NCBI GenBank assembly: GCA_001804805.1
Contig: MHBH01000040.1
Coordinates: forward strand, 1 to 64,000
Length of the DNA: 64,000 nucleotides
Reading direction: 5' to 3'
From: Lentisphaerae bacterium GWF2_49_21
GTDB lineage: Bacteria > Verrucomicrobiota > Lentisphaeria > Victivallales > GWF2-50-93
Part shown: positions 1-64,000 of the stretch, one piece after another
How positions within the stretch are numbered: position 1 is the stretch's first letter
How the letters are laid out: each line of letters opens with the position of its first letter
Position numbers and translations under genes: made by a program
Notes under the pieces: model-generated
The model's input: the letters and a program-made list of their open reading frames with translations, nothing else
Database searches by the model: none
Told to the model about the DNA's origin: nothing

Positions 1-340
1 AATCAACATGCATGTCTCTCGGTTCTCAGCGCCTCCAAGAAATTGCAGGCTGATTAATCGCCGGCTCTATAATGCGTGCATGAAATAGTTTACATAGTGC
101 ATTTGTTTTAAGGTAGGGCGCGTTCAGAGTTTACCCCGGTTCCTAAAAGGACATCGGGGTAACGCGCCGCGGACGGCTACGGAGAGCCGTCCCTACCTCT
201 GGTAAAAAAAACGTAAACACTATTATGAACTCATCAGTAACGCGTTTTTGCGTGTCTCCCTGCTCTTGATTACAGCCAATAATGGCTTGACTACGAACAT
301 ACCTCAATTACTTTGAGATAAGCCTGTCTTGGAGCTTGTC
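1..340. other. Intergenic region with two hairpin repeats, no gene seen
   Basis: No credible coding frame was found. The stretch contains a compound inverted repeat (111-199) and one copy of a hairpin family with the stem AGCCA/TGGCT followed by GACTACGAAC (about 274-300). The same element recurs at 21299-21330, upstream of umuD. The rest looks like AT-leaning spacer between the end of the leftward Ntn-hydrolase gene and whatever precedes the window. Confidence 0.6.
111..199. repeat. Compound hairpin flanked by GGTAGGG/CCCTACC
   Basis: The outer arms are GGTAGGG and CCCTACC. Inside lie an interrupted stem pairing GGCGCGTT and TTACCCCG with CGGGGTAACGCGCC, and a second hairpin, GGACGGCT/AGCCGTCC. 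The end GTCCCTAC resembles the GGGACAGGC...GTCCCTACTT elements at 6381 and 36394. The arrangement of two adjacent hairpins inside short complementary flanks is like the units at 2311-2370 and 55196-55245. Confidence 0.55.
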
Positions 341-1120
341 TTATTTCTTCAGATCTATCACCTTTCTGGCTTTGCCAGGGACAAATCCTTCCTTGTTCAT
401 CTGGGAGAGGAGTGTCTCCTTCCTCTGAATCCATGCGCATCCATCTGGCTTGATCGTCAGAATATCAATCGGTCCGCCAACCGTCTTAGGACGTGGCTGG
501 AATTTCATTGCATTAACCGTGGCGGTTATTGCGAAATTCGCAAAATCAACGGCATCCTGGAATGATATGTGCGCCCATGGAATCTTGTAGTTGGGCATTT
601 CGGTGGCGTTTCCGTCAGGATCAACATCGTAGAGCGGCTGCAGAAGGCGTTCAATTATGTCCGATTCGCCTCCCCACGAGATTCCAAGTGGCGCAACCTC
701 ATTGAGTTTCCGTTTCCTTCCTTCAGCCACCGAGACTTCCCAGACGTGCTGTTCAAGAGTTTCATTTGCCTTCACATATCCCGACACATGGAAACTTATG
801 TTCTGAGGAGATTTGAATTTCTGGAAGAACTTTATTATCTCATCGGCTGTCTGTTCCAGCCCCAGGGACTTCTGGTTCGCCTCGTGGTTGATGAATGATT
901 CAATATATGTACCGATCGCAACGTTGTTGATTTCACCTGCTCCATAGGTGCTTATCCCGACATTGTTCTGTGTCAGGAAGACATTGTAGTTGCCATCAAT
1001 CTCTGTTGCGCCCAGAGGCAATGTCTGGTTCGGACCGCTCTGCTTGACTACTGCCGGTACGCGGCTGTCCCCGGCCATTATGATTCCTTCACGGACAAAT
1101 ATTGTGACTATCAAGCTCAT
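341..1120 (-). CDS. Proteasome-fold Ntn-hydrolase family protein
   Basis: This 259-residue protein starts like a 20S proteasome beta subunit or HslV-type Ntn hydrolase. Its first 20 residues (M, then SLIV...REGIIMAGDSR) align without gaps to the TTTV...DGVVLAxDSR pattern. The catalytic Thr1 position is Ser2, and the Asp17 equivalent is present in GDSR. I cannot find a clear match to the conserved Lys33. It has no signal peptide and no membrane segment. A strong ribosome binding site (AGGGGG) sits just before the ATG. The gene is alone, transcribed leftward away from hisC, so context gives no partner. Fold assignment is by motif; activity is uncertain, because Ser at the N-terminus could be active only if Met1 is removed. 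Could be a non-peptidase member of the fold. Confidence 0.6.
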   Translation of the reverse strand: MSLIVTIFVREGIIMAGDSRVPAVVKQSGPNQTLPLGATEIDGNYNVFLTQNNVGISTYGAGEINNVAIGTYIESFINHEANQKSLGLEQTADEIIKFFQKFKSPQNISFHVSGYVKANETLEQHVWEVSVAEGRKRKLNEVAPLGISWGGESDIIERLLQPLYDVDPDGNATEMPNYKIPWAHISFQDAVDFANFAITATVNAMKFQPRPKTVGGPIDILTIKPDGCAWIQRKETLLSQMNKEGFVPGKARKVIDLKK

Positions 1121-1182
1121 GCTGCCCCCTCTTTAAATATTAAATTCGAATCTCGAAATCCGAAACTATTTGTCTCAGCAAC

Positions 1183-2235
1183 CTATATGTTTTTCAAAAG
1201 TATCTTTATCTCCTCATCCGTCCCGACAGTAATCCTTACATAACGTCCGGTGACCGGCCCCTTGAAATACCTTACAAGCACGCCTTTTTCCTTCAAGCGC
1301 CTGTAAAGTCCTTCGCCATTCTTGTCCGGAGGCGAGGCAAACACGAAATTAGACTGCGAACCACAGACCTCAAATCCTTTTTCAATCAGCGATTTTACAA
1401 GGGTGGCGCGTGTCCTGCATATCTTAATTCTTGTCCCGTTGAAATATTTCCTGTCCTTCAGCGCGGCGATCGCCAGCGCCTGCACGAGCATTCCGACATT
1501 GTACGAATCCTTTACCTTCATCATGCCTTCTATGGTCTTTGGTGAAGCGAGAGCATAACCGAGCCTGAGCCCGGCAAGCGAATAGCTTTTTGAAAGTGTC
1601 CTGCCAACTATCAGATTCGGGAATTCCTTGAGAAGCCCGACGCAGTTGTCGTCCGCGAAATCCGCATATGCTTCGTCAACGAAGACGATTCCTTTGAACT
1701 TCCTGCAGATTTTCTTTATTTCATTGATGGGGAAAAGGGTTCCTGTCGGAGCATTTGGCCTGGCGATATAAAATAGCCTTGCCCCTTTTGCCTTTTTCAA
1801 AGTATCTTCAGGGATATAAAAATCACCATCGTACCTGAGGGGGATTTTTATGCAGCGGCAGTCCTGCAGTTCGGCAAGTACAGGATATAGCGAGTAACTC
1901 GGTTCGAAAGATGCGATGGCATCCTTCCCCCCTGCAAACGCCCTCGTGGTTATTGTGAGGATGTCATCCGACCCATTCCCCACTATTATATTTTCGGACT
2001 CGAGTCCGAAAATATCAGCGATGGTCTTGCGAAGTTCGCACGCCAGCGGATCCGGATACAGGCGCAGCCTGCCGCTGTAGAACGTCTTCATCGACTTTGC
2101 GACGGCAGGAGAGGGCGGATACGGGTTCTCGTTGGTGTTCAGCTTGACATACTTCATGTCCTTCGGCTGTTCCCCGGGCGTATACCCGCCCATCGCGTCT
2201 ATGTTCTTCCTGAAATATGATCTCGTTGTTTTCAT
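1183..2235 (-). CDS. hisC: Histidinol-phosphate aminotransferase
   Basis: A 350-residue fold-type I PLP aminotransferase of normal HisC length. It would convert imidazole-acetol phosphate and glutamate to histidinol phosphate in histidine synthesis. Visible family marks are the LNTNENPYPPSP substrate-binding start (near residue 32), GNGSDDILT for phosphate binding, FVDEAYADF, and the PLP lysine in the RTLSKSYSLAGLRLGY block (near residue 210). The C-terminal Arg region VRITVGTDEE is also typical. No other his genes lie nearby. The ATG has no obvious ribosome binding site and sits just behind an AT-rich stretch. Aromatic aminotransferase activity cannot be excluded from sequence alone. Confidence 0.88.
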   Translation of the reverse strand: MKTTRSYFRKNIDAMGGYTPGEQPKDMKYVKLNTNENPYPPSPAVAKSMKTFYSGRLRLYPDPLACELRKTIADIFGLESENIIVGNGSDDILTITTRAFAGGKDAIASFEPSYSLYPVLAELQDCRCIKIPLRYDGDFYIPEDTLKKAKGARLFYIARPNAPTGTLFPINEIKKICRKFKGIVFVDEAYADFADDNCVGLLKEFPNLIVGRTLSKSYSLAGLRLGYALASPKTIEGMMKVKDSYNVGMLVQALAIAALKDRKYFNGTRIKICRTRATLVKSLIEKGFEVCGSQSNFVFASPPDKNGEGLYRRLKEKGVLVRYFKGPVTGRYVRITVGTDEEIKILLKNI

Positions 2236-2310
2236 AACTTTATAATATAAGTGGGATTGGTCATTTATTCCAAGTGGGAATGCTAATCAATGGAAACAAC
2301 TCAGTTCCAT

Positions 2311-2370
2311 ATAAGTATGTCGGGTTTTAACCCGACGTTTCAGTTGGCGGTTTAAAAACCGCCCTACTTA
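2311..2370. repeat. Tandem pair of hairpins (GTCGGG and GGCGG stems)
   Basis: Two perfect short hairpins lie nine bases apart, GTCGGGTTTTAACCCGAC at 2319-2336 and GGCGGTTTAAAAACCGCC at 2346-2363. They sit between the divergent hisC and glycosyltransferase genes. Loops are TTTA/TTAA-like and the stems differ in sequence, as in the other hairpin arrays of this window. Confidence 0.7.
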
Positions 2371-2412
2371 ATACTTGATTTGTGTCTTCCATCTGGATAT
2401 CTTTCCTCAAAT

Positions 2413-4392
2413 ATGAAAATCAAAATTCCCGGCAGTTTCTTAAGGACACTCTCCAATCTCAGCTTTGCCCGTATCTGGCAATGGCTGACGCATGCGCGTG
2501 GCGGCTGGCCATCACCGATGGCGCAGTCGGCTCTTTTCGCAACAGTGTTCTACATGGGCTGTTTGGCTTTTTCGATGCGGATGCCTATGGTGCAGCACAA
2601 CCAGGATATCGGACATGCCGATTCCGCGGCATATGCTTTGCAGGCACGCGGCCTTGTCCTGAACGGCTCGCTCAAAGTTCCGTATGTCAGCGTATTCTTC
2701 CAGCGCGGACCTTCCGAAATATGGAGGTACGACGATCATTGGCCGCCAATGCTTTCCCTCTTGCTTGCGCCGATGTTCTGGTGGAGCGGGGTGGACGCAG
2801 TGAACGCCCATGCGGTGTGCGTCGGAATAGGGGCGTTTCTTCTGCCTTTGCTGGCGGCGTGGCTTGCGCTGTCCTGCTGCCGTCGTGTATGGGCAGCTCT
2901 GCTTGTGGCTGCCCTGATGTTTCTGAATCCGCTGATATTCAGCGAATCTTTGCGCGTGCTCAGTGATGTCCTGGTGGCGGCAGTGCTGGCTGGATATCTG
3001 GCGGCATTGTTTGCAGCTAGACGACGTCCATGGTGGTTTCTGGTGGCCGGAGTCTTTCTTGCCGGGGCGTTCTACACGAAAGGCTCCCAGTTGCAGCTGC
3101 TGGTGCTGACACCTCTTCTCGCGGCAATCATCTGCGGTACTGTTGTTTTCCGCAGCCGCTGGTTCTATGCCGGATTGGGCATTGGCGTACTGTTGATCAT
3201 GCCATGGTGGATTACCATGTGGTTGAATTATGGGAGTCCGTTGCACAGCACACAGAATTATGTCAGCTCGTTCTTTGGCATCGACCGTGACTGGGATCGG
3301 GGGTTCTACGCTGTCTACTGGGACCGCAACCTTCCGAAGACCCAAGACCGTTTCAACGATAAGGAAGCCTGGAGCAAAACGAGCAAGCGCAACCTCGAGA
3401 TCTTTCTTCGAAGCGGTCTGCTAGGAACGGATTCCAAGTTTGAAGATTGGCCTGCGCTGGGGCGTTTCGGCAAGGAGATGCAGCCCTGGTTCCGTCCGGG
3501 GCATGTGGATTACAGGAAGGAGGTTCCACGCTTGCCAGCTCCATGGCACACCGGGATTCATCTTGCAGGTTTGATATGGGGACTCCTGGCTCTGCTTGTC
3601 TGGCCGGCATGGTTGCTGGTGAAAACAATTCGCCAGCGCTCCTGGCTGAAGCCATTGCAGCTTTCCACAAACAGCGTGAAGACGTCACTTGGTGCTGGAA
3701 GCGTGTTGATCCTGTTCGTTATTGTCCAGAGCTGCTTCATTGTCTTCCTATGGTCGTCGGAAATCCGTTTCACACTGCTGCTGATGCCAATGCTGGCGGT
3801 CCTGGGCTGCCTGGCGTGTCAAGGCATAATGGAAGGAACCGTCCTGTTGTCGCGATGGATGTCGCCGGCGCGCTGGCGTCAACGCCTTGACATTACAAGG
3901 ATCTGGTGTCGGCGCCGGGGCTGGATCGGAGCGCTGCTGCTTTGCATCATGGCGGGAGGACTTGCACGGAGATACCATGTTGAGATTTCAGATTGGCAGC
4001 GCGAAAGGATGAGTGTTCAGGTTTTTGAAAAAGACTATTATCCCAAGTACTCCACCATGGCTCAAGGACTACAGAAAGCAGGGATAGGCGGCGATGCCGT
4101 CATCATGACGCGCAACCCTTGGGAACTGTTGTTCTACATGCCGCCCGCGTCCAGAGGAGTGGGACTGCCATATGCCTCTCCAGACGTAATTTTTTCAATT
4201 GCCAGATATTATGGTGTGACACATTTCATCAATGACTGCAGACGTCCCGGGCTGGACAGCTTCCTGAAGAGAGGACATCCGGCCCTGACCCGCATCACAG
4301 CGGACGGACCGTTTCCGGTGTATAAGTTCGATGCCACGCTTTTCAAGGAGGGAGAGCTGGCCGATCTGGATTCACTGCCAGAGAAGAAATAA
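2413..4392 (+). CDS. ArnT/PMT-like membrane glycosyltransferase (GT39 family type)
   Basis: A large polytopic inner-membrane protein (659 residues from the ATG at 2413; a TTG at 2380 would add 11). It resembles lipid-linked sugar transferases such as ArnT and dolichyl-phosphate-mannose mannosyltransferases. The N-terminal region has the extracytoplasmic acidic loop typical of the family (GHADSAAYALQARGLVLNG near residues 55-75), followed by many hydrophobic helices up to about residue 490 and a soluble C-terminal domain. The sugar donor and acceptor cannot be told. The gene is alone between hairpin repeat blocks. Its composition looks GC-richer than its neighbours (many GCG/CTG codons), giving long shadow frames on the other strand, which may hint at transfer. 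I did not count codons. Confidence 0.7.
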   Translation: MKIKIPGSFLRTLSNLSFARIWQWLTHARGGWPSPMAQSALFATVFYMGCLAFSMRMPMVQHNQDIGHADSAAYALQARGLVLNGSLKVPYVSVFFQRGPSEIWRYDDHWPPMLSLLLAPMFWWSGVDAVNAHAVCVGIGAFLLPLLAAWLALSCCRRVWAALLVAALMFLNPLIFSESLRVLSDVLVAAVLAGYLAALFAARRRPWWFLVAGVFLAGAFYTKGSQLQLLVLTPLLAAIICGTVVFRSRWFYAGLGIGVLLIMPWWITMWLNYGSPLHSTQNYVSSFFGIDRDWDRGFYAVYWDRNLPKTQDRFNDKEAWSKTSKRNLEIFLRSGLLGTDSKFEDWPALGRFGKEMQPWFRPGHVDYRKEVPRLPAPWHTGIHLAGLIWGLLALLVWPAWLLVKTIRQRSWLKPLQLSTNSVKTSLGAGSVLILFVIVQSCFIVFLWSSEIRFTLLLMPMLAVLGCLACQGIMEGTVLLSRWMSPARWRQRLDITRIWCRRRGWIGALLLCIMAGGLARRYHVEISDWQRERMSVQVFEKDYYPKYSTMAQGLQKAGIGGDAVIMTRNPWELLFYMPPASRGVGLPYASPDVIFSIARYYGVTHFINDCRRPGLDSFLKRGHPALTRITADGPFPVYKFDATLFKEGELADLDSLPEKK

Positions 4393-4435
4393 ATCCAATA
4401 ATTCATTAACCGTTATCCTCTTGTGCCACCATGAA

Positions 4436-4591
4436 TACACAAGCTGAAGCTTGGACTCCAACGATTGGAATATCCTTATGTCGGAGTTCAAACTTTAGTT
4501 TGTCTTAGTAGGATGGGAATTTGTATTTTCGGAGCGCTGGCATCTTGCCGGCAATTCTTCTATAATGTGGTACAGGCGTCTCGCCTGTAAT
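4436..4591. repeat. Array of four hairpin repeats
   Basis: From left to right: a reversed element with CAAGC/GCTTG stem and the flank ACTCCAACG; a forward GGAGTT + CAAACTTTAGTTTG + TCTT element (about 4483-4506); GCTGGCATCTTGCCGGC preceded by GGAGC (4532-4555); and ACAGGCGTCTCGCCTGT inside a 28-base copy (4564-4591) that recurs identically at 20745-20772. These are copies of families also found at 15.2, 16.98, 20.7, 39.0, 50.7 and 56.9 kb. Confidence 0.75.
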
Positions 4592-4625
4592 TTGAAATGA
4601 CTCGAAAAGATTATAAGGTATTTGC

Positions 4626-5150
4626 ATGGAATCTTATTCAAAAACCTATAGGCTTGTTAAAATCTTAATTATCCCGTTTCTTCTTGCCTGTATCGCCGCC
4701 TTGTTTCTTGTCTTTTTCCATGAACGCGCTTCAAAAGAAATGAAGGCGACATTTTCAAGGCCAACTATATCAGAAGCTCATATGCAGTGCGACGGGGCTG
4801 TCCTCGATCTGAAATCAGCCCTTGTGTTTGAACTGAAAGATGGAAGATTCGGGTATGTCTATGTCAGCCGGGTTGGCATTGCTGCTGCAGATTACACCTG
4901 CACATTACTGTCGAAGTCAGTTGATGGAAAAGTATCCGTCGATGCTGCTGCCAGTGGCCGATTCCTGTATGAAGGTGGAGGGCAGGAGGTTAAGTGTGGC
5001 GATTTTGGAATGTGCTGGTTGCCTGCTACGGCTTTTTTCTTTCGGCAGAATCTTAAAGCTTCAATAATTCCAATTGAGGACAAGGGCAGGATTGAGCGTG
5101 GGGATACGAGTTTTATAAAATGGACGGATATTAATCTTCCAAGTATGTGA
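4626..5150 (+). CDS. Membrane-anchored protein of unknown function
   Basis: I do not recognise this 174-residue protein. It has a short basic N-terminus, one hydrophobic segment (about residues 13-31, KILIIPFLLACIAALFLVFF) acting as an uncleaved anchor or signal, and a soluble remainder that would lie outside the cytoplasm. Several Cys residues occur in the soluble part (near residues 54, 97, 124 and 130). The start is supported by a weak AAGG eight bases upstream of the ATG. The gene stands alone between the repeat array at 4.4-4.6 kb and a convergent PHP gene. No function is proposed. Confidence 0.55.
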   Translation: MESYSKTYRLVKILIIPFLLACIAALFLVFFHERASKEMKATFSRPTISEAHMQCDGAVLDLKSALVFELKDGRFGYVYVSRVGIAAADYTCTLLSKSVDGKVSVDAAASGRFLYEGGGQEVKCGDFGMCWLPATAFFFRQNLKASIIPIEDKGRIERGDTSFIKWTDINLPSM

Positions 5151-5162
5151 TTGGAATTTTTT

Positions 5163-5195
5163 TTAACCTCTGTGTCTTGGTGTCTCTGTGGTTAT
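5163..5195. repeat. Dispersed CTCTGTGTCTTGGTGTCTCTGTGG repeat at the gene end
   Basis: The sequence CCTCTGTGTCTTGGTGTC followed by TCTGTGGTT forms the 3' end of the PHP gene. From memory, repeats with this wording are widespread between genes in many bacterial genomes, and when translated they give tails like TTETQRHR, as seen here (TTETPRHRG). Confidence 0.6.
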
Positions 5196-6284
5196 GAATT
5201 TCTGTCTTTCCGATAGTTTCGCGACATTCTCGTATCTTCCGAATTCCGGACGCAGGTTCCTATTATGTCCGCAGCCCAGCTCCAATCCCTCTCCCGGCTG
5301 GTTGTGGTCGTCGGAACCGTTCGTGAAGAGCAGGGGGAGCCTGTCAGGATGCGCTGAATTGTATTCCTCGCGCATCTGATTGAATAGATCTGTCTGGTTC
5401 ATGCCTGTCTCTGGACATTTTCCGTTGCGCCAGCCGTCGACTTCTATTGTCTGGAGTCCGGCATCTGCGAGATCCGCAATGACTTTGCGAAGTTCGCAGT
5501 TTCCGAGTCCTTCCTTCTTGCGGAGCTCCGTCGGATGCGAAAGCCCGGGAAGTCCGCCCCAGTCGAGAACGCGCTTCACAAATGCCTTTGGCGAAAGGTC
5601 GATGTCGATTTCAAGAGGGACATCAATCTGATCCTTCTGTGTCGTGTATTTCGCCTGGAAATCCTTCACATCGGATGATATTCCTCTTTTAGAGAGCTCC
5701 GGGCCGTACTTCTGCCACATGATGACGCTGATGTCGCCCTTGGTGGAAACTCCGTTGCGGACAAACTTGTCGATGTCTTCGGCTGTTATCACAGCCGAAA
5801 AGTTAAATTTCCTGAAACAGTCAGGAATTCGCTTGATCATTGCCTCCAGCTGCTTTTTTTTGGCCTTGCGGACGGGTTCAATTATTTTTTCTTGAACTCC
5901 TGAATCCAGGAGTTCAAGAAAAAATATCTTATTGGGAAAATGCCCGATGATCTCGATGCCGGGCCTGTCCGTGTAGAATTCGATGGCGGGGACAACATCT
6001 ACATCGAAAATATTTCCGGCCTCGATGGCTTCACGTTGCCCGTCGAAGAGATCATGGTCGGAAATTGCGATAGCCTTCATCTTCCTGCGATACGCCTCGA
6101 ACACCTTGTTTGCTGGCGAATAATAGCCGTCGGAGCAGAACGAATGGCAGTGGAGGTCGATTTCGCAGACGGCATCCATGTCGGGTTTGAACCCCGATGC
6201 GGCGATCTGCCTCGCGGCCTCGAGCCGTTCTTTTGAGCTTATGTGAAAATCGTCAATTATCTTTAAGGCTTCTGATGTTTTCAC
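5163..6284 (-). CDS. PHP-domain metal-dependent phosphoesterase
   Basis: A 373-residue cytoplasmic protein with a PHP (polymerase and histidinol phosphatase) fold. The metal-binding motifs are visible: DLHCHSFCSDG near residue 43, ISDHDLFDG near residue 75, PAIEFYT, GLSHPTE near residue 252 and GSDDHN near residue 330. The substrate is unknown; relatives include RNase AM-like and histidinol-phosphatase-like enzymes. It starts with GTG and lacks a clear ribosome binding site. Two oddities: a perfect 20-base-pair inverted repeat lies inside the gene (5883-5926), and the last residues (TTETPRHRG) are encoded by a dispersed repeat of the type ACCACAGAGACACCAAGAC, so the natural C-terminus has probably been replaced or extended. 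Confidence 0.75.
   Translation of the reverse strand: MKTSEALKIIDDFHISSKERLEAARQIAASGFKPDMDAVCEIDLHCHSFCSDGYYSPANKVFEAYRRKMKAIAISDHDLFDGQREAIEAGNIFDVDVVPAIEFYTDRPGIEIIGHFPNKIFFLELLDSGVQEKIIEPVRKAKKKQLEAMIKRIPDCFRKFNFSAVITAEDIDKFVRNGVSTKGDISVIMWQKYGPELSKRGISSDVKDFQAKYTTQKDQIDVPLEIDIDLSPKAFVKRVLDWGGLPGLSHPTELRKKEGLGNCELRKVIADLADAGLQTIEVDGWRNGKCPETGMNQTDLFNQMREEYNSAHPDRLPLLFTNGSDDHNQPGEGLELGCGHNRNLRPEFGRYENVAKLSERQKFITTETPRHRG
5883..5926. repeat. Perfect 20-bp inverted repeat inside the PHP gene
   Basis: The arms 5883-5902 and 5907-5926 are perfectly complementary with a four-base loop (AATC). Their outer edges are T/A runs (TATTTTTT...AAAAAATA) and the inner part is locus-specific (CTTGAACTCCTG). 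It is read in frame as the segment from IFFLELL to QEKII, so it does not break the gene. Confidence 0.85.
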
Positions 6285-6682
6285 TATTTATCTTTGAGTT
6301 ATGTTTGTAGTCAATGTCGCAAGACATGTTCTTAATGTAGGTACGTGCTTTAGCATGTACCATCTTTATTATTTTTGAATGGGACAGGCTAAAGCCCGTC
6401 CCTACTTCAATGACAGTCCTTACGGGCTTAACTCCTTTTAAACTTGCTCTGGCAGCTTGCGACATTAACTGCAAACCAGATCAATTTCCTGGTAGAAAAT
6501 ACCTTTTATTCAGCATAAAGTCAATTGCGTTCGTTTGTAGTCAATGTCGCAAGACATGTTCTTCTGCATGTTGTTTGTTTGGAATTTGGCCAATTGGAAT
6601 TTGGAATTTGGGATTTGCTATATAAACTATCAACTGACTACTGGCAACTAACAACCGACGGCTGGCGTTCAAGGAGAACTTT
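6285..6682. repeat. Mosaic of intergenic hairpin repeats
   Basis: This spacer holds, in order: TTGTAGTCAATGTC-GCAA-GACATGTTCTT (6304-6333), the hairpin GGTACGTGCTTTAGCATGTACC (6340-6361; 22 bases with arms GGTACGTGCT and AGCATGTACC), a GGGACAGGCTAAAGCCCGTCCC hairpin with TACTT (6381-6406), an ACGGGCTTAACT variant, and a second copy of the GCAA-loop element (about 6531-6563). It ends in word-like degenerate tracts (TTGGAATTTGGGATTT near 6600; CAACTGACTACTGGCAACTAAC near 6640). The same elements recur in different order at 36288-36453. Confidence 0.75.
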
Positions 6683-7840
6683 ATGACAAGGAAATTATTG
6701 ATTCTACTGTTTGCAACGGTACTGCCATTTTCGCTTTTTGCCATCAGGCCCGGTGATGCCGCGCCTGAGCTTGAAGTGCTGAAATGGATCAAGGGCGATC
6801 AGATCGCCATGACTTTTGCTGCGAAGAACAAGAACATTGTCGTCATTGAATTCTGGGCGACATGGGCTCCTCTCTGCAAGGAGACGATGCCCATGCTCAC
6901 GGACTTGCAGAAGAAATATTCGGACAAGGGGGTTGTCGTCATCAGCATCTCGACGGAAGATGAAAAGACAGTTTCAGGCTTTATCAACGACCGCAAATAC
7001 ATAGGCCATAGAATTGCAATAGACGACACGAAGAAGACATATAAGAAATATATGGAGGCCGATCCGGGCATACCGGCTGTGTTTGTCATCGGCAAGGGCG
7101 GAGAGATGCTCTGGAAAGGGCATCCTATGGAGCTGGATGCAGTCCTTGAAAAGGTCGTCAACGGCAAGTTCGACATCAAGGTCCAGAAGAAAATATCCCT
7201 TTTGCATGATGATTTGAAGAGGGCTATGGAGAAGGACAACCAGGGCCTTGTTTCCCAGATTGCCGACGATGTCCTTGAACTGGATCCGTCAGACGATATC
7301 GCATTGCGGTGCAAGCTCTACTATTTTGAAAGACGGAATCTTCCCGGGGAGGCGCTCGCGTTCCTGAACAAACTCCAGAAAAAAATTCCGGGACATTTCC
7401 CGTTCTATTCAGTCGAACTTGGGATCCTTGACAAGACAGATGCTTCTGCGGATGAGAAAATGAAAGTCTATGAGAAGGCGCTGCTTGTCTTCAAGGATGA
7501 TCCTGATAATCTCACGTCCCTTTCATGGATGATTTCCGACAACATGAGTTTTGGCACCGGTTCGGTGAAATTTTCGCTTGTTGCGGCGCTTCGAGCCAAG
7601 GAAATTCTTCCTGTTGACGCGTCTGGCCGCAGGAAAGGATTGTGTCTCAACGCCCTTGCCAGGGCATATTACAATGCCGGGTGCATCGAGCAGGCGATCA
7701 AGGTGCAGCAGGAGGCCGTGGGCAGTTTTTCCGGATACGACGAGGAGGAAGGTTCAAAGACTCTGCTGAAATACTATCAGGAGGCGCTGGATATCTGGAA
7801 AAAACTGATACCGGACGGCTCCAATTCCGGAAAGAAATGA
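6683..7840 (+). CDS. Exported thioredoxin-fold protein with C-terminal helical repeats
   Basis: A 385-residue protein with a signal peptide (residues 1-20, cleavage after SLFA likely) and a TlpA/AhpC-TSA-like thioredoxin domain (about 25-170). The active-site context is FWATWAPLCKETMP: the first Cys of the usual WCxxC is Ala and only the second Cys remains, so ordinary disulfide exchange is not expected. The cis-Pro loop appears as GIPAVFVIG. The rest (about 185-380) is alpha-helical with TPR-like patterns (ALRAKEILPVD..., NALARAYYNAGCIEQAIKVQQEA). A strong AAGGAG precedes the ATG. It overlaps the next gene by four bases (ATGA), suggesting co-translation. It may be a periplasmic scaffold or chaperone rather than a reductase. 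Confidence 0.7.
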   Translation: MTRKLLILLFATVLPFSLFAIRPGDAAPELEVLKWIKGDQIAMTFAAKNKNIVVIEFWATWAPLCKETMPMLTDLQKKYSDKGVVVISISTEDEKTVSGFINDRKYIGHRIAIDDTKKTYKKYMEADPGIPAVFVIGKGGEMLWKGHPMELDAVLEKVVNGKFDIKVQKKISLLHDDLKRAMEKDNQGLVSQIADDVLELDPSDDIALRCKLYYFERRNLPGEALAFLNKLQKKIPGHFPFYSVELGILDKTDASADEKMKVYEKALLVFKDDPDNLTSLSWMISDNMSFGTGSVKFSLVAALRAKEILPVDASGRRKGLCLNALARAYYNAGCIEQAIKVQQEAVGSFSGYDEEEGSKTLLKYYQEALDIWKKLIPDGSNSGKK

Positions 7841-8403
7841 ATATCATGGCAAGGAAAATCAACTACAAGAACTGCTGGATATTCATCTTATGCGTCCTCA
7901 TCGTCCTTGCAATAGGATATTTCGACTATTTCACAGGCGAACTTGGATTCTTCATTTTCTATTTCATACCAATCATCCTTCTTTCCTGGCACCTGGGCAG
8001 GTGGTATGGCGTGGCGATGTCGATTGCCTCCTCGCTATGCTGGTTCGCTTCCGATTATTTCTGCAACGTCCGCTACAGCAATTTTGCGGTCGCCGTCTGG
8101 GATACGCTAGTGATCCGCGGAGGCGCCTTCATAATAGCCGCAGTAGCAGTTGCCAAGCTGCACGATTCGCTTGAAAAGCAGAGCAAGCTTGACAAGGAGC
8201 TTATGACCGCCCTTGGACATTTGAAACAGCTCAAGGAGATTGCACCTATCTGCGCCAACTGCAGGAGCAGGAAGGACTGCAATTGCTATCTGGACCAGGT
8301 CGAAGATTATATCAAGACTAATTCCCGGGAAAAGCCCGATGCCGCCGCTTGTCCTGAATGCTTAGGGAAAAACTTCCCGGAGCTGCTGGAGAAACTGAAG
8401 TAA
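7837..8403 (+). CDS. Four-helix membrane protein with C-terminal Cys motif
   Basis: A 188-residue protein. The ATG at 7837 overlaps the previous stop in ATGA, and a second ATG lies at 7846. The N-terminal 100 residues form about four membrane helices like the sensor regions of some histidine kinases. A short coiled coil follows (SLEKQSKLDKELMTALGHLKQLKEI). The C-terminus carries ICANCRSRKDCNCYLDQVEDYI...CPECLGKNFPEL, a Cys-rich tail known from memory at the end of some PAS and response-regulator proteins (consensus like PICA-CK-IRDD-GYW-QVE-YI...CP-C). There is no kinase domain. It may be a stand-alone membrane sensor or metal-binding partner; function unknown. Confidence 0.6.
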   Translation: MNIMARKINYKNCWIFILCVLIVLAIGYFDYFTGELGFFIFYFIPIILLSWHLGRWYGVAMSIASSLCWFASDYFCNVRYSNFAVAVWDTLVIRGGAFIIAAVAVAKLHDSLEKQSKLDKELMTALGHLKQLKEIAPICANCRSRKDCNCYLDQVEDYIKTNSREKPDAAACPECLGKNFPELLEKLK

Positions 8404-8427
8404 AGCCCTTTCGGCAGGAGTATTTTG

Positions 8428-8985
8428 CTAGACATCGGGCATGATCGCCGACACCCAGTCTTCAAGCGGTTTGAATTCATCCTTGAGTTCGCGCAGGAAG
8501 AAATTCCTTATCTCACGGTTCGACATGTCGATGTCGCCAAGCTCCTCCCTTATTGAAGCCGTATTGAGGATCTCGCCTGCAGGACCGAGTTTCACCATCC
8601 AGTTCATGTGTGGCCAGAGCGTGATGCATGTCACTATGAGATCCTCTATGTCCCCGAGCGGCTTTGAATCAATATGGGCGAGGTTGAATTCAGCCTCGAT
8701 CCTGACACCGCCCTTTTCTCCTGAGGCGATCTTCAGCCATCCCTCGCATTGTTCGGCGGTATCCTTCAGGAGCGGCAGTCCGAGTCCGACCTTCCTTGTC
8801 GTGCGGGTGGTCTTGAACGGATCTGCAGGATTATCCTTGATTGAATCCGGGAATCCAGGCCCGTCGTCTTCAATTAGAAGGCGCAGAAAGGTCCCTTTCC
8901 ATCCGAATTCGAGCGTGACAGTCTTTGCTCCGGCCTTCACGGAGTTCTCGACGATGTCCAGTATATGTAGCGAGATGTCTTTCAT
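8428..8985 (-). CDS. Stand-alone GHKL (HATPase_c) protein of the hydrogenase regulatory module
   Basis: A 185-residue cytoplasmic protein with a histidine-kinase-type ATP-binding fold but no dimerisation/His domain. The N box is DIVENSVKAGAKT, the G1 box is EDDGPGFP, and G2 is VGLGLPLLKDTAEQCEG. Proteins of this type often accompany HydABC genes in Clostridia and Thermotogae; the sequence itself shows only the fold. Its ATG overlaps the stop of the PHP gene by four bases, so the pair is likely translationally coupled. It could act as an anti-sigma-like or regulatory kinase. Targets are unknown. Confidence 0.75.
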   Translation of the reverse strand: MKDISLHILDIVENSVKAGAKTVTLEFGWKGTFLRLLIEDDGPGFPDSIKDNPADPFKTTRTTRKVGLGLPLLKDTAEQCEGWLKIASGEKGGVRIEAEFNLAHIDSKPLGDIEDLIVTCITLWPHMNWMVKLGPAGEILNTASIREELGDIDMSNREIRNFFLRELKDEFKPLEDWVSAIMPDV

Positions 8986-9722
8986 ATCATGTTCGTGTAT
9001 TTCGGGGTTAAGTTCTTGCTTGATATTATTTCAAAAAGCTCCTTGAGATTGTCAGTGGTCTCCGGGATTTCCATATAGAACCTGCCGACGGATTCGAGGA
9101 AATGCGAGTCCGAGCCGGAAATGACGGGATATCCCTCCACCTTCTTTCCAAGCTGGTATCCGTCATGGATCCACATGGGCGACTGGATTTCAAGGGCGTC
9201 GAATCCCGCTGACGGATCTATGAATTCCAACTGGCTTATTATGCTGTAGCGCTTCTTGTAGATATGCGCAGGCACTGCAAAACCATTTCTTTTTTTTATC
9301 TCAGAGACAACCTTGTCAAGGGGCATGGACAGACCGATATTCCTGATCTTCTCATCGAAATCAGAAATTTCATCGGTTCCATCGAAGAGGAGCTGGTAGC
9401 CGAACACATCGGGCACGTTCTCCCCTGGAATAATAGCATTGTCGACTACCTTCTGAAAATCTTCAAGCTGAGCCGGATCCTCGAAAAGACCGAGGACATG
9501 TACTTCTTCCAGGCTCGACACTTCTATTCCGGGAACCACCTTGATGCCTGCCTGGCGGCCTGCATTGATGGCGACTTCTACGTTGCCGGATGCATTATGG
9601 TCGGTGATGGCTATCATTCCCAGGCCCGCTTTTTTTGCGAGATTGACTATCAGCCGCGGGCTCATGACATTTTCCGCGCAGGCTGAAAGAGCCGTGTGGA
9701 TATGAAGGTCAAAACGAGTCAT
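8982..9722 (-). CDS. PHP-domain protein of the hydrogenase regulatory module
   Basis: A 246-residue PHP phosphoesterase-like protein. Metal-binding motifs are FDLHIHTALSACAE (residues 4-17), ITDHNASGN (near 39), PGIEVSSLEEVHVLG (near 64) and SGSDSHFLESVG (near 205), with AVPAHIYK in between. Substrate unknown. It lies directly upstream of, and overlaps, the HATPase gene, and faces away from hydCBA. PHP, HATPase, DRTGG and CBS proteins are known companions of bifurcating hydrogenase genes in anaerobes, which makes a regulatory role plausible. This is inference from context, not from residues. Confidence 0.75.
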   Translation of the reverse strand: MTRFDLHIHTALSACAENVMSPRLIVNLAKKAGLGMIAITDHNASGNVEVAINAGRQAGIKVVPGIEVSSLEEVHVLGLFEDPAQLEDFQKVVDNAIIPGENVPDVFGYQLLFDGTDEISDFDEKIRNIGLSMPLDKVVSEIKKRNGFAVPAHIYKKRYSIISQLEFIDPSAGFDALEIQSPMWIHDGYQLGKKVEGYPVISGSDSHFLESVGRFYMEIPETTDNLKELFEIISSKNLTPKYTNMI

Positions 9723-9817
9723 AAGGACATTTTCGATTTCCGATTTATGATTTCCGATTTGAGCAAAAGGGAAAATTCAATCCTGAAAATCCTGTTATCC
9801 TGTCTGTTCTTCAGGAA

Positions 9818-10150
9818 TTACAGTTTTCCGCCGATTTTCATGCATAGCGGGGCTGAGTTCTCCGGACTCCCGAAGAGGGCGACCTTCTGGCTGATTGCCT
9901 TGTCAATCGTCTGCTTGTCCGGTTCAGAACCGTTTACGATCACAATGCATGCGACATCGCGGAGCTGGGCGACGGCGACGATGTTCAGGTGCGCCAGTAC
10001 GGTGAACCATGCGGCGCCATGAGGCACATGCGCCATCACATCGCTAAGCAGATCCCCGGAGTAGGCTGTCGTCACCTCCGCCTCGAGATGCTTCTCGTCC
10101 GCGCAGTATGTCTTCAGTGAGAGTTCTTCGGCAAACTGTCTTAATTTCAT
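9818..10150 (-). CDS. Small DRTGG-domain protein
   Basis: A 110-residue protein built of one DRTGG-type domain (motif TAYSGDLLSDVMAHVPHGAAWFTV, then a VACIVIVNGSEPD strand). This domain is known from phosphotransacetylase, pyrophosphatase and hydrogenase-linked proteins and may bind a nucleotide ligand. The start is well supported by AGGAGG eight bases before the ATG. A second, longer copy lies at 12194-12586. Upstream of the start there is a palindromic AT stretch at 10171-10186. Ligand and role are unknown. Confidence 0.65.
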   Translation of the reverse strand: MKLRQFAEELSLKTYCADEKHLEAEVTTAYSGDLLSDVMAHVPHGAAWFTVLAHLNIVAVAQLRDVACIVIVNGSEPDKQTIDKAISQKVALFGSPENSAPLCMKIGGKL

Positions 10151-10170
10151 GTTCGATCCTCCTGGAACGG

Positions 10171-10199
10171 ATAAATTTAAATTTATTTTTTTTAAAAAT
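10171..10199. repeat. AT palindrome upstream of the DRTGG gene
   Basis: A perfect self-complementary stretch, ATAAATTTAAATTTAT (10171-10186), runs directly into a second A/T hairpin (ATTTTTTTTAAAAATAT). It has the same ATAAATTT edge as the locus-specific inverted repeats elsewhere in the window. It could be part of a promoter or of the 5' leader of the leftward gene. Confidence 0.6.
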
Positions 10200-10282
10200 A
10201 TCTCTGCTATGTCCGGAATTCAAGGATGGGGGGCGCTTTAAATATTAATCAAGGTTAGGAATATGTTTCGAAGAAATACAGG

Positions 10283-11206
10283 TCAATCTCTTTCCCTGTT
10301 GATATCAAGCCATCTGCGGTGGGCCCACATCCATTGCTCCGGATACCGGGCTATGACCTTTTCAGTCTCGGTGGTGAAAATCTGTGTCAGTTTTCTCACG
10401 TCGTCATCTTTGTTGTCGGTAGGAGTGTAGGTTATGGGATCTGAAATTATGAAATCAAACGTAAAATTGTCATTGATCCGTCTCGGCATCATGGTCATGA
10501 TCGGCACTCCCGTCCTGAGATGGAGCAGTGCAGGGGAGGAATGAGTGCGTGCAGGATGTCCAAAGAAATCTACCACCACGCCTTCAGCCTCGCTTGCATG
10601 CTGGTCGGCGAGTATTGCTATTGAATAACCTTTCTTAAGAGCAACAAGCAGAGGTCTTATCGCCCCTTTTTTGTCGCATACCTCGTGCGTGTGCCCGGTA
10701 CGGCGGCTTGTTATATATTCGCCGATCTTGGGATTGTCGAACGGACGCATGACGCTCATGAGCGGAATGCCGGAGCTTATCGTATATCCCTGTCCTGCCA
10801 TCTCCCAGTTGCCGAAATGCGCGCAGATTAGTATGATTGGGTTCGACTTGCCAGGGGAGAAGAAGAGCTCCTTTGATTTTTCAGAACCCGATATGGTCAC
10901 TATTTTCGAAATGTTCTCCGGCTTCATCAGCCCGCGGCAGGCGAATATCTCCGCTATGACCTTTGCAAAATGGACAAAGTTCCTTTTGCCGATCTCAACT
11001 GCCTCTCTCCTGTTTTTGGCGACACCGGCATGCATGAGATGCTGTATCACCCTCTCCCTGTGCCTTACATCAAAAATAAAGAAGAGCCTTCCGCAGATGC
11101 TTGCGATAAAATATGAGAGCTTGAGCGGGATGATCCTGGCGAGGTTCATCGCCACCAGGAAGAAGAAATATTCAATGTTTACAAGAATTGGACTTTTGAT
11201 TTTCAT
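10283..11206 (-). CDS. lpxL: Lipid A-type lauroyl/myristoyl acyltransferase
   Basis: A member of the LpxL/HtrB (lysophospholipid acyltransferase) family of about 307 residues, close to the usual length. One N-terminal membrane helix (SPILVNIEYFFFLVAMNLARII) is followed by the HFGNWE catalytic HX4E motif, RPFDNPKI, ADQHASEAEGVVVDFFG and WMWAHRRW. It would add a secondary acyl chain to lipid A or a related lipid at the inner membrane. I prefer the ATG at 11206; the reading frame extends to 11245 but without a clear ribosome binding site. It sits within the leftward hydrogenase-regulator block with no functional link that I can see. Confidence 0.8.
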   Translation of the reverse strand: MKIKSPILVNIEYFFFLVAMNLARIIPLKLSYFIASICGRLFFIFDVRHRERVIQHLMHAGVAKNRREAVEIGKRNFVHFAKVIAEIFACRGLMKPENISKIVTISGSEKSKELFFSPGKSNPIILICAHFGNWEMAGQGYTISSGIPLMSVMRPFDNPKIGEYITSRRTGHTHEVCDKKGAIRPLLVALKKGYSIAILADQHASEAEGVVVDFFGHPARTHSSPALLHLRTGVPIMTMMPRRINDNFTFDFIISDPITYTPTDNKDDDVRKLTQIFTTETEKVIARYPEQWMWAHRRWLDINRERD

Positions 11207-11295
11207 TCGATAAATTCCCGTTTCCCGTGATGCTTCCTGAAACAATTCATGTTCGCCGGGACTCCGATAAGCCGGTTCGCCGGTTCAATGTTCCA

Positions 11296-12234
11296 TCAGG
11301 TCTTTTTCTTGTCGAGATCCTTGTGATGCTCGACCGTATAGACTATGGCCTCGATCTCGGTCCCGGTCTCCATCGAGGAACGGATCGAGAACTTGTCCGC
11401 GCAGCTTTTCATGTTTGGAAGTCCGAGGCCGGCGCCGAAACCGAGCGAGCGGATCTTCTCGTTTGCCGTAGTGAATCCCGGTTCCATCGCCTTTTCCAGG
11501 TCGGGTATTCCCGGCCCTTCATCGACAATGACGATCTTCACCAGGTCGTCCTGTATCTGCACTTCCATGTACCCGCCCAGCGAATGGATGATTACATTCA
11601 TTTCAGCCTCGTAGCAGATGATCGCTATGCGGCGGACTATGTCGGGCAGGATCTTCCTGTCCTGGAGATATTTCTTTATGGTTGTCGACGCCACGCCGGC
11701 AAGGTCGAAATTGTCCTGCACGATCTCAAAGCGGTACACGTTGCCCTGTGACTGGTCGCGCTTCGAAAGCGTCTCTATCGTCTCGAAATGCTCTGCAATG
11801 GCGTTCACCTGCATCAGCAGATGGGAAAGGATGTCGCCATAGGTCACTATGCCGACGAGTTCCTGTGTCCCCGCGGCCTTGACCACCGGAATCCGCCCGA
11901 AATGGTATTTCTTGAAAATGTTCGTCGCCGTTATTACGGAATAGTTCTGGGGGATTGTCATCACATTCTTTGTCATGTGCTTGCCGACCTGGTCCTCGAT
12001 GTAGCCGTGGTCGAAGGCCGTGATGATGTCGTCGATGCTGATGATGCCTGCGAGGTTGCCGTTGTCGACGATCGGCACTCCGGAGAACTTCTTCTCCTTC
12101 ATGCAGAGCTGGACTTCGCGCATGGTTGCGGTGGAGGGGAGGGACACGACGTTCCGGTTCATCACCTGGTGAACCTTGATCTGATACATCAGCTCATGTA
12201 CCAGCCGTATTTGGCGATCCTTCAATTCTGCCAT
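11296..12234 (-). CDS. CBS-pair protein fused to a GHKL ATPase domain
   Basis: A 312-residue cytoplasmic protein. Two CBS motifs occupy about residues 15-145 (HQVMNRNVVSLPSTATM..., VGKHMTKNVMTIPQNYS..., GIVTYGDILSHLL). A HATPase_c domain follows (about 190-300) with the N box YEAEMNVIIHS, the G1 box DEGPGIPD, and G2 GFGAGLGLPNMKSCAD. No His phosphorylation domain is seen. CBS pairs usually bind adenosine nucleotides, so the protein may sense energy state and control the ATPase part. GGAG seven bases upstream supports the ATG at 12234, which makes it overlap the upstream DRTGG gene by 41 bases. It is divergent from hydC and probably part of the hydrogenase regulon. Confidence 0.8.
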   Translation of the reverse strand: MAELKDRQIRLVHELMYQIKVHQVMNRNVVSLPSTATMREVQLCMKEKKFSGVPIVDNGNLAGIISIDDIITAFDHGYIEDQVGKHMTKNVMTIPQNYSVITATNIFKKYHFGRIPVVKAAGTQELVGIVTYGDILSHLLMQVNAIAEHFETIETLSKRDQSQGNVYRFEIVQDNFDLAGVASTTIKKYLQDRKILPDIVRRIAIICYEAEMNVIIHSLGGYMEVQIQDDLVKIVIVDEGPGIPDLEKAMEPGFTTANEKIRSLGFGAGLGLPNMKSCADKFSIRSSMETGTEIEAIVYTVEHHKDLDKKKT

Positions 12235-12586
12235 CGGGATTCTCCAGTAGTCTGCCTATCCTGCAGCAGGCGTCGAACATGGTAAGCCTCGAAAGGATCA
12301 GCGGGATGCCGTTCCTCTTTGCAAGGCTCACGGCCGCCGGCTGGGGCTGTTTGTTCCTGACTATGACTACGCAGCAGGCGTTCGTTATTTCCGCAGTGCG
12401 GAGTATCTGCACGTTCGTCAGGCCTGTAAGAAGCGCATAGTTCGACTTGCCCATGGCGAGAACATCGCTGAGCAGGTCGGTGGCGCCGAAGTTTTCAACT
12501 GTCCTGTCAAGCTTGTCTTCGCCTGAAATCAGCTCGCCTTCGATCGCCTGGATCAATTCCGCTATGGTAATCTTGTCCTTTTTCAT
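12194..12586 (-). CDS. DRTGG-domain protein, first gene of the leftward regulator block
   Basis: A 130-residue protein related to the 110-residue one at 9818-10150. It shares FGATDLLSDVLAMGKSNYALLTG and ACCVVIVRNKQP. An N-terminal helix region (ITIAELIQAIEGELISGEDKLDRTVE) is typical of DRTGG proteins found beside [FeFe] hydrogenase genes. It lies head-to-head with hydC over a 148-base gap containing a Rex-like operator, so both directions may respond to NADH/NAD+. It overlaps the CBS-HATPase gene by 41 bases. Confidence 0.72.
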   Translation of the reverse strand: MKKDKITIAELIQAIEGELISGEDKLDRTVENFGATDLLSDVLAMGKSNYALLTGLTNVQILRTAEITNACCVVIVRNKQPQPAAVSLAKRNGIPLILSRLTMFDACCRIGRLLENPDGRIEGSPNTAGT

Positions 12587-12634
12587 ATTTTTCCAGCATG
12601 CTCTCTGTGTTTAACTGTTTGAACATGGACTTTT

Positions 12635-12652
12635 CTGTTAATAATTTAACAA
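12635..12652. promoter_or_regulatory. Rex-like operator between the divergent hyd arms
   Basis: The 18-base site CTGTTAATAATTTAACAA matches 13 of the 14 half-site bases of the Rex consensus TTGTTAA-N4-TTAACAA. It lies 83 bases before the hydC ATG and 49 bases before the divergent DRTGG start. Rex is the NADH/NAD+ sensing repressor that often controls hydABC. No rex gene is in the window. Confidence 0.65.
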
Positions 12653-12734
12653 AAATACTTTTCAATTCCCGATAGTCAATTATATTTCCAAACTATTTTA
12701 GAAGAAACTGGACAGATCCAAGGGGATTCATAAA

Positions 12735-13262
12735 ATGAATGACGGCCAGGAAATTTGCAGCGGAGCCACTTCGATCCTTGAGAGCCTTCCGGAAAAGAGG
12801 AAGGAACTCGAGGACTACATGGACGGCCTCCCCCTCGGAAACGATCCTGAGAAGAACAGGGGTTTCCTCATAGAATCCCTCCATAAGGCACAGGGCATCT
12901 TCGGCTACCTTCCGGAGGAAGTACAGCTCCTGGTCGCCCGCAAGCTGAAACTCCATCTTTCTGAAGTCTTCGGAGTGATCAGCTTCTACTCGTATTTTAC
13001 AATTGTCCCCAAGGGCAGATACAAGATAAATGTCTGTACGGGAACTGCATGTTTTGTCAAAGGAGCCGACGGCATTGTCGGGGAATTCAAAAGATTCCTG
13101 AACATCGAAATGGGAGAGACCACTTCTGACATGAAGTTCTCCCTTGGCGGACTCCGCTGCGTAGGAGCCTGCAGCCTGGCGCCGGTCGTACTGGTCAATG
13201 ACAAGGTCTATGGCAATGTGACACCCAAACAGGTTCCTGACATCCTCGTGGAGTGCAAATGA
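12735..13262 (+). CDS. hydC: Bifurcating hydrogenase subunit gamma (NuoE-like)
   Basis: A 175-residue NuoE-type protein with a thioredoxin-like [2Fe-2S] domain. The four cluster cysteines are in CTGTAC (near residue 97) and CVGAC (near residue 137). The N-terminal helical domain (GFLIESLHKAQGIFGYLPEEVQ) is complete and length is normal. It would pass electrons inside the HydABC complex. The gene starts 7 bases after AAGGGG and overlaps hydB by ATGA. Rex-type control is suggested by the upstream operator. Confidence 0.88.
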   Translation: MNDGQEICSGATSILESLPEKRKELEDYMDGLPLGNDPEKNRGFLIESLHKAQGIFGYLPEEVQLLVARKLKLHLSEVFGVISFYSYFTIVPKGRYKINVCTGTACFVKGADGIVGEFKRFLNIEMGETTSDMKFSLGGLRCVGACSLAPVVLVNDKVYGNVTPKQVPDILVECK

Positions 13263-15100
13263 TAAGTTCTGCTGAAAAGCTTGAGGAATATGAAAAAGGC
13301 CTTGCAGGGCGGATCCCTTCCAGCCTCAGGACTGAGATTCTTGTTTCGATGGGGACTTGCGGAATCGCCGCAGGCACGACTCCTATCCTTGAGGAACTGA
13401 AAAAGGAAGTATCCGAACAGAAGCTTGACGATTCCGTAAAGATAGTCCAGGTGGGGTGCATGGGCCTCTGCCACAGCGAACCGACTATCGAAGTCGTTGA
13501 CAAGGAGAGCGGACAAAGGATTATTTTTGGAAACGTGATTGCCTCGCAGGCGAAGTCGATCGTCGCGAAATCCGTCAGGACCGCCGGTGTCCAGGCTGTC
13601 GCCAGGACCTGGTACTGCCCCGAAGACGAGGAAATGAACCCCGACGCCATCCAGGCGCGAATCGTCCTTCGCAACTGCGGAAGGATAGATCCCGAGGAAA
13701 TAGATGAGTATATAATGCGTTCCGGATATCAGGCGGCTGCAAAAGTCCTTGCTTCAATGAAGCCTTTGGATGTGATTAAGATAATTACCGAGTCAGGCCT
13801 GAAGGGCAGAGGGGGCGGCGGTTTCCCGACTGGCAGGAAATGGAAGTTCGCGGCAGACCAGAAATCCGATGAAAAATATGTGGTATGCAATGCCGACGAA
13901 GGTGATCCGGGAGCGTTCATGGATCGCGCCGTGCTTGAAGGCGATCCGCATTCCGTCCTCGAGGCCATGATAATTGCGGGATTCGCAGTCGGCTCGCATG
14001 AAGGTGTAATATATATAAGGGCTGAATATCCGCTCGCGGTCAAACGCCTCCATCTTGCGATCGCTCAGGCGAAGGAGAAAGGCCTTCTCGGGAAAAATCT
14101 CTTTGGTTCCGGCTTTGATTTCAACATAGAGCTCAAATATGGTGCAGGGGCATTTGTCTGCGGCGAAGAGACCGCTCTCATCCATTCGGTCGAAGGCAAA
14201 CGCGGCGAACCGAGCTTCAAACCTCCGTTCCCGGCCGTGTCAGGCCTCTGGAAGAAACCCACCGTAGTCAATAACGTAGAGACCTATGCCAATGTCTGCG
14301 CGATCATCAGGAACGGCGCCGCATGGTTCAAAAAGATTGGCACGGAGAACTCGCCCGGCACGAAGGTTTTCTCTCTTACAGGAAAAATAAACAAGGTGGG
14401 CCTCATCGAAGTTCCGATCGGGACCTCCCTCAGGGATATCATTTTTAAGCTGGGAGACGGCATCAAGGGCGGCAGGAAGTTCAAGGCCGTGCAGACAGGC
14501 GGACCATCCGGCGGCTGCATAACCGAAGCCAGTCTCGACACCCCGATTGATTACAATACCCTCATAGCACTCGGTTCGATGATGGGGTCCGGTGGAATGA
14601 TCGTCATGGACGAGGACGACTGCATGGTAAACGTCGCAAAGTTCTTCCTGGACTTCACACTCGACGAGTCGTGCGGCAGATGCACTCCTTGCAGGATCGG
14701 CAACAAGCGCCTCCATGAGATGCTGAAGGAAATTACTGATGGAAATGGAACTCATGAGACGCTTACCAAGCTGCGCAAGCTTTCTGACAATATAAAGGAT
14801 ACTGCACTCTGCGGACTTGGCCAGACATCCCCGAATCCCGTCCTTTCAACCATAAAAAATTTCGAGGGCGAATACCTCGCCCATATAGATCATAGGAAAT
14901 GTCCGGCGAAAGTGTGCGCGAAACTGCTCAGCTATTTGATAAACGACAATTGCGTCGGCTGCACATTGTGCGCCAAGAACTGTCCGGTCACCTGCATCTC
15001 GGGCGAGAAACGGCAGAAACATCTTATTGACCAGAAGAAATGCATTAAATGCGGGGTGTGCTACGAAGCCTGCAAGTTCCATGCGATTGATAAGGATTGA
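13259..15100 (+). CDS. hydB: Bifurcating hydrogenase subunit beta (NuoF-like, FMN/NAD site)
   Basis: A 613-residue flavoprotein. In order: an N-terminal [2Fe-2S] thioredoxin-like domain (MGTCGIAAGTTP and VGCMGLCHSEP), an FMN/NADH-binding 51-kDa domain (GRGGGGFPTGRKWKF; NADEGDPGAFMDR), an SLBB domain, the NuoF [4Fe-4S] motif SCGRCTPCRIG, and a C-terminal two-cluster ferredoxin domain (CVGCTLCAKNCPVTC and CIKCGVCYEACKFHAI). This is the layout of Thermotoga and Acetobacterium HydB, the bifurcation and NAD(H) site. I place the start at the ATG that overlaps the hydC stop (ATGA); the GTG six bases upstream is less likely. Confidence 0.92.
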   Translation: MISSAEKLEEYEKGLAGRIPSSLRTEILVSMGTCGIAAGTTPILEELKKEVSEQKLDDSVKIVQVGCMGLCHSEPTIEVVDKESGQRIIFGNVIASQAKSIVAKSVRTAGVQAVARTWYCPEDEEMNPDAIQARIVLRNCGRIDPEEIDEYIMRSGYQAAAKVLASMKPLDVIKIITESGLKGRGGGGFPTGRKWKFAADQKSDEKYVVCNADEGDPGAFMDRAVLEGDPHSVLEAMIIAGFAVGSHEGVIYIRAEYPLAVKRLHLAIAQAKEKGLLGKNLFGSGFDFNIELKYGAGAFVCGEETALIHSVEGKRGEPSFKPPFPAVSGLWKKPTVVNNVETYANVCAIIRNGAAWFKKIGTENSPGTKVFSLTGKINKVGLIEVPIGTSLRDIIFKLGDGIKGGRKFKAVQTGGPSGGCITEASLDTPIDYNTLIALGSMMGSGGMIVMDEDDCMVNVAKFFLDFTLDESCGRCTPCRIGNKRLHEMLKEITDGNGTHETLTKLRKLSDNIKDTALCGLGQTSPNPVLSTIKNFEGEYLAHIDHRKCPAKVCAKLLSYLINDNCVGCTLCAKNCPVTCISGEKRQKHLIDQKKCIKCGVCYEACKFHAIDKD

Positions 15101-15150
15101 AGATTGTAGATTGATACTCGATACTTGAAACTGGAAATTTGAAATTAAAT

Positions 15151-15231
15151 AATGTAGCACAGGCATCTTGCCTGTGATTAAGAATTAAATAAAGAAAAGA
15201 GAAGACACAGGCAGGATGCCTGTGTTACATT
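15151..15231. repeat. Inverted pair of hairpin repeats abutting the hydA start
   Basis: A forward copy (15151-15179; stem CACAGGC/GCCTGTG) and a reversed copy (15205-15231) of the same element flank about 25 bases. Each is a hairpin; together they can also pair as one long stem. The right copy ends directly at the hydA ATG, so no usual ribosome binding site is left. The elements differ from the copies at 4564 and 20745 by a paired change (G-C to A-T) next to the loop. Confidence 0.75.
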
Positions 15232-16968
15232 ATGATAAAACTTAGAATAAATGGAATGCCTGTGACGGCCGAGGAGAATTCTACAATCCTCCAGGCCGCC
15301 AGGAAGCTTGACATAAAGATCCCGACCCTCTGCCATCTGGAGCTTGACTGCTTCAACCTCGAGCACAGGATCGGCTCGTGCCGAGTCTGCATGGTCGAGG
15401 TCTCCGGAAGGCGCAACCTTGCTCCCGCATGCTGTACGCCTGTCGAGGAGGGCATGGAAGTCAGGACACATACTCTCAGGGCCATCAACGCACGCAGGAC
15501 CATGCTCGATCTCCTTCTTTCAAACCATCCGAAGGACTGCCTCACATGCGAGAAGAACCTCGACTGCGAACTCCAGGCGCTCGCCCAGGAAATGGGGCTT
15601 CATAAGATCATCTACAAGGGTGAACAGTCGAAGCGGTCCATAGACCTCGCCAACGAATCAATTGTCAGAGACATGAACAAGTGCATAATGTGCCGACGCT
15701 GCGAGACCGCCTGCAATACCATCCAGACCGTCGGAATACTTTCCGGTGTCAGGAGAGGTTTCAACTCCATCGTTTCAACTGCATCTGAAAAACCGCTCGC
15801 GGACACGAAGTGCACTTTCTGCGGACAGTGCGTCTCGGCATGCCCTGTCGGAGCGCTGACAGAAATGAACAGGACCTACGACGTCTGGCGCGCGCTGAAC
15901 GATGAGACGAAACAGGTGATAGTCCAGACAGCTCCGGCTGTACGCGTAGCTCTCGGCGAGGAATTCGGAATGGAGCCGGGCTCTGTCAGCACCGGCAAGA
16001 TGGTGACAGCCCTGCGCATGCTCGGATTCGACAAGGTGTTCGACACTGATTTCGCCGCCGACCTTACAATTATGGAGGAGACCACTGAATTCGTAAAGAG
16101 GCTGAAGGAAAATAAAAATCTTCCTATTCTCACATCATGCTGCCCCGGCTGGGTCAAATTCTTCGAGCATCAGTTCCCGGACCTCCTGCATATCCCTTCG
16201 ACAGCCAAGTCGCCCCAGCAGATGTTCGGAGCAATGGCGAAAACCTATTATGCGAAGAAACTCGGTGTTGAACCGAAAGAAATAACAGTCGTGTCCGTCA
16301 TGCCATGCCTCGCCAAGAAATACGAGGCGGCACGTTCGGAATTCTCTAGGGATGGAGTGAGGGACGTGGACATCGTGATCTCCACCCGCGAACTTGCGAA
16401 CATGCTCAAGGAGGCGGGAATCCAGTTCAACGACCTCCGCAATTCCGCCTTTGACAATCCTCTCGGTGAATCAACCGGTGCCGGTGTGATATTCGGATCG
16501 ACGGGCGGTGTGCTTGAGGCCGTCCTTCGCACAGCAGCCGACTGGCTCAGTGGAAAAGAACTCAATGATATTGATTTCGAGGAGATACGCGGAATTTCCG
16601 GGATAAAGGAGGCGACTGTAAAAGTAGCCGGCAAGGAAATCAGGGTGGCGATAGCGTCAGGACTCGGTAACGCCAGGATGCTTCTTGAAAAGATACGCAG
16701 GGGCGAATCGAAATATCACGCAATTGAAATCATGGCATGCCCCGGAGGCTGTCTCAACGGCGGCGGCCAGCCATATATCCATGGAGATACGAGCATCCTT
16801 GAGAAGCGCCGCCAGGCGATCTACGAAGAGGACCGCAACAAGACGATCCGCAAGTCCCATGAGAATCCTTATATCCAGAAGCTATACCGTGAATTCCTAG
16901 GCGAACCCGGAAGCCATCTCGCCCACGAACTCCTGCACACCCATTACACAGCAAGAAAGAACGAGTAA
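15232..16968 (+). CDS. hydA: Bifurcating [FeFe] hydrogenase catalytic subunit
   Basis: A 578-residue iron-only hydrogenase. Domains in order are a [2Fe-2S] ferredoxin (Cys 34-68), a His-Cys [4Fe-4S] site (HPKDCLTCEKNLDC), two [4Fe-4S] clusters (CIMCRRCETAC; CTFCGQCVSACP), and the H-cluster domain with L1 TSCCPGW, L2 MPCLAKKYE and L3 MACPGGCLNGGGQP. The proton-transfer Cys in TSCCPGW is kept. It ends after the small-subunit-like tail (HENPYIQKLYREFL) and lacks the extra C-terminal [2Fe-2S] domain of Thermotoga HydA. Together with HydB and HydC it should couple NADH and ferredoxin to H2. The start abuts a repeat pair and has no clear ribosome binding site. Confidence 0.93.
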   Translation: MIKLRINGMPVTAEENSTILQAARKLDIKIPTLCHLELDCFNLEHRIGSCRVCMVEVSGRRNLAPACCTPVEEGMEVRTHTLRAINARRTMLDLLLSNHPKDCLTCEKNLDCELQALAQEMGLHKIIYKGEQSKRSIDLANESIVRDMNKCIMCRRCETACNTIQTVGILSGVRRGFNSIVSTASEKPLADTKCTFCGQCVSACPVGALTEMNRTYDVWRALNDETKQVIVQTAPAVRVALGEEFGMEPGSVSTGKMVTALRMLGFDKVFDTDFAADLTIMEETTEFVKRLKENKNLPILTSCCPGWVKFFEHQFPDLLHIPSTAKSPQQMFGAMAKTYYAKKLGVEPKEITVVSVMPCLAKKYEAARSEFSRDGVRDVDIVISTRELANMLKEAGIQFNDLRNSAFDNPLGESTGAGVIFGSTGGVLEAVLRTAADWLSGKELNDIDFEEIRGISGIKEATVKVAGKEIRVAIASGLGNARMLLEKIRRGESKYHAIEIMACPGGCLNGGGQPYIHGDTSILEKRRQAIYEEDRNKTIRKSHENPYIQKLYREFLGEPGSHLAHELLHTHYTARKNE

Positions 16969-16973
16969 CGGAG

Positions 16974-17060
16974 TGCCGGCGTCTCGTCGGTTGCCTGTGG
17001 CTTTTCCTCTTCGAATCTCGTTTGTAGTATGTCGCGTCGTAATGAGTTAACTCGTCGATA
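16974..17060. repeat. Hairpin repeat fragments after hydA
   Basis: GGAGTGCCGGCGTCTCGTCGG matches the GGAGCGCCGGCGTCTCGCCGGC element (4532, 20793 reversed) with two differences. It is followed by TCGTTTGTAGTATGTCGCGTCG, related to the TTGTAGTCAATGTCGC elements, and by a GAGTTAACTC palindrome. Most likely decayed copies. Confidence 0.5.
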
Positions 17061-17161
17061 CAGATTGCATCAACTCCGTCGGCGTGCTAAATTCCATGCG
17101 AATTGAGGCTGATTTTCATTAGTTAACCGCATCGTAATGCAAGTAATCCAAGGGGTGCAAA

Positions 17162-17779
17162 ATGCTTTTTCCCCAGAAGTCGATTCCGGACTCCAAATGG
17201 AAAATATTTATCAATATCCTTGTATTTCTTTTTTTGTTTCTACCTATGGCCACGGGGGAGGAGAAACAAAGAGAAAAGTATTTTTCTGAAGCTGGACACT
17301 TCAGTTTTACTCTTCCGAATGACTGGTCTCCAATGCCCGATTCAAAGATGCAGACACTTAATAATGGAAAAACCGCAATATATCAGTTTCAAGGAGGTTT
17401 CATTGATGATAAATCATCCTCCCCTAAAGTATACATGCTTCTTCAAGTAAAACAGCGACCTGCCGAACCCGTTGAAAAGATTGAAGTATATAAGAAGGCG
17501 GCAATCAAGGTTGATAACCTTTCGATTATTGCAGATGTCATAATCAAGAAAGAATACCGGATAAAGAAAGAATTCTATTCTCCAAAACACGATGTTTTTT
17601 TGATGATCACAGGTGAATCGCCACAACTTTCCGTGATGGTGAAGAAATTTGCAAGCTATGGATATTTCATCATGCATTTCTACCTCGGGAATGACCCCGG
17701 GAAACATCTGCAAGACATTGAACTTCTCCTCTCGAGCATTCATGAAGATATTTCAGAAAAAGAAAAGCAAGGTCGCTAA
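17162..17779 (+). CDS. Exported protein of unknown function
   Basis: This 205-residue protein has a basic N-terminus, a hydrophobic segment (about residues 14-30, IFINILVFLFLFLPMATG) that looks like a cleavable signal, and a mixed alpha/beta soluble body. Its beginning (YFSEAGHFSFTLPNDWSPMPD) is like the opening of small exported proteins that carry a PsbP/DUF1795-like fold, but the match is from memory and weak. AGGGG six bases before the ATG supports the start. It is alone; no partner is evident. Confidence 0.5.
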   Translation: MLFPQKSIPDSKWKIFINILVFLFLFLPMATGEEKQREKYFSEAGHFSFTLPNDWSPMPDSKMQTLNNGKTAIYQFQGGFIDDKSSSPKVYMLLQVKQRPAEPVEKIEVYKKAAIKVDNLSIIADVIIKKEYRIKKEFYSPKHDVFLMITGESPQLSVMVKKFASYGYFIMHFYLGNDPGKHLQDIELLLSSIHEDISEKEKQGR

Positions 17780-18144
17780 CAAGTGAATGTTCTGCTGACT
17801 CCTTACAGTCGCCAGCAGATTCTTAAAACATTAAGAAAGGAGGGAATTTCATGCAGTCTGCGCTTTGTTTTCAGGGCTAAAAGAGAAAGCGGTGACTTTG
17901 TCACGCGCACTCCCGCGGTCAGGCCAAAACGCCTGACGTAAATACAAAAGAAAGACAAGAGATAAATTCTTAACAGGTTTGCTGCTCCCCACCGCGAGGA
18001 TCGCGGTGGAAGGCCATGGCGTGTGCGCCCGGCAGTGCGCTCTACTAGAGGGTGGAAGTCCCTTGCATACCCATCAGGGGGAAATGCTACCGATAATTGA
18101 AATTGAAATTATCTGTGGTATCATATGAAAAATGGAGTTATCCA
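17780..18144. other. Non-coding stretch with hairpins and a possible intron scrap
   Basis: No gene is seen. The stretch has hairpins GTGAC-TTT-GTCAC (about 17892-17904), GTCAGGCCAAAACGCCTGAC (17919-17938) and CCACCGCGAGGATCGCGGTGG (about 17990-18010), then a segment resembling the 5' end of a group II intron (18021-18092). The promoter for the toxin-antitoxin pair must lie at its right end. Confidence 0.5.
18021..18092 (+). mobile_element. Possible 5' fragment of a group II intron
   Basis: The run beginning GTGTGCGCCCGGCA and continuing with AGAGGGTGGAAGTCCC is worded like the start of domain I of bacterial group II introns (consensus from memory GTGCGCCCxGCA...AGGGTGAGAGTCCC). It lies directly after a terminator-like hairpin, the usual target of class C introns. 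No reverse transcriptase and no domain V are present, so it would be a remnant. Confidence 0.4.
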
Positions 18145-18384
18145 ATGACATCTTTAGCCATGACTAATAAGATCTACGAACAGGCCCTCGACTTGCCAGC
18201 TGACGACCGCATGGTTCTTATAGATAAACTCCTCCATAGTGCGAATTTGCCGACGCAGATGGAAATTGACAAGTTATGGGCAGAAGAAGTTGAAAAGAGA
18301 AGCAAAGACATTGAATCAGGCAAAGCAAAACTAATTCCTGGCGAAGAAGTTTTCAGAAAAATACGGAAAAGGTTTGGCAAATGA
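18145..18384 (+). CDS. Antitoxin of a RelE/ParE-type module
   Basis: A 79-residue protein of the putative addiction-module component family (Unstab_antitox type). It has the conserved start KIYEQALDLPADDRMVLIDKLL, then a helix rich in charged residues (LWAEEVEKRSKDIESGKAKLIPGEEVF). The ATG at 18145 is preferred because GGAG lies eight bases upstream; the frame is open from 18097. It overlaps the toxin gene by ATGA, the standard antitoxin-toxin coupling. It would bind and neutralise the toxin and repress its own promoter. Confidence 0.82.
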   Translation: MTSLAMTNKIYEQALDLPADDRMVLIDKLLHSANLPTQMEIDKLWAEEVEKRSKDIESGKAKLIPGEEVFRKIRKRFGK

Positions 18385-18671
18385 GGTTCAGTTTTCATGA
18401 ACTTGCTGAAACTGAACTCGTATCGGCAATAGAATATTATGAAAGTTGCCAGACTGGACTTGGGTTTTCTTTTTCCGAAGAAGTATATGCTACGATCGAG
18501 CGAGTATGCCAATTCCCCTTGGCATGGGAGTCGATTGATACCAGAACACGACGTTGCCTTACCAGCCGCTTCCCTTATGGAATTCTTTATCGCATCTCAG
18601 AAAGTGAAATAAGAATCATGGCGATAATGAACTTGCATAGAAAACCCGGGTATTGGAAAAACAGAAAGTAG
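18381..18671 (+). CDS. RelE/ParE family toxin
   Basis: A 96-residue protein of the plasmid-stabilisation/ParE fold. Typical family features are FHELAETELVSAIEYYES at the N-terminus, LGFSFSEEV, and the C-terminal RRCLTSRFPYGILYRISESEIRIMAIMNLHRKPGYW. ParE members attack gyrase and RelE members cut mRNA on the ribosome; the sequence does not decide between them. The gene starts inside the antitoxin stop codon. The pair sits in an accessory stretch next to a possible intron scrap. Confidence 0.85.
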   Translation: MRFSFHELAETELVSAIEYYESCQTGLGFSFSEEVYATIERVCQFPLAWESIDTRTRRCLTSRFPYGILYRISESEIRIMAIMNLHRKPGYWKNRK

Positions 18672-18857
18672 ATCCGCAGAACCATTGCCATTCATCCAAC
18701 CCCGCATCCCCCCCCCCGAGGCGGACAGGTCGCAATGTGGATGATGATGGAGCGTTCAGCGCGGTGGCTCGAACTGAACAGGCAGCAAGAAATAGCTTGC
18801 TGATTCCAGGTCGGCAATCTTGACTCTTCGCCAATTCCGGATTACTTTCAACGGATT

Positions 18858-19274
18858 ATGAAAATTGAAAATTCCATCTGTTGCCTTTCGGTCACCATGA
18901 AACGACTGCTGATTATCGTTCTGGTGGCCATTGCCTTCATGGGAACTGGAATTCCAAAGGCCAAGGCGATGGATCCGGTGACGATTGGCATACTTGCGCC
19001 AATAATACTGCCATACGCGATACCTGTTGCCGAAGCCGCACTCAAGTACGCATTCAAGGGCCTGGTAAATGCAGCCAAGGGAACACCTTATATATTACAG
19101 GATATGATCGGGGTTTTCCTGCTCCCGGTCGGTTTCCTGGAAGTCACCCTTGGATTGCCTTTTGGCCTTTTCGCAAACGGATGTTCAAATATCGGGGCGG
19201 GGATTGTGGCTCCATTCAAGCTCGGGTTCCATACGTTCATGCTAATCCCAAGAATGTTCTGCCTTTACCAATAG
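18858..19274 (+). CDS. Small exported or membrane protein of unknown function
   Basis: A 138-residue frame; a likelier start is the internal ATG at 18897 (MKRLLIIVLVAIAFMGTGIPKAKA), which gives a clean signal peptide with an AKA cleavage site. The mature part is hydrophobic and Gly/Pro-rich, with two or three possible membrane-active segments (IGILAPIILPYAIPVAEAALKYA; GVFLLPVGFLEVTLGLPFGLFANG). No ribosome binding site is clear for either start. I do not recognise a family; it might be a small envelope protein. Confidence 0.45.
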   Translation: MKIENSICCLSVTMKRLLIIVLVAIAFMGTGIPKAKAMDPVTIGILAPIILPYAIPVAEAALKYAFKGLVNAAKGTPYILQDMIGVFLLPVGFLEVTLGLPFGLFANGCSNIGAGIVAPFKLGFHTFMLIPRMFCLYQ

Positions 19275-19392
19275 AGGTTCCCTAAAGAATCCTCCTGGCG
19301 ACCAGCCTATCTCCGCCGCAAGCAATGGGGTATTACGGACGCCCTGCGTCGCCTCGTGGCGGGCCGGAGATTCTTTAAATCAAAAATGTTTT

Positions 19393-20658
19393 TCATCCTG
19401 CTTCCGGCAGCTCAGCCCATCTTGTCGTGTAGTGCGGAGAGCATCTTTCCCTTGCCATCGCCCAGCTCTTGCTCACGCCTTCGCTTGCGTAGAAGACGCT
19501 GCCGTCCCCGAAACGCCTGTTTATTGAGTCTATTGTCTCCGAAAGCATGCAGCTTTTTGCGAGATCCGCAGATTTTCGATCGAAGAGACCAAGCTGTTCA
19601 GCTCCTGCAGGGACGAGTTCCGTGAATATGATTCCAGCCTTCTTGTAGATGAAATCCTTCCTGAAGATCCCTTTCAGGAGCGGAAGCGTGTACCGTATGA
19701 GCTCCCCGGTGGAATTTGAAGGAGGAAGGATTTCATGACTGGCCGAATTGAAGTAGTACGGGCATTTCTTCCTGAAGATTCCAGTGTCAAGGAATACCGT
19801 GACCAGCCCAGCGGAAAGCTTTTCATGCCTCAGCCGTTCCGCCGCATCTGCCGTGTACAAGGAAACCGCCTCGGACAAGTCCTCAAGAGTTGAAACGTCC
19901 TTTCCGAAGGAACGGGAACAGCAGACGCTTTTCCGCTGGGCAGGGGCGTCATCGAGCTTTATGCAGGGGGTTCCACGGAGCTCCATGACCGTGCGAAGTC
20001 CGCAGATGCCGAGCAACCTTCTTATTTTCGAATCTTCGGCATTTACCATGTCCAATGCGGTGTGAATCCCTTCTTTTTTAAGACGCAAGGAGAGGTTCCT
20101 TCCTATACCCCAGATATCTGCAGTCTCGGTCTTGGCAAGCGAGGCTTTTATTTTTTCGTCATTGTCGAAGAGGAACACGCCGCCCGACAAGGGATTCTTT
20201 TTTGCTGTCCGGTTTGCGAGTTTCGCAAGAGTCTTGGTCTTGGCGATGCCTATGCTGACGGGAATCCCCGTCCATTGCCCTACTCTTTTGCGGATTTCGC
20301 AGGCAAGCGGTTCCATCCTGCCGGACTTGAGGTGTGAGAAGTCCAGGAACGCCTCGTCGATGGAATAGATTTCTATTTCCGGGGCGAATTCAGAGAGTAT
20401 CGACATCACCCTGTTCGACATGTCGCCGTAGAGCGTGTAGTTCGAGGAGAAGACGCGGACATCGTACCTGTCGATGACATCCCTGACCTGGAAGAACGGA
20501 TTCCCCATTCCTATGCCGATCGCTTTTGCCTCCTCGGAACGCGCGACTATGCAGCCGTCGTTGTTTGAAAGCACTACGACAGGCTTGCCTTCGAGCTTCG
20601 GATCGAAGGCCCGTTCACACGAGACATAGAAGTTGTTGCAGTCGACCAGGGCGAACAT
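19393..20658 (-). CDS. umuC: Translesion DNA polymerase V catalytic subunit
   Basis: A Y-family polymerase of about 421 residues. Key motifs are [19 protein letters not shown] (first metal Asp and steric gate region), [11 protein letters not shown], and [12 protein letters not shown] with the catalytic Asp-Glu. A helix-hairpin-helix segment ([20 protein letters not shown]) and the little-finger domain follow. The C-terminal UmuC tail is present. I prefer the ATG at 20658 (MFALVDCNN, the family start) over the TTG at 20679. It follows umuD on the same strand, with a block of hairpin repeats between them. It should act after RecA-driven cleavage of UmuD. Confidence 0.9.
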
Positions 20659-20690
20659 GGGAACATTTCCGATTTTCAATTGCCAGTTTT

Positions 20691-20812
20691 AAGACACGCT
20701 AAAGCTGTGAACTCCAACAAGAGTCTTCCATTCCTCAGTTCAATAATGTGGTACAGGCGTCTCGCCTGTAATTTTGAATAAAGTTCTAATTGCCGGCGAG
20801 ACGCCGGCGCTC
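20691..20812. repeat. Three hairpin repeats between umuD and umuC
   Basis: In order: AAGACACGCTAAAGCTGTG with ACTCCAACAA (20691-20720); a 28-base element with ACAGGCGTCTCGCCTGT (20745-20772) identical to 4564-4591; and GCCGGCGAGACGCCGGC with GCTCC (about 20791-20812). They split the umuDC operon without blocking it, assuming umuC has no promoter of its own. Confidence 0.75.
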
Positions 20813-20864
20813 CTTTAAATTCCCGAATTTCCAATTTCGTATTCCAAGTTTCAAGTATCGCGTA

Positions 20865-21272
20865 TCAAGTCACCGTATTGTGTATCACATACGTCACCAC
20901 GCCCCATATCCTGAGATCGCTTTCATCTTTTATTTCGATAGGCTTGTGATGTTTGTTTTCCGGGACAAGCGATATTCCGCCATCGGAAATGCGCAGCCTC
21001 TTCACGGTGAACTCGCCGTTGATGGAGGCGATCACGACATTCGAATCAGACGCCTTCAGCGCCCGGTCGACTATCAGGATGTCACCATGGAAAATCCCGG
21101 CGCCTGTCATTGAATCCCCCGAAGCCCTGACAAAGAAAGTCGCTGCCGGATGCTTTACCAGATGTTCGTTCAGGTCGAGCTTGCCTTCGATGTAGTCGCT
21201 TGCAGGCGAGGGGAAGCCTGCCGGAACCGGCCCTGCAAAGAGGATGGGATTTTCTTTCGTCATGCTTTTCAT
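20865..21272 (-). CDS. umuD: UmuD-like self-cleaving SOS protein
   Basis: An S24-family peptidase of about 135 residues. The cleavage region is PAGFPSPASDYIE: the bond is Ala-Gly, as in LexA, rather than the Cys-Gly of E. coli UmuD. The catalytic Ser is in RASGDSM and the Lys in GEFTVKRL. There is no DNA-binding domain, which separates it from LexA. The start at 21272 (ATG) is likelier than the TTG at 21308. The 5' leader carries a dispersed hairpin element. A consensus-like promoter sits about 80-110 bases upstream of the ATG. Confidence 0.85.
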   Translation of the reverse strand: MKSMTKENPILFAGPVPAGFPSPASDYIEGKLDLNEHLVKHPAATFFVRASGDSMTGAGIFHGDILIVDRALKASDSNVVIASINGEFTVKRLRISDGGISLVPENKHHKPIEIKDESDLRIWGVVTYVIHNTVT

Positions 21273-21298
21273 GTTATTGCGTGTTCCCTTTCTCTCAA

Positions 21299-21330
21299 GA
21301 ACAGCCAATAATGGCTTAACTACGAACAGG
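21299..21330. repeat. Hairpin element in the umuD leader
   Basis: AGAACAGCCAATAATGGCT followed by TAACTACGAACA, nearly identical to the copy at 274-300. The stem is AGCCA/TGGCT with an ATAA loop. Its flanks (GTTCTT and GTAGT on the other strand) match those of the GCAA-loop elements at 6304, 6531, 36288 and 36421. Confidence 0.7.
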
Positions 21331-21349
21331 GAAAACTTTCATCAAGAGG

Positions 21350-21379
21350 ATTATATAATATATGTTAGTGCAATGTCAA
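21350..21379 (-). promoter_or_regulatory. Consensus promoter for umuDC
   Basis: On the minus strand TTGACA (21379-21374) and TATAAT (21355-21350) are separated by 18 bases, a full match to sigma-70 boxes. It points at umuD. An SOS repressor site would be expected to overlap it, but I cannot assign one. Confidence 0.75.
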
Positions 21380-21382
21380 GGT

Positions 21383-21420
21383 ATATTTTTAGAAAAGATT
21401 TCTAATCTTTCTAAAAATAT
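21383..21420. repeat. Inverted repeat over the end of the deacetylase gene
   Basis: Arms ATATTTTTAGAAAAGATT and AATCTTTCTAAAAATAT pair over 17 bases with one extra A, with a three-base loop. They encode the last residues of the deacetylase (NIFRKIRNLF) and include its stop codon. The edges are AT-rich (ATATTTTT), as in the other members of this class. Confidence 0.75.
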
Positions 21421-22402
21421 TGCTGGAGTAGATGGCGAGCTGTTTCTTGAAGCCTGCGAGGGTCGCAGGCGCGGCGATCCGGGGGATCATGTCGGGGGAG
21501 GTTTTTTCCGTGACGGCGTCCTTCTCCATGGTGAAAAGCATCTTGAACCCGCATTTTTTTGCGATGCGGATGCTCGTGTCGGAATATTGCCCCCAGGGCC
21601 AGAAGAGCGATGACGTCTCAGTGCCGAGAGTCTCAAGGATCGTCCTCCTGCAGGCTGTCATGTCCTCCTCAATACGTTTTTCGAACTCCTCGTCGGACTC
21701 GAGTACTTTCACTGGGGACTGATGTTCCTGGCAGAGCTTGATCCTTTCAGTGTTGGAACTGGCCTTCCTGAGGGAATCCTTCAGGTCTTCGCTCATGACA
21801 GTCCTTTTGTTGGACAGAATGCTTTTGAAGGAGACCTTCGGTGCTCCGGGAAATGGCGGTTCCCCAAGGGCGAACTCCATCGTCCAATGGGGCTTCTCCG
21901 GATAAAATCCTTTTATCTTGTCGAAACTGGAGTAGCAGCCGAAATGGGAATTGCCATGGGCCTGGATCTCCCAGGCGCCGGAATTATGCATCTCCAGGAT
22001 TTCATTCCAGTTAAGAAAGGGCCTGGCCCCCCTGCCATACACTGCATCTTCTAGCGCCTTCTTCGAATCGATTATCTCATATGTCAAGTCGCTGCGGATG
22101 CTGCGCCCCTTGGCGTTGAGCAGGCCCGTGTTCAATGCCAGCACGGCTTTTGTGGAATATCTTCTCAGGATCGGGGTCGCCCATATGAGATTGTCGCCCC
22201 AGCCGTCGTCGAAGGTCAGCATTGCATATTTGTCATGAGGCATAAGTTTGCCGCTGAAGAACAGGGCGAGTTCCTCGGTGCCGATGGTCCTGTATCCTGT
22301 TTTGGCGAGATAGGCGATCTGCCGTTCGAAGACGTCGGCGCTGACGGCCGCTGAAGACGGCTTTGGCAGGACTCGGTGATATGCCAGGATGAGAATATTC
22401 AT
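21389..22402 (-). CDS. Polysaccharide deacetylase family protein
   Basis: A 337-residue protein of the NodB homology (carbohydrate esterase 4) family. It starts with ILAYHRVLP, then has the metal Asp motif LTFDDGWGDN (near residue 64), the His motif IQAHGNSHFG (near residue 145), and the late FWPWGQYSDTSIRIAKKCGF. A large insert between these motifs (PHWTMEFALGEPPFPGAP... up to about residue 245) is longer than in the smallest members. No signal peptide is seen. It would remove acetyl groups from a glycan, perhaps in envelope polysaccharide synthesis. The end of the gene is an inverted repeat. Confidence 0.78.
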   Translation of the reverse strand: MNILILAYHRVLPKPSSAAVSADVFERQIAYLAKTGYRTIGTEELALFFSGKLMPHDKYAMLTFDDGWGDNLIWATPILRRYSTKAVLALNTGLLNAKGRSIRSDLTYEIIDSKKALEDAVYGRGARPFLNWNEILEMHNSGAWEIQAHGNSHFGCYSSFDKIKGFYPEKPHWTMEFALGEPPFPGAPKVSFKSILSNKRTVMSEDLKDSLRKASSNTERIKLCQEHQSPVKVLESDEEFEKRIEEDMTACRRTILETLGTETSSLFWPWGQYSDTSIRIAKKCGFKMLFTMEKDAVTEKTSPDMIPRIAAPATLAGFKKQLAIYSSNIFRKIRNLF

Positions 22403-22733
22403 TTCAGATTGCCAATTGCCAATTTTAGATTATAAGACACGCTTCCACCTTCGCTAAGATGCTACGGTGGACACGGAAAGCCGTGAACTCCAACGAATTT
22501 CAATCTTGCCGCGCCGTAGCATTTTAGCGAAGGCGGGTATCAAGCATCAAGTATCGTATTCTCTGTTACAGGTTCCAATCCTCATATTCTACCATCGTTT
22601 CGCCGTTTCGCCCAGTCAATGATGCTTTTTCCCGAAGTTATACTCTTAAAATTATATGGCAACAGTGTTGAAAAAAACTCTATAAGATATAAGATTTACT
22701 TTTCCCATAAAAATTAATACAGGAGATTTACAT
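22403..22733. other. Intergenic region with nested hairpin repeats and the purH leader
   Basis: The left half holds the nested element at 22434-22497 and a reversed TTCGCT-type hairpin at 22512-22535. The right half is AT-rich. It may hold the purH promoter (TTGAAA near 22669 and TATAAG near 22690, with poor spacing) and ends with AGGAG eight bases before the purH ATG. Confidence 0.5.
22434..22497. repeat. Repeat within a repeat
   Basis: An AAGACACG...AGCCGTGAACTCCAACGAA element, whose other copies are compact (20691-20720; 34761-34793 reversed), here contains a second hairpin in its loop: CCACC-TTCGCTAAGATGCTAC-GGTGG at 22445-22470. The inner hairpin recurs at 34715-34738, 22512-22535 and 50601-50635 with the stem CGCC/GGCG instead. 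Confidence 0.75.
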
Positions 22734-23855
22734 ATGGCTGAGTCATCAATCAACAGGAACACATATCTTTCGAAGAACGTGGGCAGCTTCGAGGATGTCA
22801 TGGAAATTCGCGGGAAGCGGTATAGGAAGGTCGAGGACCTGCGCTACGGGACCAATCCCCATCAGCCGGCGGCCTACTACAAGCCTGAAGGCCTTCCCTG
22901 CACAATAGGCGACATGCAGATACTGAAGACCGGCAAGAGCGGCCTTTCGCAGACCAACCTCGAGGACATCTCATACGCCCTGAACATAGTGAAATACTTC
23001 GACAGGCCCGCGTGCGCCGTCATGAAACACGTGAATCCGAGCGGTGCCGCCGTACAGCGCGGCGAAGAGACCATCTGCGACGTATACAAGAAGGCCCGCG
23101 ACTGCGACGGGAGGGCTGCCTTTGGGAGCGTCATCGCATTCAATGTTGAACTCGACACCCAGACCGCAAAGGAAATAATGACCACTTTTGTGGAGTGTGT
23201 CGTCGCTCCGTCCTTTGACGAATACGCCCTGAGCGTTTTCAACGACTCTGAAAAGTACAAGCTGAACAAGCAGATACGGATCATCAAATGCGGGAAGCTT
23301 ACTGACATTCCGAGATATGTGGGCGAATCTTCGGACGCGCACAACACTGTGAAAGTTCTCGCGGACGGATCGATTGTAATTGCCGCCCCTCTGCTTACGC
23401 ACCTCAAGTCGGTGGCGGATCTCAAGCCTGCTGCAGCTGAAAGCAAGAATCTCGGCACTGTCGTTTCAACCGTAAAGCCCAAGCCCGGACAGATGGAAGA
23501 CCTTCTCGCGGCCTGGTACATAAACCTGAGCGTCCGTTCAAACGGAGTTGTGATAATGAAGAACGGCCAGACGCTTGCCGTCGGCACAGGCGAACAGGAT
23601 AGGGTTGGCGCCGTCGAACAGGCCGTCTGGAAATACAACAACAAGTACCAGGGCAACGAGAACATAAAGGATGCGGTGATGGCGAGCGATGGATTCTTCC
23701 CGTTCCCCGACGCGGTTGAAGTTGCCGCGGAGGCCGGAGTTTCCGCGATGATATCGCCTCCGGGCTCGATCAAGGACGCGGAAGTGATCCAGCGCGCGAA
23801 CGAACTCGGAGTGGCGCTGGTACATGCACCGGAAAGATGCTTCTCGCACCACTGA
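22734..23855 (+). CDS. purH: AICAR formyltransferase (C-terminal PurH domain only)
   Basis: A 373-residue protein corresponding to the AICAR transformylase half of PurH, lacking the N-terminal IMP cyclohydrolase (MGS-like) domain. Motifs are DLRYGTNPHQPAAYY, CAVMKHVNPSGAA (the catalytic KH pair), RDCDGRAAFGSVIAFN, and the end part SDGFFPFPDAVEVAAEAGVSAMISPPGSIKD. It would transfer a formyl group from 10-formyl-THF to AICAR in purine synthesis. The N-terminus is complete, with AGGAG eight bases before the ATG, so this is a natural short form, not a truncated gene. IMP cyclohydrolase must be encoded elsewhere. Confidence 0.85.
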   Translation: MAESSINRNTYLSKNVGSFEDVMEIRGKRYRKVEDLRYGTNPHQPAAYYKPEGLPCTIGDMQILKTGKSGLSQTNLEDISYALNIVKYFDRPACAVMKHVNPSGAAVQRGEETICDVYKKARDCDGRAAFGSVIAFNVELDTQTAKEIMTTFVECVVAPSFDEYALSVFNDSEKYKLNKQIRIIKCGKLTDIPRYVGESSDAHNTVKVLADGSIVIAAPLLTHLKSVADLKPAAAESKNLGTVVSTVKPKPGQMEDLLAAWYINLSVRSNGVVIMKNGQTLAVGTGEQDRVGAVEQAVWKYNNKYQGNENIKDAVMASDGFFPFPDAVEVAAEAGVSAMISPPGSIKDAEVIQRANELGVALVHAPERCFSHH

Positions 23856-23884
23856 TATTTTTTTTGCGGACGCAAAAAAAATAT
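23855..23884. repeat. Perfect AT-edged inverted repeat between purH and dapL
   Basis: Arms ATATTTTTTTTGCG and CGCAAAAAAAATAT (14 bases each) are separated by two bases (GA). It begins on the purH stop codon. Neither strand has a clean T run after a GC stem, so a normal intrinsic terminator is doubtful. Confidence 0.75.
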
Positions 23885-23912
23885 AACAGAAGACAATACA
23901 TTGGAGAATAAA

Positions 23913-25157
23913 ATGTCAGAATCTTTTTTACAGAAGAATTTTGCGCGGAGGATTGGCGGAGACCAGTTCGGCAAGGATACGAAGATATACAAGTTTGAGA
24001 AGATCAAACGGGCGAAGCGCGCGGCGCTCCAGGCGAATCCCGGAGCAGAGATAATCGACATGGGAGTAGGGGAGCCGGACGACATGGCCTTCCCTGAAGT
24101 CGTCGATGCGCTCTGCAAGGAAGCCGCGAAATGGGAGAACCGCACATACACCGATAATGGAATAAGTGAATTCAAGGCTGCGGCCGCCCGTTACATGAAG
24201 GCCCTATACAATGTCAAGGTCAATCCCGATACTGAGATATGTCATTCGATCGGTTCGAAGGCCGCCCTTTCACTTCTTCCGACATGTTTCATAAATCCCG
24301 GCGACATCACCATCATGACAGTCCCCGGGTATCCTGTGATGGGCACATGGACGCAGTATCTCGGGGGTGAAGTCATCAATATGCCTCTCAGCGAGGAGAA
24401 CAAATTCTTTCCCAATCTTGATTCGCTGAGCAAGGAACAATGTGAAAAGGCGAAACTCCTCTATCTCAATTATCCGAACAATCCGACAGGTGCTTCGGCA
24501 TCCGTCGAACAGCTTGAGAAGGCCGTGGAATTCGCCAGGAAGAACAATATCCTGATCGTCTTCGATGCCGCCTATGCTCCGCTTAATTTCCAGGGGAAGC
24601 CTCTCAGCATACTTTCTATTCCCGGCGCAAAGGACTGCGCGGTCGAACTGCACAGCATGTCGAAGGGATTCAACATGACGGGCTGGCGCCTTAGCTGGGT
24701 ATGCGGCAACGAACTTGCCGTCAAGGCCTTCGCGAACGTGAAGGACAATGCCGACAGTGGACAGTTTGCTGCGATCCAGAAGGCTGCGATACTCGCACTC
24801 GACAACCAGGCGAAGATAACACCTGCTATCTCGGAGAAGTATGAACGCCGACTGAAGAGCATGGTCGAGACTCTCAAGTCGATTGGTTTCCCCGCGAAAG
24901 TTCCGCAAGGCTCATTCTATCTCTACGTAAAATGTCCGAATGCCGCCGAAGGAAAATATTCTGCGAAGTTCGCAAACGCCGAGGAATTCAGCCAGTGGAT
25001 GATCAAGGAGAAGCTCATCAGCACCGTTCCGTGGGACGATGTCGGACACAACGTCCGGTTCAGTGCGACATTCGTGGCGCAGGGCGGTAAGAAGGAAGAG
25101 GACCGCGTCCTCAACGAGTTCAAGAAGCGCCTCTCCGACGTGAAGTTCTCGTTTTAA
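23913..25157 (+). CDS. dapL: LL-diaminopimelate aminotransferase
   Basis: A 414-residue PLP aminotransferase of the DapL group, which converts tetrahydrodipicolinate directly to LL-diaminopimelate for lysine and peptidoglycan. Motifs seen: IIDMGVGEPDD, YTDNGISEFKAAAARY, SIGSKAALSLL, YLNYPNNPTGA, FDAAYAPLNF, and the PLP lysine in ELHSMSKGFNMTGWRLSW. GGAG just upstream supports the ATG at 23913; the TTG at 23901 overlaps this ribosome binding site and is less likely. The DapL route is used by Chlamydiae, several other PVC bacteria, plants and some anaerobes. Confidence 0.88.
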   Translation: MSESFLQKNFARRIGGDQFGKDTKIYKFEKIKRAKRAALQANPGAEIIDMGVGEPDDMAFPEVVDALCKEAAKWENRTYTDNGISEFKAAAARYMKALYNVKVNPDTEICHSIGSKAALSLLPTCFINPGDITIMTVPGYPVMGTWTQYLGGEVINMPLSEENKFFPNLDSLSKEQCEKAKLLYLNYPNNPTGASASVEQLEKAVEFARKNNILIVFDAAYAPLNFQGKPLSILSIPGAKDCAVELHSMSKGFNMTGWRLSWVCGNELAVKAFANVKDNADSGQFAAIQKAAILALDNQAKITPAISEKYERRLKSMVETLKSIGFPAKVPQGSFYLYVKCPNAAEGKYSAKFANAEEFSQWMIKEKLISTVPWDDVGHNVRFSATFVAQGGKKEEDRVLNEFKKRLSDVKFSF

Positions 25158-25161
25158 GTAA

Positions 25162-25205
25162 GACAGGCTTTCCAGCCTGTTGATGTGTTTTCAGCCATCT
25201 GGCTG
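25162..25205. repeat. Two hairpins between convergent genes
   Basis: ACAGGCTTTCCAGCCTGT (25163-25180) and CAGCCATCTGGCTG (25192-25205) lie between the dapL stop and the end of the leftward kinase gene. They are paired hairpins of the same general design as those at 2311 and 55196 and may also serve as a terminator. Confidence 0.6.
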
Positions 25206-27323
25206 TTATTCCTTCCTCCGTGGCCGATGGATGTCCAGGGATGAGCGCACCTTGTCTGCAAGGTCATTGCTCGAAAAAGGTTTCTGGATGAAATGTATGC
25301 CATCAACAAGAACTCCATGGCTGGCAATGACGTTGGCCGTATATCCGGACATGAACAGGCGTTTAAGGTTAGGATAGAGGGTCATGAGGTTCCTGGCAAG
25401 ATCCCTTCCGTTCATTTCCGGCATGACCACGTCGGTAATCAACAGATGGATATCGCCGTTGTGTTTTTCTGCCAGACGGAACGCTTCGCCCGGAGTTTCA
25501 GCGGCCAGTACCCTGTACCCGAAACCTTCCAGCATTGTCTTTGTCATTTTCAGGATCGCCTTCTCGTCCTCTACCAGGAGGATGGTTTCGTGGCCTTGTG
25601 TGATGGGAGCCGCTGGACCTTTTGACTTGAGTTTTTCGGCCTTGCCTTCGTGCCGTGGCAGACAAATCTTGAAAGTTGCGCCTTTTCCCGGCTCGCTGCT
25701 TACGCCTATGAATCCATTATTCTGCTTGACGATTCCGTATACGGTGGCCATTCCCATGCCGATACCTTTCCCTATCGTCTTTGTTGTAAAGAACGGTTCG
25801 AAAATATTGGTCAGTGTCTCATTGTCCATACCGCAGCCATTGTCGCTTACGGTGAGAACAACGAATTCTCCGGGGGTAAGTTCTTCACGGGTGGCGCAAT
25901 AAGCTTCATCGAAGACGGCATTTTCCGTCCCGATTGTGACTTTGCCCGGGCCCGATATGGCATCACGGGCATTGACGCAGAGATTCGTAAGAATCTGATC
26001 GAGCTGGGATGCATCCATTTTGATCGGCCAGAGATTTTCACCCGGCATCCAGGCAAGCTCGATGTTTTCACCTATGAGACGGCGCAGCATCTTGAGCATC
26101 TTTTCCACTGTTGCGTTCAGCTCGAGCACCTTCGGAGTGATCGTCTGCTTGCGGGCGAATGCCAGCAGTTGACGGGTCAGGTCGGCGGACCGGCTGGCGG
26201 CCTTCTGGATTTCCTGCAGGTCTTCAATGATCGGCTGAGCCGTCCCCACCTTGCCCATGGCTATTTCCGCATGTCCCAGGATCGCTGTCAGCATATTGTT
26301 GAAGTCGTGGGCTACTCCTCCCGCAAGCCTGCCGATGGCTTCCATCTTCTGTGCCTGGACCAGCTGGGCCCTTAGCCTCTCATGCTCCTCCTCCACCAGC
26401 TTGCGTTCGGAGATGTCGCGGATTATCATGCTTGTCCTGAGATGTCCGTCCTTGTCTTTATATATGCTTGAGGATATTTCCGCCGGGAATATTGAGCCAT
26501 CCTTACGGATCAATCCGAGCTCTCCGCTGAACTTCCCTGTCAGGCTGCGTTCCTCCAGTGCCAGAGGCAGACGCGGATCGGAGGTGTCCACAATACAGTT
26601 CCGCCCGAGCCGTACGATCTCCTCTTCAGTCCGTCCGAAGATCCTGCATGCGGCCCGATTTGCCGCAAATATCGTTCCGTCCGGAGCCGTGAGCAATATA
26701 GCATCCATGCTGGTGTCGAAAAGGAGGCGGTGGCGTTCCTCGCTTTCCTGCAACGCCAAATTTGCCTCCTTGCGTGCGGCAATGTCCTGTTCCAGCTGGC
26801 GGTTGGTCTTCTCCAGCTGTTCCATCTTGTCTTCCAGCTTGCGGATAAGTGCTTCATTGTATTGTTTCAGATATACTGATTCCTCCTTGGCCGGCAGCTG
26901 TCCCTCTAAGTCCGTTTCTGGTTTTGCCTGAGCTGAGGATGGATTCACTTCCTGCCTGATTATCTCCCTGATGCTTGCTATTAACACATCCGGTTCCTGC
27001 GGCTTGACGATGAACTGCTCAGCTCCAATGCTGAGCGCAAATTTCCTGTCCCGATCATCGGTGTAGGTGGCGGTGTAGAAGACAAACGGGATTGACTTCA
27101 AACGCGGATCCTTCATCCATTCACGGCACAAGGCAAATCCGTCCATTACCGGCATGAGGATGTCGGAGATGATAAGATCCGGAGGATTCTTACGTGCCAT
27201 GTCCAGCGCTTCGGCGCCATTGGTGGCAGTTTCAACTTCGTAACCGTTGCCTTGCAGAAGTGCGCGCAGGAGGTAGTTGTTCTCCGTCTTGTCGTCCACT
27301 ATGATAATCCTGTACTTTCCCAT
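25206..27323 (-). CDS. Hybrid histidine kinase, REC-PAS-HisKA-HATPase-REC
   Basis: A 705-residue cytoplasmic kinase. An N-terminal receiver (about 5-120; Asp in LIISDILMPVMDG) is followed by a coiled coil (LIRKLEDKMEQLEKTNRQLEQDI), a PAS domain (about 195-315), the HisKA box GGVAHDFNNMLTAILGH, a HATPase domain (N box NLCVNARDAI, G1 SDNGCGMD, GIGMGMATVYGIVKQ) and a C-terminal receiver (LLITDVVMPEMNG). It is a close paralogue of the next gene. GGGGAGGG supports the ATG. It is the last gene of a leftward four-gene operon, probably a multi-step phosphorelay. No output domain with DNA binding is present. Confidence 0.88.
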   Translation of the reverse strand: MGKYRIIIVDDKTENNYLLRALLQGNGYEVETATNGAEALDMARKNPPDLIISDILMPVMDGFALCREWMKDPRLKSIPFVFYTATYTDDRDRKFALSIGAEQFIVKPQEPDVLIASIREIIRQEVNPSSAQAKPETDLEGQLPAKEESVYLKQYNEALIRKLEDKMEQLEKTNRQLEQDIAARKEANLALQESEERHRLLFDTSMDAILLTAPDGTIFAANRAACRIFGRTEEEIVRLGRNCIVDTSDPRLPLALEERSLTGKFSGELGLIRKDGSIFPAEISSSIYKDKDGHLRTSMIIRDISERKLVEEEHERLRAQLVQAQKMEAIGRLAGGVAHDFNNMLTAILGHAEIAMGKVGTAQPIIEDLQEIQKAASRSADLTRQLLAFARKQTITPKVLELNATVEKMLKMLRRLIGENIELAWMPGENLWPIKMDASQLDQILTNLCVNARDAISGPGKVTIGTENAVFDEAYCATREELTPGEFVVLTVSDNGCGMDNETLTNIFEPFFTTKTIGKGIGMGMATVYGIVKQNNGFIGVSSEPGKGATFKICLPRHEGKAEKLKSKGPAAPITQGHETILLVEDEKAILKMTKTMLEGFGYRVLAAETPGEAFRLAEKHNGDIHLLITDVVMPEMNGRDLARNLMTLYPNLKRLFMSGYTANVIASHGVLVDGIHFIQKPFSSNDLADKVRSSLDIHRPRRKE

Positions 27324-27364
27324 GTTGTCCCTCCCCAGTCATTTTTCAAACTGCTGAATAAAAA

Positions 27365-29470
27365 TTATTTTCCCTGTCCGCTATCAAGCACCTCGCGCAC
27401 CTTGCGGGACAAATCACCCATCGCAATGGGCTTTTGGATGTAACAGTCCTTCATTGCGTCACGGATGATTGCGTCATCGACATAACCGGACATGAAGAGG
27501 GTCTTCATTCCCGGGCATAGGGCGGACATACGCTTTGCAAGGTCCAGCCCGCTGATCCCCGGCATCACCACGTCGGTCAGGAGGAGATGGATCGTTTTCC
27601 GGTGATGCCTTGCTATTTCCAGCGCTTCGATGCCGTGGGAAGCCGAAAGTACTGTATAACCGATAGACTGCAGCATCACCATGACTAGAGACCTGACATT
27701 TTCCAGGTCTTCAACGAGCAGGACTGTCTCGGTGCCTCGAGGCATGGATGATGTGGCCAGTCCCTCCTCCAAGGTCAAATCCTTTTCCAATACCTGGGGC
27801 AGGTATACACGGAACGTGGTTCCTTCTCCGATATTGCTTTCAACATCAATAAAACCGCCGCTTTGTTTCACAATTCCATACACGGTGGCCAACCCCAGGC
27901 CTGTGCCCTGGCCCTGTTCCTTGGTGGTGAAAAACGGTTCGAACATGTGCGCCATTACCTTCTCGTCCATTCCGCATCCGGTGTCACTCACCGCCAGCAT
28001 TACGTAGGAGCCAGCCCTGACTTCGTTGGGGCGGCTCCGGGCATAGGTCTCATCGAGTTCTACGTTGTTTGTGGAAATGGTCAGCTTGCCCTCGCCGGAC
28101 ATCGCGTCACGTGCATTGACGACAAGATTCATGATCACCTGTTCGATCTGCCCAGGATCCGCCTTGATCCTTTTGAGCGATGGGGCGGATACAGTTTGCA
28201 TGACGATGTTTTCGCGGATGAGCCTTCGGAGCATCTTTTGCATATCGGCTACAATTGCATTGAGATCCAGAATTGAGGCCTGCTGGAGCTGCCTGCGGCT
28301 GAAGGTGAGGAGTTGGCGTGTGAGGTTGGCAGCCCGGTCTCCAGCCTTTTTCACCTCCTCCATTTGGTTCTTTGTGGCGGCATCAGCAGAGGATGTCAGG
28401 AGCATGAGCTGTGTATATCCATTTATAACCTGGAGCAGATTGTTGAAATCATGCGCGACGCCTCCAGCAAGCTGTCCAACAGCTTCCATCTTCTGCGCCT
28501 GGCGCAATTGATTCTCAAGCTTCGCTTTCTCATCTTCCGCGCGCTTACGTTCGGTAATATCACGGACAAATACCAGATGCGAATCGCAACCATGGTACTT
28601 TACTGCTATCGCGGTGGTCTCGACAGAAACACGCGAACCATCGAGACGCAGGTATTCCTGTTCCATAAGAGGTGCCGCCTTTCCGGTCTCTTGCTGCAAA
28701 CGAATACGTCCTCGGACAATTTCACGCCACGCCGGAGCTATCCTCATCATTAATTCAGCACCGAGAAGATCCTCGTATTTTAAACCGCCAAAAAGCTTTA
28801 GCGCAGCTGGATTTAGAAAGATAAACAAACCTTTGTTCTGGACGAAAATTGCTTCTGGTGCGAGTTCCACCAAGGAACGGAAACACTCCTCGCTTTCGCG
28901 TAGCGCCGTCTCCGCTTTCTTGCGTGCGGCAATGTCCTGCTCCAGCTGGCGGTTGGTCTTCTCCAGCTGCTCCATCTTGATTTCCAATTTGCGGACGAGC
29001 GCCTCATTGTATTGTTTCAGATATACTGACTCATCTTCTCCTGTTGATCCGGTCGAAAGCCGGACTGTCGCCGCAGAAGAGGGCTGAGGAGTTATACCCT
29101 TCAGGATGATTTCCCTGATAATCGCAATGAACACATCAGGTTCCTGCGGCTTAACTATGAACCGTTCCGCCCCTATGCTCAGGGCAAATTCCTGATCCCT
29201 CTCATCCGTGTAGGTGGCGGTATAGAAGACAAACGGGATTGAATTCAAACGCAGATCCCTCCTCCATTCACGGCACAAGGCAAATCCGTCCATTACCGGC
29301 ATGAGGATGTCGGAGATGACAAGGTCCGGCGGATTCTTACGCGACTTATCCAGTGCTTCAACACCGTTCGATGTGGCGTCAACCTCGTAACCGTTGCCTT
29401 GCAGCAGAGTTTGAAGAAAGTAGATATTCTCCTCCTTGTCGTCGACAATCAGGATCCGGTTAGTCTTCAT
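27365..29470 (-). CDS. Hybrid histidine kinase, REC-PAS-HisKA-HATPase-REC (paralogue)
   Basis: A 701-residue kinase with the same domain order as its downstream neighbour. The first receiver and coiled coil are nearly the same in sequence; the PAS domain (CFRSLVELAPEAIFVQNKG...) differs, so the two paralogues may sense different signals with shared partners. The HisKA box is GGVAHDFNNLLQVINGY, HATPase has NLVVNARDAM, SDTGCGMD and GQGTGLGLATVYGIVKQ, and the C-terminal REC has LLLTDVVMPGISG. Its ATG overlaps the stop of the response-regulator gene (ATGA). Confidence 0.88.
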   Translation of the reverse strand: MKTNRILIVDDKEENIYFLQTLLQGNGYEVDATSNGVEALDKSRKNPPDLVISDILMPVMDGFALCREWRRDLRLNSIPFVFYTATYTDERDQEFALSIGAERFIVKPQEPDVFIAIIREIILKGITPQPSSAATVRLSTGSTGEDESVYLKQYNEALVRKLEIKMEQLEKTNRQLEQDIAARKKAETALRESEECFRSLVELAPEAIFVQNKGLFIFLNPAALKLFGGLKYEDLLGAELMMRIAPAWREIVRGRIRLQQETGKAAPLMEQEYLRLDGSRVSVETTAIAVKYHGCDSHLVFVRDITERKRAEDEKAKLENQLRQAQKMEAVGQLAGGVAHDFNNLLQVINGYTQLMLLTSSADAATKNQMEEVKKAGDRAANLTRQLLTFSRRQLQQASILDLNAIVADMQKMLRRLIRENIVMQTVSAPSLKRIKADPGQIEQVIMNLVVNARDAMSGEGKLTISTNNVELDETYARSRPNEVRAGSYVMLAVSDTGCGMDEKVMAHMFEPFFTTKEQGQGTGLGLATVYGIVKQSGGFIDVESNIGEGTTFRVYLPQVLEKDLTLEEGLATSSMPRGTETVLLVEDLENVRSLVMVMLQSIGYTVLSASHGIEALEIARHHRKTIHLLLTDVVMPGISGLDLAKRMSALCPGMKTLFMSGYVDDAIIRDAMKDCYIQKPIAMGDLSRKVREVLDSGQGK

Positions 29471-29856
29471 TGCGGGGGCTCCTTTTGCGATCCTTCGATG
29501 AAGTGTTCGAATTCGGACACGAAGGTATCCGGATTTATCGGTTTTTCAATGTAACCGTTGCAACCGGCTGCGATCGTTTTCTCGCGGTCACCTGTCATGG
29601 CATAAGAGGTCACTGCAATGATCGGGGTGTTCTCAAGGGCAGGATTGGAACGGAGTTCGTGGGCGACGGCGTATCCGTCCATGGAGGGGAGCTGGATGTC
29701 GAGCAGTATCAAATCCGGCAGGACGCGTCCTGCAAGTTCGATGCCCATCGGTCCGTCTATGGCCGGTATTACCTCGTAACCATGCTTCTCGAGCAGGAAC
29801 GTCACCAGATATTGATTCTGTTCGTTGTCTTCGATGAGCAATATTTTCCTCTTCAT
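29467..29856 (-). CDS. Single-domain response regulator
   Basis: A 129-residue receiver protein. The start is MKRKILLIEDNEQNQY; the phosphoacceptor Asp is in DLILLDIQLPSMDG, and the switch residues are in IIAVTSYAMTGDREKTIAAGCNGYIEKPI. The ATG overlaps the stop of the upstream sensor kinase gene and its own stop overlaps the next kinase gene, so three genes are coupled by ATGA junctions. An in-frame start 57 bases upstream is not needed. Likely a phosphate shuttle of DivK type between the kinases. Confidence 0.88.
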   Translation of the reverse strand: MKRKILLIEDNEQNQYLVTFLLEKHGYEVIPAIDGPMGIELAGRVLPDLILLDIQLPSMDGYAVAHELRSNPALENTPIIAVTSYAMTGDREKTIAAGCNGYIEKPINPDTFVSEFEHFIEGSQKEPPQ

Positions 29857-31616
29857 GATTTTCCTGGTCCTTTCAAGGGTAAAATTAATGTGAATACGCT
29901 GCCTTTGCCCCATTCGCTCGTTGCGCTGATTTCTCCTCCGAGCAATTCAGCAAGCCGGCGGCAGATGGCCAGCCCCAGTCCAGTGCCTTCGTGCTGTCGG
30001 GACAGTCCGGAATCAATCTGCCGGAACGGCTGGAACAATGTGCTGAAGTCCTCCTGTTTGATGCCGATGCCGGTATCAGCGACCGAAATGCGGAGAGCTT
30101 TTTTAATAATCTCCACCTTGAGAGTGACCGAGCCACGCTCCGTGAACTTGATGGAATTGTTAAGGAGGTTCAACATCACCTGTTCAACGCGGCGCGGATC
30201 GCTGTACAACATGCCGATCTCCGGCGCAATTTCCTCCAGGAGCGCCAATCCCTTCTTTTCAGACAACGGTTTCACGATGCCTATGGTTTTTGCAATTGAT
30301 GTCCTCAGGTTGAACTGTTCGCTTTTCACCTCCAGCTGCCCGGCCTCGATCTTGGAAATGTCAAGTACGTCATTGATGAGCGCCAGCAGATGCCGCGAGC
30401 TGTCGCGTACCATTTCGAGCTGCTTGTGCTGTTCCGGATTCAACGGTCCGGCCAGTTCCTGAAGCATGATTCCGGTGAAGCCGATGATCGAGTTGAGAGG
30501 TGTACGCAGCTCATGGGACATTGTGGCGAGAAACGCTGACTTCAGGCGATCGGCGGATTCGGCGTGCGCCTTGGCTACAGCCAGTTCCGCAGTACGCTCT
30601 GACACACGCTGCTCCAATTGCTCTGCGTGGACCTGCAGGTCTTTGTTAAGGCGGAGGATTTCCTTCTCGGAGAGTTCCAGCTGTTTGTTTATGGACTGGA
30701 GCTGTTCATTCTGCAATGCCAGATCCCTGGTGCTGGCCGCAATCCGTTTCCTCAGCGTTACGGTCCAGAAAATGCTCAGCAGCAGCAATAATGCAGCGCC
30801 AATAATCGAACCTTTGATCCACATCGGGAATTTGAATCCGACTTCCTCCGAGGTCCAACGCTGCAGGGATCGATAGTACTGGGATGTCGGATCCTGTTTC
30901 AACCGCAGCAGGTGCTTGTCAATGCTATCCAGCATGGCAGTGTTGCACTGTTTTGGGGCTGCAAAATAGAGACGGGTCGGATTGAAGATGATTGCCGTAT
31001 CTCCTAGTTTGAACTTGCGGGCATGCATGGCGCCGAAGAAGCGGTTGGCAATCACTGCATCTGTGTCTCCGTGCTCCACTGCGGTAAATGCGGCATTGTA
31101 GTCCGGCATTGGCACCAGTATCGCTTTCAGGTCGAATCCTAATACGGCTTTTCCAAAGGCATCCTGCTGGATCGAACGGTCAAGCAGTGAAACCCTTTTG
31201 CCGTTCAAGTCCAGAAGGGAGCGGATCCCGCTTTCATGCCGCGTATATATCTGGAACCAGTCCGACAGCACCGGTTCGCGGTGGAAAGTATAAATCGCCT
31301 CGCGTTCCTGGGTGAGAGCCATGTCGGGCATGAGATCGATTTCCCCCGCCTTCAACCGGTCCAGGCCCTGCGCCCACGTCCCGGTCACATACACTATCGA
31401 CCACTCTTCTTTCGCCGCTATGAATTCGAGCACATCTATGAAGATCCCTTCGGGCTTCCCCGATTCGGACACGGATACTTTCGGACTGTTCTGGTAGATC
31501 CCCACGCGCACACTTTGACCTGCCCAGGCGGCGGGCTGTGCCAAAAACGCGAATAGAAGACAGATCGATACCAGGACGGGGCCAGACGTGATCTTTCTTT
31601 CAGGCTGAATGTTCAT
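29853..31616 (-). CDS. Membrane sensor kinase with periplasmic solute-binding domain
   Basis: A 587-residue kinase. The N-terminus has a signal-anchor segment (residues 12-32), then a bacterial extracellular solute-binding type 3 domain (about 35-265, VRVGIYQNSPKVSV... YTFHREPVLSDWFQIYTRHES), one membrane helix (SIIGAALLLLLSIFWTVTL), a coiled coil, the HisKA box FLATMSHELRTPLNSIIGF, and a HATPase with NLLNNSIKFTE, ADTGIGIKQ and GTGLGLAICRRLAELLGG. The build is like BvgS/EvgS sensors without the relay domains. It is the first gene of the operon and probably its signal input; the ligand (amino acid or other small molecule) is unknown. Confidence 0.87.
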   Translation of the reverse strand: MNIQPERKITSGPVLVSICLLFAFLAQPAAWAGQSVRVGIYQNSPKVSVSESGKPEGIFIDVLEFIAAKEEWSIVYVTGTWAQGLDRLKAGEIDLMPDMALTQEREAIYTFHREPVLSDWFQIYTRHESGIRSLLDLNGKRVSLLDRSIQQDAFGKAVLGFDLKAILVPMPDYNAAFTAVEHGDTDAVIANRFFGAMHARKFKLGDTAIIFNPTRLYFAAPKQCNTAMLDSIDKHLLRLKQDPTSQYYRSLQRWTSEEVGFKFPMWIKGSIIGAALLLLLSIFWTVTLRKRIAASTRDLALQNEQLQSINKQLELSEKEILRLNKDLQVHAEQLEQRVSERTAELAVAKAHAESADRLKSAFLATMSHELRTPLNSIIGFTGIMLQELAGPLNPEQHKQLEMVRDSSRHLLALINDVLDISKIEAGQLEVKSEQFNLRTSIAKTIGIVKPLSEKKGLALLEEIAPEIGMLYSDPRRVEQVMLNLLNNSIKFTERGSVTLKVEIIKKALRISVADTGIGIKQEDFSTLFQPFRQIDSGLSRQHEGTGLGLAICRRLAELLGGEISATSEWGKGSVFTLILPLKGPGKS

Positions 31617-31757
31617 GAAAACTAAACCCCCGTAGATATTAAATATACCTTCCGTAATTGTAACCTAATCTTTCATCTCCAAGAATACAAGGTGACAGGC
31701 CTGAAACGCTAACGGTGACTCGAGACACAGCGAAGGTATAGAAGTTGTTCTGCAATA

Positions 31758-31785
31758 ATAAAAATCCCGTATCCGGGATTTTTAT
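31758..31785 (-). terminator. Terminator at the ppx end
   Basis: A 12-base stem, ATAAAAATCCCG/CGGGATTTTTAT, with a four-base loop covers the ppx stop codon. Read leftward, the stem ends in a U-rich strand (GGGATTTTTAT), as expected for an intrinsic terminator. Confidence 0.6.
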
Positions 31786-32729
31786 CCGAAGTATTTCTGG
31801 AGGTAATGCCTCATTACGCCGTAGCGCAGGCCATTCGCGGTGATGCGGATATCGTTGAAGTTGAAGAAACGGAGGAATTCCGAGAGGATGAGAAGGCCTG
31901 CAGGAAGGACTTCGGCGCGGTCCTTCTCCATGCCCGGGACCTTTACGCGCTCCTCTATGCTCATTCTTGAAAGCTGGCGCGAATACACGGCGACCATCTT
32001 GCTTTCGACCTTGACCGAATTGATATGCTTCCTGTCATACACGTTCTCCTTGAGCAGAAGTGCGGCGAAAGTAGTGGCCGTACCACCGCTGGCGATGACG
32101 ATCGGGCTGCGGCTCGCAAGCCAGGAATGGACATTGTCGACTATCGAGAACATCTGCCTTTTTATGAATCTTTTCGCAGCTATCCTCTGTGGAATCCATT
32201 CCCCCTTGCCGATGTTGAACATTTCAGAGATGCCTACGCATCCAATCGGCATGCTGTGGGCGCCGACCATGATGTTCTTGGTGCCGAACGCAACTTCAGT
32301 GCTGCCGCCGCCGATGTCGACGGTTAGCAGAGGCGACTCGGTTTCAATTTCAGAAGTGGCGCCGAGATAGGTGAACTTCGCCTCCTCCTTGCCGCTGAGG
32401 GCGAGGGGGAAGATATTAAGCTTCTGGTGGCACTTTACGAGGAATTCGCTCTTGTTCTTGGCTTCGCGCACAGCGCTGGTGGCTGTTATGATTAGGTCTT
32501 CGGCGCCTTCATGAACAGCGATCTCCTGCATCTCCTTCGAAACATCAAGAGTACGGTTGATTGCATCTTCGGTGAGGATTCCTGTCTGCGCTACGCCCTT
32601 ACCGAGTTTTGTTATGGCAAAGACTTCATTTACGGGCTCGATAATTCCACTGGCATGACATTTGGCGACAAGAAGGACCACGGAATTGGAACCTATGTCA
32701 AGCACAGCCAGGATTTTTTCTTTTGCCAT
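31782..32729 (-). CDS. ppx: Exopolyphosphatase / guanosine pentaphosphate phosphatase family
   Basis: A 315-residue Ppx/GppA protein, the short form with only the two actin-like ATPase subdomains. Motifs are VLDIGSNSVVLLVA (P loop 1), ATSAVREAKN with the catalytic Glu region, TVDIGGGSTEVAFG (second phosphate motif), and VIASGGTATTFAAL. It would release phosphate from polyphosphate or convert pppGpp to ppGpp. A two-domain PPK2 enzyme gene lies at 59.3 kb, so polyphosphate is probably used by this organism. Its ribosome binding site is weak. Confidence 0.85.
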   Translation of the reverse strand: MAKEKILAVLDIGSNSVVLLVAKCHASGIIEPVNEVFAITKLGKGVAQTGILTEDAINRTLDVSKEMQEIAVHEGAEDLIITATSAVREAKNKSEFLVKCHQKLNIFPLALSGKEEAKFTYLGATSEIETESPLLTVDIGGGSTEVAFGTKNIMVGAHSMPIGCVGISEMFNIGKGEWIPQRIAAKRFIKRQMFSIVDNVHSWLASRSPIVIASGGTATTFAALLLKENVYDRKHINSVKVESKMVAVYSRQLSRMSIEERVKVPGMEKDRAEVLPAGLLILSEFLRFFNFNDIRITANGLRYGVMRHYLQKYFG

Positions 32730-32852
32730 AATAAGAATTTGCCTGATTCGGGTTGAAACTCAAAAAATTACGGTCATACTATGCCAATGCCTTTGATAAA
32801 AAACAATGCTTTCACCTGTGATTTTGACTAAAATAATTATGGAGCCGCAGAT

Positions 32853-33866
32853 ATGATAATCGTGTTCAAACCGCATACGCCTGATGAGAAGATAAACGAA
32901 GTTTCAAACATGATCGTCCAGCTCGGTTACGAGCCGCGCATCATCCGCGGCGTCGAGCATACCGTGATTGGCGCCGTCGGTGACGAGAAGATCCATCGGT
33001 CGCTGGAAATTTTCAAATCCTTCCCCTGCGTGGAGGATGTCATCCCTATCCAGAAGAGATACAAGCTCGCGAGCCGCGAATACCACGAGGAGGACAGCTT
33101 CGTCATGATCGGGAAGGAGAAGATCGGTGCAGGCAGCTTCCAGGTGATCGCTGGACCGTGCGCGATTGAAAGCAGGGAGCAGCTGAGGCAGGCGACAAAG
33201 GACATCATCGCGGCAGGGGTGAAAATTCTGCGTGGAGGCGCCTACAAGCCGAGGACTTCCCCATATGATTTCCAGGGACTCGGAGAGGAGGGGCTGAAAC
33301 TCCTGAAGGAAATCAAGGATGAATTCAACATACCGGTCGTTACCGAAGTCCTGGGTGTCACCCATGTCAAACAGGTCGCCGAAGTTGCTGACTGCCTCCA
33401 GATTGGCGCGAGGAACTGCCAGAACTACCATCTGCTCGAACATGTGGCGGACGCAGGCCGTCCGGTGCTGCTGAAAAGAGGGATGGCGACGACTGTGGAG
33501 GAATGGCTTTCCGCCGCCGAATATCTTGTCGTCCACGGATGTCCGCATGTAATCCTGTGTGAACGCGGTATCCGCACGTTCGAAACTGCGACGAGGAGCA
33601 CTCTTGATCTCGGCGCGGTTGCAGTTGCAAAGAAGGAGACGCATCTTCCCGTGATTGTCGATCCCAGCCATGCCGCCGGAAAAGTTGATCTTGTGCTCCC
33701 ATTGGCGCGGGCCGCGGTTGCCGTCGGTGCCGACGGGATAATTGTTGAGACCCATCCGGATCCTGTCAATGCCACGAGCGATGCCGCACAGCAGATACCT
33801 TCCGGAAAATTCGGTGAGTTCATGAGGAAGCTCACCCCTGTCATCGATGCGATGAAGAAGAAATGA
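32853..33866 (+). CDS. aroF: 3-deoxy-7-phosphoheptulonate (DAHP) synthase
   Basis: A 337-residue type I-beta DAHP synthase with an N-terminal ferredoxin-like regulatory domain (about 1-70, MIIVFKPHTPDEKINEVSNM...) and a barrel domain. Active-site motifs are VIAGPCAIES, RGGAYKPRTSPYDFQGLG, QIGARNCQNYHLL, LKRGMATTVEEW, and IVDPSHAAGK. It joins phosphoenolpyruvate and erythrose 4-phosphate as the first step of aromatic synthesis. GGAG eight bases before the ATG supports the start. Its stop overlaps the Nudix start (ATGA). Confidence 0.93.
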   Translation: MIIVFKPHTPDEKINEVSNMIVQLGYEPRIIRGVEHTVIGAVGDEKIHRSLEIFKSFPCVEDVIPIQKRYKLASREYHEEDSFVMIGKEKIGAGSFQVIAGPCAIESREQLRQATKDIIAAGVKILRGGAYKPRTSPYDFQGLGEEGLKLLKEIKDEFNIPVVTEVLGVTHVKQVAEVADCLQIGARNCQNYHLLEHVADAGRPVLLKRGMATTVEEWLSAAEYLVVHGCPHVILCERGIRTFETATRSTLDLGAVAVAKKETHLPVIVDPSHAAGKVDLVLPLARAAVAVGADGIIVETHPDPVNATSDAAQQIPSGKFGEFMRKLTPVIDAMKKK

Positions 33867-34414
33867 AAAGAACGCCGTGGAAAATTCATTCCTCAAGGGA
33901 AATACTGGAGACTCCTGTCTTCAAAGTCTGGGTCGACAACTCGGAATGTCCGAGGAATGGGAAGAGAGGCGACTTCTACCGTTTCAAATGCGGTGGCTGG
34001 GTCAATATCATAGCAGTGACTCCTGACGACAAGCTGGTGATGATCCGGCAGTTCAGGCATGGCACAAAGAAATGGGAGCTGGAGATTCCGGGCGGACTCA
34101 TAGACAGGACGGATTCCGATCCGTTGTCGGCCGGACAGCGCGAGCTTCTTGAGGAGACCGGATACAAAGGAAAGAATGCAAGGATGATCGGGAAGGTCTG
34201 TCCGAATCCCGCCCTGCAGGACAATGTCTGTTATACGGTTTTTGTGGACAATGCGAAAAAGACATCGGGGACATCGATGGAGGATGGCGAGGATATTGAG
34301 ACGCTCCTTCTCCCGCATGAAAAGGTCCTAAAGCTTATAAAGGGTGGAAAAATCACTCATGGGCTTGTCTTGAATGCTTTGATGTTTTATTTTCTTGAAA
34401 AAGAAATGTTATAA
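33863..34414 (+). CDS. Nudix hydrolase, ADP-ribose pyrophosphatase type
   Basis: A 183-residue Nudix protein. The Nudix box runs from GGLIDRTDSDPLSAG to QRELLEETGY, with the catalytic REXXEE residues intact, and the context (IRQFRHGTKKWELEIPGG) is that of the ADP-ribose/NDP-sugar group. It likely clears ADP-ribose or a related nucleotide sugar. It is coupled to aroF by a four-base overlap and is followed by an AT-edged hairpin with a ribosome binding site in the loop, so it probably shares a transcript with the next gene. Confidence 0.85.
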   Translation: MKRTPWKIHSSREILETPVFKVWVDNSECPRNGKRGDFYRFKCGGWVNIIAVTPDDKLVMIRQFRHGTKKWELEIPGGLIDRTDSDPLSAGQRELLEETGYKGKNARMIGKVCPNPALQDNVCYTVFVDNAKKTSGTSMEDGEDIETLLLPHEKVLKLIKGGKITHGLVLNALMFYFLEKEML

Positions 34415-34435
34415 ATTTTGCGGAGTAAAATTTAT
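34411..34435 (+). promoter_or_regulatory. Hairpin with the ribosome binding site in its loop
   Basis: The arms ATAAATTTT (34411-34419) and AAAATTTAT (34427-34435) enclose GCGGAGT, which contains the only GGAG before the ATG at 34437. The design is the same as at hypA-hypB (36855-36877). It may tune translation, or simply be a member of the AT-edged inverted repeats. Confidence 0.6.
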
Positions 34436-34436
34436 T

Positions 34437-34691
34437 ATGAAGAGTTCATTTGAACTGGCGATGGAACGGCTTGGCGGACCAATGAAAAAACTTACCGACG
34501 AGCAGAAGAAGGCGATAGCTGGAATTGAATCCAAATACAAGTCCAGGATAGCACAGCTCCAGCTTTCGATAGATGAGGCAATCAGAAAAACTCCAGATGA
34601 CGAGGAGAAGATAAGGAAGCAGATCGCCTCTGAAATCTCATCCTTGCAGGAGAAATGCGAGGCGGAGAAGGGGAAGGTAAGAGGGGAGTAA
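34437..34691 (+). CDS. Small charged coiled-coil protein
   Basis: An 84-residue, highly charged helical protein (MKSSFELAMERLGGPMKKL...). Residues 17-80 form a likely coiled coil (KKAIAGIESKYKSRIAQLQLSIDEAI; EISSLQEKCEAEKGKVR). I recall similar short proteins with an ELAMERL start in PVC genomes, but cannot name a function. The start at 34437 is preferred over the upstream in-frame ATG at 34395 because it follows GGAG and the upstream frame overlaps the Nudix gene. It may be co-transcribed with aroF and the Nudix gene. Confidence 0.6.
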   Translation: MKSSFELAMERLGGPMKKLTDEQKKAIAGIESKYKSRIAQLQLSIDEAIRKTPDDEEKIRKQIASEISSLQEKCEAEKGKVRGE

Positions 34692-34712
34692 CTGGTAACT
34701 TGATACTTGAAA

Positions 34713-34795
34713 CCCGCCTTCGCTGAGATGCTACGGCGTGGCAAGCTGGAAATCTGAAATTCGTTGGAGTTCACAGCTTCAGCGTGTCTTGGGAG
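34713..34795. repeat. Two hairpin repeats before the DtxR-type gene
   Basis: CGCC-TTCGCTGAGATGCTAC-GGCG (34715-34738) is followed by CGTTGGAGT + TCACAGCTTCAGCGTG + TCTTGGG (34761-34793). The second runs into the GGGAG ribosome binding site of the regulator gene. Both families are also at 22.4 kb in a nested form. Confidence 0.75.
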
Positions 34796-34803
34796 TTTAT
34801 AAA

Positions 34804-35271
34804 ATGGCTGAAAAAAACATAGAACTTACACTGAACCAGCAGAACTATATTGAGACGATATATTCCCTTTGTCTCGCGCATGAGCACGCCCACGTGAAGG
34901 CGATCGCCGAGAAGTTGAATATCAAGATGGCGTCGGTCACAGAGGCAATGCAGGGACTCACGTCGCTGGGGCTTGTAAACTACACTGTCCGTCAGACCAT
35001 CACCCTGACTCCGGAAGGAGAAGTGATTGCCCTTGAACTCCACAGGAGGCATGCCGTACTTGCCGAATTCTACCGTGAAATCCTAGGTTGCAATCCTGAC
35101 AAGGCCGATGAAATAGCATGCCGTGTTGAACATGACATAGATCCCGAACTCCGTGAGAGGCTCTCCGAGTTCATGCGCTTCCTCAAGGAGGAAATCAAAT
35201 TGCCGGACGGCAGCAATCCCGTCATGGAATTCAGCAAAAGATACTCTGCCAAGACAAACGGTGGTGTTTGA
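34804..35271 (+). CDS. DtxR/MntR-family metal-dependent regulator
   Basis: A 155-residue repressor-type protein. The N-terminal winged helix (NYIETIYSLCLAHEHAHVKAIAEKLNIKMASVTEAMQGL) is followed by the metal-binding and dimer domain (HRRHAVLAEFYREILGCNPDKADEIACRVEHDIDPE), which keeps Cys, Glu and His metal ligands of the family. The SH3-like third domain of DtxR is missing, as in MntR. Metal could be Fe, Mn, or, given the adjacent hypE-hypA-hypB, a metal linked to hydrogenase maturation. The next gene, hypE, starts directly after its stop. GGGAG eight bases upstream supports the ATG. Confidence 0.82.
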   Translation: MAEKNIELTLNQQNYIETIYSLCLAHEHAHVKAIAEKLNIKMASVTEAMQGLTSLGLVNYTVRQTITLTPEGEVIALELHRRHAVLAEFYREILGCNPDKADEIACRVEHDIDPELRERLSEFMRFLKEEIKLPDGSNPVMEFSKRYSAKTNGGV

Positions 35272-36279
35272 ATGGGAGACAGGATCCAAATAGCACATGG
35301 AGGCGGGGGAAGACTTTCCGCTGAGCTTGTAAGGGATGAAATACTTTCACGTTTCGGAAAAGGCCCGTTGAGTGATCTGCCTGACGCCGCAACCCTCGAT
35401 TTCAAAAAAACTACCGGACTCGTAATGTCCACCGACAGTTTTGTCATCCAGCCTGTTGAATTTCCTGGCGGTAACATAGGGAACCTCTGTGTTTATGGAA
35501 CTGTGAATGACATATCAGTTGCAGGCGGAAAACCCCTCTGGCTGTCGCTTGGAATGATCCTCGAGGAGGGGCTCGAAATATCCTTGCTCCGGAAAATCCT
35601 GGATTCCGTGAGGAAATCTGCTGATGAGTGCGGTATAGGGATTGTCACCGGCGACACCAAGGTCGTCCCCAGGGGACAATGCGACAAGATTTATATTAAC
35701 ACGACCGGCATCGGCGAGCGCTGCAAGGACTTCTCCCTTGGCAGAAGCAGGATTAAGAAAGGCGACAAGGTAATTGTAAGCGGAAATATTGGAGATCACG
35801 GCATGGCTGTCCTGTGCGTCCGTGAATCAATCGGCATAAAAAAAGGTCCCAGGAGCGACCTGGGGACCGTTCAAAGGCTTGCAGTTTCTGCCCAGAGGTT
35901 TGGTGCCGATGTCAAGTTCATGCGCGATCCCACAAGAGGAGGGCTGGCTGCTGTTCTCAATGAGATATTCTCAGTAATGCGGTATGGAGTTATCCTTGAA
36001 GAGAAGTCAATACCGTTTTCAAGGGAATCAAAGGCCGTTTCGGAAATGCTCGGACTGGATCTTTTAAATTCCCCATGCGAGGGCAGGGTGGTAATGATAT
36101 GCTCTGAATCCGCTGCCGATAAAATAGTCCGGTCATGGAAGAAACTTCCAGAAGGGCGCAATGCTTCAGTAATAGGAACGGTCACGGGAAACTCAGGGAA
36201 AGTAATCCTGAGCACTTTGGGCGGAGGTGCGAGGATTGTCGATCTTCCGCGAGGAGAAATGCTCCCGAGGATATGTTGA
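35272..36279 (+). CDS. hypE: Hydrogenase maturation protein HypE
   Basis: A 335-residue protein with the AIR-synthase-like (PurM) fold. It dehydrates the thiocarbamate on its C-terminal Cys to thiocyanate, which becomes a CN ligand of the [NiFe] site. The protein begins IAHGGGGRLSAELVRD, has TDSFVIQPVEFPGGNIG and MRDPTRGGLAAVLNEI, and ends in the essential PRIC tail. The C-terminal Cys is therefore intact. It needs HypF to load the Cys; the only HypF-like gene in the window is short. It follows the DtxR-type gene without a gap. Confidence 0.95.
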   Translation: MGDRIQIAHGGGGRLSAELVRDEILSRFGKGPLSDLPDAATLDFKKTTGLVMSTDSFVIQPVEFPGGNIGNLCVYGTVNDISVAGGKPLWLSLGMILEEGLEISLLRKILDSVRKSADECGIGIVTGDTKVVPRGQCDKIYINTTGIGERCKDFSLGRSRIKKGDKVIVSGNIGDHGMAVLCVRESIGIKKGPRSDLGTVQRLAVSAQRFGADVKFMRDPTRGGLAAVLNEIFSVMRYGVILEEKSIPFSRESKAVSEMLGLDLLNSPCEGRVVMICSESAADKIVRSWKKLPEGRNASVIGTVTGNSGKVILSTLGGGARIVDLPRGEMLPRIC

Positions 36280-36287
36280 GGTTTGAA

Positions 36288-36453
36288 TTCGTCGGCAGTC
36301 AAGCCCGCAAGGGCTGTTCTTGAGAGTAGGTACGTGCTTTCCTGTCCTGAGCTTGTCGAAGGGAGCATGTACCAAGTCTTAAAAATCAAGAATGGGACAG
36401 GCTAAAGCCCGTCCCTACTTTAAGAACATGTCTTGCGACATTGACTACGAACG
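36288..36453. repeat. Mosaic of hairpin repeats between hypE and hypA
   Basis: Contains GTCAAGCCC-GCAA-GGGCTGTTCTT (36288-36323), the GGTACGTGCT/AGCATGTACC hairpin (36329-36373) with a foreign 23-base word inserted in its loop (CCTGTCCTGAGCTTGTCGAA and GGG), the GGGACAGGC...GTCCC hairpin (36394-36419), and a reversed GCAA-loop element (36421-36453). At 6304-6413 the same modules occur with an uninterrupted loop. Confidence 0.8.
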
Positions 36454-36513
36454 AATTCCTGTAAAATCCAGGAGATGAAAATATGTTGATCTGTAGAGCT
36501 AGGGGAGTTCAAT

Positions 36514-36855
36514 ATGCATGAATTGGCATTGGCGACATCGCTCGTTGAGCAGATAACTGCGGTCATGAAATATGAACGTGCCTCAAAGCTTCATTCCGTC
36601 AGGATTTCCATCGGGAGATTTTCAGGTGTAGAGAAGGTTGCCCTTAAATTCGCTTTCCCGATGGCGGCCGAACGCACTCCTGCGGCAGGAGCCAAGCTCA
36701 TTGTCGAAATCACCGATATGAAGTTGAAATGCAGAGCCTGCGGCAAGGAGACCATAGCGGAGATCCCCCTTGCCAAATGCGGGAAATGTGATTCATTAGA
36801 TGTCGAAGTCGTGTGCGGAAGGGAATTGATAATCAAATCGATGGAGATTGAGTAA
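36514..36855 (+). CDS. hypA: Hydrogenase nickel-insertion protein HypA
   Basis: A 113-residue HypA of normal length. MHELALATSL gives the nickel-binding Met1-His2-Glu3, and the zinc site is CRACGKETIAEIPLAKCGKC (two CxxC pairs), although a third nearby Cys (near residue 100) also occurs. It delivers nickel with HypB to the large subunit. GGGGAG seven bases before the ATG supports the start. The gene is separated from hypE by a repeat mosaic of 234 bases, so it may have its own promoter. Confidence 0.93.
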   Translation: MHELALATSLVEQITAVMKYERASKLHSVRISIGRFSGVEKVALKFAFPMAAERTPAAGAKLIVEITDMKLKCRACGKETIAEIPLAKCGKCDSLDVEVVCGRELIIKSMEIE

Positions 36856-36877
36856 TAAAATTTCGGAGAAATTTTAT
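36855..36877 (+). promoter_or_regulatory. Hairpin joining the hypA stop and hypB start
   Basis: The arms ATAAAATTTC (36855-36864) and GAAATTTTAT (36868-36877) are perfect; the loop is GGA. The left arm begins on the last base of the hypA stop codon, the ribosome binding site GGAG lies in the loop, and the right arm runs into the hypB ATG. Folded, it would hide the start codon, so it could couple hypB translation to hypA. Confidence 0.65.
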
Positions 36878-37739
36878 GTGTGAAAGCTGCGGATGTTCTA
36901 ACATCAAGATAGATATCAAGGGCAAAAAGAAGGTAAAGTTGCCTAATGGCTACCATGTCCATGAGGACGGCACTATGCACAGCCACCATGATGGCGACAA
37001 GCATAGCCACCATCATCACAATGACGGCCATCACCATTCGCATGATCACGGCGACGATCACGATCACCATCATCACGAAGAAAAAAGCCACAGAAGGGTT
37101 ATCGAGCTTGAGAGAAAGGTTCTTGAGAAAAACGACATTGCCGCTGAGGAGAACCGCATGTATTTTGAAAAGCACGGCATCGTAACCGTAAATATCATCT
37201 CTTCACCAGGTTCGGGCAAGACAATGCTTCTCGAAAAGACTCTCGACAGGCTGAAAGGAAAGATTCAGTGCGCAGTCATAACAGGAGACATCCAGACCGA
37301 CAATGATGCGAGACGGCTGAAGGGCAGGGGGGCGAAGGTCCACCAGATCGAGACTGGAAGCTCTTGCCATCTGAACGCCGAACAGGTCGGCAGGGTTCTT
37401 CATGATGTCATAGACAAAAAGACCAAAATTCTATTCATTGAGAATGTCGGGAACCTTGTCTGCCCCGCCGCGTTCGATCTCGGTGAGACTTTCAAGATTG
37501 CCCTTCTTTCAGTTCCTGAAGGCGAGGACAAACCTGTCAAATATCCTGTCATCTTCTCAACCGCTAAACTCGTAATAATCACCAAGACGGATCTGATGAA
37601 GCATCTTGACTGTGACATCAAGAAGATGCGGAAGTATATCCGCGAGATAAATCCGGGAGTATTCATCTTCGAGCTCAGCGCCAAGACCGGCGAAGGAATG
37701 GATGCATGGATCGATTATCTGACGAAATTGACCGAATAA
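36876..37739 (+). CDS. hypB: Hydrogenase nickel-insertion GTPase HypB with His-rich segment
   Basis: A 287-residue GTPase. MCESCGC is the N-terminal high-affinity nickel motif. A His-rich stretch (about residues 24-70, several HHHH runs) can store nickel, as in HypB of rhizobia. The GTPase domain has SSPGSGKTMLLEKTL (Walker A), GDIQTDNDARRL, SSCHLNAEQV (metal site Cys and His), IENVGNLVCPA, and ITKTDLM (NKxD-like). It works with HypA in nickel delivery. Its start codon is inside a hairpin. It converges with the hypF-like gene over a bidirectional palindrome. Confidence 0.95.
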   Translation: MCESCGCSNIKIDIKGKKKVKLPNGYHVHEDGTMHSHHDGDKHSHHHHNDGHHHSHDHGDDHDHHHHEEKSHRRVIELERKVLEKNDIAAEENRMYFEKHGIVTVNIISSPGSGKTMLLEKTLDRLKGKIQCAVITGDIQTDNDARRLKGRGAKVHQIETGSSCHLNAEQVGRVLHDVIDKKTKILFIENVGNLVCPAAFDLGETFKIALLSVPEGEDKPVKYPVIFSTAKLVIITKTDLMKHLDCDIKKMRKYIREINPGVFIFELSAKTGEGMDAWIDYLTKLTE

Positions 37740-37775
37740 TTTCCTTTCAAGACAAACGTCTTGAAAGGAAATTAT
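37736..37775. terminator. Symmetric palindrome spanning both stop codons of convergent genes
   Basis: Perfect 18-base arms (ATAATTTCCTTTCAAGAC and its complement) around the loop AAAC. The left arm contains the hypB TAA and the right arm the complementary TAA of the hypF-like gene. It probably ends transcription from both sides, although no long U tract follows. Confidence 0.65.
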
Positions 37776-38998
37776 ATATTGTTCAAATCTGATGTCGCTG
37801 CGATTACGGCCTGGCCCAGAGAGATGCCGCAGTCGTTCGTCGGAACTCTTACATGGGGAAACGCCTTGAGCTTTGATTTAATAATATTTCCTTGAAGGAT
37901 TTCAAGGAAATATCTGTTCATGAAGACTCCGCCGCTCAGGACTATGTTTCTCGTTGCGAACTTCGCAGTTCCGAAATCAATCATCCTCATTGCGGAATTC
38001 GCAAGGGAGTGATGGAAGGACAACGCTAATAAATTTTTCCGGGCTGGGGACATCCCTGAAAAATTTATAACATTATTGCTGAAGAGAGGGGACCAATCAA
38101 TTAAGAAAAGACCATCCTTTTCAAAGGATTTGAAAGGCATTAGCAAAGCATCAGGCTTATCCTTGCAGGCTTCGGCGGCTTTCTGGAGATTGATCGCGGC
38201 CTCGGCCTCCCGGGCGATTTTCGGAGCGAGTCCGAGAAGGCATGAGACCGAGTCGAAGAGCCTGCCTGCAGAATGGGATTTTGGGCAATTTATATTTTTT
38301 TCAAGCTGCTTGAGCCATACCTTTGCGATATCGGGTTTTAGACCGTGGACACGACAGAAGCTATCGAGATTTGGTTTGCCATGGCAGCTTGAAAAAAATA
38401 TTCTACCAAAGAGCTGGCGGAGAGGCTCGCGTACAGATGCGTCGCCGCCGGGCAGGGGGGCGGCTGCGAAAGTCGCAAAACGCGTGAAGCCTTTAGGATT
38501 CACATGTAGAAGTTCAGCTCCCCAGAGGTTTCCATCAGTCCCGTAGCCAGTACCGTCAAATACCAGGGCAAGCGATTCCTCAAGTCCATGTTCAGCCATG
38601 CACGAGGCGGCGTGTGCGTGATGGTGCTGGATTCTCAGCAGAGGAATTCCTTTTTCACCTGCAATCTTTTCACCGTAGACAGTCGAATAATAATCCGGAT
38701 GCAGGTCGACTGCGGCAATATCAGGTTTTGTGGATTTTAAGAGCTTGGAAATGGAGCTTTCAAATCTCATCGTTGACTCAGGATCGGAAAGAGGTCCGTG
38801 ATTGTCAGAAATGAGACAGAGTGATTTATCTTTCATTATGCAGGCAACAGTATTCTTTGAATCTGCACCAAAGGCAATTGCGTTCCGCCTGAAGCGGTCT
38901 TTTGAAAGATTGACTTCTGAAAATTTTGCGAGCATCTTTAACACGGGAACATGCACAGTCCTTACGGTTATTGCGGAAATGTATTCGTTGGAGTACAA
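37772..38998 (-). CDS. hypF: Short HypF-like carbamoyltransferase (Kae1-type domain only)
   Basis: A 408-residue protein matching only the C-terminal half of HypF. Present: FGADSKNTVACIMKDKSLCLISDNHGPL, VDLHPDYYST, IQHHHAHAASCMAEHG (metal-binding His), VFDGTGYGTDGNLWGAELL, and SGGVFMNRYFLEIL. Absent: the acylphosphatase domain, zinc fingers and YrdC domain (about 350 residues), which make carbamoyl-AMP. The frame begins at a TTG inside a dispersed repeat; the first in-frame ATG is at 38935. Three inverted repeats lie in the coding sequence (37884, 38029, 38292). Either a split HypF whose YrdC half is elsewhere, a repeat-trimmed gene, or a carbamoyltransferase with another role. Confidence 0.75.
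   Translation of the reverse strand: MYSNEYISAITVRTVHVPVLKMLAKFSEVNLSKDRFRRNAIAFGADSKNTVACIMKDKSLCLISDNHGPLSDPESTMRFESSISKLLKSTKPDIAAVDLHPDYYSTVYGEKIAGEKGIPLLRIQHHHAHAASCMAEHGLEESLALVFDGTGYGTDGNLWGAELLHVNPKGFTRFATFAAAPLPGGDASVREPLRQLFGRIFFSSCHGKPNLDSFCRVHGLKPDIAKVWLKQLEKNINCPKSHSAGRLFDSVSCLLGLAPKIAREAEAAINLQKAAEACKDKPDALLMPFKSFEKDGLFLIDWSPLFSNNVINFSGMSPARKNLLALSFHHSLANSAMRMIDFGTAKFATRNIVLSGGVFMNRYFLEILQGNIIKSKLKAFPHVRVPTNDCGISLGQAVIAATSDLNNI
37884..37913. repeat. Perfect 13-bp inverted repeat inside the hypF-like gene
   Basis: Arms ATATTTCCTTGAA and TTCAAGGAAATAT enclose GGAT. It encodes RYFLEILQGNII after the SGGVFMN motif. By eye this part of the protein has the usual HypF length, so the palindrome seems to replace sequence rather than insert it. 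Confidence 0.8.
38029..38068. repeat. Inverted repeat inside the hypF-like gene, ATAAATTTTTC arms
   Basis: Eleven-base perfect arms (ATAAATTTTTC / GAAAAATTTAT) continue after one mismatch into GGG/CCC. It is translated on the minus strand as NVINFSGMSPARKNLL. The arm edge ATAAATTT is the one also seen at 10171, 34411 and 56688. Confidence 0.75.
38292..38401. repeat. 18-bp inverted repeat with 74-base spacer inside the hypF-like gene
   Basis: Arms 38292-38309 (ATATTTTTTTCAAGCTGC) and 38384-38401 are perfectly complementary. They encode IFFSSCH and EKNIN at two separate places. The long spacer sets it apart from the other compact palindromes. Confidence 0.75.
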
Positions 38999-39120
38999 AC
39001 TTTAGTTTGTCTTTGTATTCAAGAAGTTACGCAAGCTTCCGACTTCGCTAAGGAGCTTCCCACTTCGCCTAGGAGGCTACGAGGGACAGGACGACGGACG
39101 CAGAAAGCTTGTACTCCAAC
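38986..39120. repeat. Repeat block at the start of the hypF-like gene
   Basis: CGTTGGAGTA + CAAACTTTAGTTTG + TCTT (about 38986-39011), two TTCGCT/TTCGCC-type words (39039-39085), and a reversed GTTGGAGTACAAGCTTTCTG element (39095-39121). The first copy overlaps the presumed start codon of the hypF-like gene. Confidence 0.7.
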
Positions 39121-39194
39121 ATAATTCAATTACTAAACAATGTTTTTTATATTTTTGCAATTATAGAAGAAGGAATCCCAGGAATGCTCTGGGG

Positions 39195-39710
39195 TTATTT
39201 AGCGGATCTGGCAGTCAATATTTCCGCGATGTCTTCAGCGAGTTGCAGGGAGGCGGATTGAACTTCCTTTGATGATTTCTTGCCGAACTCGAGGACTTTG
39301 GGCTGGATGCCGATCATTATAATTTCGCATTTTACCGACTGCAGGACATAATTAATCATTACTTCGAGCGGCATCATATGTGTTGAAAAAGATGCTCCGG
39401 AGAGTTCTTCGGGCTTGATCAAGGATATTGTCCCGGGTTTCGCTTCAAGGTCTGCGGCATCAATCATTATAAGATGGGTCGGATTGTATTTCCTGATTTC
39501 GCCGGTGATGTTCTCCGGGGCAGTGCATCCTTGGAGAAGACGGAATCCGCAATAGGTTTTCTTTTTCCTGAGGAGCTTGCCGAGGTGATCGACTGCAAGA
39601 GTTCCGGCTATGTCATCAGCCCTGAGCTCAGAGCCTACACCGACTATTGCAACACGTTCCGCCTGCTCAAGCCTGGCCTTCAGTAGTTTTTTTAACTTCG
39701 ATATTGGCAT
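39195..39710 (-). CDS. hycI: [NiFe]-hydrogenase maturation protease (HycI type)
   Basis: A 171-residue member of the HyaD/HycI endopeptidase family. IVGVGSELRADDIAG is the N-terminal nickel-sensing motif (Glu and Asp ligands) and IMIDAADLEAKPGTISL the second; HMMPLEVMINY supplies the late His, and IMIGIQPKVLEFG the end motif. It would cut the C-terminal tail from the large subunit after nickel insertion. The gene overlaps the ferredoxin-like subunit gene by 44 bases as the last gene of the leftward hydrogenase operon. Confidence 0.9.
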   Translation of the reverse strand: MPISKLKKLLKARLEQAERVAIVGVGSELRADDIAGTLAVDHLGKLLRKKKTYCGFRLLQGCTAPENITGEIRKYNPTHLIMIDAADLEAKPGTISLIKPEELSGASFSTHMMPLEVMINYVLQSVKCEIIMIGIQPKVLEFGKKSSKEVQSASLQLAEDIAEILTARSAK

Positions 39711-40056
39711 TGAGCGTCACTCTGAGTTTGGAATGGACGAGTTGAGCGAGTTCGAATTCCTTTGTTGCAGCAAGGGCCTTCTTCGGGCAGGTGTCGACGC
39801 ACTGTGCGCAATATACGCATTTGTCGAGGTCGATAATGGCTTCAAACTTCTTTTCGCCGATCTTGTTGATTGTGATGGCGTTTGAAGGGCAGTCCTTCAT
39901 GCAGAGCTTGCATCCGATGCATTTCTCGGAATAGAATTCGAGCTTTCCGCGGAACTTGTCAGGCTTTTCGGTCTTGACGAATGGGTATAGCTCCGTGGCA
40001 GGTTTCCTGAACACGTTGTTCATGACCTCGGCGAACATTTTTCCAGGTTTTATCAT
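39667..40056 (-). CDS. Two-[4Fe-4S] ferredoxin-like hydrogenase subunit (NuoI type)
   Basis: A 129-residue iron-sulfur protein with motifs CIGCKLCMKDCP (near residue 47) and CVYCAQCVDTCP (near residue 80). In energy-converting hydrogenases this subunit takes electrons from ferredoxin to the small subunit. It starts within the stop codon of the NuoH-like gene (ATGA) and overlaps the protease gene. Length is close to EchF/MbhN proteins. Confidence 0.88.
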   Translation of the reverse strand: MIKPGKMFAEVMNNVFRKPATELYPFVKTEKPDKFRGKLEFYSEKCIGCKLCMKDCPSNAITINKIGEKKFEAIIDLDKCVYCAQCVDTCPKKALAATKEFELAQLVHSKLRVTLNANIEVKKTTEGQA

Positions 40057-40994
40057 CGGACGAGTATTCCTTTCAGGATGAAGCTGATCAATATCTGGAG
40101 CAGGGCGGCCGGCGCGAGATATTTCCAGCAGAAGTTCACCATCTGGTCGATCCTAAGGCGTGCGAAAATCGAACGCATAAGGGACATTATAAAGATGATC
40201 ACGAGCAATTTGACTATGAAAATCACAAAGCTTATCACTGGGTGGAGCTCGAGTCCGAACGGCAGGAACACGGCTGCCAGCAGTGCGGCACAGACTACCA
40301 TCTCGATATCTATGGCCATTCTGAACAGAGCAAGGAATTTTCCGCTGTATTCGGTGAACGCACCGCCGACGACTTCAGTTTCCGCCTCAGGTATGTCAAA
40401 GGGGATTCTTTCGAGCTTGCCCTGGATCGCGATGACCGAAACGGCAAAACCGAGTATGTTGAAGAGGGCGTACCAGGGATGTTCGCCGTAGAAACGGGTT
40501 ATCGCCTCAAGGGACCAGCTGTCTGCGAGAATCGCAGGGGAAAGTATTCCCATGAAGAGCGGAACTTCATAGGCAAAGAGCTGTGTGAGCGTACGGACCG
40601 CTCCTATCATTGCATAAAGCGATGTCGAATACCAGCCGGCGAGGAAGAATGTCAGGGTCGGCAGGGTCAGCAGATAGAGTACGACGATGATGTCGCCTTC
40701 GAATGAGAACAATGATGCCGTATTCCATAAAGGAATATAAAGGAACGCGGTTACAGCTGCGGCAACAGCGAATACTGGAAGGATCTTGAACATCCTGGCG
40801 TCCGCCTCCTCGGGAATGAGTTCCTCCTTGGCGAGCAGCTTGATGAAATCTGCTACTGGCTGGAACCATGGCGGGCCCATTCTGTTCTGGAACCTGGCAT
40901 ATAGCCTCCTGTCAATGAATTCAGCAATTACGCCGAATATACTCAGGAAGAGAAGTCCTGGGAAAACTAATATGCTGAACAAAGTATATATCAT
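40053..40994 (-). CDS. Membrane subunit linking hydrogenase and ion-pumping modules (NuoH type)
   Basis: A 313-residue, eight-helix protein of the NuoH/EchB/MbhM group. Signature stretches are RFQNRMGPPWFQPVADFIKLLAKE, IGAVRTLTQLFAYEVPLFMGI, and ERIPFDIPEAETEVVGGAFTEYSGKFLALFRMA. The charged loop residues that couple electron transfer to pumping are present. It belongs to the eleven-gene hydrogenase operon 49229 to 39667 (hycI follows) and overlaps the next gene by four bases. Confidence 0.92.
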   Translation of the reverse strand: MIYTLFSILVFPGLLFLSIFGVIAEFIDRRLYARFQNRMGPPWFQPVADFIKLLAKEELIPEEADARMFKILPVFAVAAAVTAFLYIPLWNTASLFSFEGDIIVVLYLLTLPTLTFFLAGWYSTSLYAMIGAVRTLTQLFAYEVPLFMGILSPAILADSWSLEAITRFYGEHPWYALFNILGFAVSVIAIQGKLERIPFDIPEAETEVVGGAFTEYSGKFLALFRMAIDIEMVVCAALLAAVFLPFGLELHPVISFVIFIVKLLVIIFIMSLMRSIFARLRIDQMVNFCWKYLAPAALLQILISFILKGILVR

Positions 40995-40998
40995 TGTC

Positions 40999-42219
40999 CT
41001 ACCACCGCTTTGAAATTTTGATTTTTGACATATCCACGCCTCTGTTCTGCTTGTACCAGTCTATGCTGTACTGGCGGAGAGTCTTCCAGTCGATGAAATT
41101 CTCCTTGCGGCTGTTCGCGTCCTTCATGGACACCATCATCCTGTCAGTGCATGAGAAGCATGGGTCTATGGCCGCGACAACTATCGGGATGTCTGCGAGA
41201 TATCCGTTCTTAAGCATGGCTGCTACAGCCTGCACATTTGCGAGGGTGGGGGCCCTGACCTTCACCCGTTCGGGCCTGTCAGTTCCGTTTGCCTTCACAT
41301 AATGCACATCTTCACCTCTTGGCGCCTCATATCTGCTGAGAGCTTCGCCTGCCTGGATTTTCCTAGGAGCCTTGACAGCTATCGGACCTTCCGGGATATT
41401 TTTCAGCAGCTGGCGGATCATCTTATAGGATTCCATGAGTTCTCCGACTCTGACAAGTGTACGGCCAAGGACATCGTTATGGTTGTCTGTGATGACCTTG
41501 AATGAAAGGTCTGCATATGCTGCATAGGGATCATCACGTCTAACGTCGATATCACGTCCGGAAGCACGTGCCGTAGGGCCTGCTGCTCCGAGCTTCAGTG
41601 CATCATCGTGGGAGAGTGTGCCAACTTTAGAGAGTCTCTCAATAAGTGTGACCTCCTCTGAGGCGACCTGAATATAATACTTGGTCCTTTCTTCAAGAAT
41701 ATCAACTAGCGGAAGAATGGTCTTGATCTGATCAGGCGATATATCCCTTCTGACACCACCGACAGTGTTCATTGCATAATTGACGCGGTTGCCAGTGAGC
41801 ATGGAAAGTATGTCCATTACTATTTCCCTGTCGCGCCAAGAATACATCAGAAGTGTATCGAAACCGACCTCGTGTCCGGCGACTCCGAGCCAGAGGAGAT
41901 GGCTGTGGACGCGTTCAAGTTCAGCAACTATGGTTCTAAGATAATGGGCCCGTTTTGGCAGTTCAAGCGCCGCTATCTCCTCAACTGCCTGGAGAAAGCA
42001 TGTGGAGTGAGTATGAGAACAGATACCGCATACTCTTTCAAGCAGGTAAATATCCTGGATGTAGGTCCTCTGCTCGCATGCTTTTTCAATACCCCTGTGG
42101 TTGTAACCGACCTTGACGATCATGTCGAGTATCTTTTCACCGTCGAGAGTGATATTGAAGCTTGCCGGCTCCTTGAGCGCCGGATGCTGAGGGCCGATTG
42201 GTATCATTACTTTGCCCAT
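40999..42219 (-). CDS. [NiFe]-hydrogenase large subunit, group 4 (energy converting)
   Basis: A 406-residue catalytic subunit related to NuoD but with all four nickel cysteines: RVCGICSHTHS (Cys64 and Cys67) and DPCFSCTDR (Cys354 and Cys357). This separates it from Complex I NuoD, which lacks them. About 46 residues follow DPCFSCTDR and should be cut off by the HycI-type protease encoded at the operon end. The N-terminus (MIPIGPQHPALKEPASF) and GYNHRGIEK are typical of the group. It makes or uses H2 at the membrane on the cytoplasmic side. Confidence 0.94.
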   Translation of the reverse strand: MGKVMIPIGPQHPALKEPASFNITLDGEKILDMIVKVGYNHRGIEKACEQRTYIQDIYLLERVCGICSHTHSTCFLQAVEEIAALELPKRAHYLRTIVAELERVHSHLLWLGVAGHEVGFDTLLMYSWRDREIVMDILSMLTGNRVNYAMNTVGGVRRDISPDQIKTILPLVDILEERTKYYIQVASEEVTLIERLSKVGTLSHDDALKLGAAGPTARASGRDIDVRRDDPYAAYADLSFKVITDNHNDVLGRTLVRVGELMESYKMIRQLLKNIPEGPIAVKAPRKIQAGEALSRYEAPRGEDVHYVKANGTDRPERVKVRAPTLANVQAVAAMLKNGYLADIPIVVAAIDPCFSCTDRMMVSMKDANSRKENFIDWKTLRQYSIDWYKQNRGVDMSKIKISKRW

Positions 42220-42231
42220 GGTATTCCACCT

Positions 42232-42711
42232 TTAATTTGATTTTTCCTGTTTGACTTCCGGTTCATCCTGGGGTTTCCAGTCCTTGCGCAAAGGATACTG
42301 TCCAATCGGCCAGTCATCCGGAAGCGGATATCTCCTGCCCTTGGCAAGACCTTCGACCTTTGCGCCAAGGAGGTCTTCGAGCTCCCTTTCATACAGATCT
42401 GCAGATGGGAAATATCCTGTTATAGTCTTGATTGAGGGATTGGACTTAGGGACTGAAATCTTAATATTGAGGATAATGCTGTAATTGAGTGCAAGGTGAT
42501 AGATGAACGAAAGGTTTTCGCCTTCGTCCAGCCCGCTTATGATGCAGAGATAGTTGAAATTCATCTTCTTCACAGTGTAATCAAATACATCCATGAACCT
42601 GTCCGCTGGCACATCGAGAAAAATGCGTCTTTCGCGCGGGATCCTGAACTTGCCTTCAAGGAAACCGAAGTTTTTTATCAATTCCTGCTGTATTGTTTCT
42701 TCTTTTGACAT
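42232..42711 (-). CDS. NuoC-like 30-kDa hydrogenase subunit
   Basis: A 159-residue protein of the NuoC family. Characteristic C-terminal part: ITGYFPSADLYERELEDLLGAKVEGL, then a proline-rich end (RRYPLPDDWPIGQYPLRKDW). It carries no cofactor and holds the peripheral arm together. AAGGAG upstream supports the ATG. Gene order (B, C, D) is that of Complex I. Confidence 0.88.
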   Translation of the reverse strand: MSKEETIQQELIKNFGFLEGKFRIPRERRIFLDVPADRFMDVFDYTVKKMNFNYLCIISGLDEGENLSFIYHLALNYSIILNIKISVPKSNPSIKTITGYFPSADLYERELEDLLGAKVEGLAKGRRYPLPDDWPIGQYPLRKDWKPQDEPEVKQEKSN

Positions 42712-42726
42712 GATATCGCTCCTTGA

Positions 42727-43176
42727 TTAGGCGGATTTTTCCTCGGCTTTTTCCAGGCTCGTTATGAGTTTTACGACGCCGTCCATGATGGCTTCAGGGC
42801 ATGCCGGACAGCCGGGTATGAATGCCGAGACGGGAATGACTGAATCTACGCCACCCATGACATTGTAGCAACCTTTGAATACGCCGCCCGAGCATGCGCA
42901 TGTTCCAACTGCCACGACGAATTTAGGTTCAGCCATCTGCTCGTAGATCCTAATGAGCCTGCTTCTTATCTGTCTGGTTACAGGACCGGAACATACGAGA
43001 ACATCGGCATGCCTCGGTGTCGCTTTCAAGAGGATACCGAAGCGTTCAATGTCATAGCGCGGTGTAAGCGCTGCGATAATTTCGATGTCGCATGCATTGC
43101 ACGCACCGGAATTGAAATGGATTATCCATGGTGATTTGACTCTCGCCCAAGTAACCATTTTATTTAGAAAAGCCAT
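42727..43176 (-). CDS. [NiFe]-hydrogenase small subunit (NuoB type)
   Basis: A 149-residue protein with the proximal [4Fe-4S] cysteines in NSGACNACDIE (Cys26 and Cys29), GTCACSGG (near residue 94) and PGCPACPEAI (near residue 130). It is the short group 4 form, without the extra clusters of uptake hydrogenases. It passes electrons between the ferredoxin-like subunit and the nickel site. Located between the NuoA-like and NuoC-like genes. Confidence 0.92.
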   Translation of the reverse strand: MAFLNKMVTWARVKSPWIIHFNSGACNACDIEIIAALTPRYDIERFGILLKATPRHADVLVCSGPVTRQIRSRLIRIYEQMAEPKFVVAVGTCACSGGVFKGCYNVMGGVDSVIPVSAFIPGCPACPEAIMDGVVKLITSLEKAEEKSA

Positions 43177-43182
43177 ATGAAT

Positions 43183-43515
43183 TTACCTCCTGAACAATAT
43201 GAATAAGCCGCTTACCGCGATTATCAGATAAAGGAAAGCCATGCCGCCAAGCCTGATTGTGTCGGCAGGGGCGGTCGCTATCATCAGTACAACAACATGC
43301 ATGATCGTGAAGAAGAACGCGAATGAGAAGAACTGGCTGTAATCCGGCTGGAGCCTCGGGTTCTCTATGTCTTCGCCGCATCCATAGGATTTCAGTTTCC
43401 CCGGAGAGCTCTTGGCGCCCTTGAAGGCAATTTTCGAGGAAAGAGCGGACATGATTAAACCTGCAAGAAGCAGTATCAGGAACGCTACAGGAGGATAAAT
43501 CAGTAAAGTTTCCAA
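43183..43515 (-). CDS. NuoA-like membrane subunit
   Basis: A 110-residue protein with three hydrophobic helices. The loop KSYGCGEDIENPRLQ resembles the NuoA loop (PYECGxxP...), which in Complex I lies near the quinone site and is not part of most Ech or Mbh hydrogenases. FFSFAFFFTIMHVVVLMI is the second helix. Its presence makes this hydrogenase unusually close to Complex I in composition. Confidence 0.72.
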   Translation of the reverse strand: METLLIYPPVAFLILLLAGLIMSALSSKIAFKGAKSSPGKLKSYGCGEDIENPRLQPDYSQFFSFAFFFTIMHVVVLMIATAPADTIRLGGMAFLYLIIAVSGLFILFRR

Positions 43516-43525
43516 GGTTTGTCTC

Positions 43526-43846
43526 CTATCCTTTTAGTTTCTCAAGCTTCCTCACGTCGAGGGAGCTGTTATGACGCGACACATTGATTATGATGCCTGC
43601 GGCGACGACCATGACAACTACTTCTATTATGATGAGTGTTATCACAAGCGTCTGGGCAAGCGCCAATTCGCCGGTCGCATAGCCGGCGACAATAATCAGC
43701 AGGGTCACGGCCTTCGTCAGGATTTCAAGGCCGATTATGATCCTTATTAAATTGCGTGTCACGAGGATGCAGTAGATTCCCGTTATGAGGAGCAACGGTA
43801 TGAATATCATGGACAAATTAAGTATCTGTGCGGTATTGTCAGCCAT
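43526..43846 (-). CDS. NuoK/MrpC-like membrane subunit
   Basis: A 106-residue, three-helix protein. The second helix has a buried acidic residue in IIIGLEILTKAVTLLI, and the third the patterned TLVITLIIIEVVVMVVAAGIII with a second Glu, as expected for proton-channel subunits of the NuoK/MrpC group. GGAG precedes the ATG. It overlaps the upstream NuoJ-like gene by eight bases. Confidence 0.82.
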   Translation of the reverse strand: MADNTAQILNLSMIFIPLLLITGIYCILVTRNLIRIIIGLEILTKAVTLLIIVAGYATGELALAQTLVITLIIIEVVVMVVAAGIIINVSRHNSSLDVRKLEKLKG

Positions 43847-44453
43847 TTTTCTCCTCTCCTTCCCCTTCTGGATTGGACAGCCTGTCCGGTTTGTACTTGA
43901 AGAGGACCACGACAGCGAAAACTCCTGCGAGAAGTATGAGCACCTGGCCGAGAATGTCGAGGCGTCTTGTGTTCCACATCACGTGCTTGACATCCTTTGC
44001 GTCGCGCTGTCTGTCTTCAATCAGCATGACCTGTTCCTCGTCAAGAGGAGCGTTCTGGATTGCCTGGGCGCTGGAAATCCTGCTGGCCGACGGTGCTTTC
44101 CTGATCATCTTGTCCCAGGACACGTCGAGTTTTACCAGGATGATCGCGGCAACGATGAGAATCACCGGCAGAAGCCAGAAGCGTCTGATACGGCTGGAAT
44201 GCATGACGTTCTCTTCGAAGTGAGTCATAGGCTTGGTAAGGCTGATGACACTCATGAAAATAACAGTTATCAGGCCGGCGCAGACTGAAAGTTCAAATAC
44301 TGCGGCAAGGGGCGATGCAAGCCTGAACATGAGTATTGAAAGGATGACGCTTGCGGCCGCGAGAGCGATTGCGCTCTTCACAAGGCTCCCCTTGACGACC
44401 GCCCACAGCGAGGCGACTGTCAGAAGTATCAGAAGTATGATATTTATAGTCAA
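43839..44453 (-). CDS. NuoJ-like membrane subunit
   Basis: A 204-residue protein with about five helices. The conserved block SPLAAVFELSVCAGLITVIFMSVISLTKP matches the NuoJ pi-bulge helix region, and ILGQVLILLAGVFAVVVLFKY forms the last helix. Between them lies an unusual hydrophilic stretch of about 60 residues (KMIRKAPSASRISSAQAIQNAPLDEEQ...). This could also be read as a NuoJ with an MrpB-like tail. It precedes the NuoK-like gene. Confidence 0.78.
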   Translation of the reverse strand: MTINIILLILLTVASLWAVVKGSLVKSAIALAAASVILSILMFRLASPLAAVFELSVCAGLITVIFMSVISLTKPMTHFEENVMHSSRIRRFWLLPVILIVAAIILVKLDVSWDKMIRKAPSASRISSAQAIQNAPLDEEQVMLIEDRQRDAKDVKHVMWNTRRLDILGQVLILLAGVFAVVVLFKYKPDRLSNPEGEGEEKNG

Positions 44454-44462
44454 GTCTTTCTC

Positions 44463-45914
44463 CTAGTTTTTAATCACTAACGGTATAATATCCTTTATCG
44501 GCAGTATGAACTTTTCAAGTATGTAGGGGAAACACACTCCGACGGCTATCGTTATCAGGGCCAGTATGATCGCTGGCACGAGATTTCCCAGCTTCGCCTC
44601 AGTAATGTTTTCCAATCCCGCCCTGAGCTTTCCAAAGAAGACCCTGCGCTGCATGGAGAGGAAATACGCGAGTGTTATGACGCTGGCAACGACCGCAACC
44701 AGGGCGGAAAAATAATTCGCGGACTGCCAGAGCGCAATGATTATTATGAGCTTGCTCCAGAAACCTGAGAACGGCGGTATGCCGACGGTTGAAAGGAGTG
44801 CTATCAGGGATGTGGTGCTGGTGACAGGCATCTTTGAACCGAGTCCACCGAGCTTGTCCATGTCCCGTGTTCCGGTCTGTTCTTCGACTGCGGCGGAATT
44901 TATGAAGAGCTGGGATTTGAAGATGGAATGGTTGAAGAGATGGAAGACTGCGCCCATTACGCCATAGGCATTTCCGGCTCCAAGGCCCAGTATTATATAT
45001 CCGACCTGGCTTATGCTTGAATAGGCGAGCATCCTCTTGAAATCCTTCTGGCCGAGTGCGGCGAGGGCGCCGACGACAATTGAGATCAGTCCGACCGCCA
45101 GCAGTATGCTCATGACTGATTCAGTGAATCCGAAGACCGACGTCACAAGCCTGATCAATGTGTAGACACCGGTCGTCTTTGTAACTATTCCTGCGAGAAG
45201 CACTGAAACTCCGCTGGGCGCAGTTGAATATGCGTCAGGCAGCCATCCATGGAACGGGACAAGTCCGCCCTTTATGAAAAGCCCCACGGTAAAGAGTCCG
45301 ACTGCAAGAACCATTAGGAAGTTCCTGTCACTGGACTTGAGAGCGGCTGCGACTGTCGCAAAGGAAGTGTCGCCGGCAAGCATCAGAAGCAGGCCGATCG
45401 AAGCGAGCATCATTATTGTTGCGACTGCCGACATGATTATGTATTTGAAGGCGCCTTCAAGCGCCCATATGTCCCTGTGGAAAGAAATAAGCACGAAGGA
45501 TGCGACTGCTACGATTTCAAGGAAGACATAGAGTGAGAACAGGTCGTTGACCATGACTATCCCGTTCATGCCTGCGATGCAGAGCAGGAGGATGCTTGCA
45601 AAGTCGGCCTTCTGTGTCTGGTCTGTCCCACCGATGGTGCGCCATCCGGAAATAATTGCCGCGAACGAGACGAGTCCTATCGAGATGAGCATTACGACGC
45701 CCAGTGCGTCGACTGTAAAGTTCAAACTGAAATTCGAACCGATTCCGGATGGAGGCGCCATGTTCCAGAAGGAAGGGGGCATCATGAATGCCAGACCTGT
45801 CTGGGCAATGATTAAAAGCAGGGCGGCAGGGAAGGACAGCTCCCTCATCCCCTTGAGCGGGAGATTCATGACTATTACCGCAAAGAGCGGAATTAAAACC
45901 AATAAACTTGCCAC
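44463..45914 (-). CDS. Antiporter-like proton/sodium-pumping subunit 3 (NuoN/MrpD type)
   Basis: A 483-residue protein with about 14 membrane helices. Family features: VVMVNDLFSLYVFLEIVAVASFVLI (channel Glu), FIKGGLVPFHGWLPDAYSTAPSGVS, LAALGQKDFKRMLAYSSISQVGYI, and GIPPFSGFWSKLIII. It starts with GTG. It is one of three antiporter-like subunits in this operon and would move H+ or Na+ as H2 is made from ferredoxin. Confidence 0.87.
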   Translation of the reverse strand: MASLLVLIPLFAVIVMNLPLKGMRELSFPAALLLIIAQTGLAFMMPPSFWNMAPPSGIGSNFSLNFTVDALGVVMLISIGLVSFAAIISGWRTIGGTDQTQKADFASILLLCIAGMNGIVMVNDLFSLYVFLEIVAVASFVLISFHRDIWALEGAFKYIIMSAVATIMMLASIGLLLMLAGDTSFATVAAALKSSDRNFLMVLAVGLFTVGLFIKGGLVPFHGWLPDAYSTAPSGVSVLLAGIVTKTTGVYTLIRLVTSVFGFTESVMSILLAVGLISIVVGALAALGQKDFKRMLAYSSISQVGYIILGLGAGNAYGVMGAVFHLFNHSIFKSQLFINSAAVEEQTGTRDMDKLGGLGSKMPVTSTTSLIALLSTVGIPPFSGFWSKLIIIIALWQSANYFSALVAVVASVITLAYFLSMQRRVFFGKLRAGLENITEAKLGNLVPAIILALITIAVGVCFPYILEKFILPIKDIIPLVIKN

Positions 45915-45939
45915 GTCCTGTTTCCTTTACCTTAAATTC

Positions 45940-47784
45940 CTATATCAAGCTAATGCTGAAATAGAGTATTATTACAAGAAGTCCTACCAGGGACCAGATT
46001 ATATAAGTCGAATATTTCCCTGTATGCTGTTCCTTGATGATATCAGTAAGGTCATATGCCGATTCCACAGTAAGGGTGTCATACAGCCAGTCTACACCTC
46101 TGTCGATGCGCCAGGCCAGTGATGCGATGAAACCGGCAATCTTCAATCCGATGTTGTAAGGATCAAGAAGTCCCTTTTCAGCGGCATCGTAAATCTCGGA
46201 AAGTCCGGGGGCATGGTGTATGTGATCCGATGCACCGATGGCCTTGCCTGCCTTCCTTACTCCAAAGAGATGGTTTGCATAGGCGGCTGCAAGAGCTACA
46301 AGCGTCATGACCACGAGAAATACGCTGTGCGGCCAGCCTGTGTAATTGTGACCTTCAAGCTTGTCCCCTAGAATCGGCTGGATGAGATTGTTCAGCGGAA
46401 GCGGGTTGTAAAGCCCGAAGAGGACGCATCCACCTGCAATCACAATCATTGGTATTAGCATCGGCATCGGCGCCTCCTTCACGTTCCTGACTGCCGGGGA
46501 CTCCTTGCCGAGGTAGGCTGCATGACCGAGCTTGAGGAAGGATGCTGCAGTCAGGAATGAACCGAGCAGTGCTGCGGCATAGAAAATCCAGTGGCGCTCA
46601 AGGGCTCCGTCATAAACCAGTTCCTTCGAGAAGAAACCGTTCAAAGGAGGAACTCCGGAGATCGCGGCGGCTGCAATTATGAAGCATGTGAACGTCACAG
46701 GCATGTATTTGCCGATGCCACCGAGCCTGGCAAGATCGGTCGTGCCCGTCTGTTTTTCGACCGAACCACCGGTGAGGAAGAGGCAGCTCTTGTACATTGC
46801 GTGGTTTATCATGTGGAAAAGTCCGCCGACAATACCTGCGGGGACGGCTGTTCCAATTCCAAGGATCATGTAGCCGACCTGGCTGATCGCGTGGTATGAC
46901 AGCAGTTTCTTGTAGTCCTTCTGGACAAGCGCCATCATGACTGCGAAGAGTATTGTAAGGGAGCCTATCACCATCATGAGGGTGCTGACCCACGAAAACG
47001 CGGTGAGCTGGAACATGTCGAGGGAAATCCTTGCCAGCAGATAGATTCCCAGAAGTTTTTCAAGGGCTGCAGGCAGGAACGCCATGAAGGGCAGGGGGGC
47101 GTCAACAGCTGCATCCGGGATCCAGCTGTGGAAAGGCATCGAGCCTGCCTTGGAGATTGCGCCGATCATAATAAGGATAAAGGCCGTGCTGGCAAGAGCA
47201 GTATCAAGAGGGATGTTGAGCTTTGAAATTGTCAGGTTGCCCTTGGTGATATAAAAGACGAGGCCGATGCCCAGCATCAGGCAGAGATCAGTCACGCCTG
47301 CGATGATGAATGCCTTCACTGCGGTCTTGTAGGCGCCCTTGTGACCAATGATTATCATTCCGAACAGTGTCAGGAGCAGGCCTTCCCAGAAGAAGAGCAA
47401 GACGACGAGATTGTCTGCGAGCACGGCGCCGTTGACCATTGCAACCGAGAGGAGCAGATACGCGTAGAACTGGCCGACATGGTTCTTGTTCATCATGAAA
47501 GTGGTCGAATACATGCAGATGAGGAAGCTGAATCCTGCGGATGCGAGTATGATGAAGGAGCTGAAGTGGTACAGCCTCATGGAGAATTCAAGTCCGAATC
47601 CGACCCATGGATAGCTGAATGAGTGCGTCTTGCCGAATAATGCAATTATGATGAAGAGGTTCAATATTGTCGCAAGCATGGCGATGAATTCCCTGGCGCC
47701 GCGGATCCTGCTTGGCACGACAAGTGCCAGCACGCCCGCTATGGCGGGAATTGCGATAAGTGCGAACATCAGTTTCTCAATCAT
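45940..47784 (-). CDS. Antiporter-like proton/sodium-pumping subunit 2 (NuoL type)
   Basis: A 614-residue protein, the longest of the three antiporter-like subunits, with NuoL features: NLVVLLFFWEGLLLTLFGMI, SKAGSMPFHSWIPDAAVDAPLPFMAFLPAALEK, MALVQKDYKKLLSYHAISQVGYMILG, and an extended C-terminal part (residues 490-614) that may contain the lateral helix. It overlaps the upstream gene by four bases (ATGA). Confidence 0.88.
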   Translation of the reverse strand: MIEKLMFALIAIPAIAGVLALVVPSRIRGAREFIAMLATILNLFIIIALFGKTHSFSYPWVGFGLEFSMRLYHFSSFIILASAGFSFLICMYSTTFMMNKNHVGQFYAYLLLSVAMVNGAVLADNLVVLLFFWEGLLLTLFGMIIIGHKGAYKTAVKAFIIAGVTDLCLMLGIGLVFYITKGNLTISKLNIPLDTALASTAFILIMIGAISKAGSMPFHSWIPDAAVDAPLPFMAFLPAALEKLLGIYLLARISLDMFQLTAFSWVSTLMMVIGSLTILFAVMMALVQKDYKKLLSYHAISQVGYMILGIGTAVPAGIVGGLFHMINHAMYKSCLFLTGGSVEKQTGTTDLARLGGIGKYMPVTFTCFIIAAAAISGVPPLNGFFSKELVYDGALERHWIFYAAALLGSFLTAASFLKLGHAAYLGKESPAVRNVKEAPMPMLIPMIVIAGGCVLFGLYNPLPLNNLIQPILGDKLEGHNYTGWPHSVFLVVMTLVALAAAYANHLFGVRKAGKAIGASDHIHHAPGLSEIYDAAEKGLLDPYNIGLKIAGFIASLAWRIDRGVDWLYDTLTVESAYDLTDIIKEQHTGKYSTYIIWSLVGLLVIILYFSISLI

Positions 47785-49229
47785 TTTATCATCCCAAGCA
47801 TCTGCTGGGCCGTATTCTGTACGGGACCGGCAATATAGTTAATGTATAGGCCGCTTATCAAAGAAAGCACGGCGAGCATCGCCACGCTTGTCAGCATAAT
47901 CGGGGAGTTTTCACCCTTGGAAGGGGTTTTGACTTCGCCCATGAAAATCATTGTGAACAACCTGAAAAGATAGATAAGCGTCAGGAAGGCTCCGAATATG
48001 AATGTGAACGCTATGAAGAGCTGACCGCTGCCAACTGCGCCGGTTATAACCATATACTTGCTGAAGAATCCTCCGAAGGGTGGAATTCCCATGACCGAGA
48101 AGGCGCAAAGGAGGAAGCTGATGGCGGTTACTGGCATTGTATGGATGAGTCCACCAAGCTTTGTGATGTCCTTCACCTTGGTGTTCTGTTCCACGATGCC
48201 CGCACATAGGAAGAGGCCGCCTTTTGCGAGTCCGTGCATCAGGATATATAGGAGTCCGCCGGTAATGGCCAGTTCTCCGCCGACTGCAAGACCGAGGAAT
48301 ATGAAGGCGATCTGGCTGACAGTTGAATATGCGATTATCCTCTTCATGTCGGTTTCAATGAGTGCGGCTCCTGCGGAAACAAGGGCGCTGACCGCAGCTA
48401 TGAAAGGTATTATCGTGTGCCATACTTCATCGACGGTGAAGGTCGAGATGAAAAGTCTGGCGTAGACATATACACCGATCTTGACAAGTACGGCGGCGTG
48501 GAGCAGGGCGGTGACAGGCGACGGAGCAACACCGGCGTCAGGAAGCCATGTATGAAGGGGCAGTGTCGCAGATTTCGAAAGTATACCGAACAATATGAAT
48601 ATCACTGCTATGCTGGAAAGGGGGTTGGTGGCAGTGAGCTTCTCCTTGATCACATCGTAGTCGAATGAACCGGTCTGCTGATATATCATTACGAAGCCCA
48701 CAAGCATCACGACGGCACCGAACACGGTAACAAGGAATGACTTGTCGGCCTTGAGGACATGGTTCTTCTCCCTGAAGAATCCGATCAGTCTCCATGATGT
48801 CAGCGCCGTCAGTTCCCAGAACACATAGAGGAGTATGAGGTTTGCCGAGAAGATGATCCCCATCATCGAGCCGAGGAACATCACGACCATCAGATAATAT
48901 TCGTTCTGGTTTTCGTAGTGGCTTATATAGTCGAAGGAATAAAAGACGATTATTGCACCTGTCAACGAAGATACAATTGCCATGAATATTGAAAGCATGT
49001 CGGCGACGAGGACAAAATTAAAACCAAGCGGGAAGATAAGAGTGATCTTTGAATGCTCGCCTGCGAGCACCGAAGGCATCATCAGCGTTGCGCAGACCAG
49101 CGAGGTCAGAACCATTATGAGAGCCGCCAGATTGCGCATCCTGCATGAAATACAACCGAGCAATGGCAGGATCAGCGAGCCTAGCAGCGGTATGAAAATT
49201 GCAAGTAAAATCAAAGTATTGTTGTTCAT
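47781..49229 (-). CDS. Antiporter-like proton/sodium-pumping subunit 1 (NuoM/MrpD type)
   Basis: A 482-residue protein with about 14 helices. The features NLILLYVFWELTALTSWRLIGFFR, SKSATLPLHTWLPDAGVAPSPVTALLHAAVLVK, ALIETDMKRIIAYSTVSQIAFIFLG and GIPPFGGFFSKYMVI are visible. It is the first gene of the operon, behind a 230-base leader with two TTGACA boxes. With the other two antiporter-like subunits it makes the pump arm as large as that of Complex I. Confidence 0.88.
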   Translation of the reverse strand: MNNNTLILLAIFIPLLGSLILPLLGCISCRMRNLAALIMVLTSLVCATLMMPSVLAGEHSKITLIFPLGFNFVLVADMLSIFMAIVSSLTGAIIVFYSFDYISHYENQNEYYLMVVMFLGSMMGIIFSANLILLYVFWELTALTSWRLIGFFREKNHVLKADKSFLVTVFGAVVMLVGFVMIYQQTGSFDYDVIKEKLTATNPLSSIAVIFILFGILSKSATLPLHTWLPDAGVAPSPVTALLHAAVLVKIGVYVYARLFISTFTVDEVWHTIIPFIAAVSALVSAGAALIETDMKRIIAYSTVSQIAFIFLGLAVGGELAITGGLLYILMHGLAKGGLFLCAGIVEQNTKVKDITKLGGLIHTMPVTAISFLLCAFSVMGIPPFGGFFSKYMVITGAVGSGQLFIAFTFIFGAFLTLIYLFRLFTMIFMGEVKTPSKGENSPIMLTSVAMLAVLSLISGLYINYIAGPVQNTAQQMLGMIK

Positions 49230-49293
49230 TAATCAGCTTTCAAGATTATATCTCGATCCGGTTGTTCTGCCCTCCCCCTGCCGCTGTCGGACA

Positions 49294-49369
49294 TTTTAAT
49301 GTCAACGCGGAATCCTTAGAGCAAAATAAAAAAACGTCGTTACTTTAAAATGATTTTAATGTTTGTCAA
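49294..49369 (-). promoter_or_regulatory. Possible promoter and direct repeat before the hydrogenase operon
   Basis: On the minus strand two similar words occur about 60 bases apart: CTTGACAAACATTAAAAT (49370-49353) and GTTGACATTAAAAT (49307-49294). Each contains TTGACA. A clear -10 box is lacking (AAAGTA at the expected spacing of the first). The repeat could be an operator for an unknown regulator. Confidence 0.35.
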
Positions 49370-49459
49370 GAAATATGTCCGAAAAATCAGATAAAAATCA
49401 CTGTTTCCCTCGGAAAAATCATTGAAAAATCTTTTTGCGGCAATTCAAATGTTATTTTT

Positions 49460-50548
49460 TTAACGCATGTATTTATAGTATGCGGAACAGGTGCCTTCGC
49501 TGCTCACCATGCATGGACCGGCCGGCTTCTCAGGCGTGCATGTCTTTGCAAAGAGCGGACACTGGGAAGGGATGATCTTCCCCTTCAGTACATCTCCGCA
49601 GCGGCAGCCTTTGTTTTCAGCCCTGTTTGAAATCCTGATCCCAAAACGCTTTTCCGCGTCAAAGCCATGGTATTCCTTCTTCAATGACAGTCCGCTTGCC
49701 GGAATCATTCCAAGCCCGCGCCAGCACGCATCCGAACATTCAAGGTATTTGTAAATGAAGGAAACGGCCCGCTGGTTGCCCTCATATTTGACAACCCTGG
49801 AATAATTGTTTTCAACCCTGGCTTCGCCCTTGATTATCTGCTGGAGGATCATTTTTATGCCTGACAGGATGTCGAGAGGTTCGAAACCGGCGATTACACA
49901 CGGCTTCTGATATTTTTCAACATAAGGTTCATATGCCTTTGCGCCGATGATTGCGCTGACGTGCGCCGGACACAGGAACGAATCTATCTTAAGCTCCTTG
50001 TCGGAGGAAAGAGCCTCCATTGCCGGGGGGATCAGCTTGAAGGATGTCAAAATACTCACATTCCTTATTTTCTCGGCGGAAGCCCTTGCGACAATGCTTG
50101 TCACCGGCCCGATCGTGGTCTCAAATCCAACGGCAAGGAATACAATTTCAGTCCCGGGGTTTTTCAGGGCAGTTTCAACTGCGGCCTCTGGTGAATAGCA
50201 TGTCTCGACCTTTGCTCCGGATGAACGTGTCTTGGATAGGCTCGATGAAGTTCCCGGCACATTTATCATGTCCGCAAAAGTGACAATCGTCTTTCCGTCC
50301 CCGGCAAGTTCAATTGCGGCGTCGATATATCCTGCCGGCGTGACGCAGACAGGGCATCCGGGACCGCTGACCAGCCTGATCTTTTCAGGAAGTAGGCTTC
50401 GGATTGCGAACTTCGCAATTGCCATCGTATGAGTTCCGCATACTTCCATTATGGTGATCTGTCCGGGAAGTTCCGAGGAGAGCTCGTGAATCTGCCTGCT
50501 TAACGCATTGGCCGTATCCGAATTCCTGAATTCATCGATGTATTTCAT
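49460..50548 (-). CDS. hypD: Hydrogenase maturation protein HypD
   Basis: A 362-residue HypD of normal length. Motifs: EVCGTHTMAIAKF, SGPGCPVCVTPAGYIDAAIEL, FADMINVPGTSSSL, CPAHVSAIIGAKAYEPY, and the C-terminal [4Fe-4S] ligands in CRCGDVLKGKIIPSQCPLFAKTCTPEKPAGPCMVSSEGTCSAYY. With HypC it builds the Fe(CN)2CO unit. A repeat block of about 200 bases separates it from the upstream hypC. Both face the same way as the hydrogenase operon. Confidence 0.95.
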   Translation of the reverse strand: MKYIDEFRNSDTANALSRQIHELSSELPGQITIMEVCGTHTMAIAKFAIRSLLPEKIRLVSGPGCPVCVTPAGYIDAAIELAGDGKTIVTFADMINVPGTSSSLSKTRSSGAKVETCYSPEAAVETALKNPGTEIVFLAVGFETTIGPVTSIVARASAEKIRNVSILTSFKLIPPAMEALSSDKELKIDSFLCPAHVSAIIGAKAYEPYVEKYQKPCVIAGFEPLDILSGIKMILQQIIKGEARVENNYSRVVKYEGNQRAVSFIYKYLECSDACWRGLGMIPASGLSLKKEYHGFDAEKRFGIRISNRAENKGCRCGDVLKGKIIPSQCPLFAKTCTPEKPAGPCMVSSEGTCSAYYKYMR

Positions 50549-50599
50549 TTTTAACAGTCGCTAGTTGTTAGTCGTCGATCGTCAGTGTCTTCTTACGGA

Positions 50600-50733
50600 G
50601 CGCCGGGCCTCCTCCTTCGCTAAGAAGCTTCGGCGCGACAGGCAAGAACGGCTTTAACATGCCGACCTGACGGGCAACGTTCCTTGGCAGCCATGAATTT
50701 GACTTCGTTGGAGTACAAACTTCAGTTTGCCTC
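50600..50733. repeat. Hairpin repeat block between hypC and hypD
   Basis: CGCC...TTCGCTAAGAAGCTTC-GGCG (50601-50635) and CGTTGGAGTA + CAAACTTCAGTTTG + CCTC (50706-50731). To their left lies a word-like degenerate tract (GCTAGTTGTTAGTCGTCGAT, about 50562-50582). Confidence 0.7.
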
Positions 50734-50745
50734 TTTTTCCAATAT

Positions 50746-50991
50746 TCATATCATGTTTTTCTTAAGGCCGACCGCCTCGGTTATCTCCCGGAAGAGTTCG
50801 AGCTGTATCTTCGCTTCTTTTGCATTGAATTTCTCTATGGCGAAACCGGCATGGATAATAACGTAGTCGCCGACCCGGGGTTTTTCGATCAACGAGAGAT
50901 TCACATCCCTTTCAATGCCATCAAACTCAGCGGAACCGCTGAGCTTGTCAGAGGCCACCTTTGTCAATTTCATTGGAACAGCTAAACACAT
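50746..50991 (-). CDS. hypC: Hydrogenase maturation chaperone HypC
   Basis: An 81-residue HypC/HupF protein with the essential MCLAVPMK start (Cys2), an OB-like barrel (GDYVIIHAGFAIEKFNAKEA), and a short C-terminal helix. It carries the Fe(CN)2CO group between HypD and the large subunit. Same strand as hypD, so it would be the first gene of a hypC-hypD unit interrupted by repeats. Confidence 0.93.
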   Translation of the reverse strand: MCLAVPMKLTKVASDKLSGSAEFDGIERDVNLSLIEKPRVGDYVIIHAGFAIEKFNAKEAKIQLELFREITEAVGLKKNMI

Positions 50992-51023
50992 GTAAACATT
51001 TCCGATTTAAAGCAATTAAAAAA

Positions 51024-51063
51024 TTAAAGGCTCAAGTGCGGATTTTAGCACCTGAGCCTTTAA
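51024..51063 (-). terminator. Intrinsic terminator of hppA
   Basis: A 16-base stem (TTAAAGGCTCAAGTGC / GCACCTGAGCCTTTAA; one G-T type mismatch) with an eight-base loop lies 20 bases after the hppA stop. On the minus strand it is followed by TTTAATTTTTTAAT, a good U tract. Confidence 0.82.
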
Positions 51064-51082
51064 TGTCAAATCAAATCAAGCG

Positions 51083-53629
51083 TTATTTATCCTCGGGTAT
51101 CCTCATGCAGTAGAATGAGCGGTACACGAAGGTAAGCGCCACTATGAAGAGGACTCCGCCGATTGCATACTTCGTGGAGGCGTCCTTCATGGAAACTGCG
51201 ATTTCAACTGCGAGGAGACCGAACAGCGTGGTGAACTTGATGATCGGGTTCATCGCGACTGAGGATGTGTCCTTGAATGGGTCGCCGACAGTGTCGCCGA
51301 TTACGCAGGCGGCATGGAGATCCGTGCCTTTCTGGCGGAGGTCGACCTCGACGATCTTCTTTGCATTATCCCAGGCACCACCGGCATTGGCCATGAATAT
51401 GGCCTGGAAAAGACCGAAGAATGCTATGGAGATCAGGTATCCAATAAAGAAGAAGGGATTGAAGAACGCCAGTGAAAGCGCGAAACAGAATATCGCGATG
51501 AAGATGTTGAACATCCCCTTCTGCGCATAGATCGTGCAGATCTTCACGACTTCCTTGCTATCCTTGATGGAGGCCGTTTCGGCGTTCAGGTTCATGTTTT
51601 CCTTGATATATACGACAGCCCTGTAGGCGCCGGTGACAACGGCCTGTGTGGCCGCTCCGGTGAACCAGTAGATGACTGCGCCGCCCATGAGAAGCCCAAG
51701 GATGATTTCAGGCTGTACAAGTGAGAGCTTGCCTATGACTTCGGCGATACCGGCTTTGAGGGCTGCGTCAGAGACGACTGCTGTAGCCTTCTCAGCTCCG
51801 GGGATCATTTCACCGACGTTTCCGCCGTGTCTTTCAGCCGCAATACGCGCAAGCATGATGATGATACCGAATATCATCGTTGTTGCTCCAACGACGGCAG
51901 TTCCGATGAGAACCGGCTTGGCCGTCGCCTTGAACGTGTTTCCAGCACCGTCATTTCTTTCGAGGTTGAGCTTTGCTCTTTCGAAGTCAGGCTCGAATCC
52001 AAAGTCCTTCTTTATCTCTTCCCTGATGCCGGGGATGGATTCTATCCTGCTGAGCTCGTAGACCGACTGAGCGTTGTCGGAGACCGGGCCGAAGCTGTCA
52101 ACTGCGATCGTGACAGGTCCCATTCCGAGGAAACCGAAAGCTACAAGACCGAATGCAAAGATAGGTGCGGCAAATTCAAATCCCACAGGCATCATGCTGA
52201 CTACAGCCGGATTGTTTGCAAGCAGTGCGGCGATGAGCATCAGCACCAGCATTGTCAGTCCTTCCCAGAAGGCTGAGAAGTTACCAGCAACGAATCCTGA
52301 AAGTATGTTGAGTGATGCGCCACCCTGTTTGGAGGCGGTTACAACTTCCTTGACGTGCTTTGCGTTCGTGCTTGTAAAGACTTTCGTGAACTCGGGTATC
52401 AGTGCGCCTGCGATTGTACCGCAGCTGATTATCGTGGAAAGAACCCACCAGAGGTTCGGCTGGGCAACCCCCTTGATCTCGATACTGCCGATCAGGAAGT
52501 AGCTTGCAAGATATGTCACGCCGATTGATACGATTGAGGTCAGCCAGACGAGGACGGTGAGGGGATGTTCTGGATCGAACTCCTTCAAGTCCTTCAGCTT
52601 CGACGAGAAATATGCTTCGTTGATGAAATATGAGAACATGGATGTCAAGATCATCAATATGCGCATAACAAATAACCAGACGATGAGCTGGGCACAGAGA
52701 GTGCTTGTACCGAGGACCAAGGCCAGGAAGGCGATCAAGGCGACGCCAGTGACTCCATAGGTTTCGAAACCATCGGCTGTCGGCCCGACGCTGTCGCCGG
52801 CGTTGTCGCCTGTGCAGTCGGCAACGACTCCGGGATTCTTGGGATCATCTTCAGGGAGCTTGAATACTATCTTCATCAGGTCCGAGCCGATGTCGGCGAT
52901 CTTGGTGAAAATTCCACCGCAGATACGGAGGGCTGATGCGCCGAGGGATTCACCGATTGCAAAGCCTATGAAGCATGCACCGCGGATATCGGAAGGGAGA
53001 AGGACAAGAATGCAGATCATGAAGAAAAGCTCGACCGTTACCAGAAGAAGCCCGACACTCATGCCGGAACGCATCGGAATCGCAAGCGCCTGCCAGGGAG
53101 TGCCGCGGAGGGAGGCAAAGGCGGAACGGCTGTTCGCGAAAGTGTTGAGACGCATTCCGAACCAGGCGACGCCGTAGGAACCGAGTATTCCGAGTACGGA
53201 TGCTGCAAGGATGATTATGACGTTCAGCACAACCGTGCCGGTGGACTTGCCTTCGTGTGCCGTAAGAAAACCGAAATAGTAGACCATGCAGATGGCGATC
53301 AATACCCAAAGGACCGCCAGGAACTTGCCCTGTTGGGCCAGATAGCTTTTGCAGGTCTCCCAGATGATGTTCGAAACATCGCTCATTGATTTATGGACGG
53401 GGAGGTTCCTGGTCTGGACATATTGGACAAGTCCGAACACGAGGCCGATCGCGCACACGACAATGCCGATGAGCATGAGCTGGGTTCCAGTGACGCTTCC
53501 GCCCAGGAATTTAACCTGGCTGAGATCAGGAAGCTTAAGTTCCGCCTCGCTCGCTAACAATGTTGATGTTGGACATAATGCCGCAGCAAGAAGCGCCGAG
53601 CATCCGAATAACGCTCTCTTCATTCTCAT
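51083..53629 (-). CDS. hppA: Membrane-bound ion-pumping pyrophosphatase
   Basis: An 848-residue, about 16-helix pyrophosphatase. Catalytic motifs: PEDDPKNPGVVADCTGDNAGDS (usually PEDDPRNPA.IADNVGDNVGD) and the end motif GDTVGDPFKDTSSVAMNPI. An N-terminal signal-like segment is followed by an extra helix. In the metal/gate region, DIGSDLMKIVFKLPEDDP replaces the usual DVGADLVGKVEAGIPEDDP, so the KxE Glu is missing and the spacing is shorter by one. This resembles the divergent, Na+-regulated H+-pumping group described by Luoto and co-workers (from memory). AGGAG lies 11 bases before the ATG. It would store energy from biosynthetic pyrophosphate as an ion gradient. Confidence 0.88.
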   Translation of the reverse strand: MRMKRALFGCSALLAAALCPTSTLLASEAELKLPDLSQVKFLGGSVTGTQLMLIGIVVCAIGLVFGLVQYVQTRNLPVHKSMSDVSNIIWETCKSYLAQQGKFLAVLWVLIAICMVYYFGFLTAHEGKSTGTVVLNVIIILAASVLGILGSYGVAWFGMRLNTFANSRSAFASLRGTPWQALAIPMRSGMSVGLLLVTVELFFMICILVLLPSDIRGACFIGFAIGESLGASALRICGGIFTKIADIGSDLMKIVFKLPEDDPKNPGVVADCTGDNAGDSVGPTADGFETYGVTGVALIAFLALVLGTSTLCAQLIVWLFVMRILMILTSMFSYFINEAYFSSKLKDLKEFDPEHPLTVLVWLTSIVSIGVTYLASYFLIGSIEIKGVAQPNLWWVLSTIISCGTIAGALIPEFTKVFTSTNAKHVKEVVTASKQGGASLNILSGFVAGNFSAFWEGLTMLVLMLIAALLANNPAVVSMMPVGFEFAAPIFAFGLVAFGFLGMGPVTIAVDSFGPVSDNAQSVYELSRIESIPGIREEIKKDFGFEPDFERAKLNLERNDGAGNTFKATAKPVLIGTAVVGATTMIFGIIIMLARIAAERHGGNVGEMIPGAEKATAVVSDAALKAGIAEVIGKLSLVQPEIILGLLMGGAVIYWFTGAATQAVVTGAYRAVVYIKENMNLNAETASIKDSKEVVKICTIYAQKGMFNIFIAIFCFALSLAFFNPFFFIGYLISIAFFGLFQAIFMANAGGAWDNAKKIVEVDLRQKGTDLHAACVIGDTVGDPFKDTSSVAMNPIIKFTTLFGLLAVEIAVSMKDASTKYAIGGVLFIVALTFVYRSFYCMRIPEDK

Positions 53630-53799
53630 CTTTTATCTGTCTCCTGTAGTTAAAATTATCCTGAAAACTTTTTAAAAAAACAAGCACCGCAAGCTATATG
53701 ATAAAAGGAGGATTTCAAAGAATAAAAATAAAAAAAACCATGTTTTTTTGTATAAGCGGTAACATTTCAGCACATATATGAGTATTGAATTATGCAGCT

Positions 53800-53820
53800 G
53801 GCTGGATTATTGTTCCAGCC
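53800..53820 (+). repeat. Short hairpin in the leader of the secreted-protein gene
   Basis: GGCTGGA and TCCAGCC (seven perfect pairs) flank TTATTGT, 32 bases before the ATG at 53853. It may affect translation or mRNA stability. Further left, an A8/T7 hairpin near 53729-53755 could end transcription. Confidence 0.45.
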
Positions 53821-53852
53821 TTTTGAAAATTAAAATCAAGGAGTTTCAGACA

Positions 53853-54518
53853 ATGAGAAGAATAATTTGCATCTGCATGATTATTTGCGCCGCCCGGATT
53901 CCGGCTTATGCCGCCGACAAGGAGATTGAAAACGTCCTCCAGGAAAGGGGCACGTTGATTTCCAAGGCCAATGATGAAGCGATCAAGAAACTTGACAAAC
54001 TCATGATTACAAGGACTAAGAAGGGCGATCTGGACGGCGCGCTGGCGGTCAAGGGGACCATCCAGAAAATAAAAGGCGGAGAAGCTCCAGGTGAAAAGGG
54101 CGTCGCCAATGCTGACGTCGACATTGGTGGACTCCCTGGAAATCCTCTGGGCAAAAGCGAAGCATCTGTCAAAAAGGAGATCGAGGCGCGCTATCAGGGC
54201 TTCACAAAGGCGCTTGTAACTGACGACGTCAATTCCGCCTACGAATATATGGATCCAAAGATAAGGGAAGGGGCCTCGCCGCAGGTGATCAAGGGCTATT
54301 TGAATGTAATGGGCGGCATGTTGAAGCTGGCTCAGGTCCCGAAGGACGGAGCTAAAATCACAAGCGTGAAAATTGGCGTCAGGGAAAACGATGCAAAGGT
54401 CGTTCCCGCATTGAAGATAAGAGGTTTGAACTGGGAGGAGCAGAAACCCGGATACTGGGTGCTGCGAAATGGGAAATGGTATCTGGGCGACGAGAAGGAG
54501 CTGGAGAATTTCAAGTGA
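53853..54518 (+). CDS. Exported protein of unknown function
   Basis: This 221-residue protein starts with a signal peptide (MRRIICICMIICAARIPAYA|ADKE). A charged coiled-coil-like part (residues 22-70, IENVLQERGTLISKANDEAIKKLDKLM) resembles the start of other PVC secreted proteins with a GDLDGALAVK helix. The C-terminal half (about 115-220) looks like an NTF2/SnoaL-type fold (RYQGFTKALVTDDVNSAYEYMDPKIRE... YWVLRNGKWYLGDEKELE). AAGGAG ten bases before the ATG at 53853 decides the start; an earlier in-frame ATG at 53778 is not needed. Function unknown. Confidence 0.6.
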   Translation: MRRIICICMIICAARIPAYAADKEIENVLQERGTLISKANDEAIKKLDKLMITRTKKGDLDGALAVKGTIQKIKGGEAPGEKGVANADVDIGGLPGNPLGKSEASVKKEIEARYQGFTKALVTDDVNSAYEYMDPKIREGASPQVIKGYLNVMGGMLKLAQVPKDGAKITSVKIGVRENDAKVVPALKIRGLNWEEQKPGYWVLRNGKWYLGDEKELENFK

Positions 54519-54520
54519 TA

Positions 54521-54543
54521 TAAATTCAGCCGCTGAAATTTAT
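54521..54543. repeat. AT-edged inverted repeat between convergent genes
   Basis: ATAAATTCAGC and GCTGAAATTAT pair with one mismatch around a single base. It lies just after the stop of the secreted-protein gene and overlaps the stop codon of the leftward receiver gene. Confidence 0.55.
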
Positions 54544-54941
54544 TTGCTGTCCAGGATCCTGCGGATTTCCTTTGCGATCACATTTATGCGGTGCGGTTTT
54601 GCAAGGAAACCTGCGGCGCCCTGCTTGAGGATGTCATTGACTTCTTCTTCTGAAACATATCCGCTCGAGAGGAGTATTTTCGCCTTCGGATCGATGGCCC
54701 TTATCTGGTAGAAGGTGCCGTGTCCGCCCAGCTTCGGCATGATCATGTCAAGGATCACCATGTCTATCTGCTTGGGATTGTTCTTGTAGATTTCAACGGC
54801 GTCCAGGCCGTTTTCGGCGAGAATGACGGAATATCCGAGGGTCTGGAGGGCCTCGATCATGAAGTCCCAGATCGCGTCCTGGTCGTCGACCAGCAGGATC
54901 GTTTCCGTTCCGCCGGGCAGTTTTTCCTTAGCATTCGGCAT
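54540..54941 (-). CDS. CheY-like response regulator
   Basis: A 133-residue single receiver domain. After a short N-terminal extension (MPNAKEKLPGGTE) it has ETILLVDDQDAIWD, the phosphoacceptor Asp in IDMVILDMIMPKLGG, and ILLSSGYVSEEEVNDILKQGAAGFLAKPHRI. The sequence GGTETILLVDD is typical of receivers split off from HDFNN-type hybrid kinases (compare the C-terminal receivers at 25.2-29.5 kb). ATG at 54941 is preferred, seven bases after AGGA; the frame also opens at a TTG six bases upstream. Its kinase partner is not adjacent. Confidence 0.85.
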   Translation of the reverse strand: MPNAKEKLPGGTETILLVDDQDAIWDFMIEALQTLGYSVILAENGLDAVEIYKNNPKQIDMVILDMIMPKLGGHGTFYQIRAIDPKAKILLSSGYVSEEEVNDILKQGAAGFLAKPHRINVIAKEIRRILDSK

Positions 54942-54947
54942 GTCCAA

Positions 54948-55330
54948 GTCCTATATGATTTAATTGCGAACTCTATACTTTGTAATGATGTTTTTCAAAT
55001 TACCGCTGGAATTCAATGTGATTTTTATTTTTCCGAGTTGTTTTGAATTCACACGGAAAATGTCGAAGAGTTTGAAAAGACAATGGATGAGGAGAAGCCA
55101 GGTTGAAAAACAAGGTGTCTGATTGTATCTATGTATCTATATTTGAAGTTTGTAGTTACTAATAGTCTTATAATAGAATTGAGCTTCAAAATAACGGAGG
55201 GCGGACTTTCTAGTCCGCCAAATCGCGGGTTGGAAAACCCGCGCTCCTTTGAAGAGGAGATGCCTCGAAATTATTATGAGACGAATAGCCATTTTTGGCT
55301 GTGGTTTTTAAAGGCTGAGGAACACACAAT
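54948..55330. other. Intergenic region with two hairpins
   Basis: No gene seen. It contains AT-rich sequence (promoter region of the divergent receiver gene and of the site-2 protease gene) and the paired hairpins at 55196-55245. AGGAG-like GAGGAA before 55331 belongs to the protease gene. Confidence 0.5.
55196..55245. repeat. Tandem pair of hairpins inside GGAG/CTCC flanks
   Basis: GGCGGACTTTCTAGTCCGCC (55200-55219) and CGCGGGTTGGAAAACCCGCG (55224-55243) are perfect or near-perfect hairpins, enclosed by CGGAG on the left and GCTCC on the right. Same design as 2311-2370. Confidence 0.7.
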
Positions 55331-56248
55331 ATGGACAACAATATTGACAACAGCAGGCCGCAGGAACCACTGCCCCAGCAGGCTCAGGCTCCTTCATACA
55401 GCAAGGACATCAGCTCAGCCGACTACAGGGCAGGGGAGCCGACTGTCTGGCAGCAGCTCAAGAAGCTTTTTGTACCAATAGGAATAGTTCTGCTGATCAT
55501 CATAAAGTTTGGTGCAAAGCTTAAATTCCTCATCATACCGATCGTAAAATTCTTCCCTCTCCTGCTCAAGACCGGAGGGACAATGGTCATCTCGATCTGG
55601 TTCTATGCGATGAACTGGGGCTGGAAATTCGCCGTGGGCTTCGTGCTTCTGATGCTTGTCCATGAATGCGGACATCTTCTGGCGGCAAAGCGGGTAGGAC
55701 TTAAAGTAGGCGCACCGGTATTCATTCCGTTCATGGGCGCATTCATCGCCCTCAAGGATGCGCCTAAGAACGCATGGATCGAAGCGCAGGTCGCGATCGG
55801 CGGTCCTCTCCTCGGAGGGATTGGCGCCATAATCTGTTTTGTATTATATATAATGACAGGACAGCCGTTGTTCAGCGCACTTGCATATTTCGGATTCTTC
55901 CTCAACCTGTTCAATCTTGCGCCTATAGGCGTACTTGATGGTGGCAGAGTGGTCTCGGCATTATCGTTATGGCTTTGGATAATCGGATTTGTGATCATGG
56001 GCTTCCTGATTTACATGAATCCCAACTTCATCCTCTTCCTTATAATCTTCATGTCTCTCCCATACATGTGGACACAGTACAAGAACCGCAAGTCGGATTT
56101 CTTCAAAGTCACTCTTGCGCAGAGGCTGCTCCTCACATTCCTATATTTCGGGCTGATTGCCCTGATGGTAGTTGGAATGACATTTTCCCACGTAAGACCG
56201 CCCGAAGAACCTCAGGCAGCGGATGAGATTGCGCTGAGCGACAAGTAA
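55331..56248 (+). CDS. Site-2 protease family membrane metalloprotease
   Basis: A 305-residue polytopic protein of family M50. The zinc motif is LVHECGHLLAAKRVG (HExxH, near residue 113), and the third ligand lies in FNLAPIGVLDGGRVVSALS (near residue 205). The N-terminal 50 residues are hydrophilic and Pro/Gln-rich. There is no PDZ domain. It would cut membrane proteins within the bilayer, for instance an anti-sigma factor. The start is supported by GAGGAA eight bases upstream. Neighbours give no substrate. Confidence 0.85.
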   Translation: MDNNIDNSRPQEPLPQQAQAPSYSKDISSADYRAGEPTVWQQLKKLFVPIGIVLLIIIKFGAKLKFLIIPIVKFFPLLLKTGGTMVISIWFYAMNWGWKFAVGFVLLMLVHECGHLLAAKRVGLKVGAPVFIPFMGAFIALKDAPKNAWIEAQVAIGGPLLGGIGAIICFVLYIMTGQPLFSALAYFGFFLNLFNLAPIGVLDGGRVVSALSLWLWIIGFVIMGFLIYMNPNFILFLIIFMSLPYMWTQYKNRKSDFFKVTLAQRLLLTFLYFGLIALMVVGMTFSHVRPPEEPQAADEIALSDK

Positions 56249-56612
56249 ACCAGAACGGTTTTGACTTCAGGGCTTAACATTAAACATTCGATAACACGCA
56301 TTACAGAACTTCTTATTATCTGATTCCCCGTAAACAGGGTGTCGAAATTACAATTTTATAAGTCCCTCCCCGGATTTAGCCCCATTAACCCGGATATCCG
56401 GATCCATGCATAGACAACGCAATAACGGATTGAAAATCTTTATAGATTTTATTTCCCGACATTTGAAAAGATTCCATCACAAGGCATATTTGCTCACTTG
56501 TTTTTAATCTGTATGACGCAAGGCGACAGGGCAGGGGGCAAGGATTAAGGATATGGAAGAAGTTATCCCGCCGGGCCTTGCAGTTAATTGACAATAATTG
56601 AGTTAAGTAAAT
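56249..56612. other. Intergenic region before the tRNA genes, no gene seen
   Basis: The only structure found is AAAATCT-TTAT-AGATTTT (56433-56450), a small AT hairpin. A 69-codon frame on the minus strand has no family features. The promoter of the tRNA pair should be near the right end but no clear boxes were found. Confidence 0.45.
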
Positions 56613-56686
56613 GCGGGTGTAGCATAACGGTAATGCTCTAGCCTTCCAAGCTAGCTACGTGGGTTCGACTCCCATCACCCGCTCCA
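56613..56686 (+). tRNA. tRNA-Gly (TCC)
   Basis: A complete cloverleaf. The acceptor stem is GCGGGTG/CACCCGC, the D arm has GCATAACGGTAATGC, the anticodon loop is CTTCCAA between CTAGC and GCTAG, and the T arm is GTGGG-TTCGACT-CCCAT. Discriminator T and an encoded CCA end it. Length 74. Confidence 0.95.
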
Positions 56687-56687
56687 A

Positions 56688-56712
56688 TATAAATTTTCGA
56701 TGAAAATTTATA
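56688..56712. repeat. Palindrome between the two tRNAs
   Basis: Perfect 11-base arms TATAAATTTTC and GAAAATTTATA around GAT fill nearly the whole 28-base spacer between tRNA-Gly and tRNA-Tyr. It may be an RNase processing site in the joint transcript, or one more AT-edged inverted repeat. Confidence 0.75.
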
Positions 56713-56714
56713 AT

Positions 56715-56799
56715 GGTGGGGTTCCGGAGCGGTCAAACGGGGCAGACTGTAAATCTGCTAGCTATGCTTTCGGTGGTTCGAATCCACCCCCCACCACCA
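56715..56799 (+). tRNA. tRNA-Tyr (GTA)
   Basis: An 85-base class II tRNA. The acceptor stem is GGTGGGG/CCCCACC, the anticodon GTA lies in ACTGTAAAT, the variable arm is long (CTAGCTATGCTTTC), and the T arm is GGTGG-TTCGAAT-CCACC. Discriminator A and CCA are encoded. Confidence 0.95.
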
Positions 56800-56965
56800 T
56801 CCTTCGCTTGCCAGCTTTGCCGGCTCAGCTACGGATGGCACAGCCAGCTATGGAATATGAAACCGGTGGATGAGAATCCGCTTTCAGCAACAGGTTGAGC
56901 TGATTGCGAAATAAACGTAAAACTGTTGTTGCGAGAGCGTACCCGTTGGAGTACAAACTTTCAGT
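56797..56965. repeat. Hairpin repeats after tRNA-Tyr
   Basis: CCATCC-TTCGCT...GCTAC-GGATGG (56797-56838) begins inside the tRNA CCA and carries a smaller GCCAGCTTTGCCGGC hairpin in its loop. A CGTTGGAGTACAAACTTTCAG element follows at 56944-56964. Both belong to families seen elsewhere. Confidence 0.65.
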
Positions 56966-56966
56966 A

Positions 56967-57000
56967 CGTATTAAGTAAACGACATAGATTACTTAATACG
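56967..57000. repeat. 12-bp inverted repeat after prc
   Basis: CGTATTAAGTAA and TTACTTAATACG, ten bases apart, end six bases before the prc stop codon (prc is leftward). No U tract follows on the minus strand, so it is not a classical terminator. Confidence 0.65.
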
Positions 57001-57006
57001 CACCAT

Positions 57007-59226
57007 TTATTTTGCCAGTGCCGCAGTGTCCTCAGGTGGGGCAAGTCCTATGAAATCGCAGAGTATTTTTGCGGACTCGTCGAGGAAAAGATCATTTGCA
57101 GGCTTCTTGTCCTTCTTATATTTGCCATCTATTTTTATGCCTTCCTCCGTGGCAATCTTCTCCCCGTCCTTCTTTTTAACTGCATTTTCCTCGACAACGT
57201 CCTCGTCCATGGGATTATCAATCCTCATAAGGGCCCACTGCTGTTCGGAAAGCTTCTTCTCCTCCTTGTACAGCTCCCATCTCTTTTGTTCGTTGAGAGT
57301 CACCGACTTCTGCTCCTTTATCTTCCGGAAGCGTTCAATGTTCGAAGAAAGGATCTTGAATCCGACTTCATTCTTCCTGCGCTCGATGGATTTGGCCTCA
57401 AGTGCCGGAATGCATTTCTGCATGTCGGAATAAGCTTCGTACTTGACTGGAGTTATCGTGTCCCAGGGAAGTGAATGTTCAAGAAATTCCTCGCCGATGT
57501 CCATGCAGTCAGTGTAGGAAGGGAAGGCGATGTCGGGCTTTATGCCCTTGTTCTGCGTGGACTCCCCGTTTATCCTGTAAAACTTCGACGTGGTGATCCT
57601 GATCGCCCCTGCAGAACTCTTGAGGCCGTAGTGCCGCAGGAAATTGTCAAGGTCGTAGATTGTCTGCACTGTTCCCTTCCCGTGTGTATGGCTGTCTCCG
57701 ATCAGTATCCCCCTGCCATAATCCTTTATGGCTCCTGCGAAAATTTCAGCGGCAGAAGCGCTCAGCCGGTTCACCATGACAGCCAGGGGGCCGTCATAGA
57801 AGATTCCTTTGTCAGGATCATTTTTAACATCCACGGATCCGTTTGGATTCTTGACCTGCACGACCGGCCCCTTCTTTATGAAAAGTCCAGTCAGCGTTAT
57901 AGCCTCGAAGAGGCTTCCCCCTCCGTTGGATCTCATGTCCAGGAGGATTCCATCAACTTTATCCTTCTTGAAGCCGGTAATTATTTTCCTGACATCATTT
58001 GTCGAACTCTTGAAATCGTTGTTTCCATGGGTGGCCCCCTCGAAATCGAAATAGAAGGATGGCAGCACGAGGACTCCTATTTTCTTTTCCGAGCCGTCCG
58101 GCATCTTCATTTTCTTTATTTCGCCTTTCGCCTCCTGCTCGGTAAGCTTTACAGTGTCGCGGGTGAGGGAGATGAGTTCCGGAATCGCATGAATTCCTTT
58201 TTCCCCCTTGAGGATTGTCAGCCTGACAACCGTGTCTTTCTTCCCCCTGATCAGATTAACCACCTTGGAAAGGGGCATGTCAACGACATCCACCGGTTCG
58301 GCTTCATCCTGGGCGACGGCGATTATCCTGTCATCCGGCTTGAGCCTTCCATCGATGTCCGCAGGACCTCCCTGTATGATGTTTATGATCTTGGTATAGC
58401 CGTCCTCCATGGAAAGAGTTGCTCCGATCCCGACTAGTGAAAGCTTCATCTGGATATTGAAATCCTCTACGGTGCGCTGGGACATATAGACTGAATGCGG
58501 ATCGTAGACGTTCGCGAATGCCGTGAGATATTGTTCAAGGATGTCCGATGAATCATTGTCCTTGAGGTATCTGATGTTGTTTGAGAGCCTTTTGAGCATC
58601 CTTTCCTCCGGCGTGCCCCTGTTCCATTTTTCAACGGGCTCCTTTTCGGGCTTGGTCGAGCCAGCCTTGTCCTTGGCCTCCTCCGCTTTTTCCTTTTCCG
58701 CGCGTTCCATGAGCCTGAAATAAAGGATGTCGTTCTTGATCTTCAGCCTCCATAGCTCCTTCTGCTCATCCAGGCCGGCGGGCCATTTCTCCTTGCTCCG
58801 GTCGACCATGTAGTTCTCATCCACCGTAAAGTCGAGTTTCCCCTTTATCACCTCTTCGGAATATCTGCGGCAGTCCTCGGCCCTTTTCAGGAGATGATCA
58901 TAGACTTCAAAAGCGAAGGTGACATCGCCATTGAGGAGCATGTCGTCAAGCTCGAGCTTGTATTTTTCGAACCTCTTGATGTCCTCCTGCGTCAGGTAGA
59001 GGCGTGACGGATCGAGAGTTTTGAAATATTCATAGAAGAGCTGCTCGGATATCTCGTCGTCGAGGAGATGCTGGCGGTAGTGGTCCTTGACAAAGATGTT
59101 TGCCGTTATCCTGGCTATTATCTCCTGGTCCTTGGCGGGTTCAACTGCAAATGATGTCAGGGCCAGGACAAGAAGGACAAGTGTCAGATTTGACAGAAAG
59201 TTAAGCGTCGGGATTTTTCTAATCAT
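57007..59226 (-). CDS. prc: Tail-specific (C-terminal processing) protease
   Basis: A 739-residue periplasmic S41 peptidase. It has a signal peptide (NFLSNLTLVLLVLALTSFA), an N-terminal helical domain (to about 230), a PDZ domain (GIGATLSMEDGYTKIINIIQGGPAD), and the catalytic domain with the Ser in NRLSASAAEIFAGAIKDYG and the Lys in SHTHGKGTVQ. A C-terminal Prc-specific domain follows (about 560-739). Length fits the long Prc/Tsp type. It would process or degrade envelope proteins from the C-terminus. AGGG before the ATG supports the start. Confidence 0.93.
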   Translation of the reverse strand: MIRKIPTLNFLSNLTLVLLVLALTSFAVEPAKDQEIIARITANIFVKDHYRQHLLDDEISEQLFYEYFKTLDPSRLYLTQEDIKRFEKYKLELDDMLLNGDVTFAFEVYDHLLKRAEDCRRYSEEVIKGKLDFTVDENYMVDRSKEKWPAGLDEQKELWRLKIKNDILYFRLMERAEKEKAEEAKDKAGSTKPEKEPVEKWNRGTPEERMLKRLSNNIRYLKDNDSSDILEQYLTAFANVYDPHSVYMSQRTVEDFNIQMKLSLVGIGATLSMEDGYTKIINIIQGGPADIDGRLKPDDRIIAVAQDEAEPVDVVDMPLSKVVNLIRGKKDTVVRLTILKGEKGIHAIPELISLTRDTVKLTEQEAKGEIKKMKMPDGSEKKIGVLVLPSFYFDFEGATHGNNDFKSSTNDVRKIITGFKKDKVDGILLDMRSNGGGSLFEAITLTGLFIKKGPVVQVKNPNGSVDVKNDPDKGIFYDGPLAVMVNRLSASAAEIFAGAIKDYGRGILIGDSHTHGKGTVQTIYDLDNFLRHYGLKSSAGAIRITTSKFYRINGESTQNKGIKPDIAFPSYTDCMDIGEEFLEHSLPWDTITPVKYEAYSDMQKCIPALEAKSIERRKNEVGFKILSSNIERFRKIKEQKSVTLNEQKRWELYKEEKKLSEQQWALMRIDNPMDEDVVEENAVKKKDGEKIATEEGIKIDGKYKKDKKPANDLFLDESAKILCDFIGLAPPEDTAALAK

Positions 59227-59332
59227 AAATTCCCTATATTATATTATGGTAAATTGAAAATATGTATTTTGAATCTAACTTTTCAATTGCCGAAGGATTA
59301 AAAAACAAAAGGATTACCGGACGGGAGACGGC

Positions 59333-60811
59333 ATGAACATGCTTAAGAAGGCGAAATCATTGAAGAAGATGGAAAAGGGCGCTTACCATTCCGCAGTGAA
59401 ATCCCTGGAACTCAAGCTGGGGGAATGCCAGCGGGAAGCGCTGAAGGCCGGAATTCCAGTCATAATAGTTTTCGAAGGCTGGGATGCATCCGGCAAAGGC
59501 ACCCTTATAAACAAGCTCATGATGTCCTTCGATCCCCGCGGCTACAATGTCCATTCCACCCTGGCTCCTACTGAAGAGGAGGAACTGAGGCCTTATCTCT
59601 GGCGCTTCTGGATCAGGACCCCCGAGAAAGGGAGGATTGCAATATTTGACAGGAGCTGGTATAGGAGGTTGACCGTCGACAGGGTAGAAAAGAATGTCAG
59701 CAGGGAAAAGGTGGAAGGCGCACCCTCCGGCATGAACAATTTTGAAAAGCAGCTCTGTGCGGACGGTGCAGTGATCGTGAAGTTCTTCCTGCACATAAGC
59801 AAGAAGGAGCAGAAGCGCAGGTTCAGGAAGCTTCTTTCAAATCCCGCAACCTCATGGCGCGTCTCGAAGGGGGACCTTTCGCGCCACAGGAAATATAAAA
59901 AATATTTCAAGGCCTATTCTGAAATGCTCAGGAGGACCGATACCGCGCATGCACCATGGACCATAGTTGAAACGTCCGATCTGCGATCTGCTACCGTTGA
60001 AATATTCAGGAGGATCACCGATGCCGTCAGGAAGAAGCTTTCCGCTGCTGCGGAGCTTGGAAGAAGCCGGCCTGACATGTATGTGGGCTGGAAGAGGAAA
60101 AACAGTCCTCTTTCCAGAGCGGACCTTTCACTTTCCCTCACCAGGGATGAATATTCTGAAAGGATTGACAAGGCCCAGGACAGGATAAGGGAGCTCGAAC
60201 ACGAGATATACAGCAGGCGGATTCCTCTCCTGGTCGCATATGAAGGCTGGGACGCGGCAGGAAAAGGAGGGAACATAAGAAGACTTGTCCATTCCCTTGA
60301 TCCGCGGGGTTATGAAGTCGTTCCAATCGCGGCGCCGAACGACATTGAGAAGAAGCACCATTACCTGTGGCGTTTCTGGAACAGGGTCCCAAAGGCCGGG
60401 CATATCGCCATATTCGACAGATCCTGGTATGGCAGGATTCTTGTCGAGAAGGTCGAAGGCTTCTGCACCGCCGCAGAAGCAGAAAGGGCGTACGGGGAAA
60501 TAAACGAGATGGAGCGGCTTCTCCGGGAATCAGGCGCTGTAATTGTCAAGTTCTGGCTTCACATCGACAAGAACGAGCAGCTCAGACGTTTCAAGGAAAG
60601 GGAGAAGGCTCCCTGGAAACAGTGGAAAATCACGGAGGAGGACTGGCGGAACAGGAAAAAGTGGGAGAGGTATTTCCCTGCTGTCGAGGAGATGCTCGCC
60701 AGGACAAGCACGAAGCATGCGCCATGGACGATCATTGAGGCGAACTGCAAGCTCCACGCACGCGTAAAGGCGATTGAAACGGTGATAGAATCTCTCGAAG
60801 AAGTCTTGTAA
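59333..60811 (+). CDS. pap: Two-domain PPK2 enzyme, polyphosphate:AMP phosphotransferase type
   Basis: A 492-residue cytoplasmic protein made of two PPK2 domains. Domain 1 (about 35-240) has FEGWDASGKGTLINKL, and domain 2 (about 290-490) has YEGWDAAGKGGNIRRL as Walker A. Both carry a DRSWY motif (AIFDRSWYRRL; AIFDRSWYGRI) and an HISKKEQ/HIDKNEQ lid. Class II PPK2 (PAP) enzymes have this tandem layout and make ADP from AMP and polyphosphate. GGGAG supports the ATG. Together with Ppx it points to polyphosphate use. Confidence 0.9.
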   Translation: MNMLKKAKSLKKMEKGAYHSAVKSLELKLGECQREALKAGIPVIIVFEGWDASGKGTLINKLMMSFDPRGYNVHSTLAPTEEEELRPYLWRFWIRTPEKGRIAIFDRSWYRRLTVDRVEKNVSREKVEGAPSGMNNFEKQLCADGAVIVKFFLHISKKEQKRRFRKLLSNPATSWRVSKGDLSRHRKYKKYFKAYSEMLRRTDTAHAPWTIVETSDLRSATVEIFRRITDAVRKKLSAAAELGRSRPDMYVGWKRKNSPLSRADLSLSLTRDEYSERIDKAQDRIRELEHEIYSRRIPLLVAYEGWDAAGKGGNIRRLVHSLDPRGYEVVPIAAPNDIEKKHHYLWRFWNRVPKAGHIAIFDRSWYGRILVEKVEGFCTAAEAERAYGEINEMERLLRESGAVIVKFWLHIDKNEQLRRFKEREKAPWKQWKITEEDWRNRKKWERYFPAVEEMLARTSTKHAPWTIIEANCKLHARVKAIETVIESLEEVL

Positions 60812-60867
60812 ATAAACAGCCGTATCTGTAAATTCCATCTTTAAATTTAACCGGACTGCAGGCGAAA

Positions 60868-62670
60868 TTGAATATATTGAGCTACAAACCTACCAGAGTC
60901 TCGGCCGCTATAATAATCCTAATCATCTGGGCGGGCATATATCTGCCGGGCCTCGGTGGACGGGAAGTCCAGGGCAATGAACCAAAAAGGATGCTGCCAG
61001 CCTTGACGATGGTTGAAACAGGCAACTGGCTGACCCCTGAACTCGCCGGCGAGAAATATTACAAAAAACCCCCTCTCATCAACTGGATGATAGCGACATC
61101 CTTCATCGTCACCGGGGAAAGAAATGAATTTTCCGCGAGACTTCCAACAACGCTCCTGGTACTATGCTTCGCACTTTGCCTCGTCCTGATGCCGTCCGGC
61201 TGGCTGACCTTGGACGGAAGGATCATATCAGCTGTCATCTTCCTGACAACGATTGGGATAGTCGACAAGGGAAGGCTTATAGAAATCGACGGTGCATATG
61301 CAAGCATGACCGGAATGGCAGTCCTGACATGGCTCAATCTGCGTTCCTTGAACTCGTCAAAATGGCTTCTTTGGACCATTCCGGGATTCATACTCGGCCT
61401 GGGGCTCCTGCTGAAAGGGCCCATAATATTAATTTTCTTCTACTGCGTCGTCTTTTTCGTGCTCAAGAATGAAAAGAAACTGTCGGAGCTCAGGAAGGCG
61501 CCGCATTTTACCGGCATTCTCGTAATGGCGCTTGTGTTTTCGACATGGGCTATCTCAGCTTTTCTGGCCAACCAGGGAGAAACTGCCGCAAAGACAGCAG
61601 CGGTATCAGTTGAAGAACCGAAGATGAGCAGGGAATGGCTTTCCGACGTTACCGATATCATCTACGGCATGGACAAGTTCAGGCCAGCCTCCTGGGTGGG
61701 GAACATTTTCCAGGCTATGACTTATTTCCTGCCATGGCTCCTGTTCATACCTTTCTTCCGCAGGGAAAAATGGATTGCCGATATTCCTGAAACCCAGAGG
61801 CTGATGATCAAAAGTCTTTTCTGGGCGCTTGTAGCCGGATTCATAATTACAAGCCTTCCTCCCGGAACCAAAGCCAGATATTATGTGCCGCTGATCCCGG
61901 TAGCGGTTATAATGACAGGCTTCATGCTTTCGAATCTGCCGGAGAACAACATGGCGCACAGGATATGGAGGAACATCCTGCTGGGGCTTTCAATCCTCTC
62001 AGCGCTTGCACTTGCGGCGGGCATACTGCTGATAAACATGAGATACATTGCATATCTCTATGGATATTTTAACATGAAACCGCCTTCCCCGCTGGAATAT
62101 ATCAATTACCTGCCGACATTTCTCGTAACCGTCCTAACTGTTTCATTCCTGCTGTTTATCTTTTATAATTATAAGCGGGGCGCCCTTCTGGATTCATTGA
62201 AGCTTGCCCTGGCGACTGGCGCACTCGTAGTTGTGATAATGCTGCAGGCCTTCTGCTTCATTCTTCCTGTTGCCAGGCAATATGACATGAAGCGTCCTGT
62301 TGGAACGGCAATAAACAAATGCGTTCCACCCGGGGAGCCCTTGTATCTTTTCGATTTCGGGGTCATGAACTATGAACCGTTCATATTTTACATAAGGCAG
62401 CCTGTCAGATATGTTTTCGGAGATGACAACCTGACGGCCGATGTGAAGCATGTCCTTTTCGAAATGGAATCATACGGCAGGCGGAAAACCGACTACATGA
62501 TAGCTGCAAGGGGGCCGGTGCCCATATTGGAATTCAGATTCAAGAAGAAAGGCTATTTGATAATTAAATTCGAAAAGCCTCCTCCGTCATTCCCGAAACC
62601 GGAAAAGCCCGGACGGCCTGCGCCGTTGACTGGCAATACAAATGCGCCCACAGATTCCGGATCGAGATGA
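60868..62670 (+). CDS. ArnT-like membrane glycosyltransferase (GT39/GT83 type)
   Basis: A 600-residue protein with about 12 membrane helices. The N-terminal catalytic loop follows the ArnT pattern (YLPGLGGREVQGNEPKRMLPALTMVETGNWLTPELAGEKYYKKPPLIN in parts), with the typical Glu and the KPPL motif. GLLLKGPIILIFF and LPPGTKARYYVPLIPVAV are further family marks. Soluble C-terminal part about 480-600, with a proline-rich end. It would move a sugar from a lipid carrier to lipid A or another acceptor. The start is a TTG; no ATG fits, and only a weak AGGCG precedes it. More ArnT-like than the first glycosyltransferase at 2.4 kb. Confidence 0.78.
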   Translation: MNILSYKPTRVSAAIIILIIWAGIYLPGLGGREVQGNEPKRMLPALTMVETGNWLTPELAGEKYYKKPPLINWMIATSFIVTGERNEFSARLPTTLLVLCFALCLVLMPSGWLTLDGRIISAVIFLTTIGIVDKGRLIEIDGAYASMTGMAVLTWLNLRSLNSSKWLLWTIPGFILGLGLLLKGPIILIFFYCVVFFVLKNEKKLSELRKAPHFTGILVMALVFSTWAISAFLANQGETAAKTAAVSVEEPKMSREWLSDVTDIIYGMDKFRPASWVGNIFQAMTYFLPWLLFIPFFRREKWIADIPETQRLMIKSLFWALVAGFIITSLPPGTKARYYVPLIPVAVIMTGFMLSNLPENNMAHRIWRNILLGLSILSALALAAGILLINMRYIAYLYGYFNMKPPSPLEYINYLPTFLVTVLTVSFLLFIFYNYKRGALLDSLKLALATGALVVVIMLQAFCFILPVARQYDMKRPVGTAINKCVPPGEPLYLFDFGVMNYEPFIFYIRQPVRYVFGDDNLTADVKHVLFEMESYGRRKTDYMIAARGPVPILEFRFKKKGYLIIKFEKPPPSFPKPEKPGRPAPLTGNTNAPTDSGSR

Positions 62671-62896
62671 TCGGGATTGTCTGCCCGGCCGGAAACCGCA
62701 TGAGATTCGACTGCAAAAAACATTGCACTGCATTCTCCTGTAAAGTTTGCCTGTATGTTTTGCTTTTGGAGGAAATGAGTGTAAGTTATTCATTTAATTT
62801 TTTACAAGCTTTGCTGTTGAAGATTTCAGGGATCAGGCGCCGATCTCGAACGTCGGAACCATGCGACCTGGAATGTCATAAGAAAGAGGATGAGGA

Positions 62897-64000
62897 ATGC
62901 CCGGATACTGTAATACCTGCAAGAAACAAGTTGAATTTACCGTCGATTCCGCGACAGGCAAGCAAGCCTGCCAAACCTGCGGCACTGTACTCTCGGTTCC
63001 TTCTGTCAGCCAGCTTAATCCCGGCACAGTGATAAATGGATTCCTTGTTGAAAGCAGGCTGGGGCAGGGGGGCATGGGCGTTGTCTACAAGGCCAAACAG
63101 CTAAATCTGGAAAGATATGTCGCATTGAAAGTCCTTTCCGATGAACTCTCCCGCGATTCTGAATTCGTCGATCGTTTCTTCAAGGAGGCCCGTTCAGCGG
63201 CAAGCCTGAGCCATTCCAACATCGTACAGGTCTATGACGCAGGCAGCACTCTTGACGGGATCTATTATTTCGCGATGGAGCTTATAGAAGGCGAAACCCT
63301 GGACACAAGAATAACCCGGGAAGGCGTACTGCCTCCAAAAGATGCCATAGATATAGCGGTCAAGATTGCATCCGCCCTTGATTACGCATGGGAGAGACAG
63401 AAGCTCTGCCACGGCGACATAAAGCCTGAAAACATAATATTGAACAGCAGCGGAGGTGCGAAGCTCGCAGACCTCGGTCTTGCAAAATCCCTCCATGACG
63501 AAAAAGCCACCAAGGAAGGATTGATGGCAACGCCGTTATACGCGCCGCCCGAGGTTGTCGCCGGAGATGTCCACAGGATCGACTGCCGGTCTGACATGTA
63601 TTCCTTTGGCGCCACCTTGTACCATATGCTTTCAGGCTCTCCGCCTTTTACGGGCGATGATCCTGATGCTGTCATGAAACGGCATTTAAATGAGAAACCG
63701 GTGCCGCTTGCGCACCACAACAAGGATTTGAATCCCCTCCTTTCGAACATTGTAGATCACATGCTCGCTAAAAATCCTGAAAACAGGCCTTCTTCCTGGA
63801 AGGAAGTCTGCAAGTCACTTGAGAAGATACATGATGTCGAGAGGAAGGTCTTCCATAAGGTTGCGCCCGGGCCCTCGGCAAGACCAGGACAGCCACAGGC
63901 GCATGAGGAGGCATCTCATGATCCGCTGATGAAGATCGTGGCTGCCCTTGTCGCAACAGTTCTTCTTCTCGCCGTCCTGGCAATTGCCGTATTCCTCTTC
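62897..64000 (+). CDS. Zinc-ribbon Ser/Thr protein kinase, cut by the window end
   Basis: A 368-residue part of a longer protein. An N-terminal zinc ribbon (YCNTCKKQ...ACQTCGTV) precedes a Hanks-type kinase domain (about 50-315): GQGGMGVVYKA, VALKVL (Lys), HGDIKPENII as catalytic loop, and DLGLAKS as metal motif. The usual Arg before the catalytic Asp is Gly, so it is a non-RD kinase. A hydrophobic helix (KIVAALVATVLLLAVLAIAVFLF) begins at the end, so an extracytoplasmic sensor part should follow. GAGGATGAGGA before the ATG is a good ribosome binding site. Kinases of this build are abundant in PVC bacteria. Confidence 0.88.
   Translation, partial: MPGYCNTCKKQVEFTVDSATGKQACQTCGTVLSVPSVSQLNPGTVINGFLVESRLGQGGMGVVYKAKQLNLERYVALKVLSDELSRDSEFVDRFFKEARSAASLSHSNIVQVYDAGSTLDGIYYFAMELIEGETLDTRITREGVLPPKDAIDIAVKIASALDYAWERQKLCHGDIKPENIILNSSGGAKLADLGLAKSLHDEKATKEGLMATPLYAPPEVVAGDVHRIDCRSDMYSFGATLYHMLSGSPPFTGDDPDAVMKRHLNEKPVPLAHHNKDLNPLLSNIVDHMLAKNPENRPSSWKEVCKSLEKIHDVERKVFHKVAPGPSARPGQPQAHEEASHDPLMKIVAALVATVLLLAVLAIAVFLF

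Follow-up and report, generated by a model that had tools for sequence, protein, structure and literature searches.

The three inverted repeats that lie within a hypF-like gene of Lentisphaerae bacterium GWF2_49_21, together with a fourth at its end, are not peculiar to hypF: they are members of a genome-wide class of short hairpin elements, a recurrence missed by the preliminary description of this stretch of DNA (64,000 nucleotides, hereafter the window). The class is far more abundant than chance would allow, is restricted to a single genus with a few members in a sister genus, and replaces sequence inside genes instead of being inserted into it. The ATA-footed hairpins, as we call the set from its constant ends, are previously unrecognised. 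We consider the chances about even that the hypF palindromes represent a genus-specific class of short hairpin elements with copied arms that has been retained by selection for structure.

The host gene and its repeats are as follows, the repeats being listed without strand.

37772 to 38998, minus strand: open reading frame for the C-terminal, Kae1-like part of HypF, 408 amino acids from a TTG
37736 to 37775: ATA-footed palindrome forming the entire hypB-hypF spacer, 18-bp perfect arms, 4-nt loop
37884 to 37913: intragenic ATA-footed palindrome, 13-bp perfect arms, 4-nt loop, found in this genome only
38029 to 38068: intragenic ATA-footed palindrome ATAAATTTTTC...GAAAAATTTAT, 11-bp perfect arms
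38292 to 38309: 18-bp arm of a repeat with a 74-nt spacer, 3' arm in the sense direction, QLEKNI codons, the apparent template side
38384 to 38401: partner 18-bp arm of the same repeat, 5' arm in the sense direction, encoding IFFSSC, the overwritten side

All four repeats are present as first described. The arms separated by the 74-nt spacer match perfectly over their 18 bp, and the repeat at 38029-38068, when its interrupted inner part is included, is 89% paired over 18 positions. If transcribed, each of the hypF repeats is predicted to fold into a stable hairpin (-13 to -36 kcal/mol); a search for known RNA families across positions 30000-45000 of the window gave no matches up to an E value of 0.5. 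The fourth repeat had been described as the end of hypF, but it is in fact the spacer between the convergent genes hypB and hypF, with each foot being the TAA stop codon of one of the two genes, and its outer arms are retained in the relative G003.

The preliminary description judged chance to be improbable, and the judgement holds. One thousand synonymous-codon shuffles of the reading frame, preserving both protein and codon usage, gave a mean of 0.084 repeats (arms of at least 11, loop of at most 120) and a maximum of 1, against the 3 observed. The orthologs in G002 and G003 likewise lie above all 1000 shuffles, while that in G001 has no repeats. Two objections had been anticipated for this reading, a similar density in shuffled genes and strong conservation of the affected residues, but the shuffles lack the observed density and the residues encoded by the palindromes are unconserved in distant HypF proteins.

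The host gene is itself reduced, and sits in a hyp/hydrogenase cluster of an uncultured genus of Lentisphaerae. A profile search identifies PF17788 and PF22521; the match to TIGR00143 covers profile positions 383-740 only and, at 224 bits, falls below the 466-bit cut-off. The zf-HYPF domain is absent from all genomes of the genus and family that were searched, although HypE, HypA, HypB and HypD occur, and HypF in the genus (37772-38998; L002, L003, L004) comprises the Kae1-like half only, in a search directed at the zinc-finger and Kae1-like domains. The host gene thus shows the Kae1-like domain without the N-terminal zinc-finger region that HypF combines with it. Since similarity to relatives begins only around residue 22-36, the real start codon may be further in. 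A separate repeat with 17-bp ends (GTTGGAGTACAA...TTGTACTCCAAC) lies across the annotated TTG, at 38987-39120; it is probably a REP-type element, because at other loci (L256, contig C20 near 82000) members of its family are found on the flanks of Y1 (RAYT-type) transposase genes. Some 20 Y1 transposase genes are present in this genome (L241-L256, contigs C2, C20 and C32), flanked by several distinct repeat families, among them CTTTGGACTGCG, CGTCACTCTGCTGACG and AAGTAGGTACGG.

Our survey beyond the window covered 1.44 Mb, about a quarter of a 5.9-Mb genome available as a draft in 91 contigs. It contains 130 perfect hairpins (arms of at least 11, loops of 3-20), compared with 9 in a second-order Markov simulation. 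Exact ATA...TAT ends are carried by 51 of the 130, but by none of 48 hairpins in 1.0 Mb from other phyla and none of 6 at other Lentisphaerae loci. Similarly, 40 of 116 ATAAATTT words (34%) have an inverted copy facing them no more than 24 nt away, compared with 0.5% of control words; the half-site alone, as would be seen for an uptake sequence, shows no over-representation. Matches to the strict ATAAATTTT hairpin pattern number 45 in this genome, whereas 144 others from the phylum, sampled outside the genus, contain 4 in all. A looser pattern, applied to whole genomes, gives 133, 141, 59 and 80 matches across the four genus members, where the control gives 2-6; the signal is weak in the sister genus (21 versus 0 in the control), and mostly at or near control level in the rest of the order.

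The feet follow the consensus 5'-ATA[A/T][A/T]TTT ... AAA[A/T][A/T]TAT-3' and are common to the copies, whereas the inner arms and loops differ in nearly every copy; arms measure 9-20 bp and loops 3-24 nt, with the 74-nt case in addition. For placement, we used 79 elements defined as ATA-footed, with 9 or more paired bases and no more than one mismatch. The foot thus entered the definition, but the same excess is seen in the 130 hairpins taken without that selection. Perfect stems form the commonest class (30), and 15 stems have one mismatch. In a small sample of 13 cases, G-U pairs are not enriched in mismatched stems, which argues against simple selection on RNA structure. Elsewhere in the window, the following elements are found.

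1816 to 1851: second, looser ATA-footed inverted repeat in hisC
1988 to 2015: ATA-footed palindrome inside hisC (histidinol-phosphate transaminase)
5883 to 5926: palindrome with 20-bp arms, TATTTTTTCTTGAACTCCTG/CAGGAGTTCAAGAAAAAATA, within a PHP-domain-like open reading frame
21383 to 21420: ATA-footed palindrome across the 3' end of the open reading frame 21389-22402
23855 to 23884: ATA-footed palindrome whose first base is the final base of the TGA stop codon of the open reading frame 22734-23855
31758 to 31785: ATA-footed palindrome with the TAA stop codon of the open reading frame 31782-32729
36855 to 36877, plus strand: 23-bp palindrome ATAAAATTTCGGAGAAATTTTAT between hypA and hypB, whose two feet carry a stop codon and an ATG respectively and whose loop carries GGAG
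56688 to 56712: intergenic member, TATAAATTTTC gat GAAAATTTATA

As this list suggests, the elements are concentrated at gene boundaries, chiefly on stop codons and less strongly on start codons. One foot falls exactly on a stop codon in 41 of the 79 elements, at an offset of -4 or -1 (A+TAA in one position, while in the other the element opens with the final base of the stop); 8 elements finish on the AT of a start codon, and 21 are within coding sequence. A shuffle control yielded none. Outside the window, genes were called with a simple codon-score ORF caller, which can miss some, as at C5 64151, an apparently intergenic element that by its reading sits in a probable dehydrogenase gene. Between convergent genes the palindrome is often the whole spacer, with a stop codon at each foot (as for hypB-hypF), and some co-directional pairs have the stop codon on one foot, GGAG in the loop and the start codon on the other foot (as for hypA-hypB). 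A literature search for palindromes at the stop codons of convergent genes found nothing matching. Orthologs without a palindrome keep the stop codon in place, as at 31758-31785, where the palindrome is degraded in G001 and the stop codon unchanged; the elements therefore appear to have been fitted to existing gene ends and not to have created them. Intragenic copies keep no fixed reading frame, which counts against the explanation that we prefer.

Stop codons are also a frequent site for a further group of palindromes, whose arm is more constant.

C4 24286, C14 11086, C17 154908 and 196824, C40 133019 and 166076: members of the GTAAATATTCACYGR group

How do the elements change across species? 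It had been proposed that the repeat at 37884 arose by templated copying of one arm from the other and not by insertion. Absence of insertion is confirmed: local length does not change in orthologs that lack the palindrome, nor does it at hisC and at C10 18771, and insertion into hypF is accordingly rejected. At the 38029 site, a 25-nt form in G002 and G003 aligns to G001 without gaps, and only the loop in this genome has 15 extra nucleotides (5 codons). Polarity between the arms is visible at 38292/38384. This repeat is identical to the letter in the present genome, G002 and G003, with flanks about 76% identical, and is absent in G001. In a protein alignment with outgroups, the right arm encodes the family-typical KQLEKNI, while the left arm (IFFSSC) is unlike every outgroup, so the left arm is the one that was overwritten, in line with copying from the right. 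No single copying event can be made out at 37884, where both arms differ from every relative.

Compensated changes point in the same direction. Across 17 ortholog comparisons (few, not all independent, and picked because both or nearly both sequences carry the element), 14 compensated pairs are found where 0.73 are expected, along with 10 single broken pairs. The hisC element at 1988-2015 is retained in G001 with two compensated inner pairs, is weaker in G002 and G003, and is absent in the outgroup G004; in the element at 23855-23884, the T-run and the A-run are each one shorter in G001, on both sides; and a 3'-end element on C17 has a stem altered on both sides at three positions. In the alignments, then, the arms remain complementary through changes of sequence, and at one repeat an ancestral arm stands opposite an overwritten one. 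Conservation of the 8-bp outer arms is modestly higher than that of the flanks (82% against 73% on average, species without the element included), but loops are not conserved, a point against our preferred explanation. Several intragenic copies (37884, C10 18771 and C17 48588) each occur in a single species; the class therefore turns over, which weighs against that explanation too. The hairpin at C5 63717-63742 (L214, L215) ends exactly at the ATG of a sugar-isomerase-like gene, and its arms, like those at 38292/38384, are identical in three species between flanks that across the two sites are 65-76% identical; its loop reads GGAC in two species and GTCT in the third, nearly a loop inversion, in this single case.

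Preserved length, the polarity of the arms at 38292/38384 and concerted changes in both arms all fit fold-back templated copying, and to this extent the proposal of templated copying stands. As a whole account it falls short: the fixed ATA...TAT feet, the anchoring on stop codons, the restriction of a whole class to one genus and the identity of arms between species are not explained by copying, and we infer additional selection. New or repaired arms would thus be made by fold-back copying of one arm from the other (template switching), and the resulting hairpin would then be kept by selection for structure. The hairpin would most probably serve a task at gene boundaries, for example ribosome release or pausing at the stop codon, protection of mRNA ends, or translational coupling; intragenic copies may be functional members or tolerated by-products. 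E. coli REPs at most 15 nt from a stop codon have been reported to stall ribosomes (PMC12306157), and by analogy a role in translation termination is plausible for the stop-anchored members. Rather more tentatively, the hairpins may constitute a new structure-defined element in which the ATA...TAT feet and the paired stem, and not the particular letters, are recognised by a putative cellular partner that maintains them, confined to one genus and placed at stop and start codons as well as within genes at a cost in amino acids.

Among the alternatives, the one that survives best is purely mutational: recurrent template switching at A/T-edged quasi-palindromes would give rise to the arms and homogenise them, without any function, and copies would build up where proteins tolerate them. 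Concerted multi-pair changes, the predominance of perfect stems, the overwritten arm, lineage-specific gains and the near inversion of a loop (GGAC/GTCT) are all to be expected on this basis, and precedents are documented from yeast genes (PMC8604942), from rRNA (PMC8794818) and from the mitochondria of nematomorphs (PMC6649704). However, the coding arm could serve as a template for a free non-coding arm, so copying alone predicts palindromes that reach into genes; the stop-anchored ones do not, and it is hard to see why the left foot should halt on the stop codon. Nor does this account provide for fixed feet, or for arms identical between species amid diverged flanks. We therefore regard it as a possible, if rather unlikely, explanation.

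It is improbable that the elements are double-stranded DNA sites bound by a dimeric protein, each A/T foot serving as a half-site. The outer 8 bp are symmetric, A/T-rich and conserved, as such sites would be, but the spacing between the feet varies widely (loops of 3-24 and 74 nt), the inner arms vary and yet remain complementary, which a reader of half-sites would not need, and single half-sites are not over-represented. Little more can be said for the idea that the elements are mobile or REP-like, spread by a transposase of the Y1 (RAYT-type) sort in which the genus is rich. Y1 copy number does follow element number (20, 17, 12 and 14 in the genus; 10, 3, 2 and 2 in sister genera), and GTAG REPs likewise provide stop codons and occur in open reading frames (PMC3733652). 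Mobility of this type is disfavoured because the Y1 genes have other repeats as flanks: at the 23 loci examined these belong to other families and are not ATA-footed palindromes. Moreover, inner arms vary from copy to copy, only the feet being shared, so that there is no family of near-identical repeats, and orthologs show replacement with length unchanged.

We give an equally low probability to ordinary bidirectional intrinsic terminators with stray copies in genes. Many elements do lie at 3' ends and in convergent spacers, and a minority (the ATAAAAATCCCG type) have the usual order of A-run and T-run. In most copies, though, the two runs are the opposite way round from a terminator, with the T-run in the 5' arm and the A-run in the 3' arm, so the expected stem followed by a T-run is missing; the ATA-footed hairpins start on the stop codon, whereas terminators of the classical kind are found 13-25 nt downstream of it in this genome; and 24 of 40 stop-anchored cases are between co-directional genes. 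A CsrA-binding hairpin was also rejected, there being no CsrA in the genus and GGA in only a minority of loops. Chance or an assembly artefact, conceivable for a draft in 91 contigs, can be dismissed given the codon shuffles, the simulation and the presence of the same elements, in frame, in independently assembled relatives.

If hairpins are indeed formed in place within working genes and kept perfect by arm copying, this genus would offer hundreds of natural replicates in which mutational homogenisation can be set against selection for structure, a question still open for coding palindromes elsewhere. Hairpin feet placed exactly on stop codons would in addition suggest that Lentisphaerae mark or handle their gene ends in a way not yet described.

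Rickettsia palindromic elements are inserted, longer and conserved in sequence, unlike the Lentisphaerae elements. The two have in common that they are palindromes within bacterial protein-coding genes, and the Rickettsia elements receive mention in a report on nematomorph mitochondria (PMC6649704). REP elements (GTAG/CGTC, PMC3733652; E. coli, PMC12306157) are comparable as palindromes of 20-40 bp at gene ends, some supplying stop codons and some within open reading frames; they differ in forming repeated sequence families tied to RAYT genes, whereas the Lentisphaerae elements vary, are absent from Y1 flanks and replace existing sequence. In nematomorph mitochondria, functional genes contain perfect inverted repeats in which both arms are coding, gain and loss are dynamic, and the perfect arms are apparently kept by conversion; there the palindromes reach 284 bp and, in the available text of that report, are described without fixed feet or stop anchoring (PMC6649704), as against arms of 9-20 bp with constant ATA feet on a bacterial chromosome. 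Comparable in mode of change are short inverted repeats attributed to template switching in yeast genes (PMC8604942) and rRNA hairpins (PMC8794818), which undergo multi-nucleotide, length-preserving changes that turn one arm into the complement of its partner, as well as loop inversions. Both an overwritten arm (38292/38384) and concerted changes of two arms are found here too, but the repeats in those studies are scattered and without a common edge sequence, whereas here hundreds share their feet and their sites at gene boundaries.
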